Shown: piece by piece, positions 1-64,000 of the stretch | How positions within the stretch are numbered: position 1 is the first letter of the stretch | Layout: every line of letters starts with the position of its first letter | Source of the DNA: Pegea sp. RAD2-039 | Taxonomy: Eukaryota; Chordata; Thaliacea; Salpida; Salpidae | Assembly: GCA_034620365.1 (NCBI GenBank) | Contig: JAQGEQ010000204.1 | Span: 1-64,000, forward strand | Direction: 5' to 3' | Length of the DNA: 64,000 nucleotides | Notes under the pieces: generated by a model | The model's database searches: none | What the model saw: only the letters and a program-made list of their open reading frames with translations | Told to the model about the DNA's origin: nothing | Made by a program: the position numbers and the translations under genes

Positions 1-3000
1 TGATGGATCAGGATTGGCAGATAATCTCTTCTACGGTCAACCAACACCAATGACATGGCCAGGTGCTAACTCACCAGGTGCTTTGGCTGGTAGTGAAGGA
101 GCCGCTGGTGACCAACCACATATTATCTTTGGAGATGCTACTGGAAGTGACAAATCATATCCAGATGGTGTCTTGGCATCAGCTGGTAAACCACATACTG
201 CTGGTGACTTTGATGCTTCATCACCTTATGGTAACTTGATGGATTACGGTCATGGTGACTATGGTAACAAGAATATGGCTCCAGCTTACATTGTTGGCGG
301 TAATGACGCTGCTGGTAAAGGCATTGCTGAAACTGATGGATCAGGATTGGCAGATAATCTCTTCTACGGTCAACCAACACCAATGACATGGCCAGGTGCT
401 AACTCACCAGGTGCTTTGGCTGGTAGTGAAGGAGCCGCTGGTGACCAACCACATATTATCTTTGGAGATGCTACTGAAATGACAAATCATATCCAGATGG
501 TGTCTTGGCATCAGCTGGTAAACCACATATTGCTGGTGACTTTGATTCTTCATCACCTTATGGTAACTTGATGGATTACGGTCATGGTGACTATGGTAAC
601 AAGGATATGGCTCCAGCTTACATTGTTGGCGGTAATGACGCTGCTGGTAAAGGCATTGCTGGAACTGATGGATCAGGATTGGCAGATAATCTCTTCTACG
701 GTCAACCAACACCAATGACATGGCCAGGTGCTAACTCACCAGGTGCTTTGGCTGGTAGTGAAGGAGCCGCTGGTGACCAACCACATATTATCTTTGGAGA
801 TGCTACTGGAAATGACAAATCATATCCAGATGGTGTCTTGGCATCAGTTGGTAAACCACATACTGCTGGTGACTTTGATTCTTCATCACCTTATGGTAAC
901 TTGATGGATTACGGTCATGGTGACTATGGTAACAAGGATATGGCTCCAGCTTACATTGTTGGCGGTAATGACGCTGCTGGTAAAGGCATTGCTGGAACTG
1001 ATGGATCAGGATTGGCAGATAATCTCTTCTACGGTCAACCAACACCAATGACATGGCCAGGTGCTAACTCACCAGGTGCTTTGGCTGGTAGTGAAGGAGC
1101 CGCTGGTGACCAACCACATATTATCTTTGGAGATGCTACTGGAAATGACAAATCATATCCAGATGGTGTCTTGGCATCAGCTGGTAAACCACATACTGCT
1201 GGTGACTTTGATTCCTTCATCAACTTATGGTAACTTGATGGATTACGGTCATGGTGACTATGGTAACAAGGATATGGCTCCAGCTTACATTGTTGGCGGT
1301 AATGACGCTGCTGGTAAAGGCATTGCTAGAACTGATGGATCAGGATTGGCAGATATTCTCTTCTACGGTCAACCAACACCAATGACATGGCCAGGTGCTA
1401 ACTCACCAGGTGCTTTGGCTGGTAGTGAAGGAGCCGCTGGTGACCAACCACATATTATCTTTGGAGATGCTACTGGAAATGACAAATCATATCCAGATGG
1501 TGTCTTGGCATCAGCTGGTAAACCACATACTGCTGGTGACTTTGATTCCTCATCACCTTATGGTAACTTGATGGATTACGGTCATGGTGACTATGGTAAC
1601 AAGGATATGGCTCCAGCTTACATTGTTGGCGGTAATGACGCTGCTGGTAAAGGCATTGCTGGAACTGATGGATCAGGATTGGCAGATAATCTCTTCTACG
1701 GTCAACCAACACCAATGACATGGCCAGGTGCTAACTCACCAGGTGCTTTGGCTGGTAGTGAAGGAGCCGCTGGTGACCAACCACATATTATCTTTGGAGA
1801 TGCTACTGGAAATGACAAATCTTATCCAGATGGTGTCTTGGCATCAGCTGATAAACCACATGCTGCTGGTGACGTTGATGCTTCATCAAAAACTGATCTC
1901 ACTTCGATTAGTTCAAAAATGACTATGGTCTCTGACTCACCAACTTGTATTGATGAATCTGGTTTTATTCGAAGTTTTGGTGAATCTTGGTATAATAATG
2001 GAAGCTCATGCAATATTTGCTCATGTCATCCGTTTAGCGAAATTTTATGTCATGTTAGAACTTGTGAGGAAGTTCCTATTGCTCCTTCTGGTTATAAGGT
2101 TGCTTCTCACCAAGCAGATGATTGTTGTACTTCGTATAGTTTGGTTGCAATTGATTGTGACACTAAATTATGTAGTAGTCCTTCCCAAGCTTGTCATTTT
2201 TATGAAGATCTTTTGGTTGTACCTGTTGATTCTTGTTGCAGTTCATTTGAATGTACTTGTAACCCATCTAAATGTATTCAATTTAAACCACTTGTTTGTG
2301 AGCCTGGATTTAACAATTTTGTTGATCGTAGTGAATGCTGTCCCGTTCCTCGATGTAATCCTATTAGTTTTTCAAGTTCTGAAAATGATTTATGGAATTC
2401 ATTACCATTATTCTCTTCTGTTACTACTTCATCTCTTAGTCCAGTCCCACACTTGATAGATGATAAGTCTGTTTTCAATGATGTTTCAGCTCCAGAAGAT
2501 AGTCCTGTTTTTACTCCTTTGTTAAATGATAAAAAATTGCCGAATAAAGACCAGCTTCCAGTATTATCATCTCTAACATCTAAGATTTCTGAACTACCAA
2601 CCTATGAGTCGTTTGCTTTGAACCGACACCATGATCTTTCTGTTCTTTACCAAGAAGAGTTATTGGATTCAAACCAGCTTTCTTGTAATCACGTCCTTGA
2701 TACTTCTTTGTGTCCAAAGTCTTGCCCTAATAACATGGTCTGCAATGGTAGCTCTTGTATCTATCGAAAAGACTGTCCTTGCTTTAGTAATTCTATTACT
2801 CGAAAAGTAAGTGTTACGAGTTCTTTTGTATAAGTGTCTGTTCAAACAAATCTAAACTATTTTTACAGACTGGCTCTGTCTGGAAAGAAAATAATGGTTG
2901 TGATGAATGCATCTGTATTAGTGGAAAAACTCAATGTGTACCAAAGCCTTGTGATGTCATTACTTGCAAATCAGGACAAAAGCTGGTGAAACAAGATTTC

Positions 3001-6000
3001 AAATGTTGTGCTGAATGTGTAGAAGATACAGATAGCTGCACTGATACGAAAGGAATAATTCACAGTGTAAGATTAAATCATTTCTTAACATTTTAGTTGT
3101 ACTTTTTGATTTGTTTAACATCGACTGCTCGATTACTTTCAGTTGTGGGAAACATGGAGAAATTATAATAATTCTTGCGAAACTTGTACATGTACAACTA
3201 ATGGGGTACTGTGTGTAGAGGATAAATGCGAAGCAATTGTTCCAACCTGTAAGTCCGATGAAATGTTGATAACGAGAAAACACCAATGCTGCAGCTCTTA
3301 TGAATGCAGTAAGTCACATTTACAACCTTGTTTACATGTTAAATTCAGCCTAATTTTTTCCTTAAAATATTTTTTACATTCTTTAGATTAAGTAACTATA
3401 CCAGTTTATCTATAACAGTAGAATTCAGTCTCGAAGGTAGTTTAACTTTTATTTACAAAAATGGATTTCAAGAGTTGATTGGGTTTCACACTTAAATCCC
3501 GAGTTACAGCCTATTATTGCTTAGAATATTAAGCTTAAAAAACGCTCTGCGATTGTCTAGTGTTTACCAGGTCTTATGGCTATTGTTGCAACGATTTTGA
3601 CTCAGACTTAAACGTAGAGTAAAAGATCAACACCAGTAAAGTTCCTTTTCACTCCTAGTAATAAATAGCTTAGAGTTAGAATAATACTTTATTGTGTTTA
3701 ACACTTTAATAAACTATTGATCTATCTTAATTGTAGAATGTGACACAACCTTATGTGAAAGTTCTATACCTGTTTGTGAGGACTATCATATAGCTGTAAT
3801 CACAAATCCAGGTGATTGCTGTCCTCAGTATGAATGTGGTAAGTAATTTACTTCATTCTTCTACAATGCTTTATTTAGTCAGAGAAATTAAATCTAAATA
3901 ACAATAAGTTTAAACATACGAAATAGTTTAATTATTTTAATATCATAAATAAACAATTTTACATTTTTGTCAGTTTGTCGATCGGATCAATGTCCTGCTA
4001 CACCAACATGTTCTTTCAACGAACGTAAGGAAAGAGTAAACTCTGAATCTGCTTGCTGTGGACTGTATGCTTGCAAACGTGAGTCTACTACGATTATCAT
4101 TTTTAGGTTTAAAGCTATTTTAGAAGCTTTTTTTTCAAATCAATCTATCTTATCTTCCTAAAATTCATATAATATTACAAATTTGAAGTTTTGTTAAATT
4201 GTATTAAAGTAAATTGAGACCTAAAAGAAAAGTTTAAAAATGTCAAATTGAATATTAAAGCAATTGGATGCACTGATGAACACGGATTATTCCATGAGCT
4301 TGAAACAACTTGGCAGATGACAAATGATTCATGTCAACAATGTTCCTGTTTGGCCGACCAAACAATCATGTGCAAGTCACGTGGCTGTCCAGTAATTAAT
4401 AAACCAACTTGTAGCGATGGAATCGAGCCAAGCATCATTTATGACGTTGATGGTTGTTGCCCAAGTTACATTTGTAACTGTGAGTAATTTTTTCTAACCC
4501 ATTGATCGTAAAAACTCATATCTGTTTAAGGTTGAAAAAACAAAAAAAATTCGATACTATACTTGTATGAAATTTCGTTTAAATTAAAATTGATGAGAAA
4601 TTAAATTTTCTATTTAAAATTGTTAGTTATTTGTCGAGGATATGCCGGAAGCAGTCGAGTTCGAACTTTCGATGGTGAAAGTTTCGCTCGTTATTGCCCA
4701 TGCTCTCATGTACTTGTCAAAGATACTTTTGGACTCAACTTTGAAGTGACTGTTGAGAAGCAAGGTTGTCAAGGAGGATTCTGTACTAATGCTCTTAGCT
4801 TTACTGACAAGTTCACGAAACAAACAGCAAAGATTTACAAGGATCACAATGTAAGATATAATTAGACAAAAAAGTTCAACAAAATAAATTTGTACAAGTA
4901 TTTGTTTGATTTTTCTCATTTATATATAATAAATTTACTTCCTAAAAATAAACAAATGTTATTTGAATTGTAGATTGATTCGGTAGGAGGTTCAGCATTT
5001 GACATTGTACAAAATGGTCATATCGTTACCTTATCTCAAAAAAGCACAAATGTAAAAATGGTGTTTGATCGTCTTCAAGATAGCTGGTCAATTGAGGTAC
5101 CAGCTGCATTTGCTGGTAAAACTGAAGGATTGTGTGGTATGGCTGATGGTGATTCAAGTAACGATTTCTGGATTGCTGGCTATCCATCTGAGATTGAGAG
5201 CTTCCTAGAATATTGGTTGGTTGATCCAAGTTGTAAAAATGCTGTAGCAACTGCAAGTACACAATCACAACAACAGCTGTGCAAGTCCTTATTTGAAAAG
5301 AGCGCTTTCGTCGAGATGTCACAAGTATTGGATGCTTCAGATTACATTGCCGATTGTGCCAGTTACGACATACCAGATGGAGATTATATCAGTTCTGATT
5401 GGGCTGGATGCTCTGTGTTTGCTGCATTTGCTGAAGCAGCTTCACGTGCTGGTAAATGTGTAGAATGGAGAAGTGACAACTTCTGTGCCTATCAAGGCTG
5501 TTCAATAATTGGAGCTACTTATAAGGCTTGTGCATCAAATGTTCCAAAGACTTGTGAAAATTTCAAAGCCTATTACGCTTTGAATAAAGAACATAATAAA
5601 GAAGGATGTGTTTGTCCTGATGAAAAGGTAATAAATTATATAAAAGTCTAAAAAAAGTTAACCAGTAAAATAAATCAAATATCTACTTTTTCTTCAGGTC
5701 TTATTAAATGGAAGTTGTGTAGCTACAACACAATGTCCTGTGTGTGTCGATGAATCTGGTCAAGGACGATTTAGTGGAGAAAGATGGCAATATGCAAGAG
5801 ACGTTTGTACAATTTCATCATGTTTACCAGATGGCACTATCACTCAATCACAAGTTACTTGTACATCTTCACCATCTTGTAGCGATACAGAAGTATGTTA
5901 TGATTTCATTGACAAAACAAGTCGATTTCAGACAAAGAAATATCATAATCTTCACTTCGTAGACGCTAGCTGTGATGAATGATGATCAGTCATGCTGTCC

Positions 6001-8170
6001 AACATATATTTGTCTACCTGATAATCACGAAACAACTTGTACTGAAATAAACTGTCCAGTTGTACAAAAACCACAATGTGCAGTAGGAGAAAAATGGGTC
6101 GTTGGTCGATCAGGTCCACTTGGATGTTGCTTAACGTACACTTGTGAGTGCGCAGCTGAATCGTGTCCATTATATCCAGTTCCAGTAAGTTTTGAGTCAA
6201 AAAGAAAACTTTGTTAGAAGCAAGTTGGATTTGATCTTCTTTATCTTTTTCAGATTTGTGAAGACGGTGAAGTTTTGGATGTTGCCAATACAAATAGCTG
6301 TTGTCCAACTGCTACATGTATCTGTAAACATGAAACCTGTCCAATTGTCCCACAATGCACTGAAACCGGCCACTCTCTTCAAATTGTCACTGAAGGAAGA
6401 TGTTGCAGTACATACGAATGTGTGTGTGATAGATCTACATGTCCAAACAACGTCCCACCAAGTTGTCCAGGAGGAGCTGTTGCTAGAGTTGTTGATGCTA
6501 GTTCATGCTGTCCAAAATACGAATGTATTTGTGACGATTCAAGATGTCCACCAAGTAGAAATGATGTATGTTCATTTGGATATAAGCGAGTATCAGTCAG
6601 TAAATCGGATGATTGCTGTGAATTCTTTGAATGCCAGTGTGATGTCACTAAATGTCCACCAATTGAAAGTCCATTATGTCCAGCTAAGCCAGGATACAAG
6701 TGAGTTTACTTGTTGAGATTTTTTAATTCTTAAAATCAAAATGTTATGATTTCGTAAAATAAAAATCTAATTTATAACCTGCTTCCAGACTTATTGAAAC
6801 GGGAAAAACAAAACAAGAATCTGGTTTATCGGAGTGTTGCCCTATAGAACATGAAACAATTTGTATTTGTGATGTTAACTTGTGTTCAAAAGATTCAATT
6901 ACATGTAAACCATGGGAACGTAAATATCAAACAAACGTTGGTGATTGTTGTCCAGAATATTCTTGTGAATGTGACCACTGTGAGTAAAGAAAACAATTAA
7001 TTTTATCTAAAAACAAAAAGATTTGACTCATTTTTTTGTAATTTATTTTTAATTGATCCAATCGTTTCAGCAACTTGTGACCAAGGAGAAGTTTCATGTC
7101 CAGAAAGATATCATTTAGTTGACGAAGAAACAAACCCATGTTGTAATACTCGTGTTTGTGTATGTGATGCTTGTATCGATCCTCAACCTTGCATGGAAGG
7201 ATGGACTGAAGTAGATAATGGAGTTGATGATTGCGGTTGCAGCTTACGCCAATGTAAGCCACCAAACAAATGTATTGTTGAGGGAGTTGAACATCATCCA
7301 GGTACTTGCTGCAAAAATATTTAATTTTATCTTAACTAAAACCACACTAAATGACAACTAGATTCAACCTGGATGGAAGATATTTGCACAGAATGCACTT
7401 GTGTATCAAAGAGTGATGAGTTCTCAACTATCTGTACTCCAATCAAATGTGGATCTTGTAGTGCCGGATACACTTATGTACCAGTTGCAGGTCAATGCTG
7501 CGGTGATTGTGTACCAACTGTCTGTCACTATGAAGGAAAGCAGTATGCTCCAGGCCAAACATGGGTTTCACCAGGTTAGTTGACACAACAATATCTTACA
7601 AACATTCGTTAGAAAAAAGAAATTAATAACTGTAAATATTCTTATTAGATAACCACTGTACATCTTGTGAATGTATGATTGATCCAATCAACAATGAGGT
7701 TTATAGTCAATGTAATGCTCCAAGTTGTCCACCTACTGATGATAACTGTTCACCTGAAGATATTATTACAACTGCAGATGGATGTTGTACTTACTGTGCT
7801 CCAAGTAAGATATCCCTATCAGATCATAAAATGTTTGGTTTAAATAATCGAAAACTTCTTCAATTTTGCAGAAATATCAGCTCAACAATGTAGACCTATC
7901 GTTGACTTTATTGGAGTGTTTGAAGTTGATCAGTGTAAATCACAAGAAATTGTGAACGTCACTATGTGTGAAGGACAGTGTACAAGCGCTTCTGTGTTCT
8001 CAGTTGAAAGTGGTAACTTTGTGAAGCAATGTTCTTGCTGCAGTGCTACAGAAACTGAAGAAAAGACTATTAGTCTTACCTGTCCTGATGGATCAACTGT
8101 ACCTTACTCATACAAAATTGCCACAAAGTGCTCTTGTGGAGCTACAACATGTGGCTCAGCAAAGCCTTAG
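1..8170 (+). CDS. Mucin/VWF-like secreted glycoprotein (tandem repeats, VWC, VWD-C8-TIL, CTCK), 5' partial
   Basis: This is the 3' part of a large secreted, cysteine-rich gel-forming protein; the start lies left of the window. Inferred exons, all GT-AG with consistent phase: 1-2806, 2869-3066, 3143-3308, 3737-3838, 3974-4078, 4261-4479, 4627-4850, 4974-5627, 5698-5892, 5963-6184, 6254-6699, 6789-6979, 7071-7301, 7362-7574, 7649-7804, 7872-8170. The order is: 111-residue tandem repeats, several VWC-like cysteine modules with CC...C endings, VWD (GLCG motif), C8, TIL, more VWC modules, then a C-terminal cystine knot. This matches the D4-C-CK half of VWF, gel-forming mucins and hemocytin-like proteins. 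Such proteins multimerise by disulfides through VWD and CTCK domains in mucus or matrix. The 70-bp intron at 5893-5962 is needed to bypass an in-frame stop at 5980. Two single-base frame changes occur in the repeats (see findings). Assignment to the mucin/VWF superfamily is firm; the ortholog is unknown. Confidence 0.88.
11..1890 (+). repeat. Coding tandem repeat, 333-bp unit, about 5.6 copies in window
   Basis: The landmark GGATTGGCAGATA recurs at 11, 344, 676, 1009, 1343 and 1676, giving spacings of 333, 332, 333, 334 and 333 bp. Copies differ at only a few bases. The unit encodes 111 residues rich in Gly, Ala, Asp, Ser and Pro, with words such as FYGQPTPMTWPGANSPG and MDYGHGDYGNKDMAPAY. 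It has no cysteine and is not the Ser/Thr-rich type of a classical mucin PTS domain. The array runs off the left edge, so the true copy number is larger. The last copy breaks up near 1888, where the VWC-rich part begins. The repeats lie in one uninterrupted exon, and their near identity suggests recent amplification or gene conversion. I do not recognise the repeat. Confidence 0.95.
4627..5892 (+). other. VWD-C8-TIL module of the mucin-like protein
   Basis: Exons 4627-4850 and 4974-5627 encode a VWD domain. It starts with RTFDGESFARYCPCSHVL, a variant of the usual TFDG...Y.F...C.Y.L opening, and ends with a GLCG motif near 5132 followed by acidic residues. C8-type cysteines follow (C..LF...F..C, then ...AGKCVEWRSDNFC). 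The TIL part spans the next intron and ends with the CVCP and C-V-T-QC pattern typical of D assemblies. In VWF and mucins this module mediates multimer assembly and calcium-dependent folding in the secretory pathway. No protease or catalytic function is expected. Confidence 0.88.
7872..8170 (+). other. C-terminal cystine-knot (CTCK) domain and stop codon
   Basis: The last exon encodes C-R-P, then spaced cysteines, the C-E-G-Q-C motif, a double cysteine (CSCC) and a final CSCG...C, then stops with TAG at 8168-8170. This cysteine order is that of the CTCK domain ending VWF, mucins and related proteins, where it dimerises subunits through disulfides in the endoplasmic reticulum. Its position right before the stop matches the family architecture. 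Confidence 0.85.
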
Positions 8171-11100
8171 GTGCAACAATTGCTAATTTATTTCTGGCAT
8201 ACGGACAAAGGAAATGGAACACAACTTGGATAAACATTAATTATAGATTCAAAAGAATGTATTAAGGATCAAAAAGATATTAACTAAAATAACTGTCACA
8301 ATTTTCTTTGAACTTTTTTCTTAGTATTTGACACCTATACATTCTATTTAACTATGTTTAATTGTTTGGTAAATTACTTTTATTTTCTAGTTATGACAAA
8401 ATATTTTCAACTTCTTCTTAATCTTTTTTTGCTTAAAACTATCATTAGTTTCCACTTTATCTGAAATTTTACTCTTCGAAATAATGAATGAGAAATTTCA
8501 ATGTTAAAGAGTTCAAAAAGTTTGATGATTATTTTGTGAAAATCTTGTGCTTGCAACTCTTCATCTTCCAACAACTACATTTTAGCAGATTATGCAAATT
8601 TCAGGGGATTTCATTTATCTCTAGGTGTAGAATTGTTGACATATCTTTTTCTTTAAACTTTCTTCTGATTTTGTATACTGTGATTTTTGCTATATAAGGG
8701 GAAATATTTCATCAACCACTTTCATACAATTCGTTGCTCTATCGCAGATTGAATTTCAAAATCAATTTTTGTTTCCAGCATTTGCTTCTTACTTTTATCT
8801 ATACTTCTTCGATTATATTTTTGTCAAAATAAAGTATCAAAAAACTCATGTCTTGTAAAAATTTTTAGAAAAAAGAAGATCAAATTTTTCTTGAATAAGT
8901 TGAAGTATTTCTAGTGATTTAGCAGAAAGAGAACTTAATGAAATGTTTCTATTTATCTTACTTTTAAGAAGTTTTATACATACAAAAATTGAACAATATA
9001 AAAAAGCTGAAATCAGTCAAACAATTTTATTCAACAAGTAGTAACTGAAATCAAAATTTTATTTCTCATAATTAAATAATACATTCATAATATCTAACAA
9101 AGATTTGACAATATTTAACATTTATTCATTAAACTAAGGTAACTTTTTTCAATTATATGTAAAGAGAAATTATTATAAACTAATCTTTTATATCATAAAA
9201 TTTTTTAGAGATAATGAAAAACATCATCATTCAACAAACAATAGATTTCAGATTATTTTTAATTTTAACTTGAATGTTTGAAAGTACTTATACAATTAAA
9301 ATTAAATGTAAAAACTAAAACTTTTCCTGGGAAGAAATGTTTAAACATTTTTCATATAAGTTTCATAATGATAAGTAATCTAATAATGATTAATAGGAGC
9401 CTGCTTCGCCCGATGCAAGATGTGCTTAGAGTACATCAAAACCACATAAGACCGATTCGTTGGGATCTGTTCGTCATCCATTCGACGAACGTAACCGAGT
9501 TAGCAAAGCCTTTACTTGCTTAGCATGCTGGAGAATCTAATGATTGCTTGAGGTGTTAGTGATTTGGCATTAAATGATGATTTAAATGAGATTATTAAGT
9601 ATCGAAAAGTGACAACCTTTTTCTTTACAAAACTGAACTTTTATTAAATTATAAAAACTAATGGTCAATAAGCTGTTAGACATTGTCGTAATACAGTACA
9701 GTATAACAATAACATCTTAAAATAAAAATTGAAGGATTTTTTAAATTTAGATAAAAACTTTCATCTAAATTTCAAAAACCTGAAGCTTTAAGATAAAAAT
9801 TTCGTCAAAAAGTTCAAAGTTACTCAACGAATCTTAACGTGTTTTGATGTTTATGTAACTTAAGCTTTTATTGATAGCTACAAGCAAAACCAGCTGTTAT
9901 TGCAAGTTTTAATGCGTGTTCAGATTATTTAAAAGAATGCTTCTTTGTTACATTAAATTTTGTTTTAATAAGCTCGATAAATACTCTTTATTTATGATCA
10001 TTAAACATTAATCATTAAAAAATTTTCTAGAAGATATGTAGCTACAGAGATTTACTTTATTATATAAAATATTCATTTCCTTTTTTTCTTTTATGTCTGG
10101 CCCCATTTATCTTTATAATTAGTTTTTAAGATATTCTGCTGAACTCAAAACAACTAAATGGAGTTGAAAATCTTGGTAAGACCTCTTTGAAAAACTTCTT
10201 GGTAATCATTCAAAATGCTTAGTGATATTTGATATCTTATTTTTGATGATCTAATAAAAGAAGTGTTTTTATTGAATTATTTAAATGTGACCACCAATCA
10301 TTTTATTGATAAGTCGTTTGTTACAGTTTTTGTCTTTTTCCATTTATAAACCATCTGGTTTTCAATACTCTACTTACAATCATCACATGATTTTACTCCA
10401 AAATGAACGACCTCCTAAGATATAAACTGTCTTCACTTCAATTCAAATCTGGAATAGTTTAGCGGTTACCTGGCGACTTGAAAGTTTTTAATTATTTTTT
10501 ACCTATTAATTTTTAATTATTAGTTTTATTATTATTGGTAGCTTGTTGGGTTGTAACTTCAGATCGCTTTGAAGCTTAATTCATTATCATAGATTTATAG
10601 GGCCCAACAATAGCAACTAGAGATGCATGAGGGAGTTAGTCTAAATGTAGATAAACAAAATTAGAATTGCCAAATATCTTTACTACTTATTCACTATTAA
10701 ATTTGAAGATAAAAGAATTATTTTTACTTTTTTATTCATTAATGTTGATTGATGAAAGTTTAAAATATTTTTACAAAATAATGATAGGAAATAGATTTAT
10801 ACTGAGCTGACTTTTCTAATTGAACTGAGTGTTTGAGTTAGTTTGGCCCTGCCTGACAAGTGAGTTTTTGATGAACACAGATTACAAGTCATATACTCGT
10901 GTTGAATTCAAATTAAAAATTAGTTTAACTTGAAAGCTCACATCAAATAAAAGAAAAAAAATAAAAGTTAAATAAAAGACTAGCTTCTTAAAGAATTTGA
11001 CCCAAAGATTCATTAGTTGTATTGTATTAGTAGTTATAATACTAATCTTACTGGTCAGAAAAGATTTACAAAACAAAAAAGTATTTTATAACAAACCTTA

Positions 11101-12414
11101 AAACTTTGTAATGTTTGAGTACAAAACCATAAGTTGAAGCAAATTAGCTTGTACATGGTTTTAATGCCGACCCTTGTGGTTTCTGTAAACAAATTTAATG
11201 GCATAAAATTATAGAGGCTTTAAAAATGTTTTACTTAGTTAGATCAAGCAAAAGTATCTACATTAATTAATATTCTGAACATAGAAAACGTTGCTTTGCT
11301 GTAAAAAGAAGGATGATGATTTTAATATTTTTCAAATTTACAGTTCTCTGTTTAAAGATCTTCTTATAACTTATTAAAGGTTTAAAAAAGTGATCTGTAC
11401 AACAACAAAAGTAACTAATAATTTTGTATACATTTTTTATAGACTTTAATAACTTTTCAAAATTAAAAAAGTTGATGCTGATGTTTCAACGTTTCCTAGG
11501 TTATTGCTGGTTGAATGGAATGAAAGCTACTAATATTTCAAATGATAGAAAATCTTTCAGTTTGATTTATTTTGAACTTATCTGAATAGATCATTTGTAA
11601 ATCAAATATATTTATAGAACCTGTTACAAAATTTATTTAATTTTATCTTAATCTTGTGCGTTTATTTAAGCAATACTAACTACGAAATTGGCCTGACTGG
11701 TATTTCCGTAAATAAAAATTTAAACTAGTTTATACCAACACTAAGTGCAACACCTTGAAGTCAAAGCTTCAAAAATTGTTGGTTTGTTTTGCAAAGCTAT
11801 TATTTGTATGATACAAAATTTGGCTTTTGATTATATAAGTTTTATGACTGATGATAGTAAACAGAATACAACTTTTGTTTTAACTACCACACTGTTTACA
11901 GATTTTTTGTGTGACATATAAAAGGTTTACAACATTATTAAGAAAACTACAAAAGTTACATTTAGCGTTTGCATCAACTTTTTTAAGACAATTAAATTAG
12001 CAAACTTCTCCGTCGTAATGCTATAAACCTTTGATTATATAAAATATTTTTCTGATGAGAAATAGCGTGTCTTAGTAATTGTATGATAAAAATGGATTTT
12101 GAGTTTATTGAAACTTAGTTAGATTCTAATTATAAATTTCAAAATATTTTTTTTCTTAAGCAACAAACTATATTTTAAATCTTATGTTACTTAATTCAAA
12201 AACTTTAGCAAAAACTACATTAAAATATAATTTAAAAATTTAAATAATTTCATTTTAAGTCAACTACAAGAAAATATTGCACAATTTTTGTTATATATAC
12301 TTTAGGTTAAGAACTTTTTTAAACTGTTTACAATTTTTTAAAAACCGTCAGTATATTTGTTGTTTAGAAATTTTATTTTGACAAACAGAATAAACTAGTA
12401 AAATATCTAGCTAA
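8171..12414. other. AT-rich intergenic region
   Basis: About 4.2 kb without a supportable gene. The 5' part should hold the 3' UTR of the mucin-like gene; an AATAAA hexamer at 8828-8833 is a possible but unproven poly(A) signal. Around 9395-9540 base composition is clearly richer in CG than its surroundings and contains the hairpin listed separately. The remainder is poly-A/T-rich sequence with no open reading frame resembling a protein family. Promoter elements for the connexin gene must lie at the right end, but I cannot point to one. Confidence 0.6.
9469..9490. other. Perfect hairpin in a CG-rich island
   Basis: GTTCGTC at 9469-9475 is followed by an 8-base loop and its exact complement GACGAAC at 9484-9490. 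It lies in a roughly 150-bp CG-richer island (about 9395-9540) inside very AT-rich intergenic DNA. It could be part of a small RNA gene, a remnant of a mobile element or a binding site. I recognise no RNA family in it. Confidence 0.4.
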
Positions 12415-14063
12415 ATGGCTCTGAATTTGCTGAAACATTTTGCAGATCAGGTTGATTTATTAATTATATTTGCAAATATTTTTAAAGAGAGAAGTTTATG
12501 TGCATTAAAGCTAAATATATTCTTCATTAAATATTTATTATGATTTTGTCGCTTTATATTAGTTAAGAGAAGTTTTATAAAATTAAAACGATGATTTATT
12601 TTGTTAATAAATTATTATGATTTATAAATGAGTAAATTTACTTTAAGGTAACTCACCAAACGACAATTTTTGGAAAAATTTGGTATGTTAACTTTTTTAT
12701 TTTACGAATGTTTGTTGTCGGATCCATAGGCTCTAGTGGTAAGCAATATTAAAAACTTTAGAGTGCACTCAAAAAAGTCACGCCTTATAACACCTTAAAG
12801 GCAGAATTTAGTTTATAATTTGGCGACTTCACTTTTCTAAATGACAATTAACTTGTTGACATTTTATGTTTTGATTTTAGTTTACAGTGATGAGCAATCT
12901 ATGTTCTATTGCAATACAAAAATTACACCGTGTAAGAAAATTTGTTTCAACTTCTTTTCAAAAGTTTCACAATTGAGGTTTTGGAGTTTACAGGTTAATT
13001 GTTTATATTTTTATGGTCAATTTCAATCAATGATTGCTCCTAAAAACAATTTTTAGTTACTTGCCGTTGGAACACCAATAATATTCTTTCATCTGTACTA
13101 TAGTTATAAAAGTGAAAAAGCAAATAAAATCAAAACTCTGGATACAGAGATACAAACTCTTAATAAAAAAATACTTTCGCAAAATAATGATCCAGAAAAT
13201 ACTTCAGTATTGATGCTGCAAATGGTATATCAGTAACTTCATCAAATTAATGTTCTATTTTTACCCACGATAGTAATATTTGATATTGATTAATTCTTAT
13301 TCTTTAGAATCAAAGTGATTATGATAAAAAAACTCAAAAAATAAAAAAGCTAAGAAAAAAATTCGGAAACCATGAATTTAAAACTTTCAATACAAGCCAA
13401 AAAAACATTGAAGTAAGTGAAAAACATTTTGAATTGTCGACAAATAAATGTTACTCAAATTGTTATATTTAACATTTTGGGAATTTGTTCAACTTTTTAG
13501 TTTTTGGAGTGTCTTTCAGTAAAACTTGCATACATAACTTGTTTGGTCTCTCAAATAATTCTTGAAGTTGTATTTCTAGTAGCAGGAGTTCTACTTTATT
13601 ATTACAAGGTAAGTGTAAATTATCAACTTTTGTTGTCATAACGATTAAAAATGGTGTCTTGATTTTATAGGACGATTTTGACGATATTCGTAGAATACAA
13701 GATTTTTTTTGGCCATCAATTGTGGAGTTGTTTCATTGTAAATGGGAATATGGTGAAAGTGTTAAAGAAATGTGCTTCATGCATTACGACACTACTAGTA
13801 GTGGAGTATTCTGTTTTGTTTCGAGGCCAATAGTAAGTGTCAAACTTTTTTAATTTAGTCGTATAGAGTATTTAGCAAACTAAAAAATGTTAGAAACTTT
13901 AAATACTACTAAAATTTGTTATATTTGATAGGAAAAGACTATTATTTCTCGATATATGGTGATTCTGAACTGGCTTTCAATTGTTCTTGCTCTTATAGAA
14001 GTTTATTGCGTTACAAAACAGATAATTCAGTTAAGAAAAAAGAATAACTTCAAAAAGTTTTAA
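12415..14063 (+). CDS. Connexin (gap junction protein), eight exons, about 304 aa
   Basis: Connexins assemble as hexameric hemichannels that dock between neighbouring cells. Inferred exons, all in phase: 12415-12450, 12648-12738, 12881-12993, 13057-13224, 13308-13412, 13501-13608, 13671-13832, 13932-14063. Exon 1 gives the short N-terminal helix (MALNLLKHFADQ). Exon 2 encodes the first membrane segment with the FGKIW and LRMFVV pattern. Exon 3 holds extracellular loop 1, with DEQ followed by C-X6-C-X3-C and the RFWSLQ signature. A basic cytoplasmic loop of about 90 residues precedes the third membrane segment. Loop 2 ends in CFVSRPIEKTI, the family hallmark, before the fourth segment. The tail is only about 15 residues. 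Loop 2 is unusual: its cysteines are spaced C-X11-C-X12-C, wider than the usual C-X4/5-C-X5-C. Identity as a connexin is firm; the subtype is unknown. Confidence 0.93.
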
Positions 14064-15925
14064 TTAATTTGCTTAAGTATGTTTTTACTGTGTCACTATA
14101 ATGCATGATAATAAAAAACTAATAACTACATTGTAAAACTGAAACACTGATGGTTCTAGCTTATAACCTAAACTGATTAAGCATCGTTCAGTCGTGTCGT
14201 AGGAAAACGGCTCAAATTTTTAAGTATAATTTTCTTTCATGATGAATCCTTTTACAAAAATGAACAACAAAAATTCTACAGCTCTCTGATGTTATTATAA
14301 ACTAAAGTTTTAAAAGACGCATAAGTCATTTTTTGTAATATTTGCTAAAATAGTTTAGAGTAGTTAAAAAAAGTTTAAATAAGTCATAGCAAGGTTGGCT
14401 GGTTTTTCTTTAAATAAATTAGGTAGAATTCAGTTTTAACTATATTTAAGTATCTGCCTGTCCGGGCAATAAGAGCCTTGGTTTGAAGTGTCATATAGTC
14501 TGATCCCAAAATGTAAATAAAAAACTTAATTTTGTCAATTTAATTTTACATAAAACTTTTCAACAAGCAAAAGCAAGCTTATAGTTTCTGAGAATAACTA
14601 TGCTTCTACCAGATTGTAACAAAACCTTGAAAGCAGTCTGTTCATTAAAGTCGTAATTTAAATTTTGGTACTTTGATCTGCAATTTTAAGTTTAAGTAAT
14701 CCTTAACAGCATAGAAATTGTTTTATTATATTTTATTAAATAGCTGTGTTTCAGCAACTGCTACTAAAGTATTTCTACTCTTGGTGATTGAGGGTTCTTT
14801 GGAAACGTACAACTACTTGCAGTAGCACACTTACCTTTCAAGTGGAATACAAGCTATTCAAGAACTAAGATAGAACATAACAATTAAAGAAAAAATTGTT
14901 ATCAAAATTTCACTATTTTTTCAAATAACTTCTCTTAGATTATTTTTATTTAGTAATTTCGTTTAAATTTATTGCTTAATTAAAGTACGAAGCTGCAAAT
15001 GAAAATTAGTACTAATTGACTTCCAAAAACGTATTAGTTATTTTATAACTCTGTAATGGTTATCAAATTATTACTTATCAAATTCTCATTTAGAAATTGT
15101 TTATCCATAACAGACTATTTTTGGTTCTTAAAAAATTCTTTCGAAATTGATGAAACTAACGAACAATTCTGAGAATATTAAATTAACCTAAACTTTTCAA
15201 CGTAATATTTGTAATGTATACTTTAAACCTAAATTTGTTATTAAATAAATAATAAAACATTATTTTACAATCTTTCAGCCCTAATCAGTATTACATAAGT
15301 AGTAATTATTGTAATTAGTGGTAATGTATTAAATATTAGTTTTTTATTAATTACTTCATGCTTGATGATGGTATGCTTATAAATTTAAGAACCCTAATCT
15401 ATTTGTGTTTAACTTTGTAACTTAGTTTCCAAATATATTCTTATTTATCCACAAATTCAAAAATTGTTGAAAATATTATTTACGATCTCAACAAAATATT
15501 AATTTTCACAACTTACTGGCATTTTGTATATGAATTGTATTTAAATGTATTTTTTCTTTATTCATTTGTAAACTTTGTTCAGTTCATTTCAAATAGTTTT
15601 AATTTTATTATCTAATTAATTAGACAATGTGTTTGAATGCTTTAGAAAATGATATTGAGTATAAAGTTTATTAAGACAAAATTTTCATTCTCATCATAAA
15701 GGCTTTTTGCTGTTATCAGTAATCAGTTATTAAATAGTGGAAACCATATTTCTATGGTATTAAAATGGTTGTTTTTGAATTAATGATTATTGTATAAATG
15801 TATGTAAAAGCTATATATATTTATGAAATAATAACTTTTTATGTTGTTTTGATAATTCAATAATTTGAAGATTATCTTCTAAGCTTGTTGATGTATAAAG
15901 TTTCAAATATTAAATTGAAGTTAGA
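14064..15925. other. AT-rich intergenic region between connexin and SHOC1-like genes
   Basis: About 1.9 kb of AT-rich DNA between two genes on the same strand. I see no coding exons, RNA genes or clear repeats. It must contain the connexin 3' UTR and the upstream region of the next gene, but no element stands out. Confidence 0.55.
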
Positions 15926-18900
15926 ATGCCACATTATCTTGCTTTGGATTATTACCAAGATGCTATTTATAAAAGAAAGTATTTTTTAGCAAAACTAGCA
16001 TTACCCTGCTCTTTACATTCAGCTCAAAACAACTTGAATGACCTTGAAAATCAAACGCATGTATCTATTTGGAAAAAAGGTTGAAATATTTTGTTTTGTT
16101 GATATATTTAACTTATGTCTGTGTAAATAGCTTTTCTTACATTATATATTAAATTTCTGTTTACTATTTTCAAAACTAAGTAATCAAGTAAACGGTATTT
16201 AATGTTTTGTGCTTATCATTTTGATTTTATCATTTTGTACTACTAGCATATAACAATTTTATAAGTTAATAATGAAAAAACAGTATTATTACTCATTATT
16301 TTTTTAATATTGTAAAATTGTTAGCTTTTAATTTCAGTTATGCCAATGCCAGTGGTAGAAGCATTTGAAACTGGTGAACAGCTTGGATTACAAGTTCTAT
16401 ATGAAAAAAGTTTACTCAAGGAGTTTACTTCTAATGGTTTTGAAAAATTGGATTCCAACAAACTGATTGTTGATGATTTAGATACTAAAGCAAACTTATT
16501 TGAAACTACATTTAAAGATTATCCTCCTATTGAAGTAGATTCTGATGAGTACTTTTGTATTGACAAGTATTTTATCATGGAACCTACAAGAACATTTCAT
16601 GAATTTGACTTAATTCATCATACACAACGGATATTTTCAAAGCTTTCAAGACTACCTGTTGATGACCCTATTAATATTTTAAACAACTTAAAAAAGTTTT
16701 TATCAAAATGTGATATTACTGTGACTAATATTACTCAAACAGATGAAGATAGATTTGATCATGGATGTTATGCCCATAATTTATTGGATTTAGAAATTTC
16801 TGGAAACCTTATTAATCCTTTTTCACTGAAAGTTCCAGGCTTAGTGGAACAAAAAAACTGGGCTGGCTTTGAAAAACTATCAGTAAGTCAAAATATCATA
16901 CTGTTATTATTAAAATGATATATATATTTGTAAGTGATTAATAAAATTTTTATTAACTGTCTTCAAGTATGTTATTATTATTAAGTTTTATTTTAACCAA
17001 GAATAGTAATAATAGTTATCAACAAATTATGTGTGTTGTAAATAAGAATATTTTGTTAGTCTTTTAAATTGCATTGATGCTTAAAAGTGTTAAAATCTGT
17101 TTGAAGAGAACTATTTGGATGTCATTTTTTTACTATTTATTTAACTTTCAATTTACAGGTTGCTGATTTCGAACACTTAAACCTTCTTAAGCTCGACTCA
17201 CTAATTACTTCAAAGTTAAGAAATATTCAAACAACTGATGAAAAATTCATTCCTCTTCCAAATCAGCCTAACGAAAGTTTTTTTGGTAGAATTTCTAATT
17301 ATTAAGTTTGAACCAAAATGTTTTGTGTTAAACTAGAAGATTTTTTTCAAAGTATATACTTTTATAGATATAGATTACTCACACCATTTGTAATGTTACA
17401 ACTTTCATATCAGATGTTTTTTTTACAGGTGAACCTATGCTTTGGAAATCAGAATATTTAATGGAAGCTCCAATTTTATTTTTTGTTCCTCCAAAAACAC
17501 TTTTTGAACAATTAAAGATTCTATTTTCAGTTTTACCATGTGATGACTCGTCATTAACTCAGTTAAGTCAATTCACATTTTTAATTTGTTTAAAAATAAT
17601 AATCAAACTTATTAATTAAAGATTAGAAGAACTCACTTTTCCTGTTAAGCAACTTTTGATCAATGAAAATTACATAAACTTACCTGATATAGAAAAACTC
17701 CTACTTACCGGTTTGTATTTATTGCTGACATCATTGTTTTATATAAAATGATGAAACTGACGAGTATTTACCTCGATTGGCTGCTAGTCTTGTGCGTGAG
17801 TTCGAATCTCATCTCGTCGTTAGCATGACGCGCTCTATTTTCCACTTATCGAGCACGGAAAGTACCTTCGCCAACTTTCGGTAAATACTCTCCTCTGGTT
17901 GTTCTGGAAATCAAAGACTACGGGAGTAAACTCAGACTGAATATAAGATCTAAAGAGTGGGAGTAGTTCAACTTACGCTACTATTCACTATAATTTAACC
18001 CTTTGACAGGCAGGAAAGGTCGATTACTTTGACCTATAAATCTCAGCCAAAATATATATAAAAATATGTTTGCGATTTCTTTGACAAAATTTGATTGCTT
18101 ATTTTATGAATTATTTTGTATAATGAGAATTTTCTACTTCCAGATTGTGACAAAACTCTTAAAGATCATTTAAAGATCGTTTATACTCACTATCATGCTC
18201 CTAAAAAGTTACTGGATGTTAAAAAAGAATTTGATAATGATTCTGATCGTAGCTTATGCTGGAATATAAACGCTGATCGCCATGAAAAGATTCTTCAAAG
18301 TCATAAATTCGAATCCTTACCAGTTGAATCATATAAGAAAATATCCGAAGAATTCGTCGAAAATTTTCAACCAATTTCATCTTTACCCGACTACCTCGGT
18401 ATCTTGCAATCGTTTTAGTGTTTCTATCAAACTAGGAACTTTTTATGAAAATATAATTTTTCTAATTATTTTAGAAGCATCTGTAGAAGTCGAACAATCT
18501 TCACCATTAGCAGAATTCTCAGAGATTCCTTCTTTATTGATATCAGATTTAAAAACTTCATCCGAAAAAGTTAGTTTTTATCAAATACTTGCAAAGTAGA
18601 TGACTTAATCGTTTCTTAGCAGAAGAAAAATGAAGAAACTTCATCTTCAGATGTAGAAGAAGTGTCTTCAAAAGATCATCAAGACTGTGATTTGCCGAAT
18701 ATAGATTTCATTTTAAGATAAACAGTCAATTGTTTTGTTTAGATCACCACGAGTTACTTGAAGTTAGTGAGCAAGCTGCGAAAGACAAAAAACGAAAGCA
18801 AAGTTCAAATGATCTTCGCGAATTCAAAGTTTTTTTGAAATTGCGACTAACTGAGAAACAGAATTTTTCTAAATCAAGCGGAGAAAGTTGGTCGATACCG

Positions 18901-21900
18901 AAATGTTAGTATAAAGAAGTTAACAATTTGACGTCTAGTAGAAGCTTACAATGAAGATACATCTGTGAAAGAAGATTCAAGCTTGATGAGTGAAGGTAAT
19001 GCGGACGAAACTTCTGTGGAAGATCTAAGAAATGAACCGTTTAAAAAAAGTTTGTCAAACAACGAGCTACTTGAATGTTGAACATTTCTATTTTGAAGTG
19101 AGAAAGCTTGTCAAGTTTTCCGATGAACCAGAAACCAAGATCCTCAATTCAAAACTCGACAAATTGAAAAACATTGATGTCAACAAGATTTCTGAAGAGG
19201 TGAAGCCTTATGCTAAGACAGTAAAAGTGGACATCACAGGTGGGCATGATTCGATTTCAAATACTGATCCTGTAATCAATTTGATAAAATTATAACAAAA
19301 AATTTCATTTTATTTGTAAATATTTCAATTTTTTAGAAACTTTTTAGAATTTTGTTGTCTAATATATCAGGAAAGCTTTTCGATTTGGTTTTGGCCTTTG
19401 AAGAGCGTTTACAACCTCTTCTTCATGAATTGAAAAGCCGAAAATTGATTCCACAAAATTGCAGACTACCTGAATATACTCCTCTGAAAGTGAAGTTTCT
19501 ATGTAAACAACAACAACAAAAAGTTGATGTAAATAATTACCTCATTAAACATCAATGTGTTTGTTTTAGCTACTTAATCAGAGTCTAGTTTTTTGAAATA
19601 AGTTAGTTTTGTTAGCTTATTTTATAGTTTGATTTTTGTTAATGATTAAGAATATGAAATTGAACTGCTTAGGAAATTGGACAAACTGAAACGGAAATGA
19701 TGAACGGATACCTGTTGGAGATATTTAAACAAACTGTATCAACTTACTACTTGATGATTCATATCTCTTGTTTTTCTGCTATAGGTGGGTCTCAGACTCT
19801 AACTATAATCATAAAAAAATCAAATGCAAATTACTTTCGGTCATTATATCTACTTCCTTATCAATTCAGCAAATCTTCAAGACGCCGTCTCCAACGCTAT
19901 CAAATCGGAGATCTATAAATCTTCTCAGACGCTGACTTCTTATATCGATCTATTAAATGAAGTTTTAAAATTTCTCAAGCAGATGACTTCACAGCAAGCA
20001 AACGTCAATCATGAAGTTGAAAGCGAAATACTTGTGAATAGTTTTAAATGATTACATTACAGGTTTGTTTTGCTCATCCAAAGTTGGATCAGTTGAAACT
20101 ACTTATCCTTAAAGAAGGCTTAGAATTCCAAACTCGAGGAGAATTGAATCAATTCAAAGTTTTGATTATCTGTAAAACTAAATGCTCATATTTATTCATG
20201 TCAATTTGTAAAACTCTAAACGACTACTTGTCCAAAAAACTCAGATTAAAAACAGTAGTAGCAAATGTCAATAAACAATCCATCACTTCGTTTGAAATTG
20301 AGAAAGGTTTTCAAAGGTTGGTCATCTCTAATCTTCTATACAGGTTTTATTGAATTATCATTTGTATTAGTATTGATGTACTGGTAATAGCGGAACAAAT
20401 GTTGAAAGAAGAAGTTGATTGGAAACAAATTTCTCATCTGATTGAGTTTGAATATCAAGAGAACTCTAGTTGGAAGAGATTAGCTATCCAAAACCACATC
20501 AGACATATTCAATTACAAACTCTTATGTAAGATTATTTCATTTAGAAAGTTCATTCATAAAAATATAGAAATTTTTTTTTGTTTAAAAACTTTTTGGTAA
20601 TTCTATCATTTCGAAATATTATAACTTATCAACTAAAGTTCTGTTTTTCGCTGACTACAACTTTCAAAAAATTACATTTTTTCTCTTTTTGTCATCCTAT
20701 AAGCTTAAAGTAGTATGATGAATGAAATATCTACTTATTGAAAAATATTGCTAGCAACTTTTTTCTTTCAATTGTTTTTAATCTTTTTGTAAATATTTTA
20801 AATCATTTTTTAAACTATAAAATTTGATTTTAACAAAGACCTACGGATAAAAACTTGTCATCTTCAAATGAGGTTTCTTTATCTCCAAAATTTCCTCTTC
20901 AACGCGTATTATTAGGTTCAAGTGATGTGGTATCTTTGAAGCCGTTATTACATTTGTTAGAAGCCAGGTTTGTTGACGAAACAATACTAATAGTGTTCGA
21001 CAGAAATCGCCAGAAGCTTCGTAGAGTTTGTTTGGTTGTAAACCAGTGGTGTTTCTAACTATTTTTTGATTTATTATTTTCAGATACAATCTTCTTATTG
21101 TAAAAAATCTTCATGAAGAATGTGATGAAATAGAAAATGGAAAAGCTAGCTTGATAATAAACCAGCATGTTTGTATATTGTTGAAAAAGGCTGATGAATT
21201 AGGTAAATGTCCTTCTGATACTCACAACAAATCTCTTGATGAAATCTTTTTGTGTAGAATGTGCCAGTATATTTTCTGATGTTGTTCAACAAACATTTTT
21301 TCTTCAATACAAATTCTCGGTTTGTTATTTAATTTTCTATTCTGACCAATGCTCTATGACAGAAATAAAGTAAGTGTTGAAGTATACGGGTGCCTCATCT
21401 TAATATTTGTACTTTCACATAGCTTGCAAAGCAATCGTTGCATACATTTTGCTCAACTAGCCACCGTGGTTCATCAACTTAACATCTTGCCAATTAAAGT
21501 AACTTTTATCTTCAATTCTCTTTCTGTTTAACACGATTCGATTTGATATTTGCAGCTCAGTTTACTTCTTTGTTTTGGAAATGAAAACTTGGCTGAGATC
21601 ATAAATAAAGTGGCAGAAGCCAATCCAAGTTCAGTTCAAATCGAAGACAGGTTGCTTGTTTGTTTGCTTGTAGGAGAGCTGAGTAGCAACTGAAATTGTC
21701 TCTAAGGTTGATGATCCACAACAGTGAACGACTTCTTCTTATGTTTCCTTGTATCAATTTTCAAACTGCTCTTTATATTTTATCTAAATTATCAATTAGT
21801 GAAATATTTTCGATGAAAGTAGAAGAACTCAAACAACATCTACCAGACATGAATGAGAGAATTCGAGAGGTTTACTTCAAATGATCAAATCTATTTTCTA

Positions 21901-23081
21901 CTTCATATCTTCTTCTAGACCTTTTTTAAGCTTTTAGAAGAACTAAAGTCTTTCGAAGATGATCGATGTAATCTTCACAATTTCCAAATATCTGAAGATC
22001 GTCCACAAACATCATCACAGCAGGTAACCAACTCGATCCGCCCCAATCAAATCTCAATCTTCCTCTTACAGAATACTCCGACATCCTCTCAAAATCTCCC
22101 GTTAGTTGATTTTGAGAGTTTGTTGCTTTCTAATACCTCGACGGAAGCAAATAGTCACCGAAATCCCTTGATGAACGATCGAGATCAAGAAGGTATGTCT
22201 CAGTTTGTATTTCGTAATCTGATTGACTTCTTTGAGTTCATCAGGAAATCCATTTGGATCTTATCAACTTCAATGTCTCAATCATCAACTACCAGATAAC
22301 GAGTAAGATTTAAAATTGTAAATAAATTACAGCAGCCAGTGGTCTCACCCTGAAAGGGATTCCAGTCCATTTAGACCGCCCTTTTGCTTCGTGGGGCACC
22401 TATCCACGTATCTCTTAGTTGTTGACCTATTGGTTCATTTGTGTTGACCCAAAGAATATGGGCCAGGGATTCTTGAGGGCATCGGTCCGCATCACCTCTT
22501 GACTCATCTCTACTTGTCAATATCCTCTGATGGTGACCCGCGAGGGATTGTTGCAAACCCTTCTTCCTTAGACATCCGTACATCTACAGATGCAGCTATG
22601 ATTTTCCTACCTCAGTGGTCTGGAACATTTTACAAATCATCAACTCCTAATGTAATTTGTCGATTTATTTCAGCGACATGAAAGATGCAACTGATCCATT
22701 GGTGAGACTTCTTCATTTATTTATTTCATTTTTTTAACTTTTTCACAATTTTTAGAAGCAGTTAGAAATGAAGTTTTCGGCGAGTGGAAGTTGGAGAGAT
22801 CAGGAATCTTCTGATGCTTCAAAACGTGTCTTGCACTGTAAGTGATCTGCTCGATGTCTTAGATATCTTTGATTATATTATTTGCTTGATAATTTCAATC
22901 TTTTCAAATGAAAGTTGATTTAATTTTGTTTAAAAATTTCATATTTTTTAGCTTTATATATTTCTTAATCAGAAAATATTTATTTATAGCGACTCCTAAG
23001 CCTCAAGTATTTGATCCTCGTCTTCATCATAGTCATACCTCATTTACATCTCATTCTAACTCGCATCTATTTAAAAGATGA
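15926..23081 (+). CDS. SHOC1/ZIP2-like meiotic crossover protein (XPF-like), 28 exons
   Basis: Inferred exons: 15926-16079, 16338-16882, 17159-17285, 17429-17561, 17622-17710, 18144-18398, 18475-18569, 18623-18686, 18743-18904, 18939-18995, 19030-19239, 19371-19528, 19673-19784, 19870-20033, 20063-20316, 20371-20526, 20839-20967, 21084-21202, 21258-21369, 21423-21498, 21556-21650, 21707-21869, 21919-22023, 22072-22192, 22245-22302, 22674-22701, 22756-22837, 22990-23081. They join in phase to about 1,304 aa, comparable to animal SHOC1. The C-terminal half resembles the XPF-like nuclease-fold and HhH region of SHOC1: RYNLLIVKN and SLIINQHVCILL blocks, then LLLMFPCINFQTALYILSK. In animals SHOC1 works with SPO16 to stabilise meiotic recombination intermediates for crossovers. 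The N-terminus begins with an LALDYYQDAIYKRKYF-like block. The junction around 18995-19030 is ambiguous, since a readthrough frame is also open. Assignment is by recognition of conserved blocks only. Confidence 0.72.
17759..17890 (+). repeat. tRNA-like or fold-back repeat in a SHOC1-like intron
   Basis: Inside the intron 17711-18143 there is a stretch richer in GC than its surroundings. It contains GAGTTCGAATCTC, a good match to the RNA polymerase III B box. That motif forms a 5-bp T-arm-like stem with a 7-base loop. GACGAG near 17760 pairs with CTCGTC just after it, like an acceptor stem. Only about 31 bases separate the stem from the T arm, too few for a full tRNA. In addition GAGTATTTACC near 17763 is exactly complementary to GGTAAATACTC near 17880. 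This looks like a tRNA-derived SINE head or a fold-back element rather than a working tRNA. Confidence 0.45.
22337..22621. mobile_element. Probable mobile-element remnant with 9-bp direct repeats in a SHOC1-like intron
   Basis: The word CAGTGGTCT occurs at 22337-22345 and again at 22613-22621. It flanks about 267 bp that are clearly richer in GC than the surrounding intron (22303-22673). This fits a target-site duplication around an inserted short element. The segment has no introns and no protein family I recognise; a 70-codon antisense frame within it is probably chance. The direct repeat could also be coincidental. Confidence 0.45.
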
Positions 23082-23399
23082 ATTTAAAATAATATTTCGA
23101 ACTTTTATTCTCAGTATTTGTAAATGAACACAAAGAAGTTATAATGAGAAGTTTATTTAATTTTTCGCTGCAAACGTTTTATTATTTCGTTGATTTTCAA
23201 TTAAACATCTTTCTTTGCTTTCAGTTTTATTAAAACAATAAAATGATGTTTTCACTGGCTTCAGCCTTACATTCAATTTCTAATATTTAAAAAGTAGTTT
23301 TAATTATTTCAAGTAATTAATCTTTTATTAAATGGAAATTACTTGAACGTTGTGATATGCGAAAATAAAACAATCTATTGTAGAAGTACTTGAAGTCCG
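23082..23399. terminator. Shared 3' flank of two convergent genes
   Basis: The 318 bp between the SHOC1-like stop (23081) and the FREM1-like stop (23400) is AT-rich. AATAAA at 23237-23242 could serve the plus-strand gene, and TTTATT (AATAAA on the minus strand) occurs at 23226-23231 and near 23324 for the minus-strand gene. The two transcripts therefore probably end within, or overlap across, this short interval. No other feature is visible. Confidence 0.5.
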
Positions 23400-24014
23400 T
23401 TATTTGATACAAACTAATTTAATTTTCTTTCGACTTTTTCTGTCACACGGAATACTCTTCCACATTTTTCGGTGTCCTACGAATGAACATTGATCTTCTG
23501 GACGTGGAAAGTTGATCTTCCAATGAAGAAACGACAATTTGTCGTTGTTTATCCATCGCCATTTATTTTGATCTAATTTTCGATTTAATCCTGAACAAAA
23601 AGTCCTGCTCATAAAAGTGACCACGTGACCACCTAAGTTATGCCCACCTAACCAGAAAGGATATCTTCCAACCAGCCTCCATAGTTGCTTCAGTTCTTTA
23701 CGATTTTTGATGGATACAAGAGAAGCTGAATAACTTTCACGGCAAACCCTAGATGCCAAGTTCCACGATTTCCCATTTTCATCTTTTTCTTCGCTTATAT
23801 ACAAACATCTGGAAGTAATTGAATGAATCGAACAAATCAAAGAAATCATTCCCAAACCTGCCACTAAATGCGACCCAGCCCTCTTCACATTGCACATTAA
23901 GCCCACTGACATGTCGAGGTTGCCAAGCAACCCATCTGTTGCCATCACATTGAACCAATCGGTGTATCGCGCTATCATAAATGATGATGCCTCGCTTGGT
24001 ACTCACGCATTTGT
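23400..24014 (-). other. C-type lectin domain and linker ending the FREM1-like protein
   Basis: The last exon (23400-23808) and the preceding one (beginning near 24014 and ending at 23858) join across a 49-bp intron. They encode [14 protein letters not shown], a short linker, then a lectin fold: CLYIS, W..A...[30 protein letters not shown], and DQCSFV...W..IPC near the end. A 39-bp GT-AG segment between the LGG and LNRKLDQ blocks (about 23.60-23.63 kb) is in frame both spliced and unspliced. Splicing it gives the spacing closest to the family. Canonical calcium-binding EPN/QPD triplets are not obvious, so sugar binding is doubtful. Confidence 0.8.
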
Positions 24015-27000
24015 CAGTGGGTGATTGGTTGTTTATCTTTCATAAAAAAACCAAAGATAAAATAAGAGTAAATTGCAAGTGTTAGCACCTTTACTAAACT
24101 GCCAGGAGTTGCTTGGTCATTGTAGAGGGTTGAATCTGTGAAAGATTTAATAAATATCAAACAAAGATCGTTTGTGAAGACTCACTTATACTTGATTCAG
24201 GAAGATTGGAAATATTTGAATCTCTGTCACTGATTCCAAGAGAAGATATCGAGTTAAACTGAAATAAAAATGATACTAGCAACTAATTTAATCTTACTAT
24301 TTGTAGTTAACAAGCGGAAAGCTTTCTAGGGTAATTACCGCCCAAAAATGGTCTGTTCCATTATTGAAGTACGAGGACGGACCTTGCTTTCGAAACAACT
24401 TTCTTTTTTTCATTAGTTTATCTGTCAACAAATGAGATGTTGTTTCAATTGATAAATCACTTCGATTTAATTACTTTTGCGAGCTTTTTTCATTTTTTTT
24501 CGTCTCATTTTTCTTAGTTTTGAGATTTTTGATTTTCTTTTCACTGTAATTTCAATAAAACATTGAAAAGCGAAAATAAAAATCAGAAACCTCGAGTACC
24601 ATTTGAACATCGCCTGTGGTTCTCATCTAGTAGCAAAACTTTGCAAAATTTTCTTCGTGAAACAAATAAGGAATTGACAAACTTGCTAAAACGAATTTTC
24701 AAATTTTTTCTTAAACTTTCTACATTGTCTTTCGGGAAGGATAATTGCCAAGTTTGTTTCGAAACTCCTGTAAACAAGAAACAGGTTTTGAAATACAACT
24801 CCAAATCCACTTGTTCGTACCAGGGTCAAACTGGACTTGACGACTAAAGTTGTCAAGATGGTTTGTAGGATGGTGTTTTGATCTTCCAATTTTCGAAATA
24901 ATTGAAACAGATATAAAAGAAGAAACTTTTAAATTTCCTATCCGACTCAAACCAATCACTAGTTTAGATCCTTCACAAATCTGTACTTTTGTCGTATTTA
25001 TTGATAATTTAGACCAAGATAGAAAAAATCTATAAAAAGTTCCAATATTCATAAAAAAAAAAGTAGAAAAAGTCTTCAGTCAAACCTCTGAGGTGTTTGT
25101 TGATTACCAAATTCATCTTCAACAGAAAATAAGAAGCTGTCATTAGTTGCATGCACTCGTTCAGTAACAATATAAATCAGTTGGCCTTTATTAAGATTAT
25201 CTTGAGTGAAAAGTTTCAGCGAAGTTTTTTCTTTTCTAGTTTTGAGCCGCTAAAAAATGAGTTGTTAATTCATATTTTTATATCACAATTACATTTGTTT
25301 ACATCTTCTAATATTCATAAAACAATTTTTAATATCTAATTCACTTACGCTTTTTAAAATTCCGTGAATGGGATCTTGTATGACATTAAAACGAATTTTT
25401 TCTGCATCTTTTGTAGTTTCGTCTGAAGCTCTTAAATAATTCCGATCGATTGAGATGAAATGATATTTCAAACTTTTTCTTTTTTCTATTGAGTTGTCAA
25501 AAAACAAATCAATTTCAAATTGACTTAAAAGATTTGACTCACTAAATGGTTTAATTGAATATGCTTCTCTACACACTTCTATATGAGGTGGGGTTTTATC
25601 TAAATCTTCAATATACAGATAACAAGTCAACGGAATTTTTAGAGATTTTCCTTTAAAAATAAACAACAAAGTATTTTATAGGAAATAGAACCTCAAAGAT
25701 ATGTTGTTATATGTTGCAACTACCGTTGTAGATGTATCCTACATTTGATCCGTCGGAAACAGTAAAAGAAAAATGATCTATAAATGAGTTATCATCTCGA
25801 TGTTTGTAAATCAATCTTTGTGATAAAAGATCTGTATATGTCAGAAGATCTTGTTTTAAATACTCTCTTCCGTTTAATAATAACATTCCATACTTCGGTA
25901 ACTCAATGATATTAAAAAATATCTTTTCTAAAAATAAATAAATTAAAAATGAGAGAATTTTTGAATCTTAAATTTTTTGAAAATTATTTTATGACCAAAA
26001 TCAAACAATATGATAAATAGATAGATACAACATCAATAAACTTATAAAGTTTAATTTTTTTTACCATTAATTGTGTCAACATCAGTGACATTAATACTAT
26101 GATTGTCAATAACTAAAGTTGATCCTTTATAAACAATTGTAGAGATTTTATCTTTTTCTATAAACCATCTTTCTGTGAAAGATACAACTGGGAGATAAAT
26201 ATCAACTGGTATGATGTCTACCTCCACGTAAGCCTCATTAGTCTTAAGCCCATTAGTAACAGATACAAGAAAAAAATCTTTTTTTTCACCCGAAGCTTTT
26301 TTATGCACGTATACAACCTGCAAATCAATTCAGTTTCATTATCAGATTTGGTGAGTAGTTCAACAAAGACAAACCTTGCCAGCGAGTAAATTTAATTGGG
26401 TGAAAGTTACGATTGAAATGTTAGGAGAAAGAAGATTTTCTAGATTACCAAGTGAGGGGGGGATAGTAACATGATAAATAATATCATCTATCCTCTTCTC
26501 GTCATCATCAAATGCTGTCAATATGTCAGTTGTGATAACTACCTAGTTGAGAAAGTTTATGATTGAAAGGGTCGAATGAATTTGAAAAGATTAGAGGCAT
26601 CAAATAGGTTATGTTGATGAGTAAAGTTGCTAACTTGTTGGTGTTGATAGACACGAAGCAAATTAGTTACAACTTGAAGATGCTTCTTCTTTGTATTTTC
26701 TATATAAATTGAGAAAGTTTGTTTACGGCTGCTTAATCTTCCGTCACTGAGATGAAACGAAAACGAATCCTGAAAATTTATTGAAAGAAGAGATTAAAAG
26801 GTCGATTCAGTTGTGAGTTAAACTAACTTGAGACTTGGAACCTAAATCTCCATAATGCTCATATTTCAATCTGTTCATTTGTACATCGAATTCGGTGAAG
26901 GAATCAGCAACATCCAATCTCTTCCAACTTTCATCTCTTTCTTTAACAACCAATCAGCGTTTTGAAAGTGACAAAATTCAAACCGATGAAAATCATCTCA

Positions 27001-30000
27001 GTCACCTTGTATCAACAATCTTCCTCTTCTAGGACATACATTGATGATGTATTTGATGTCTTCAGCTGCTGAATCCATATCTTCCGCGTGTAAGAAGAGA
27101 TTACTAATAATCTGCAGCAAACAACATCATCTGATCACTTGCTTGAATTGTCATGAAAGATCAACAAATTACTTTGGAGGTTCCCATTTCAATCAGCAGA
27201 ATTTCATTGATCAACAACTCAGGTTTTTCATCATTCACTTTTGTGATGTTTATCATCTGTAAATGATTTCACAACTGAATCAAAAATTGAATTCTAGTTC
27301 GAGTCTCGACTCACAAATCTCATCACTCTTTCAAACTTCCCGTCGCTGATCTTCATCTCAAACTGATCTTCCTCACTTTCACTTCCATCGTGCATATAAG
27401 CGGGATGAACTTGTTTATTGAGTTCTTCCATACTAAACTGATTGATGGGATTTATCAAATCATGACCTTCAGATCTGCAAGACACAATTGAAGTTGAAAA
27501 TTATTATTAACAAATCTGACAGCAGTACTGATGGTCACGTGATCTTTTAATTCGTTCTGACATTTGCATTTCGTTAATTATAATCCCATGATAAGGAGGA
27601 GTTTGGATGGTGATCATCACCTGAAAGACATCGTGATCTTGTATAATCTAATTTGTCAGTTTGGGAGCTTTAAGGTTTTTGTGGCAAATAAAATTGGATT
27701 AAATCTTTAATCCGATTTACGTCAGTTTCTAAGTTCACATCAAGTAATCTAATTCTTGAAAATTATTAAACTATTTTTTTCACTTATAATTTTTAACAAC
27801 TTAAAATCATCGTAGACTCTAACATTTGGTGAATCCAAATCTTCTACTGAAATTTGTATCGGTTGAAAACTTCCTTCCACACAGGTGAGATTAGAACATC
27901 GAACTTCCGGTTCTTCATCATTTTGAGGAAGAATTGAAATTAATAAGAAGTTCTGTTACAACAAGTTTCACATTTTCACAAAGACACTTGTTCTGATTCA
28001 ACATACTTCCAGAGATTTATGCTTTCCATCAGTTACATAAAACGAAAAGCGATCAGAAACAGGTTCGATACCAGAATGATTCGATTGAATATAAAAAATG
28101 TAGTTTGATATTAACTGCTCGTAACTAAACGATGTCGCTTTTTTTGCTATAATTTTTTCGTATCCCTTTCTTGGTGTTCGATCTTCAATAAAACCGTATT
28201 TAGGTCCGGAGATGATATTAAAGACTGAAAAAGATTATTTGAATTGTAATCGACAGAAATAAACTTTTGTGTAAATTTCCAAACAAGATCTGAATAATGT
28301 CTTTAACTCACTTAAATCGGAGGTTGATGTGTCTTCATCTTCGGCACGGAGATATTCATTAGTTATCATAACCTCATCACCTTCATCACACTGCAAAATC
28401 TCCTCGCTGATCAAAATGTTTGGAACAGAATTGTCCACTGGACTAATTTCAATGTAGATAGTCTTCGTTTGAAAATCCAAACTGTTATTTGTGGCTTTAA
28501 ACAGAAAAATTTGATGTTGAAGAAGCAAACCAAAATCTACTGTTCGTGTCAACTACAAAGTCGGCTTCAAGACAACTTACTTGTGTATAGTTTACGGTCA
28601 CTAACCATCACAGTAAAACGGTCTTCACATAAATCCCTGCCAACTTCTTGATTCTGTTTGTAGAGTACTTTACCATCCACAATATCTTGTTGTGTGAATC
28701 TTAATGTAGGCTGAAAATATTCAACAAATTAGGATTTTGACTGGAACTGATATTTCAGATCAAAAATATTACGTTGTCATCGATAAGTATGTTGCCATGC
28801 ATTGGGTATTCTAATATATCGAATACAAGGAAGTTATCTGGTGTATCCAAATCTGATGCAGAAAGATATTCAGTTGTCAGAGCAACTGTAGCACCCTCAG
28901 CGATTTCTAAAACTTTCTTTCCACCTAAAGTTAGAATTTCAGATGAAAATTTTTATCATTTTACTTTTATAAAAAAATTATTTCCAGATATTTCAACTTT
29001 GAAAGTATAGATTTAAAGGATCAGATTTGTGACAAACCAATTATTACAGGGACTTCATCATCTATAGTTTCAATCAAAATGTTGAGAAAAGCAGACGAGT
29101 TTTGGTGACCATCAGTAACAACCAACATCAACTGGTCGTTCATGGTTTCTGAACCATCATGTTCATACTGAAGTCTGAACAGAGTTACAAAATTAGTTTC
29201 ATCTAGAGTTGTTGGTGATGAATAGGACTAAATTGGTTTGAAAGAGAAGATTACCGGAGTTTTTCTACATCAGCCGGAGTGAAAGTATCATTTAATTGTA
29301 AGTTTCTTCCATTCAAAGTAATAACTCCATGTTTTGGTAATTGAGATAAAACAATTGTAAGATCTTCGAAAGCTGTATCAAAGTCAGAGATGTAGAGTAT
29401 GTCTGGAGGTATTGTTATTTTATCTCCTTCCAATATTGTTAAAGGAAGAAGATCAATAGAAGGACGCTGCCAAAAATACAAGTTTTAAAATCAAAGGATA
29501 TGATAAAAAGTTGAGGTAAAAAAATTACAGATTTTAATTGATTTCTTTGAAGTTGATTTACAACTAACTTGATTATCCACTGGTAAAATCGTGATGAAAA
29601 ACCTTTGATCTGTGACTTCTAATCCTGAAGCAGCTGAAACACTAAAAGTAAACTGAATTTGTCGAGGATGTAGACCCACGTCTGATATAGGAGGCATGTA
29701 AGCTACTTTGCTGTAGTTGACAAGCTTTTGTGAAAAGTTCCTGTTCACAACAACAACATTTCAATTAGTTTTTTTGTTTTTTAAATAAAATTTTTAAAAT
29801 AGAATTCTTTAAAATAAATTATTTCAAACAAAAATGTATATTTGAAAAACAAATGTAGAAATGTACAGACAATAAACTACTTTGATAAAGAATTTTTGAA
29901 AATGACTAACCGTAATTCAACTAATGACGGATCTTTCATCGGCATTGGAATATTTATCAATGAAATCAGTTTACCCGCGTCATTATCAACTGCCTTGTCA

Positions 30001-33000
30001 TTTACATCTTCAAACTCTTCAGTAACATGAAAAATTACATCATTTGCAGGGTTTTCACGGTCAAAAAAGTTCAATTGTTGTGGTGTAAGAATAAAAATAT
30101 CTGTTTCATTCACTATTAGAGACCTAAAAGCAAAAATTCATCATAATTTTCCGTCTTACAACAATAAAGCCAAATTTATATCTTCTCGCATCATTAACAA
30201 CTCATCAATAAAGATCTAGTTACGCATTACACAAATTTCATTCCACATAAATAGAAAAAGTTCTACAACTAGAAAGCTTGCTTCAAATTTATAGTTTTTT
30301 TTTCTAAACTGTATGATATCAAACAGATTAATGTGAGATTAATTGCTTACTAGTTTTACTTTATAGTAAATCAAAACGTGGATAACTTACAAAGCATTTC
30401 CTGGTCCAGATCCGGGTGGTAAGTCGTCAACAGGAAGTATTTTAATGTCTATACGTTGAGTAGGAGACACGTTGGCTTCAGGTTTGTTGCTATCAATTAA
30501 ATTAAATTCGACGAAATCTTCAAATGTTTCTTCTCCGTTATGCTTGTAATAGATGAGTCCCTTCAAAATAGATGAAAGATCCCTAAGTAAGATGATTGGT
30601 TGAAATTTGAAACAAACTTGAAACAAATCTGATTGATAGAAACTGTTGATTTTCCAACCAACTTTTTCCCAAGATCTTTTTTTTTGTATTTCTCCTGCAG
30701 TTGGTTGCTTAGTTATATTAAATTTGATATAATTCGAATCAGAATCTGAATCAGAAGCTTCAAGGCTTTGCCGGTTGATTAAAAATAGCTAAAAACAGAA
30801 ATTATTGATATTTTTAGTTATTTGATTGAAAGATAAAAATGTTGAAACTTTTATCTACTAATCTTCAAATACATTTTTAAACAGATTTTAATCTAATCAC
30901 AAATCAAGTAGTTTACAAAACTGATAAAAATCTTCTCATTTATCGTTTGATTACTTGCTTGTAAAATTTGAGGTCTTACTGATTACTAATTACTAGATTT
31001 TTTCTTCAAGTGGTTTTACAAATTGGGTCTTTGAAGTAATTAAACTAAATATATAACAAGTTTTAATTTATTATTTTTATTTAACAATTATAATAATAAA
31101 ATTAAAAAAATATAACAACTCACTTCATCTTCTTTTGGAAGAAGTATTAAATTACTGACTAGGAAAGGAGGGTGGTCATCTTTTGGAAAGATCTTGATCG
31201 GAAATTTAAATCTTGTGCTGAGAATAAAGATTTTGTGAAAAAATGTTGCGTAATTACAAGAAAAAATTTGAAGAAATTTAGTAAGTAAAAATATCTTGAA
31301 AAATAATAATAATACAAAAGTCGAGTTGATACCTGTAAGATATATCTGAAACATGGAAAAAAATTGCGTCTTTTCTAGTATCTGAATCATCGTGACAATA
31401 TGATACAATTCCCTGATTAATATCAGAACAGGTGAAAGTGTATCCAGGTTTTCCGTTTACAAATAAATTTCCATGTTGTAACCCACCTGATATTGTAACT
31501 GTAACCTGTTTAGTTTTAATTGAAAAACGTCAACTTTGTTTTTTTTTTACATTTTAATTGATTTTAAATCTAAACAAGATTTTACTAAAAGTTTTTTTAA
31601 TGGATAAAGAAATTTGTAAAGTTTGTAAACTGCAACAACATGGCTTAGCGTAAATTCAAATTAAGAGTTTTAATATCTTAAACAATCAAAAGATAAATCA
31701 GTCGTCTCAACTAAAGCAGACTACTTCTGACTTATACTAGACTAACATAAAATCAATTTATCTTAAAATAGTATTTTTAAATATACACATCTTATCATAA
31801 TCAACATTAGATAAAACTTCCAAAAAGTTATCTAATGAAGTTAGAACTTTTCTCTTTATCTAGAATAAACTCAATATATTATTTCAGTTTTTCAAAATAT
31901 TTTTCAAAAGTTTTAATTCATTGTTGGAATAAACCTCACCTCTGATAAGTTATCACGATCAACTATTCGCAGAACATCATCAGTTATTGGTCGACACTGG
32001 CCTTCAAGAAGAGTTAGTCCCATATTCCAGGACACACGGGGAGCATTTGTGTTGGTCACACGGACTATAACTGATACCTAAATGGAAAAAATGATATTAG
32101 AATTTGAGAAATTTTGTTTTATATCTTGCATTTTATTACTACTTAAAAACGATTAGGTTTGAAGATAAATGTTGCTTATAATACTTTTATATGTCAAAAA
32201 CTACAGAAGCAGAAAATAAATTGTGACTTACAACGAATGGGTTAGATGGTTTGTAAAAAGAATCTAACGCTATCATCTCTATATCATATATTTGACGTTC
32301 ACTGTAACTTATGTTTGATGGTTGGTAGCCGATTTTCATCTCATTAACGTCCTTTGAATACGATGAAGAAATTTACAATCATTTAAGATATTATTTTCAT
32401 ATTTACTTCTTCTAATCATATATTCACTCAAACGTATAACGATAAGTAATATAATTAAACCACATTTCATTTTACACTTTCAAAATTGAAGAAAATATTA
32501 CTAAACTTTTTGCCAAAATGAATCAACTTGTTGAGTTTCATCTTGTAGATGAGTCACAAAACCTTTTCGTGGTTTTACTGTTACGTTAAATATCAAATGT
32601 CTTTTTGTTGTTTCTGCATCAGAAGCAGATATAACATCTGGCAGGAAATTGGTCAAAATATATTCATCTACCTGTAAAGTTGCAGTTTATTTCTTTAAAC
32701 GTATAATAGAAGAAATACTGAAGTAACAATCTCTAACACATTAATAAATACAGATCACAAAACTAATTTTTTTAACCAAGTATTTTATTAGTAACCCAAA
32801 ATGTGAAAAAAAAAACATTTTAGTAGCCACAGATACTTTGTTGAAGAACGATTTTAAACATGATTAAAAGTAATTGCTGATGTATTTCTATTTACTACAA
32901 ACAAAAACTATAATTTCATGTCAATAAATGTTAAATGTAAAGTATAATGTATTAGATAACATATTTTGAAATAAAGATTATTGAAAAAAATACTTCAAAT

Positions 33001-36000
33001 GATCGAATATGAGAAGTCAGAATTGGAGATAGATTTGGTAATTTTGTAATAAGATGGATAGGAAACCAGTGCCTTTCTTCTGTGAGAACAGATTTTGATT
33101 GGCTAAAAGAGGTAATCAAACAGTAGTTTAATATTTAAATGATTTAAAAAGTTAATTTTTTCATTAAATACTTTATATTTCAATTTAAAGATAATTAGAA
33201 ATAAAAATTTCCATCAAAAAATATCTTACCTATCTGAAACTATAACATGAATAGGCAAGTAATCAATATTTGGAGAATCTATTTCAGATAGAAGCGCATA
33301 TCTAAAACCTTTCAAAAGAAATTCATCGCAATCCATATAAATGACTTCATTTTCAATTATATTTTCTTTATATAACCTTTAATTACATAATAACTTTGAA
33401 CTTAATTGGCATAATTATCGTTTAAAAGTTTACAAACTAAGAAATAAAGAAATAATTTATTCAAATTATTCAAATCAATTTAAAGTTTGTGATTTTAGGA
33501 TCTACTTAAAAGCTAATTTAGATACATAAACAAAATTTGTTAAAAAAATCGTAATGGTTCCTGTATTACTTTTGTGTTCTTATTAACCATCCAGCGATGG
33601 GAAACCCCCATTGGTGAGATCGATCAATTATTATTTGACATTTGTTGTCAAATTGGCGGTCGTAATGAAACTGAACTATTCCAACGTCAATTGGATTTGA
33701 AAACTGAAAATATAAAGGTTTAATCTGAAAGCTATCCAAAAACGACCTATTAATTCTTTTAAAGTTAAAAGTTTAATACAGTTGTAATTTAAATGTACAG
33801 ACTTTTGAAATAGTTTTACTATTACTACAGAAAAAAGTAATATTCAATTTAAAAAATATAATTAAAAACTGTTTAATTAACTCATGATTAGGTGTTATTA
33901 CATACATTCTATTTGCATCGCAATTTACGAACACTAAGACCGCGATAAACTATCGTAACAAATCAGAAAAATGATTATTTTGACATTATGAGAAAGAATT
34001 TGAAGTATTTAAAACATGGAAAATTTATTCGATTAAAGCACTTAAAAGTTTCTGATAAATTTGCCAAATAGGTTTTTTTAGATTATTCCATCTTTTAATA
34101 GCTCTATCAAATGCTTTGAAAGTTTTAACAGATTAAGAAATAGAACCTGGGGCATTTTATACGAAACGACGGCTTTCGACGCTTTCAAATAACAATCTTA
34201 TTTTTAAAGAAAACTGAATTAGTTAACATAAGACGAAAACTAAATAGGAAATACTAACTTGTTGTTAATCAAAAAATACGGATTACAGTAAAAAATAAAT
34301 AAATTTTGAAAATTTTCTAATAATTTTTCATTACTTAAAACAATTATAATTCAATTGGCTTGCTATTTACTACAATAGTCAGCATTAGTTAAACTAAAGC
34401 TTTTTCTAAATCAAATGTTTGTATAAGTTTAAAGTTTAAATAAATTATTTTACGGCTCTTATACACCGTTTCTTCAAAAGTGCATCTAATTATTTTACTA
34501 AGTTTATCATAGAGTTAAACTATTTACGACAGAAAAGTATTTAGCCTTTACAAAATTTTACCAATTAATCGATTTCATAAAAATAATGTTTTGAGCTTTG
34601 ACTAGATACTTTAAATAATATGCTGTAATATTATTTGTGCAATAAACTAACAAACTATAAGAGATATCATTTTGTTATGATATTGTTTTTTTTCTTGAAA
34701 ATGTGACAAGTTATTTTTATTAAATCGTTTGATGCTAGTTAATTCCAAGAATGCTTGTGATCATAACCATACAAGTTATTTTGGTGCAATTAAGTTTGCA
34801 AGATCTGTTTTAGCAGCTGATATTTGACGTGTTTTTTAAAGCTTACTTTCAATTTCCCAAAAAAATGCTTTGTCATCACTTTAACAACAACTGATTGTAA
34901 AAAAATATTTTAGGCATTAGTTCGAAGAAAACTAAAATCACTATTATAAAAATTTACTTTAAAATTTTGAACTCAATCAAAAATTATTGATTTATTAGAA
35001 TTTTAAATAATAAATAAAACTTATAATGCTTTTACTTTGTCACCAGCAGGAACATACAGATCTTGGTTGCTGGTTTGAATGATATCACAGCCAGAGTTGA
35101 CGATCTTTATTTTATAGATGAAAGTTTCCTGAAAGTAATAAATAGTGATAAATATAAAATTTTATTTCTTTTAGTATTAAAAATAATAAATCTTGGAATG
35201 TTGTTGCTTTTTTATCTATTTAATTAGGTTAATATCGAAAATGCTTCTGTGAATTTCACTCCTAAACAAAATTGAAAGTATTTTGAAACCATCAAAATAT
35301 TAAATTACACAAAACTTTGATGAAAACATAACCATAAAGTCTAACCACTTATCTTTATACGAGTTTAAGGTAAATTGGATATTTAAATTATTGCTTAATT
35401 TGTAAAAACATATGTTCTATCTGATGATTAGCTTAAAATCAGTAAAATTGGATCAAAATTCCATAAAAAGTGATTACAAGATGCTAAGCTAAAAAATATT
35501 CTTAATATTTGTTCACTGTGGTATAGATTATTTCAGAAATTCTTGAAAAATATGTATGCGAAAAAAATATTTCTATATATTGCTATAAAAAATACAATTT
35601 GTAAAAAATAAATCTCCTTTGTATTGTTCAGACTTAAGTAAGATTTCTTGATTTAGTCAGAAGAAAGCGAAATTGTAAGAAAGGGAAAAATAACAATAAT
35701 TTTTTTATTTAAAAGTTTAATTTTCTTCCGAATGTGTTATTACAGTTATTGATAAAAGTTTATAAGATTACGGAAAGTATAGTGATTTTCGAGAAAAAAA
35801 GTAGAACAGAAAAACAAGGTTTCAGTTTTTGACTAGGTAACTGTTTGTTCCCACAATTTCTAATTTTAATTTGTGAAAATGCGGCATAAAATTGAAAACA
35901 CAAAACAATTAAAAATAAGTTCAAAGTAAAAACATAAGTTAATTGTGCGAAACGAAATCTCTTTAAAATGAAAATAGCAGCGAGACAGTCAACACGAATT

Positions 36001-37017
36001 TCATTTTAATCTCTTGATGTATAGAGTTTAGTTATTTTTATATAAAAATATGATGTGAGCATATTAAGTAGGTGAGAAATATTTTTAACATCAAATCAAG
36101 TGACCTAAACAAGAACTGGACGATTTTGAGAGTTTCCGAAGTCAAAAGCTAAAAAGAACACATACTTGAAAGGTTTGGTTTTGAAGAAAGATGTAAGCTC
36201 GCATTTTTATTGTATCTTCATTTAATAGAGGTGAGCCATTGTGCTCATATTTAACAGAATTTGGTAGAAAATAACAATCAAAAACCTGTGCCAAATTTCA
36301 AATTGTTAGCATTGTAGATAATTTAGTAAATAAATAAATTTTTATCATAGATATGAAAGATTTAGTGAACAATTTTATGAATGAATTTGAAAATTGATTT
36401 AAACTAATTTTCAATTTAGTAAAAAATCTAATGATCTATTTTGCTAACCAGTAAAAAAGGCGTTTAGTAGAAGCTTTTTAAGTACGATATTTGTCTTATA
36501 TTTACAGATAATTACTGATTATGCTGTTTAACAGTCATTTTTATCTAAAATAACTTTAAAAACAAGAGTTTAAATTACTTACAAATATTTATCCTTGAGT
36601 TATATAGTTCATTTAATCTAAATCAAATCTTAAGCGAAGAAACCTTTGTTTGAAAAGTAATTTAATATTTTGTTTGTCTTTTCAATTTAGCTAAAAAATT
36701 ATTAATCAAAAGATGAAATCGGTGAAGTTTAGAAGATCTTTTTCGTTTTATATCCAAGATAATAAAATTTATAAGCTAATCATACGAACCTTAGGAGTCA
36801 AGACACCAACTCGTTGATGAATTGGCTCGTTTTGAACAACTTCAATCTTACAAACTTGCCAAGGTTGAGCATTAAAAGATAACAAATTATCTTGCAAGTA
36901 ACCAACTCGACCATTTGCCACCTCTAAATCGATGTTACGAACCACTAATTGTTGAGTACTTGAGCTTATGATAAGCGATAAAACACAAAGCAAGAAACTA
37001 CTAATTACTACTGACAT
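23400..37017 (-). CDS. FREM1-like extracellular matrix protein (CSPG repeats, Calx-beta, C-type lectin)
   Basis: FRAS1/FREM proteins are secreted basement-membrane components. Exon 1 (36790-37017) starts with ATG at 37017 and encodes a hydrophobic signal peptide, then [17 protein letters not shown], the conserved FREM N-terminal block. Exons 36166-36285 and 35036-35128 continue it in phase. About eleven CSPG repeats follow between about 33.4 and 25.2 kb, recognised by S-x-x-D-x-D, ITVLPVDNxxP and YxHDGSE-like words. Next come a Calx-beta domain near 25.0-24.6 kb and a C-type lectin domain ending at 23400. CSPG array plus one Calx-beta plus terminal lectin is the specific layout of FREM1. Introns near the 5' end exceed 1 kb (about 33.7-35.0 and 35.1-36.2 kb) while 3' introns are about 40-60 bp. 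I did not resolve every exon. The frame through the Calx-beta end near 24.8 kb is uncertain. Confidence 0.82.
24583..25052 (-). other. Calx-beta domain region of the FREM1-like protein
   Basis: One minus-strand frame contains [15 protein letters not shown], a Ser/Val-rich strand, [17 protein letters not shown] and WIWSCIS. This reproduces the Calx-beta pattern (E....v.v.R.G, then v.F.pG...k). The end of the domain is unclear. A frame ending [10 protein letters not shown] and a different frame with [13 protein letters not shown] both look plausible, so a small intron or frameshift may lie near 24790-24810. The position just before the lectin exons supports FREM1-type architecture. Confidence 0.68.
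25200..33400 (-). other. Array of CSPG repeats of the FREM1-like protein
   Basis: Repeated cores are visible in minus-strand exons: [17 protein letters not shown] near 32.6 kb, [18 protein letters not shown] near 31.9 kb, [17 protein letters not shown] near 30.8 kb, [18 protein letters not shown] near 30.05 kb, [18 protein letters not shown] near 29.4 kb, [17 protein letters not shown] near 28.85 kb, [18 protein letters not shown] near 28.35 kb, [12 protein letters not shown] near 27.85 kb, and others near 27.4, 26.1 and 25.4 kb. Each is followed by a G-x-(I/L)-N-G or HGN turn, a YxHDGSE-like strand and a PVDxxxP linker. In FRAS1/FREM and CSPG4 these repeats form an extended cadherin-like rod. 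I count about eleven, near the usual twelve. Confidence 0.78.
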
Positions 37018-40000
37018 TACTGTAATGGTCACTGCAAATATAATTATCTTTAAAAGTTTAACAACTTTTTTACGTAAAGCACACAGAGTAACAAAAATTA
37101 TTTTTTCTAAAATTACAGTGACGATTTACTACGATTACATTGATAAGTAAGCTTAAAAGCCCACAAAATATAATCAATCTTTTTAAGTCGAACATAAACA
37201 GATTTAGTAAACAAACAAAAAATCAAATTGATCTTTTCTATTGAAACAGAATAAACTTCTGAGATACAAATCCTCTATTCTCTTGATGTCTACTCTGCAG
37301 TAGCATGCGAACAACTTTTGGTCTTTCACGGTTCGCTTGTTCCGTGGACTCAAGCTTTTTTCTTCTTCAATTTCTTTCAAAAAATTGGAGAAAGGGCGTC
37401 AATTTAAGACAAGAAAAATTACTGAATCCTTCACCTGGTATTTGAGCTCCTTCTTAAGTTGATAAATCTTTTTGAATAGTAAAAGTCATTAATCTAGTTT
37501 TTTATGGATGTAATCTTTGGCAAATGCTAATATTATGAAAATTTAGAAGGTTTTCTGAAGAGGTTGTTTTATCTGTATTTGTCTGCCGCACCTTAAATCT
37601 TCAAAACAATCGTAAAAGTACAGTTTAGTGCTTTTCAAGGACTTATAGGTCGAGCGATTATTTATTTGACTTTAGTACAAAGCAATGTACAAAGACAGGA
37701 GGTTAAAAAAGCGAAAAAATACTATCTATTAGTTTCGACAACGATAAGTCCTTTTCAAATTGTCTTCATTGCGGTTTAAGAACTCAAAATTGTATTTCTA
37801 AAAAGTGATCAGATTATGAAAATACAATTTACTCAGCTACTTTTTTGCCATTACAGGTATAAACTAGAAAATAGAAAACTTTTTGAGAAATAAATTGATA
37901 GTTTTGATGGTTGCAGCAAAGTAAAAAATACTTCTAAAGGAACTACATCGTAAATAATAACAAACTCATTAACTCAAACAATTTATTCTAAAATAGAAAG
38001 TAATTTATTAAAAGTTGAAGCTAAGTATATTCTTGGTTAGAAAATAAATTGAAGATAAAAAATATATTTTTTAATAAATTTACAAGAAGCTCATAATTTT
38101 AAGAACTTATTTTCTATGAAACAACCTTTCAACCACATACCTTAGATAGGTTATCTTTACAAAATTAAACTGAACTAGATATAACTTTGTAAAAAACAAA
38201 TTATTTATTCAACAGTAAAAGCAAGTTTAGATTATGTAAACTCATTACAGAAAAACTAAAACTAAATTGATTACTGCAATAAAAATATAAGGAAATAAAA
38301 TTATATCAAGATAAAATTAATAAGAGCGTTGATATCTCTCTAGCTGATAATTTCACCTGAAAATCATCTACTTTATATATTAACATCAATGAAAGCTTTA
38401 AACATGAAATGCTTCAAATTGTTCTATACCTTAGCAAACATGATAATAATTTCATTTATTTACAATTATCATCATTAATCTAAAATTTGTCTTTATGCTT
38501 GATTGCTTTCATTTTTATATTAAAAAAGTTAAGAAGGTTATAGAAGTTTTAAACATCTAAAATTTCTGAAAAAATAAAATAGAAAAAATAAAAATGTTTA
38601 TAAATAAATTTGTTCTGGTTTAATTCAAAAACTAAATTTTACAGTATTGAAAATGTAACATATACTTTATATTCATGAATTTATCCTAAACTATTAAGCC
38701 TTTAAAAGTTTGAATGTGTCACAAACATTCGAAGGCTGAAAATTTAACATTATAATAGAGCTTTCATCTCATCTTTCCTCAAAAAGTTTTTTCTGGGTAG
38801 CTATTTGGTGGCTAGCTAAACATAATAGAGCTGTTGTTGAGAATAATCTTACTTCATGTTCGCAACAACTAAAATCTAACTCAAAATATAATTTACTAAG
38901 ACACCACGAATCAGCATTTCTCCTAACATTAAGTCCCATAATAGGCAAAGCTTATACTCTTTGAAAAATAAGTAATCACAAAACTTCTAAATTCTTACTA
39001 CTACTTTTAAGTACAAATTATTTCTATTACACTAAATATTTACTCTAACCACAAACTACCCGCTTAATATTCATTTAATTTGTTATATCTGCTGAATATT
39101 CTAGATACGATAATCAGATTAAAAAAGATTTGTTAACTTAGATAGTTTCTTTAAGATTGCCACAAAACTTAAATATCGCTTTTACTAAAATAAAATAATT
39201 TCTACAAATAATAAATTCAAATGGTAAAAGTTGTTTCTTATTGTCTTATAAAAGAAAAACATTATATTGACAAGTAGCATGAGATTAATGTTTTAGAATC
39301 AATCGTTCAACCAATCAGAGTCTTTGTACTTCAGATGAGAAATCAACTTTTAAAAGAAAAGGAAATTGTATTCCTTATTTGTACTCACAATTAAACTTTT
39401 TGGTACTGATCAAAAGAATAAATGATCAAAAAAAAATAAAAAATTATAGATTATTAATGCAGCCTCAAAATTGATAATTTATAAATTATTTGTGTCATTT
39501 AAAGAGCAGGAATTAAAAACCAGATGTCTTAAAGACTACTTGAGAACTAAAGATACAAAAAGTGTACCGAACTTTCGTTTTAATTTCTGAAATTAAATGA
39601 TACACTGAATGTTTTTAATCTATTGTAGGCGGTGTTGAAGAGTAAAGTTTCAGAGAAACCAGAAGAATAACTCCTATGTGTACAAAGTAGACAAGATCTG
39701 TTTTCATTTTAGGAAAATTCACTCGAAAAAGAAACTTAAAAGCTTATGTGAAGAGCTTTTTTAATTCATTCACCTTTTATTAGATTATCTGTAAGGATTT
39801 AGAAACACATCTTAATTATTATTTTGTTACTTTGTACCAAATATGATCATTGTACATCAATCTTTTCAAAGTAAGTCAATTATTCGAGCCTAATTAACCG
39901 GTTCCTTCAAAATTGAACAATCATCAGTTTATCATAGAGGAGCTTACTAATGAAATTTCACCAACTTAAGGTTACCGCAACAGATCAAATGTTTTATTTT

Positions 40001-43000
40001 TATGTAAATGAGAATAGCGAGTAACTTACTTCTAAGATCAACTAAAATCCAGATGGTTAAAGACCTATCACCTTCAATCTTTTTAAATCATTGTGCAAAA
40101 TCATCTTAGTCACATTTGTTACTATCTGAACTTCAACGAAGTCTTTCTTGCTTTACTTAACACAAATTAACTTCTTCTCAATTCTAACAAACGTTTCTAT
40201 CGATTAAATCATTGTATGAAAGTTAAGCAAGTTTCTTAATCTCTCTATCAAGAGTTTCTGCTACCAAAATACTTTTTTCACAAATAGCATCATCATTTCT
40301 GCGCACCTTCGACCACCAATGTTCCGTATTAGAAGAATTTGTTTAATCGATTTTCTTGACCGAGTAGTTTTTACAAACAGAAGTGAAACTGAGTAACATT
40401 TCTTAAAAGGTTCTTAAAAGATGTAATAAAAGCGGATTTATGTCGACCACGTTGTATTGAAATTAGAGCTTTAACACCCTGATAGATATGCACACGCTCA
40501 TTAGTTAAAATAATATTATTTATAAAGCTAAATTATAATTACCTTTTGTAAAAGAAGCTGATGATTAATCATTTTCATTCTGAATTGTTTTATGTATTTG
40601 GAATATTTAGGATTTGGCTTGCTAAAGTCTGTCGACGCCAACATTTCTATTCCAAATTTAATGAACGTTTTTCAGCTTAACTAAAACTTCATCAATTTTT
40701 AGAGCTTCTAAATAGGAGAAAGTGCTCAACAGCGCCACCTAACAGACGATTTAGATTAGTAAATTTTTGAACGTTTAAAAATCTATGTACAAATTGCATA
40801 AATCTTTAAGCTTCATTAGCATTTTCTTATTTAATATGGAGCCTGGAAAAGCAGAAAGAAGTCCTGTAGAGGTTAGGCCATCGACTAATATTAAGACATC
40901 AACAAAACTTAAAATTTCGTTAATTTGCTGAAACCGTATCGATACTCAGCAAAGTGAGAGAAGCTGAAATTGAAAATATCAAATTATGGTACAAAATGTT
41001 GCCTCGTTTATAAAAGATTCTTTAAAATAATTTGCTTATTCATATAAGATGGGAAATTTTCATGTGCTTTGGCTTCTAAATGAAACAAGCTGGTCCTTGT
41101 AAGTTTCAAGTAAGTGGGTCTGACTAAAAGTGTCTTTAGCCAAGGACTTGGAATTTGTTTTTAGCTGATTCTTCTAAATGTAAGAACTATTAAACTGCAT
41201 TGACCTCTAAGCTGAAAGCTATAGTGAGTAACAACTGAAAAGTATCAGATTAACGCCAGCAGGAAGCTACTTACGGATATTTGCATTCAATTTCATATCA
41301 AGTTGGCATCTTTCAATACTCGACCTCATGGTGGAATTTTCCGCATACAATTCTATCATGTGTTGACTCATCATCATGAAATCCTATTGTTATCACTTAT
41401 TAAAAATCTGGTGAGCTTTAAAAAAGGAAATTGAATCAGGATGAACTCTTGAACAAGCTAAAATTGAACAATTCTAAAAATTAATTTCATCGAATCAGAC
41501 GATTGAAATTATTTAAATTCGTTTTTATACTTTTGCTCTAATTTTGTTGTTCAATTGGCTACAAATTCTGTCCGTATTAAAGGTGCTGAGAAGGCACGTT
41601 TGAATTTAGACCAACGTTTGATTTTATAGTACACCATTGTTTTTTTAATTATATATTTTTCCACCAATTTGTTTGAGTTAGATCTTATGTTATTCTAAGA
41701 AAATGCTCTACAAAATTGTCTTGGAGTCCTTTTTTTACACAATACTGATGCATGTCTATCACAATTGATATCTTGTAAGGGAGTTTTATGGATCAAACAG
41801 TGATATCTACCAAGCTAGCTCGTTTTCTAATCTATTGCAACAATTAACATTATGTCAAAGATGTCTCTCTTCTATTTCAACATAATATTTCCCCATTCAC
41901 ACCACTCTTCAATACTAAGTTGTAATCTAAATAGATTATATTGATAATCAAGTTTTGATTTTACGCAAAAAAGCGTTAACGAACAAGTTTGCATGATGTA
42001 AATAAAATAATATCATCCCTTTAATAAAATATTAAGTTGTTCAAATATTGTTTCAAATGATTTAACATTTTTGTTTTAATAGATGAGTATAGAATCATTT
42101 AACTGTTTAGAAAAGGATAGTTTATACACGGAAGTTATACCTTTGATTTAAAATCACCTCGACTTCCAAAATCTCTCTGTCGACAAACTTTGCGTTTTGT
42201 GGTTGATGATGCTATGAAGACACGTAACCTTGTGCAGTAAAGCATACACTTCAACCATGCTTTTAAAAAAAGCTTTTATAAAAATGACTTTTTCTGTGAT
42301 TAAAATTTATGATTTTATCAAAGCTAAGTTTTTTTGAAATTTATTTTCCATAAAAAACTAAAATTTATTAAAAACTGAAGCTTAATAATAATAATTAAAA
42401 TGCAATATTTCTTTCAACACAAATTCAACAAAAGTTGCTGGTACTTAGTACATGGTTGCTAATAGCAAAAAGTATTTCCAACATTAGAAGATTTACTAAA
42501 ATTGAATTTTATTGTTTTCGTAATTAAAATGCTTTTTAAATAAACTTTTTGGAAATTTTAATCATTCTAAATTTTCTTCCTGCTAAATATTAGATTTCAG
42601 ATACCATATTTTATTAATGGTAGTTTTGCTTTTATACAACAAAACCATTCTTAGTGATCTCAAATGAGCTTGACAATTGATTGGAACATTTTAAATATTA
42701 CTGGTGAAAGATTATCTTTAAATTGAACTAAATCTTAAAGTTTGATTTTAATTTAAACATTTAGATAAAAAGAATTAAACACTAGATGTCGCTAAAGAAA
42801 TATTATGCAGCGGTAATACAGATAAATGATAAAGCTTATAAGTAATGTTTAAACTATTTGATGATAAAAAAAAACTCAAAGTACAGTTACAACTTATAAC
42901 TACAATTGAATAAACGATATATATTTTTAACAAAACAATGTATTTTCTATTGGTTATAATTTTACATAATTATATCAATTCATTATAAAAATGATAATTA

Positions 43001-46000
43001 GGAACTTTTAATATGGGGATTTACATTTAATCCGAGTAAATTTATAAATAATGTAAATTTGATGTAGAATTTAATCACGCTTATTAAAAACTGATATTAA
43101 GCATATTGTAAAAAGCAATTAATCTTTTGATTTTTTAACAGCAGACTTATAGCTTAAACTTACTATATTTGTAGCATCAGTAAGTTCTTTACAACAAGTC
43201 TAAAGAGATTATTGTAACTTACTGTTTAGTTTAATAAATATTTAAGTAATAAATAGTTAATAAATATTGCCCATCTTATTAAACTCTAATGATACAAAAT
43301 TAATGAATATTCTAAATTTATAATTTCTTAATTAAAAATAGTTAAAAACAATTATTTTTATAATTAAGCGTTTATGTCAAATAATAATTGCTATCATAAT
43401 GATGAGTTTTTATCATAAAATACAAATTATTAATCTTAAGAAATATTTTCAAATAATGTATAAGATGACGTATAAGATGAACTTTTATAAAAGTTTATCA
43501 AATCAAGTTGGTAATGGAAAACTACAAAAAAATACAAATTTAATCATATTTGGTGTAAAAATGTCAACATTTTAAATTAAACATGAATAAAAACTTTTTT
43601 TAAAATAATTTTTGACTTTTCTGTTTAGTTTTTTATAATTATTTACAAATATAATCAGAACTGAAAACATAAGGTAAGTTTTATATCAAGTAAAGAAGTT
43701 ATTGTTAAATGTAAGAGAAAACTTATTGCTATTTTTACATAAGGTGTACTGTCAGAATATTTCACTTTAAATATAAAATATATCTTTGATTATTATACCA
43801 AAAACTTTGAGATTAAAAAACAAGTTTTTATATAGTACTAAGTAGGTTATCAGATTCAGATAAATCAATATTTATTAAATTTCTGAAAGCAATAAGCCAA
43901 CACTATTTAAAAACTTTACATCAATTATTATCCAGCTTAACTATAATTTTAGCTACTAAAATGTAGCTATTCACAATTAGATGAAAAGCTTTTATAAACT
44001 TTATTCCAGAAACTTTAATTTTTAAGAAACACATTTTTGACAATTAATCAATTTATATAATCTTTTTTTCATTAAACCACTTGTGTTGAGATAGAATTAT
44101 CTTTATATTTTTAGCTGTTTAGTGATCTAAAACTGATTTTATGTAAATACTTTCAAAAAAATTAATTTTGTTAACTATTTGACATCAAAATTGTCAGTTT
44201 TTCAAAAGAAATAAACGATTTGACTGTATCCTTGGTGATTACTGAAATACTAAAAACAGGTAGTTGGTTTTGAGACTAAATTACGATTTTTGTGGTTAAC
44301 AGTATGTACCAGGGCTTAAAAATGACAACAAAATTTGTCTTTAGGTTGTCTGTGAAATTAAAAATTGATATATCAATTTACTAAAAAAATTCAATTACCA
44401 ATTGTTTATTATTTACAGTTTATTTTCAATCTTGAATTATACTATAAAGATGTTTGATTTATCAAAAAAACTTGTTTCTAAATATCTTAAAAGTATCTTT
44501 CTACAGATTGGACTTGTTATATTCTTTTTCATTTAACAAAAAAAGTTAAATTGTCTAAGTTAAAAAATTTTTGATCAAAAAATTTATTTAAAAAGCTTCA
44601 TAAAAAAATACACCATTTAAATGTGAGCAAGTAGCCAGCAGAATTTAATTTCAAAGTTGATTTGTTGGTTCAACTAAGAGACTTCAGGCCTTTAATAGTT
44701 GAAAATGGCGCAAGATTTTATACAAGTTTTGAAAACATATAATCATATGTAAATGAGTATATTGATTGATATATTACATTTAAGCAAAATATGTCCTTCT
44801 AATAACATATTTAATTTGAAAAGAGTCCGGTATTTTAAAGTGCAATATATAAAAAGTTTTGTGTTGTATATAATTGTTAAAAATTAGCTGCTTCAAACTA
44901 ATAAGAAATTTCAATTATTAGGGATATTCATTTTGGTAAATAAAAAAACAATTTTTCTCCAAATTTATAACTAAACATACTTTTAAAACATTTATTGTGT
45001 GTTTTAATAAAAACAAACGAAAAAATCAATTAAAAACTTGACTTGCATCTGTTGTACAAAACAGTTTTAGTGACTTAAAATAAGAAAAATTAAGCAGTTA
45101 TTTATTTGTAAATACAACTTTATCAACCTCAAAATTATCTTAGTTGAGATTGTTTTATAGAAGAAAAAAGTTTACAAACACAAATTTCTAACAAAAGCTT
45201 TATTTAGTCATACATTTTTATCCTAAAAATAGCCAATACATTTATATGTTAAATTCTACGTAAAATATATTCATTTTTACAGCTTTTTTATTGGTTATAT
45301 TGCTTAAGTAAAAATCATAACATTTTTAGTTCAAAAAGTTTAGTTGATTTAAATATTTTGATTTAAAAATTCATTTATTTAAAAATAAGCATGATAAATT
45401 TGTTACAGAAAGCATTTATTTTAAATTTTCTAACTTCCTATCATTAATAAAGCTAAGGGCGTCGGCGGTAAATCCAAAAGTTTTATTCAATGATAAAATA
45501 AAGCAAGTAACTTATTAAATGAAGTATAATTTATTAAAATAAACCTTTGTGGAAAAGTTTTTCTCTTAAGTCAATGCTTTATTTTATAAAAGTTGTAATT
45601 TCATCTGATAATCAATCATGTGATATTAAATAAACTAATGAAATAAAATATTAAATAAACTTTAGGTGACTATCAAAAAGCTGAATGTATCGGTTTTAGT
45701 TTATATTTGGTAGATAATAAAGTAATTTTGAACATTAATTTAAATTGTAATAATTAAATATAATAAACTGCATTTAACTGAGAATTATATAAATGTTTCC
45801 TGAACGGTTTTATGTTTGTCAGCTTTACAAGTTTACCGTTTCAACCTTGACCTAGTTAGGTTTTATTACAAACTTTATGAAATTCAATCCTATCGTATGA
45901 AATAGTTGATTAATTGAAAGATAAAAGCAATAAGGTTAAAATGGCTACAAAAAGTTTGAATAAAATTTTCTTCGCAGTTTATATTAATCCACAAAACAAT

Positions 46001-47786
46001 GTTGAAACAAATTAATCGCTCATATATCTACTAACTACACATTTTTATCAATTCAAAGCTACAAATGATCGTATTTCTAATTGTATTTAGCAACAAAAAT
46101 GTGTCAACATCTAATTGAGTAAATTTAATTAGAGTAAGGTTAAGTAAGTAACCCAGAAATGCAGCATGACGTAGCTGTACTACATTAAGCAGTAAACTAC
46201 TTGATCACGTTGCAAGTGTCTGGCCAATGTCGACACAGATGGCTGAGCATACAGCTCTCACCTTACACAGAAAAATGAAAAGAAGAGAATTTTTCCAGTA
46301 TTTTACTTTACTAGAAATTAGAAGAGCAAATTATTGGCTTTCAATTATTAACATTAGCTTAATAATAGCGATAACAAAATGGAGGGTTTTAGCTGTGGTC
46401 TTAATCGTTATTAGTGGGTCAAACAAAATGTTACAAGTAGTCGATAAGTTAAAAATAAATCTGACTTTTATTTTGAAATGACAATTTGTTGAAAAAAGCA
46501 TTTAATAAATTGAATTTTCTTTAACTACACAAGTTGCTTTTTTAAAGACTCAAGCACTGTTTGTTTTTCATGTAGTAGTATTTATATAGTTTTCACATTT
46601 ATTTACATTGAACATTTTCAGTAAGTATGTAAAAAAAGTTCATCTTTACAAAATGACATTTTTAAAGTTAAAAATTCTTTCTTAAAACCTTTTTAGAAGT
46701 AATATTGAAATAGAAAAAGCTCCAAACAGCTGTAATGTGAACCCAAACTCAGTTTCAGTTGCGGTCTAAATGACATCAAAAAGTTCCCAAGGGCAAGCTT
46801 AGTCAGCAGACTACCTTAAATGCTTTCTATTCATTCAAACACTTTTCATTATTTCAAATTTCCAAACAATAAAACTTCGAAGTCAAAATGTTGCCATTTC
46901 AAAATCAGATTTATTTATAAAGTTAGAAGCAGCGTTTTTAGAAACCAATTATCATTGAATTCACGCAAGTTACTCATCACCTAAACGACCTACATTCGAC
47001 AACGCTTTTTTGATACTACTACAAACATATCTAATCAGTTTATTTTATGTTAAAATCACAACCTATAAAAGATGATATGAAATACTCGACTGACAATTAT
47101 CTTCGCCAAACAAAGACTTCATCACTAGCGTGGATATAGTAATCAACCCATGAGCTACCCACAGGGGATTGGAATTTGTCTAGACCTTGAGCGGCAAGTA
47201 CAGGAGTGTATGTGCCTTATGCCCGCGGTGACGTGTTTATCGGCGGTTATTTTGTGGTTGGAATGAACGTTTCCAACAGCTCTATTAGAAAATCAACTTC
47301 AATCACTTATTGATTGTGAAAATGGGAAATCTTCACAATTTGCCAATGAACATTTTCGAACTCTATCTACACTAACATCGTCATCATCGCCGCAGCTGAA
47401 AAGCTTTTGAAGAAAAATCAAAATGATTTTTATTAAACAGCATTTATTAGAAGTCTATTTCAGAATTTCTCAAAAAACGAAATAATTATTCATACACATT
47501 CGTACAACATCATTGTTCGATAAAGTGAACGCAACTAGTTGAACAGATTCCACACAACCACCAGCTTCTTACTCGCATTCAATCAATGTTTAAACCAAAT
47601 TGTCCAAATTAATTCAAGTAAAAAGTACAATTCAAACCAGCTACTTGATGTTGAATGGATGAAGAAGACATTAAATAAATTGCTGTTAGATTAAGAGAAG
47701 AAACAAGAAGAACTAAAAAACAAGATCAGATCTAAACATCAGTGGCTTGTTGGGTGATAGATCCCACTGCTAGGAGGCGAGAAGTG
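37018..47786. other. 10.8-kb AT-rich intergenic region
   Basis: This region separates the 5' end of the FREM1-like gene from the 3' end of HUWE1. It is dominated by A/T runs and I find no exon chain. The 84-codon plus-strand frame at 46227-46481 has no recognisable domain. Two short stretches, about 46150-46270 and 47140-47290, are richer in GC and unexplained. TTTATT at 47429-47434 is a possible HUWE1 poly(A) signal on the minus strand. The left end must contain the FREM1-like promoter, but no element stands out. Confidence 0.6.
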
Positions 47787-49185
47787 TCAGGCAAGTCCGA
47801 ATCCTTCAGTGCACTCAGTGATAGCAAGTAGTAGTCGCTCACGGAGCTTGTCGTAGGTCTCATATGCAGGTAAATCAAGTTGGTTGAAACTGTAGAAGAG
47901 ATGGTTGGTTAGTTGGTGCTTCAGTTGGTAGGCAACCAGTAATGAGTTACCATGTGTGAGCACAAGGCAATCGAGATGTAGATCGGTCGTCTCGATGAAT
48001 CTGGAACTTTTGTGTCCCTGTCATACCCTCTAATGCAGCAAAACCTTGCAAGGGTACTTTTGATGTACCTAGAAAGACATGAGATGAATTGATAAGTGAT
48101 CAGGACATCATCAGGAGATTACCAGTTGCAAACTGAAGAAACTTAGCGCGTTGAGCTTGATCGAAGGAACGAAGAGCTCTCCAAAACCACTGAACTTGCA
48201 ACGAATGAGGTTGGTACTTGTGGTATTCAGTGTTAGCTCTCAAATCATCGATATCAACATTTGGCAGTCCTAAACACACCACAAGTAAGTAAAGAGGGGA
48301 TGGTAGATGGTAGGAGGAAGTACCTGATATTAGTAATTCCAACTCTTGCTCATCAAAGATTGAAATCAAACGTTTAGGAATGATCTCGTAAAAGCCTTCG
48401 AGGAACGCGCTGTCATAGAAACACTGTTACTTGTGGCAACAGGGGCATGAATGGCGCTTACGCGAGTTGCTTGGTGATGGCTCCCGTCATCTTCTCCTGA
48501 CAAACCAGGTACACGTATTCTCGTTTGCTCTTCTCAGTCACTAAAATATTTCTTCCATTTTCCTTCAAATCACGAATCTCTGTTTTGCCGAACTCGTTCA
48601 CCTAGCAACGTGATGACGTCATCAATAAGCGCGAAATCGGTGCGAAGAGGTGACAAACCTCGATACAGAAGTATAAATCGCTTCCGACTGTTTCGAGTGG
48701 GTTCTCGAGCACGTAGCAGAGACTTTTGGCAAATTCGAAATCTTCCGATTCCATATCAGTGTACTTGACGGGTTTGCCCAAAATATGTTTGTAAAAGGAG
48801 CGCGTGAAGTAACACTCGAGAAGCTTGTTGTCATAGACCGCCTTGGCAACGATGCGACCCACAAACTGCAAAGAAACGAAATGCAAATGGACCACAAGCA
48901 AATGGAGCAGGCACAACTAACCTTGAAATATGACAGATGGTTGGAGTTGATATTGGAAAAAGGGTTGATGGTGTAGGTGCCATGATCACCAGGAGAGGTC
49001 TTGAAGAGGGCGTAATTGGGGTTGAAGATCTCACGAGAAATGACCAGATACCACTCCCGGAGGACCCCACCGGCGTCCTGACCGTCTTCACCGTCAAATA
49101 CAATGTACAGACGAGATCTTAGCTCCGCTGGAGATCTTCGATGTAATTCACGGAAGGAATCCTCAAATAGATGCGATCGACGCAC
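47787..49185 (-). other. HUWE1: HECT catalytic domain of HUWE1
   Basis: The exon 48622-49185 region starts the domain with [16 protein letters not shown] and [17 protein letters not shown], followed by [20 protein letters not shown] and [15 protein letters not shown]. The last two exons are 47951 to about 48071 and 47787-47889. The catalytic cysteine, in the HTCFNQLDLP context, is encoded by a TGT codon split by the 61-bp intron 47890-47950: TG in the upstream exon, T in the last. The cysteine accepts ubiquitin as a thioester before transfer to substrate. All expected blocks are present, so the ligase should be active. Confidence 0.95.
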
Positions 49186-52100
49186 GCGAAGCGTGACGTC
49201 ATCACGACGAGTTGACGAATCTTCAGTTCGATCTAGCTCCTGTTCATTGAATCATGTCATTAAGTGATGACGTCATTGATGACGTACTTGTCGGAAGTAG
49301 CGACGTTTGACATCGAAGTCGAGGACACGAGTGTGGTCGGTGAGGACAGCAAATGGTCCTTCGGACAGTGCCACAGTGGATTGGCGCAGAATCTGGTTGA
49401 GGACAGTTCGATGTGTCTCTGCAAAGAAGGCAGTGAAGTGAATTAGTAAATGGGGCGTCTGGGGGTCTTACCAGCAAATCGTAGAAATTTCTGAGTATTG
49501 AGAGGCATGCTTGGATCCACAAGTGATGATTGAGATGAAATAGAAGCTGTCGATTCCGAGTGAGCTGTGGACAAATGGTCAGGTACATATGGACATGTTG
49601 ATGGTCGTGGACTACCTGCGGCTTGTCCTGGTGAGCCTGGTCGCTGGTCATGTAAATGGGCTAGTAATAATTCACGATTGTCAACTTCAGTGTTCTCGTT
49701 GCTAGGCGATGAACGCTTCTTGTCACTTGAATGGACCAGAAAGAAAGCTTCGACCGCTGGCTGTGGTACAGTTGTGGTCAGATGGACCATTTGCAAGTGG
49801 TGAAATTACCTGTAGGACCAGGACAGCGTGTTGGTCATGACTACGAGCTAATTCTTTCAAACAGTTGCCAAGTACTTCCCATAATCCATCCAAATTCAAA
49901 CGCTCGCTCAAATTATTTACTTCTGTCAACAATTAATTGGTTGCTAATGGTTACCAGCAGCAGGTGGCAGCAAATATGGACCAACCTTCAGATAAAGTTG
50001 CTGCTCGATCTGATTGGCTTCCAGCAGAAGTTGAAGCGTTAGAAGTTGATGGTTGTGATGTGGAAGCGATAGATGCAAGGCGTGTGTTCATACGCGCGTT
50101 CATACGCGATCGCGAACGATTTGTTGCTGGTTGGATAATATCTAGAAGGACCTCAGCATCAATCTGTGATGCCGAGAAGTTTCCACCTTCAACAAGTAGA
50201 TGTGAGCAATTTTGAGGGGGGGGAGGGGGGTACTGACCTATCCCGCGCCGCCAGCGTCGCAATCGGCTTTGAATGTTGCTAGGTTGCGTGATGCTGATGA
50301 TCGGATGTCCTCCTCCACCGCTCGCCGCTTGTTGTAGTTGAAGGATCACTTTGAGGATTCGTAAGAAGAAAGCCTGGTCAAGAGTAAAAAGATGAAGACA
50401 CAGATGAAGATGACCTGATCACTGACTTGACGCGAAGTCTTAGTAGTGAGTGGTTGCATGGATGGAAGTTGAAGCTCGCGACCAATCTTGCGAAACTTCT
50501 CTTTCGCTGATAATACGACTGATCGTGATTGATCAAATCTACGAGATGAAGATCAGATAAAGATGTTTGGATGATGAAAGCAGGATCTTCACCTGTTCAA
50601 TAATTCTCCTTTTGTTGATGAGGATGCAGGAGCAGATGAAGATGTGTTGGAGGAGAGATGCATCTCGTTGTAGTTGACAATTTCGTTGTGAAGTTCACCA
50701 ATTTGTTCTCCTAACATTTCACCCAACTTCTGAGCACCTATTTACAAGGTGTCAAACCCCGTGGATGTTGCTAGTGGCAACCAACCTTCGAGAAGTAATG
50801 TGATGATGAGAGATCGAAGAGGAACAGCTGAATTGCTGAGTTGAAGAAGAAGAGCGGTTGCATCCTCTAATCCTTCTTCGGAGCACGCGTGACTCGTCAA
50901 CACGCCGACTGCCACCGATAACTCTTCTTTCATCTCGATTCCGCTGTTCGAAGTTGTATTTGCTGATGTTGATGACGTGTCACTTCGAGATGGCGGAGAA
51001 GAGGTTTTTGGGACTTCGGTGGTAGTTGAAATGGAGCCATGAGATCGCGACGAATCGGTGGTGTTGGTAGTTGCGAGAGTTGCTGCGTTACCAACAGTAC
51101 TCGTGTTTACAGTAGCTGCGTTCGCACTCATTGTAGCTGTACTTTCACTGCAACAATTTGGTCGTTTGCTGAAATGCGCGATTTAATGAAAGAACTCACG
51201 CTGCGCTCGATGAAGTATCTTCAGCAGCAGGATTACTATCAGATAGAGGATGTGATGATGAAGAAGTCCCTCCTTCACCTGATCCTGCTGATTGCTTGGA
51301 TGATGATACAGGAGGAGCAATATTTCGGCCAATTTGTGAAAGTAGTCTCAGCATTCGATCAGTTAATTGTTGGCTGCGTTTGACAACAGGATGGGACAAC
51401 ATTTGCATCAGCAGTGCCAGCCATGACATGGCCAACTGGTCAGTGCTCTTCACGTATACTGGACCTTGTACAGGGTGTTCATCTGTGGACAAAGTGGTCA
51501 GTACCAGTGGTCAGGGCAAGTGTGGACAAACTGACAATCGATTGTAGCGGTCGAGTGCCGACTGCTGGCCACAATTTTCTTTTTATGGACCGGTGAAGTG
51601 CCATCTAAACGCATCAGTATGTCCCAGAAGTCACTTTCTACATCAAGCCGACCACCTAGCCACAAGTATAGTTAGTAAGAGTTGTTGGGCAGGTGGATCA
51701 GACCACTGACCACTTTTCTGCTGTTTGAATTGTTGTAGAAGAGGAGAAGCGTTGAGGAAGTCGGCAGGGAAGATCTTAGAGAGGATCGTGAGAGCGTCGA
51801 TGGCGTGACGACATACAACTGGAGCTGCTTGTGGATGGATGAAGACCTTCCGATTGATCTTGATCCCTGACTTGCTGCGTAAGCTATTCGTTGCCAACTT
51901 CTCGACCTACAAATGACTGCTTAGTAACCTTAGTTGACGATCACGTGATGATGTTACTTGGAAGATACTTGCACGTGATCCAAGTGCTCCTTCAAGACGA
52001 ATCGACATCCAGGATGTGTTTCGCGATGTGCTGGTTGTCATGGAGTGCTCTGAGTAGAGTGTAGATGGAGCATGGGAGAGTTTTTTAGGGATCAGTTTTT

Positions 52101-55100
52101 GGAGTTTAGAGATCGATTTTGAAGGAGGGGGTAGGATTGTTGGTGTTGTGGATGTATCCATAGGATGCTGGTCGAGTGTAGAACGCGCGCGTGTTTCACC
52201 AGCACGTTGTAATATGGACACAAGCGTGGACACCAACCATGTACGCGTGGCACTATGGTAACAAACATTTCGAAAGATGCGATGAAGCACAGTGGTGTTG
52301 AGATGGCCGTCCTCGACGAACAGTAGAAGCAACAAACACGACAACGACTCGTGGTCGAGTACTTGACGCGATTGAAACGTCTGGCTGGTCGGATTTGATG
52401 ACGTCATAGGTGGGCGGATACTGTGACGTCGTCGAAGACTGGACAATGAGCTCAAAGTACCCCAAGGAGGCATGGGACCATCCATGAACCCTGATCGGTG
52501 ACGAATTCGGGCAGCACCTGTGGTACCACTGGCATTGGCGCCTCCCGCGTGTCGATAAACGTGACTCTAGGTGAAGAAAGGCGTTGTTAAGGTGCTCTAA
52601 GTGGAGGCGGGAAAGAACCTGATAGAGACGTTCCGCTTGTGATCTGAGATTCATCGCTTCTTCGGCCAATTCTTCGGACAACATCGCGACCAGGGACTCG
52701 TCCATATCAGCAAGGACAGTTTGTCGCAACTCAAGAGGAAGAGTTTGAATGAAGGAGGTGGGATCGACTTGCTGCTCGTTGCTGGTAGGTTGTACAGTGG
52801 TGCGTGACTACATGTGATTGGTTAGTTGAGTGTCACTCATATGATGACGTCACTGCTCACTCGTTCGCGCCGTTCTTGTTCTAACACTTCTTCCTGGATA
52901 TTAGGAGGAAGAGCTGCGAGGAACTCAGCACTGACTCCACTTCGCTCCTGGGAGCTACTTCCAGCATCAGCTGCAGATTCACCAATCCGAGATCTAGAGA
53001 GTTGCTCCCGGATTACTTCTTGCCGGATGTCAGCTGGCAGAGCGGCCAGGAAAGACGGGTCCACACCCTCCATCACTTGTCCAGTGACATCTGGGTCTTG
53101 TGGGACAGCAGCAGAGGTGGCAGGAGGTAGGTGATCGGGGGCTGATGGAAGATACAAGTTGAAGAAGGTATAGGGTTGATGAAAACCGACCACTAGATGC
53201 TTCGCTCGTCGTTTCACCGGTTTCCATAGCTTCCGGTCGCGGCTGGTCGCTTACTGTGGTCAAGTCCATTGGAAAGGGCAGCATCACACCATCTAGACAA
53301 CAATTGGTCACAAGTTGATGACCAGTTAGGACAGTGGACGGACCTGTAGTTGCAGTGACAGTTGCTTCCTCGGTAGAAGTTGAACCTGAAACGAAGCGAA
53401 ATTAGAAGCTACGTCATTAGGCGATGACGTCACTACAGATGTCGACAGCATCGCGAAGAAGTCGCTATTGGAAGTGAATTAGAGACAGCTACAAAAAGCT
53501 TACTAGGAAGTAGAGAAGGGGACGGTTCGTCGTCGGTTGTTCGATTCAAACTGAAGCTGAGACCTTCCAATTGACCACTGACAGCTAGCAGTGACGAGCT
53601 GGCCTGTTGCAAAGCGTTGATGGCAGGTGCCAGTTGAGTATCTGCGGGCGGTGATGACGTCATAAGCAAACTTGATGCTGATTGGTTGGAGTAGCAAGTT
53701 ATCGATGAGTAGTGAGTGATGTGGGAAGGTAGTGGAGGTACTGGTCTACTTACGATGGGGCGAGGGGTGCAAAGTGGTTACGATGCCGCGGAGCTAGAAG
53801 GTAAAACAGCCATCTCCTTCGGTAGTAGCCGATCAATTATTGCCACCACCAGGACTATATTACCTTCTACCTCACGCGGAAGCGACCAGCGACGAATTGT
53901 GAAGATGATGGTAGCGGTAGTGGAGGATGTCGATGTGGAGACTAGTCGTACAAGCTAGTAGGCTGATCAGTTAACACCGGGCATCAAATATTCCAAACTG
54001 ATTTAACCTACTACCTCAGTACGAAGTAGCCCATGAGTAGGTGGTGTAGGGGGAGGGAGGGTTGGTTCGTGATTGGTTGATGTTGGTGGTGCATGGCACA
54101 AAAGTGAAGGAGTAGGTTATATGCTAAAAGAGTCAACAACCAGCCACCAAACCACCACATAACCTACTACCTCAAATTCGTAAACATGCTAGCTCACATG
54201 GTTGGTTGCTAAGCTGTCTATCACCACGCATGGTGCTTGAACTGGTGTGTAGTGGTTGCTATGGTGCTGGAGAGATGGTAGATTTTGCAGTTATCTCCAG
54301 TAGTTCGTAAAATATTGTAACAAACTAAGAACTACAAAATCCACTACCTCACCCAGGCAACCACGCATTCAAACTGATTCGATTAAACGCTGGTTGTCAT
54401 GGCACTGCTACAATTCAGTAACACGGTGGCTGGCTGGCTGCTAGTCGCGATGCTGTCGACGATGACGAGATGATGGAAGCGTACTTACTTGCAAGTAACG
54501 ATGGTGAATCGGGCCTGGTTGGTACTGGTGTGTTGACCGGTGTGGACATATTTGGTGGCGAAGTCGCGTCCTCGATGTGCTCTAACTATTGATGACGTCA
54601 CGTTAATCAAGCAATTCAACCAAACACACTTCACCAACTTGTTCTGACGTCACTGAAATGGCGTGGGAGGACGTGACACCGACAGACGAAGCGGACGTGA
54701 CAACAACATCATCATCATCAGCAGCAGCAGCAGACGAAGAAGCCGCAGAGATAGTGGAATCGTCGCGGGTAGGCGATGAGGTGACGGGCTGTGGTTGAGC
54801 TATTTCATCTTCTCTCTCGCGTTCTTCTTCTTTCTTCATCTCCTCAGCTCTGAGACGATTCTCTTTGGATCGCTTCCGCTTCTCGCGTCGCTCACCGATG
54901 TCATGGTTACGATGCATGAGAACTTGATCGACGATTTCATCTTTTACCACTGCTCATAAAAAGCGCGATGAAGAAGCGCGATGAGGGGTAGGAGGGAGGG
55001 GGATGAATCGAACAAATAGCGCGCGACTTACATGTGACGCAGTCATAGAGACTCTGTGAGTCGAGGACACAGCTTTCTTCAACCCATCGACACAAGGCAG

Positions 55101-58100
55101 GAGGGACAGCCTCAGGGACCAGGGCAGGTGGCAAGTTAGTGGAAAGTCCATGTTGAAACAAACAGTCCTGCACATAGAAGAAAAGTGAATTGTGGACGTT
55201 TGGACCAGGGACAACTGACCAGAAACATGGCATCAATGAAGTCACCGGAGTCGTTGGGTAAGTCATTAACTACCACCTGGGCACGACCACCACCTTCACT
55301 ATACAACGAGTTGCTCAGATGAAGGATGTCTTGTGCAACAGAAGTCCCGAGAAGTCTACCGATGCGTATCGCGTTTACATGGCTGATGCGCGGTCGTGTG
55401 GCAGGAACCGACCTCTGCAACACCATTGGTGGTGTTCGCGGGTGACGCGATCCAGAATAGTGTAGATGGATGGTGTGGTTGGTCATTTGGTCGGATTGGT
55501 TGCTTCCGGCTTGGTTGGTTGTAGTCAATCGTGAGTTAGTCGAGTTAAAACCAGCGCGCATGACGCGATGTGACCAGCCATCTGGTGACGTGTTACTAGA
55601 AGCAGTAGCAGCGACATTGCCATGGGAACGAGCCACCGATGACCCACTGTCAGTGACAGTCGCGTGGTTGGCATGACGAACAAGTAGCGGATGACAAAGA
55701 GCAACTTGATTGTTGTCATCTGAGATCGCATTTGCTACGTAATGTAAACAGATGAAAGAATGTAGAGATGGATGTGGGACAAGTACCTGAGTTAGGCGGG
55801 TCATTTCGTGAGTTGGTATTGGACGAGTAGGGATAGATAATGTTGCCCATCCGACGGTTGTCCTCGATTAGAGGGAGGATACTTGGGACATTTCGGTTGA
55901 CATTTTGAAGTCCACCAAAAATATCTTCAAGTTGAATGAAGAGTTCATTTCCAGCCATATCCGGAGCCATCAGATCATAGACGAAAGCGTCGTAATTGAC
56001 TGAATCGTAATCATGACGTTCACCTACATCACATATGACGTCATCACATGTACAACGATGACGTCATCATACCTTCATCATCATCTATTTCTTGAGTATC
56101 CATATCTGATCCTCCATCATCGTCATCAAGTTCAGCTTCATCCTACAAACATGTGATGACGTCATCTTCAATCTATGACGTCACAACAACTCACGCTAGG
56201 ATCATCGTCGTCGTCATCATCTTCATCATCATCGTCGTCGTCATCATCATCATCTTCTTCCTCAGCTTCTTCATCTTCATCCCCATAAACTGTTGAATCT
56301 GTGTTATGTCCGTAATCATTGACATCATCATCTTGACTCGAAGCTCCATTGTCAGCTGACGGGGTTCATCAACGATGATGACGTCATTAAGAGCGCGTGA
56401 CTTACCTCCGACTTGTTCTTCGCTGAGCTCTTCATCTACCTCACTAATTGTTTCTAGATGATCAGATAAAGGATCATATGATCGATCGCTATCAATCATC
56501 GACGCGTTTCGCTGTTCATCATCTACGTCACAATGTAAGCTTACGTCAGATGATGACGTCATCGATAGAGCTACTCACGATTACGATTTTCATCAGATCC
56601 CATCAAGACAGAATCGATTTGGGAATCGAGCTCAACCCATTGCTGCAAGAAACAAGTAGATGACGTCACGATGCTAAGTGTCATATTGACTTACTTCTTC
56701 ATCATCGTCGTCATTGCGTCGATCATTATCACGTGAACCAGTAGATGGCGCTGTGATAGGAACACGAAGAGAAGTAGATTGGAATTTGTCACTAGAGGAT
56801 GCAGATTTCTTATCATCACCACTTGATTTATGACTGACACTTGACCATCTCGTCAGAATCTAAACCATATAAAAACCATTAACAACCAGAAAACACCATA
56901 GACGACCAGAAAACACCATTAACAACCAGAAAACACCATTAACAACCAGAAAACACCATTAACAACCAGAAAACAACATTAACAACCAGAAAACACCATT
57001 AACAACCAGAAAACAACATTAACAACCAGAAAACACCATAGACGACCAGAAAAGCATGCTGTAATTCGAGTGCACCTCTAGTGGTCGAAGAGCGTTGTTG
57101 ATGGTTTCAGACATCTCAGATGACCCAAGGTCAATGAAATGGATGACACGGGCAAGGTCAGCGGCCAGTCCACGTCTGACCATCAAACGTGGCATATATC
57201 CACTATTATGTTCAGGTCCAGTATTGTTTGTTTCGCGATTTCTTCCACCAACTCTATTTGTTGAATGATTAGAACTTTTAGTGGTGCATTCGATTATGGT
57301 CCTGAAAACAACAGTTGGTGACCATTCTGTGGTTGCTCAGTTACCATCACAACTCACGCCGTCATCTCAAGTAACGCGCGAAGCTTCAAATGTTTCTCTT
57401 TGGATTCAGGAAAGGTGGCCGCGCGAGACAAAGCTGCTTTCATCTCAGAAACCAGGATTGCATGGATATCAGTGACCCCAGTCCCAGGTAGAGGAGCGCC
57501 GTGCGTGTATGACGCAGCAATACAAGCGAGAAGTACGCGGGCCAGAGGTGGACATTCTCGGTCCCATAAATCGTTGCCACCATCGGTGGGCTGGACAGAT
57601 ACGTAACTGGTCACTAACCATCTACAATCAACCAACTATCACTAACCAAGTCCTTCGAGGGCGAATCGATGACGTCAGTGGACGCAGATGCCTGTTCAGT
57701 TGTTGGTTTGTTGGCATCGGTGGTTGTCTTGGCAACAGATGTTGATTGACTGGTCCTTGGAACCAGTAGATTGTCAAGAATGAAAGCAATCGCTGAGCAA
57801 TCCTGCAAGCAACGATGATGTAGATACAAGTGCGACATGTTAGCGTGGTTACCTGGGTAACGAGAGTTCGATCGTCCATCTTATATTGATGATTAGCAAC
57901 AAGTGAAGCACAAACAGGATAAGATCGAATCAGCTCAGCGAGAAGTCTCAAAATTGATGATTTGATGACAAGTCGTTGTTCTAGGAAGCATCGATGTCAT
58001 CTAATGACGTCACAAACGCGATTACTACTCACCTTCATCTTTGACAGGAGCCGCTGTTGAACTTGAACCTTCACCCACCGATTCTGTAGTCTGATAAAAA

Positions 58101-61100
58101 CAGCAATGACGTCATCATCCCGATTGTATGACGTCATACTTACAGATGTTGATGCAGTAGGAGGCGATCTCTTCTCGATCAGAGCATCAAGCAACAAGCG
58201 GATGATGTTCTTCACTGAAGAGGACACTTTAGACGCAAGAAGTGGAGGTGGTGGTGGGGTCTTCTGGGGGGCACACACTACTTGTTGGACAGCTCCGGGA
58301 CTCATCAAATTGGTCTCCTCACTTTCGACATCTAGATGTGATGAGGATCATATAAAAGTCCTCATATGACGTCATAGTTACTTCTGGACATGTTGTCGGG
58401 CAACTTCACCCGCAAATTGTCCAAACAAACACGCGTGTAGATGGCGCTGTTGTGACAAGCAGCTGGAGCGAGAGCGCGAAGCATGTAGTTTAGCTCTTGA
58501 CTCCCTGTACTATGACGATTGACACCACAACTTGAATTTCCAGCCCCATTCTCGGCTACTGTTCTAATTGACTGTGGGCCACAAGTCAGCCACTAGTGAA
58601 CTACATCTGGTCATCAACTTACTTTTTCCATGACACTTTGTAATGTGTCGTCATCTTCGAAGATGTGACGTATGAGTAAAGTGGCAAGAGTCGCGAAGCC
58701 GATGAAACCATGACGACGACGAAGTTGTAACAGGGCAGCCGGGCCACCCAAATCTGCAAACATCAAAGCGCGTTCTTGCCCACCTTCTGGTCCATTGCGG
58801 GTCAATCTGCATTGGACAAATGGTCAGCATATACAAGTAGGACAAACAAGGACGCAAACCAACCGTAGTAGAAGCCTCATGGACGAGTGAAGAGTGTCAG
58901 CGTCGACTGGATGGTGTAAGAAGGTTGTACACGAGTGTACTAAGCTGTTGTAGTTTTCTTCTGTAAGATTAGCGTTGGGGTGTGAAAGCACGTGACAAAT
59001 AGCGTCATCAAGTCGCGTCAGCATACGCGATTCCTTCGAAGCCTCATTTTCCACTGCTAAATATCCAGTCTCCATTTGAGATGGTTTTTTAGAAGGTGCT
59101 GGACACAAGTATGGTGTGAGATGGTTGTTGATGGTCGGTTAGTTGTTACCTTTCCATTTACTGGTTGATGTAGTAGCTGGTGTTTCAGCTGCTGGTTCAG
59201 TATAAAGAGCCATGATTGGACGGCGGTTACCAGTTTCTTCATTGAATTGGATTAATTGATGGAAATTAATGAGATATCGGCGACGTCCGGCAAAAAATCT
59301 GTCATAAAATATTGATCACGTGACTTTGAGATCGAAACGCTAGTAATTGTTTGAGAAGATTTTCACCTTTGCTTTTTCAAATCACATTTCAAATCTTTAT
59401 TTTTAAATTGAACTTATAAATCGCGCCATAAAGCCACGTGACCATTTTAATCATTGGTGATTGCATAACAAGAAAATTTGAAAGTAGACGGTAATGAGAA
59501 AAGGAGATTTGTCATTGGACAAGCTATTAGTGATTCCAACAACACTTAGCAATTAACCAATCACAGATGTTGATCAAGTACAAAAAACTTGTCTTAACTA
59601 GCAAATAGTTTGAAATGTGATGATGAAGCAGTTGATGGTAATTGGACAAGTTGATGAGTCCCTATCAAACATCAATTAGCTGATGATGTGCTTCGGTTTT
59701 TAGTGTTCACAATTTATAATTTTCTAATCTATTTTTAATCTTTCATCACTCATAATAACAAGACACATTTTAACACTGATGTTTGCTAGAAATGATCAGG
59801 TGAACTGTGAGTGAAGACCCGAGGTGTAGGAAAACTGTTCGACGGGATATATCCACCATTTTGAGATGACGTAGATATTGTGATTGCAAATATCGTGATG
59901 AAAGTTTGCAAAAGGAAATTGAAAGATTGAAATCATATCAATTGTTCTTCAAAAATTTATAGAAATCAATTATTGAAAAAAAAATCGTTTCTATTAAAAA
60001 ATACTGAAATTGATTAAAAGTTTGAGAAAATAGATGTGCTTATATAAGATGTTAGAAAAGTAGTTTGCAAAATCTAATCGCAGAAAATAAATCTCACTGA
60101 AGACTTCGCTGATGACGTTTATATTTCAGTTGAAAATAAATCGAAAAAAATTGAAAGATTCTAATCTAAGTCTCGTAAAAGTCTCTCAATCGATTAGTTA
60201 TCATCGAAATATTCTAATAACTTGCAACAACAAAATCAATCTGTACAAGAAGAAAAACACAACAACAACAACAAGCTGAACACCTCTAATACCTACAATA
60301 CAACTGAATAGCTGACAATAATGAACTGCATCTAAAGAAAGCGTCGAAAACGCTGAACAAACCGAACATTTATAAGTTGCCAGACAGCGCTTACAGTGGT
60401 TGAATGGAGAACGGCGGTTACAAGTTAGGTGCTTGTTATACAGAAATCCCTATCATCATACAAGATCTGATTTGAGAGGTAAAAGGAAGATGTATTTGAT
60501 CATTGTGACTGAGAGATACATTTACAAGTGCTTCCATCATTATCACCGGTTACTTTCAACTATTTGAAACTTGCGTAATACAAGTGACTTCCTTTTAGTA
60601 AGAAATCAAATTAGTGGGTTCCATGTAGCAACATTCAGATGTATATCCATCAAGTAGTTTGAATATTTGGAAGTATTTGTATGAGTCGAATTTAAATGAG
60701 GGTTTTGAGCTAAATAAATAATTTCCGCCATTCAAAGAAGGGCAAGACAGACAGACAGATAGCAGAAGGCGGTTTGTTGGTTGGTAAGTGAACTACAAAT
60801 AGAAATTGAAGCGAGTAATTGAAGTTGCATCAATCGATTCCAAACCAACTCTTCGAGATCTTTAAGAATTATGAAGAAGTTGAAATAGATAAATTCGAAG
60901 TTGAAAAACTAGTTTTTGTTGCGAACAAATTTTGACTTTTCGAGATATTGCGCAATCGAATAAAAGTAGCATCATCGATGACTTTATTGTAGGTTTTGAT
61001 GAGGAAACTACTAAATTCACGAAACATCTCAACTTCTGTCACTAAATCATCTCCAATTTCTACAATTCTTACTTAAGACCATCTATATAAAAGTAATTTG

Positions 61101-64000
61101 AAAGCTTGTAAGTCTGGTCAGGTCACACCCGTTGAAACGAGAGAGAAGTTAGGAGAGAGTGAGGAAGGAAGGTTTTTCTGCAGTTTTCTTAAGAGTGGAT
61201 GTCGCAACAGATGAACACGCACGCACACACATACACGCGTGCACACGCACACACACTCAGCTGTACATTAGCGCACGCACTCGCGTTTAAAGAAACGAAA
61301 AGCACGAGTAACACACACACACCCGCGCGCACATCAAGCTGTCAGTTTCTTTTTTGGTGATTTTGAGCGTATACGCGCTCAATCACATAATTCTATGAGC
61401 TGAAGGTGCCATTAAAACACAAGTTGAAATCGAATAATTTGCTTTTAATAAACACCTGATACTTCCTTCGCCAGCTTCATATGCTTCATCTATACTTTTA
61501 TGGTTAGGAACACCATAATTACACCATTTTCCTAATCGATCGTCGAACCACTTCCATTCTCGAGTGTAACCATGGTATTTGTGCTTGATAATGGCTCGAC
61601 GACCTAGTGTGACGCAAGTTTGCTCGTACAAGTCGATAAGAAGAAGAATAGGTGAAATCCATCTGTAGAAAAGAATAATCTCAGATAAAAGAGACAACAA
61701 ACAAATAAACAAATGGAATCAGTGAAGCGTGACAGGTGGGTTCGAACGCGCTTCAAGTACCACCCCTCTTTCTCATCCTCTTCCTCCTCTTATCTCTCCC
61801 AGATCCCTGCCGCTGCTCCCAGACTAGAGAGAGACTGCCGTCTGCGGTTAGAGCTTACTGCTGATGTAAAGGTCACGTATCTCATTCAGACATGAGAGAT
61901 TGGGGAGGAGAAACTGCGAGAGACAGTGAAAGGTAGGTTACTTTGGTGTGGCAGTATCCGCTTCCATCTTCTGATTTTCCAACCAATTCACTGCTGACGT
62001 CAGCAGTTGAACAAACTTCGGGATCAGTTGTTCCTTAGCAACGATCTTTGCACACGACGCTTTCATCTCCTGCAAGTTGATGCTTTCAGCAACTAGTTTG
62101 CTATCAGCTGATCTGAAGGCTTACTTCAAACAGAAGAGCGAGAAGTAGGGCTTGAGTGGCGAGTCCGTTGGTCCTGACGTCATCAGCAAACCAGAGGCGG
62201 TTGGGGTTGTCGGCGGTGGCGTTTTCATAATCATGTTGAAGTGATGAGCAAGTTGCAGTGACCTGTTTCAACAACATCATCAGTACAAGTCAATAAATAA
62301 GGCGAGCAGCTACCCCCCTTCTCCTGTGACGTCACTCACCTGCTTGACGAGTCTTTTTAGTACATCCGTCGACCAATCAACACCAGCCCTCTTCATCAGT
62401 ACCACAATCATATCACAAACTCTGAAAGAAGATCATTTTAGAATCAAGTTGAAGTTGATCTTACGGATGAAGATCACCTGTAGACGGTTTCAGGGAGCTG
62501 GTTGACAAGTTGAAGACTTCCTTCAAAAATATTCATCGCAAACTCATCTAATTCACTCGATGACATCGGCTCCTCGTCGTCCTGACAACAGAACAAACGA
62601 TGACGTCACACATGAAAGATTAAATGATGTCGTACTTGACTGAGTTTCTTCATCTCGATCTCATCTCGCGTCATTTCGTCATTCCGTTTCTTCTCTTCTT
62701 CAAGGCGAGATTTTGCCGCCTACAACCACACCAACATGTCATCAACTACGTCATCACTTAATCGCGCTTCTTACGTCATCAACTTTGAAACCTAGTTCTG
62801 AATATCGCGGAAACCTCCACTCTTCTCTCATAATTCCCTGAAGCGGGCGATCCACTGTAAAGTCCTCGGAGAAACTTCCTTCGGGTCTTGAAGAGTCCTA
62901 ACAACCAAACAAATCGGTTGCTAGTCACCATCGGTTGCTAGGCAACATCAGTTGCTACTCACAACTGCTTCAGATGCGTTCTCGAGTGACATGGTGATAG
63001 CGCGAAGTATATCTTCTTCTTCGGTGGAATGATTCAGCAACCATTCAGTAGCAGCTTCGATGCCAGGATTCTGTGTTAACGCCAACAGCACGCGTTCTCG
63101 GCTAAAACCCATATCCATGAGCTAACGAGAGAACGATGACGTCAGCAAGGAGGAGTCATATGCGTATCTAATATGTAAATGAGCTGCTGACTTGTGTAAC
63201 ATTCGAGTTGGAAGGATAATCAATGTTGGAATGATGAAAACTCTCTCCACTATCTTCGACAAGTTGGTTTCGAACTGCTTCAGTTGGAGCTGAACTTTGT
63301 GATGGTCCAGCAACAGCTTCGAACAGAAGTTCTCTGCAAGTTACAAGTTGCGGGTCAGTGGTTGGAGGTCAGTGACAGGACTTACTCAGACGGGGCATCT
63401 GAAGTGAAAGTAGCGGTGGAGGATGCTGCTGGACATAAAATTGCTGATTTAGTAAACAATCACGTGGCGTGACGTCACTGACCGTTGGAGGTGAAGGCAG
63501 CTGATGATGACGTCATCTTTTTGTCATCTGAATCGCGCTTTTCTTCCATCAGCTTGTCTCTGATCATCTTTTCACCACGAATCAGATGACACAAAATTAA
63601 GATGACTGAGTCACAAATGCGACTGGACAATTTAGGTAGGCAACCACTGGACCAGAGATGTTGTAAGGCAGTCAACGTTTCCTGATTACCAAGCAAACAG
63701 TTAGAGGGCGTCATGGCAACCGAGAAATGCTGACCTTTTGCATTTTAACAAGAAACTTTGCAGCACTAAACGGAATGATTGGAGGTGCCCGTGACTTGTC
63801 AGAAGAATGAATTTTGGTGAAAACTAAATGGGGTGAACTCATAATATTCTTGGGGTTAACTAGACGTTCAACAAGGGACAACCAGGGTTCAAGGAAGTCA
63901 GCCAGGGTTCCTGTAATAAGAGAACCTATCAAATATTGATAGAACTATAGTGTAGATGAGAACTAACCAGGAATTTCACTTTGAGATGTAAACATATCTT
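47787..64000 (-). CDS. HUWE1: HUWE1 HECT-type E3 ubiquitin ligase, C-terminal part (5' end outside window)
   Basis: HUWE1 is a very large E3 ligase that ubiquitinates many nuclear and cytoplasmic substrates. Reading the minus strand from the right edge: armadillo-like helical segments, UBA and UIM (62963-63121), WWE (exons 61456-61662 and 59150-59298), Ser/Asp-rich linkers with an acidic tract, UBM-type repeats (about 53.1-52.6 kb), further helical segments, then the HECT domain, ending at TGA 47787-47789 with the residues ECTEGFGLA. Domain order and sequence match animal HUWE1 very closely, including [20 protein letters not shown] and [11 protein letters not shown] near the end. Dozens of exons are separated mostly by introns of 45-90 bp. 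Exceptions are the let-7 host intron 53642-54490 and the WWE intron 59299-61455. The N-terminal half lies beyond 64000. Confidence 0.96.
52600..53120 (-). other. HUWE1: UBM-type ubiquitin-binding repeats of HUWE1
   Basis: Three related segments occur in order on the minus strand: [35 protein letters not shown] and [18 protein letters not shown], followed by [14 protein letters not shown]. The FL..LP...R.EV core is the ubiquitin-binding motif repeat known from HUWE1 and some DNA polymerases. They are spread over exons with short introns. In the family they help bind ubiquitin chains. Confidence 0.85.
53786..53879 (-). ncRNA. let-7: let-7 family microRNA precursor A
   Basis: On the minus strand the 5' arm starts CCGCG, then TGAGGTAGAAGGTAA (mature at 53853-53874), carrying the let-7 seed GAGGTAG. 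The 3' arm, TTACCTTCTAGCTC then CGCGG, pairs with it over 13 of 14 positions plus the terminal CCGCG/CGCGG stem. Loop about 30 bases. It is the 3'-most member (in transcript direction) of a four-hairpin cluster in one HUWE1 intron. The mature differs from canonical let-7 at position 9 (A for T). Confidence 0.88.
53947..54023 (-). ncRNA. let-7: let-7 family microRNA precursor B
   Basis: The minus strand reads CGTAC, then TGAGGTAGTAGGTTA (mature at 53997-54018), a loop, then a 3' arm containing AACTGATCAGCCTACTAG and GTACG. The CGTAC/GTACG ends pair, and CTAGTAGG on the opposite arm matches the mature strand. The first 15 bases of the mature are identical to canonical let-7. It lies on the coding strand of HUWE1, so it can be processed from the HUWE1 pre-mRNA. 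Confidence 0.93.
54100..54178 (-). ncRNA. let-7: let-7 family microRNA precursor C
   Basis: The minus strand 5' arm reads AATT, then TGAGGTAGTAGGTTATGTGG (mature at about 54153-54174). The 3' arm ATATAACCTACTCCTTCACT pairs with it along nearly its whole length. The mature start is identical to canonical let-7. It sits about 80 bp upstream, in transcript direction, of hairpin B. Confidence 0.93.
54264..54358 (-). ncRNA. let-7: let-7 family microRNA precursor D
   Basis: The minus strand 5' arm reads CCTGGG, then TGAGGTAGTGGATTTTGTAG (mature at 54330-54351), with the let-7 seed. The 3' arm ACTGCAAAATCTACCATC followed by TCTCCAGC pairs with it, including a terminal CTGG/CCAG stem. It is the 5'-most hairpin of the cluster in transcript direction. 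Its mature diverges from canonical let-7 from position 10 onward. Confidence 0.9.
56193..56300 (-). other. HUWE1: Acidic Asp/Glu tract of HUWE1
   Basis: The minus strand encodes a run of Asp and Glu ([18 protein letters not shown]-like) made from GAT/GAC and GAA/GAG codons, seen on the plus strand as TCATCATCGTCG repeats. HUWE1 proteins carry an acidic stretch in this central disordered part. The simple trinucleotide composition makes this segment prone to length variation. Confidence 0.8.
56881..57052. repeat. 20-bp minisatellite, eight full copies plus a partial, in a HUWE1 intron
   Basis: The unit AACAACCAGAAAACACCATT repeats head to tail with exact 20-bp spacing. Variant copies GACGACCAG occur as the second unit (56901) and the partial last unit (57041), and an AACATT variant occurs at 56961-56980 and 57001-57020. 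The array fills the intron near 56860-57060, between the exon ending in the [12 protein letters not shown]-type linker and the next exon downstream. Confidence 0.93.
57848..57861. promoter_or_regulatory. RFX X-box-like palindrome in a HUWE1 intron
   Basis: GTTACCTGGGTAAC is a perfect inverted repeat fitting the RFX X-box consensus GTNRCC-N(0-3)-RGYAAC. Related palindromes occur at 62934-62946 (GTTGCTAGGCAAC) and 50767-50781 (GTTGCTAGTGGCAAC). Binding is inferred from the motif only. Confidence 0.45.
59150..61662 (-). other. HUWE1: WWE domain of HUWE1, split by a 2.16-kb intron
   Basis: The exon 61456-61662 encodes [14 protein letters not shown], then [17 protein letters not shown] and [14 protein letters not shown]. 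The exon 59150-59298 continues [15 protein letters not shown] and [14 protein letters not shown]. Together they form the WWE domain, a poly-ADP-ribose-type or ligase-associated binding module characteristic of HUWE1. The intron between them (59299-61455) is the longest in this part of the gene. It holds AT-rich sequence and a CA/CG tract, with no gene that I can see. Confidence 0.9.
61214..61332. repeat. Alternating CA/CG simple-sequence tract
   Basis: Long runs of alternating purine-pyrimidine (ACACGCACGCACACACATAC, CGCGTGCACACGCACACAC, GCGCACGCACTCGCG, ACACACACACCCGCGCGC) are interrupted by short AT segments. Such tracts favour left-handed Z-DNA and are unstable in length. It lies near the donor end of the WWE intron of HUWE1. 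Confidence 0.85.
62963..63121 (-). other. HUWE1: UBA and UIM of HUWE1
   Basis: One exon encodes [17 protein letters not shown] and [13 protein letters not shown], a UBA domain with the MGF motif. It is followed directly by [19 protein letters not shown], a UIM with the central A...S core. Both bind ubiquitin in animal HUWE1. The exon is bounded by a TAG acceptor at 63122 and a GTGAGT donor at 62962. Confidence 0.9.

Follow-up and report, generated by a model that had tools for sequence, protein, structure and literature searches.

Four let-7-type microRNA hairpins predicted in one HUWE1 intron of Pegea

The window, the whole stretch of 64,000 nucleotides that was analyzed, comprises positions 1-64000 of contig C42 in a Pegea assembly of 105.7 Mb and 387 contigs. 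Its minus strand carries a gene for which a local model, running from 56023 to 52700, has nine exons, GT-AG boundaries in 8/8 introns and no stop in the spliced frame, and the model translation matched human HUWE1 at residues 2551-3078 (phmmer, E 1.5e-36). One of the HECT-domain frames further downstream had human HUWE1 as its best PDB match (E 2.2e-30). By sequence, the UBM repeats, the C-terminal HECT domain and the top similarity to HUWE1 identify the host gene as HUWE1. When an abridged HUWE1 protein was searched against the assembly, all five matches fell inside this same gene and a second HUWE1 was not found. The features of the locus, in transcript order, are:

54489-54581, minus strand: HUWE1 exon preceding the let-7 intron (GT-AG model, open spliced frame)
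53642-54488, minus strand: HUWE1 intron with the putative let-7 cluster (847 nt, phase 1, GT..AG; from the nine-exon model)
54264-54358, minus strand: hp4, first of the four to be transcribed; predicted 5p mature 54351-54330, TGAGGTAGTGGATTTTGTAGTT
54100-54178, minus strand: hp3; predicted 5p mature 54174-54153, TGAGGTAGTAGGTTATGTGGTG
53947-54023, minus strand: hp2; predicted 5p mature 54018-53997, TGAGGTAGTAGGTTAAATCAGT
53786-53879, minus strand: hp1, last of the four to be transcribed; predicted 5p mature 53874-53853, TGAGGTAGAAGGTAATATAGTC
53504-53641, minus strand: HUWE1 exon following the let-7 intron (AVSGQLEG aligned to human AVSSQLEG, residues ~2847-2854)
52861-53141, minus strand: HUWE1 exon carrying a pair of UBM (ubiquitin-binding) motifs (PF14377, E 8.2e-23, two stretches, frame 52840-53250)
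47790-48913, minus strand: HUWE1 HECT-domain exons at the 3′ end of the host gene (PF00632 in three frames)

An earlier note on this DNA had placed the hairpins on the HUWE1 coding strand, and the GT-AG model, the human alignment and the UBM and HECT domains bear it out. The intron limits it gave, 53642-54490, stand at the start, and the end is corrected to 54488. Its description of a genome with short introns also holds, as the model's remaining introns, seven in number, measure 52-118 nt, vs. 847 nt for the let-7 intron.

The 5′ arm of every hairpin opens with TGAGGTAG (starting at 54351, 54174, 54018, and 53874 on the minus strand), which puts the seed GAGGUAG at nucleotides 2-8 of the predicted 5p arm in 4/4. 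The mononucleotide Poisson expectation for TGAGGTAG in an intron of this length is 0.006, giving P ~5.5e-11 for four; the minus strand of the window has two further copies, at 56443 and 22614. Folding of each interval, a check that had been set beforehand, yielded stable hairpins, with z from -3.5 to -7.3 when flanked folds are included: shuffle z-scores for hp4, hp3, hp2, and hp1 were -6.30, -4.59, -4.22, and -7.28 (0/200 shuffles as good for each), and -6.62, -4.62, -3.50, and -5.73 with flanks. Random pieces of the same lengths folded as well in 0, 0, 1, and 0 of 600 cases (same order), these pieces being drawn from the minus strand at 47.5-63.9 kb with the intron excluded. In all four hairpins 18-20 of the 22 nt of the predicted mature strand are paired. 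The minimum free energies on the minus strand (-38.0, -28.2, -28.7, and -48.5 kcal/mol for hp4 to hp1) are lower than those of the plus strand (-22.9, -14.6, -20.5, and -33.5), and this greater stability of the host strand in 4/4 fits selection on host-strand RNA.

The let-7 family, RF00027, was the top-scoring Rfam family at each of the four loci. In a 1-kb search hp2 scored 47.0 bits (E 2.5e-8), hp4 46.9 (E 2.8e-8), hp1 43.1 (E 2.8e-7), and hp3, the weakest, 26.2 (E 0.0092). None reached the RF00027 gathering score of 53.5 bits, which is a curators' threshold and not a biological feature, and detection was via the E-value threshold only. Other assignments were tried and rejected: mir-3596, of the let-7 clan, gave three plus-strand mirror matches, all scoring below let-7 at the same place, and the weak minus-strand matches of hp4 to mir-3613, mir-548, and MIR6288 were each below the let-7 score there. 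The hairpins are only 49-61% identical to one another, and their MAFFT alignment misplaced the 3′ arm of hp3. With the seed in 4/4, the folds and RF00027 as top family, the coordinates and let-7 5′ arms that the earlier note had proposed for four hairpins are upheld, and as predicted from sequence these are let-7-type microRNA genes in one HUWE1 intron, on the host strand.

No other let-7 was found in the assembly by four scans, each of them incomplete (an exact 14-mer, RF00027, the let-7a 22-mer, and TGAGGTAGTAGGTTATGTAGTT). The exact 14-mer, TGAGGTAGTAGGTT, occurs at three places, two of which lie in the let-7 cluster; the third, at C76:400716, is by eye a coding stretch and was rejected. 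The RF00027 search of the genome, which scored 57 of 15,419 first-look candidates and was also positive in 6/14 control genomes, returned six matches at E<=10, namely the four hairpins (hp4 7.0e-7, hp3 0.233, hp2 6.3e-7, hp1 7.0e-6), L007, and L009. L007, an AT-rich inverted repeat (C258:2138698-2138779), scored above hp3 with 33 bits (E 0.0036), and L009 had an E of 0.909; both lack the let-7 seed and were dismissed as let-7, and neither had an Rfam match at gathering score. On genome-wide score alone hp3 would not stand; what carries its candidacy is the let-7 seed together with the hairpin fold and a near-identical let-7 member in the ascidian Halocynthia, which is taken up below. The let-7a 22-mer was found nowhere in the assembly with up to three mismatches (reversed-pattern control, one place). 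With the same tolerance TGAGGTAGTAGGTTATGTAGTT was found at 48 places (control, 49), of which two are hp3 and hp4 and the remaining 46, lacking the seed and many of them closely packed in arrays, were discarded. One such region, C74:269937-298761, consists of arrays with recurring TGAAGTAGTTGATTATGTAGTT and similar words, which are noise in the let-7 pattern scan. Both pattern scans miss hp1 and hp2, and diverged members elsewhere could likewise escape. A degenerate let-7 pattern had no match in viral_contigs and one in genome_contigs, on a cyanobacterial MAG, where there is no hairpin (z +0.59, +1.02) and the match was put down to chance. To the extent that such incomplete scans can tell, the whole detectable let-7 complement would thus be packed into one intron.

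The closest comparison is with the S93 let-7 cluster of Halocynthia roretzi as listed in Table 1 of PMC5399378. Against the members listed there, hp4, hp3, and hp2 differ from their nearest counterparts by 2, 1, and 1 of 22 nt, each pairing with a different member of the cluster, and hp1 has no close counterpart, the nearest having four mismatches. The cost of the one-to-one matching was 8, compared with a mean of 12.9 after shuffling, and 5/5000 column shuffles were as low. The three member types common to both animals suggest that, on the listed sequences, the cluster is old in ascidians and not a recent expansion, and the counterparts for 3/4 members together with the low identity among the hairpins likewise point to an old multi-member cluster. 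As far as the Table 1 entries go, it appears to have been reshuffled since, because the order of members differs: the UGGAUU-type member opens the cluster here and closes it in Halocynthia. The earlier note's view of the cluster as tandemly expanded therefore fails as a feature of Pegea, 3/4 members having counterparts in that table; "tandemly expanded" would be true only as ancient history. These comparisons also bear on whether the hairpins are decayed or unprocessed relics of let-7, for which one could cite the Rfam scores, all below the gathering score, and hp1, which lies at least 4 of 22 nt from every listed Halocynthia member. We consider this very improbable, given that the TGAGGTAG 5′ end and stable stems are kept in 4/4, that three hairpins retain their member identity with the Halocynthia genes of Table 1, and that, with no other let-7 in the four incomplete scans, a loss would leave the animal without a detectable let-7.

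That the genome was probably tunicate, as the earlier note had it, is confirmed on contig C14. A match to cellulose synthase (TIGR03030) occupies C14:72150-72770 (E 2.0e-29), with a weaker portion beginning at 71914, and a GH6 domain (PF01341, C14:74494-74718) comes 1.7 kb later on the same strand; the score of the former, 106.8 bits, is below the cut-off of 699.1 bits, which is normal for a single exon. To our knowledge cellulose synthase combined with a GH6 domain is tunicate-specific among animals. From this proximity of the two matches, which may belong to one gene, and from the let-7 variants, which agree, the genome looks tunicate. A COX1 search of the assembly with the standard code had no match, and the mitochondrial genome seems to be absent or hidden by an altered code. 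By base composition the HUWE1 region including the let-7 intron (47500-64000 and C42:64001-70000, the latter L010) is mostly at 38-51% GC, with a dip to 31-34% at 59.5-61 kb, and the sampled rest of the contig mostly at 20-36%; the lower boundary of the high-GC region is the HECT end of the gene and the upper one lies near 70 kb. Such a step could be read as an assembly artefact, a GC-rich HUWE1 piece of another organism having been joined to the contig. We give this next to no weight, because the increase in GC is a gradual one, spread over 46-49 kb where the HECT end of the gene lies, the assembly has no second HUWE1, and three of the let-7 types match those tabulated for an ascidian. Elsewhere in the window, 2-2830 on the plus strand encodes a protein with long near-identical tandem repeats and then a cysteine-rich stretch, and further cysteine-rich frames reach to ~6.7 kb; judged by eye, this is a large secreted protein of mucin or von Willebrand type. 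A 200-codon frame at 23403-24002 on the minus strand resembles, by eye, a C-type lectin domain.

Human HUWE1 presumably lies on the minus strand. On that assumption, the earlier note's statement that human let-7f-2 and miR-98 lie in a HUWE1 intron on the host strand is in agreement with published passages, which place both within HUWE1 (PMC5133852) and give miR-98 and let-7f-2 at chrX 53556223-53556341 and 53557192-53557274, respectively, on the minus strand (PMC4742387). A second source has miR-98 at 53583184-53583302 (PMC4530307), and we infer that the former coordinates are GRCh38 and the latter GRCh37. The position of HUWE1 codon 3070 (R3070H; GRCh37 53578038, PMC12191266) then lies 5.1 kb 3′ of miR-98. 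Codon 1743 (G1743R) is given as 53583851, the build being unstated in the passage (PMC11618689); we took GRCh38, since GRCh37 would put the base between miR-98 and let-7f-2, and in GRCh38 it is 5′ of let-7f-2. The two codons as reported thus flank miR-98/let-7f-2, and the human intron would lie between them. The Pegea intron (phase 1) corresponds to human residue ~2822; the linker there aligns poorly and placement is of low confidence. The intron lies just 5′ of the AVSGQLEG exon and 5′ of UBM1. Linear interpolation between the two published codons also puts the human intron at codon ~2822, although the method is crude and we treat the agreement as coincidence. R2981 lies in UBM1, and a tentative hg19 coordinate for it would put the human intron 3′ of UBM1; if this is right, the human and tunicate introns are different. 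It is possible that the two are the same intron, as on the positions reported ~2822 is within the human bracket of 1743-3070.

The shared host may be explained by descent or by coincidence. By area, the chance of landing in HUWE1 is ~2e-4 (at most ~22 kb of 105.7 Mb, an estimate in which the upper end of the gene was taken from the GC profile and is provisional beyond ~56 kb), halved when the strand is considered. At ~1e-4 for a sense-strand landing in this genome two independent landings would be unlikely, and common descent is favored. Independent entry of let-7 into HUWE1 in tunicates and vertebrates, the coincidence being favored by a large and broadly expressed gene, would be in keeping with the uncertainty as to intron identity in the human sources, with a survey of host pairs conserved in human, mouse, and chicken that contains neither HUWE1 nor mir-98 in its main text (PMC3675212), and with the order of member types, which differs from that tabulated for Halocynthia (PMC5399378), so that members do move. 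Against that landing chance, however, we regard it as rather unlikely. The most economical reading is that these are real let-7 genes and that their host link is ancestral, a reading that compares two lineages and to which we assign a probability of roughly three in four. A let-7 cluster would already have been inside HUWE1 in the ancestor of tunicates and vertebrates, with human let-7f-2/miR-98 as the copy still in HUWE1. The earlier note's proposal that the association predates the tunicate-vertebrate split is accordingly plausible in view of the shared host, and its limits are the two lineages and the intron question in the published human coordinates. An extension, for which we see about even odds, is that the ancestral cluster in HUWE1 was let-7-only and that vertebrates, after their two genome doublings, lost the surplus HUWE1 copies but retained the let-7 genes these had hosted. 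If true, the vertebrate let-7-only loci on chr9, chr22, chr3, and chr12 would be orphans of HUWE1, and the host link would be some half a billion years old, coupling let-7 output to HUWE1 transcription.

For intronic microRNAs, the Microprocessor excises hairpins from the intron of the host, and Dicer turns them into mature RNAs. In Pegea, HUWE1 would be transcribed by RNA polymerase II, the 847-nt intron would fold into the four hairpins, and these would be cut by the Microprocessor, Dicer then freeing 5p let-7 RNAs with the common GAGGUAG seed that would silence let-7 targets. A perfect complement of the let-7 seed (CTACCTC, mRNA strand) is present at 53124-53130 within a coding exon of HUWE1, the last hairpin lying ~0.7 kb upstream; it is the single such site in 1868 nt of local coding sequence and possibly due to chance. 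Processing motifs are unevenly represented. CNNC occurs at +17, +18, +17, and +19 relative to the predicted 3p cut and at other offsets too, a signal that appears weak on a C-rich strand, and a basal UG at -14 is found in 1/4 hairpins. A GGAG 3′ in the loop is the motif bound by LIN28 in many, not all, vertebrate let-7 precursors; it is present in hp4 and hp1 and not in hp2 and hp3. LIN28 was not recognized among six cold-shock-domain matches (ORFs inspected at 3/6 loci), and an exon-split domain could escape such a search. Unless there is a promoter within the intron itself, the output of let-7 would depend on HUWE1 transcription. If there is one, the host link would be positional only and timing independent of HUWE1. 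Ciona let-7 members exemplify microRNAs with highest expression in the adult (PMC2884542), a pattern that a broadly expressed host alone would not give; the timing could be set by a promoter separate from that of HUWE1 or after transcription, for example by LIN28. The length of the let-7 intron, which greatly exceeds that of the model's seven other introns, is also consistent with an own promoter, and the location of the cluster on the host strand within a normal GT-AG intron is evidence against it. We think an own promoter doubtful, although less so than independent entry; it is compatible with an ancient link and does not exclude the ancestral association that we prefer.

Intronic let-7 genes, let-7 in human HUWE1, and a let-7 cluster in Halocynthia are already known, and the new part is HUWE1 as a host of let-7 in a tunicate; among the papers listed, judged by titles and the starts of abstracts, we found no report of a tunicate let-7 cluster in HUWE1. 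Few animal microRNAs have been studied as much as let-7. A HUWE1 host shared by tunicates would add an independent character, one of position, by which the vertebrate let-7-only loci could be ordered, and a means of asking whether the timing of let-7 is coupled to a gene for an E3 ubiquitin ligase.

In having several microRNAs in one let-7 locus, Pegea resembles the let-7/miR-100/miR-125 cluster of bilaterians, and it is unlike it in that neither miR-100 nor miR-125 (22-mers, queried with what we take to be the human sequences) was found within three mismatches in the assembly. Relative to what we take to be human let-7f and miR-98, the hairpins hp4, hp3, hp2, and hp1 differ by 3, 5, 6, and 5 of 22 nt from the former and by 6, 5, 6, and 6 from the latter. 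The human let-7f-2/miR-98 pair is likewise a let-7 family cluster in HUWE1, on the minus strand as its host presumably is; by the published coordinates its two members are ~1 kb apart, whereas Pegea has four within 0.6 kb. From its Table 1 entries, Halocynthia has a AUGCAGUU member and an isolated let-7a-like gene, neither of which was found in the Pegea assembly. The S93 cluster tabulated there and that of Pegea have in common four let-7 genes on one strand in ~1 kb and three member types at 1-2 mismatches. Two of the matched members are adjacent and in the same order in both, with 156 nt between mature starts in Pegea and 165 nt between the listed precursor starts in Halocynthia.
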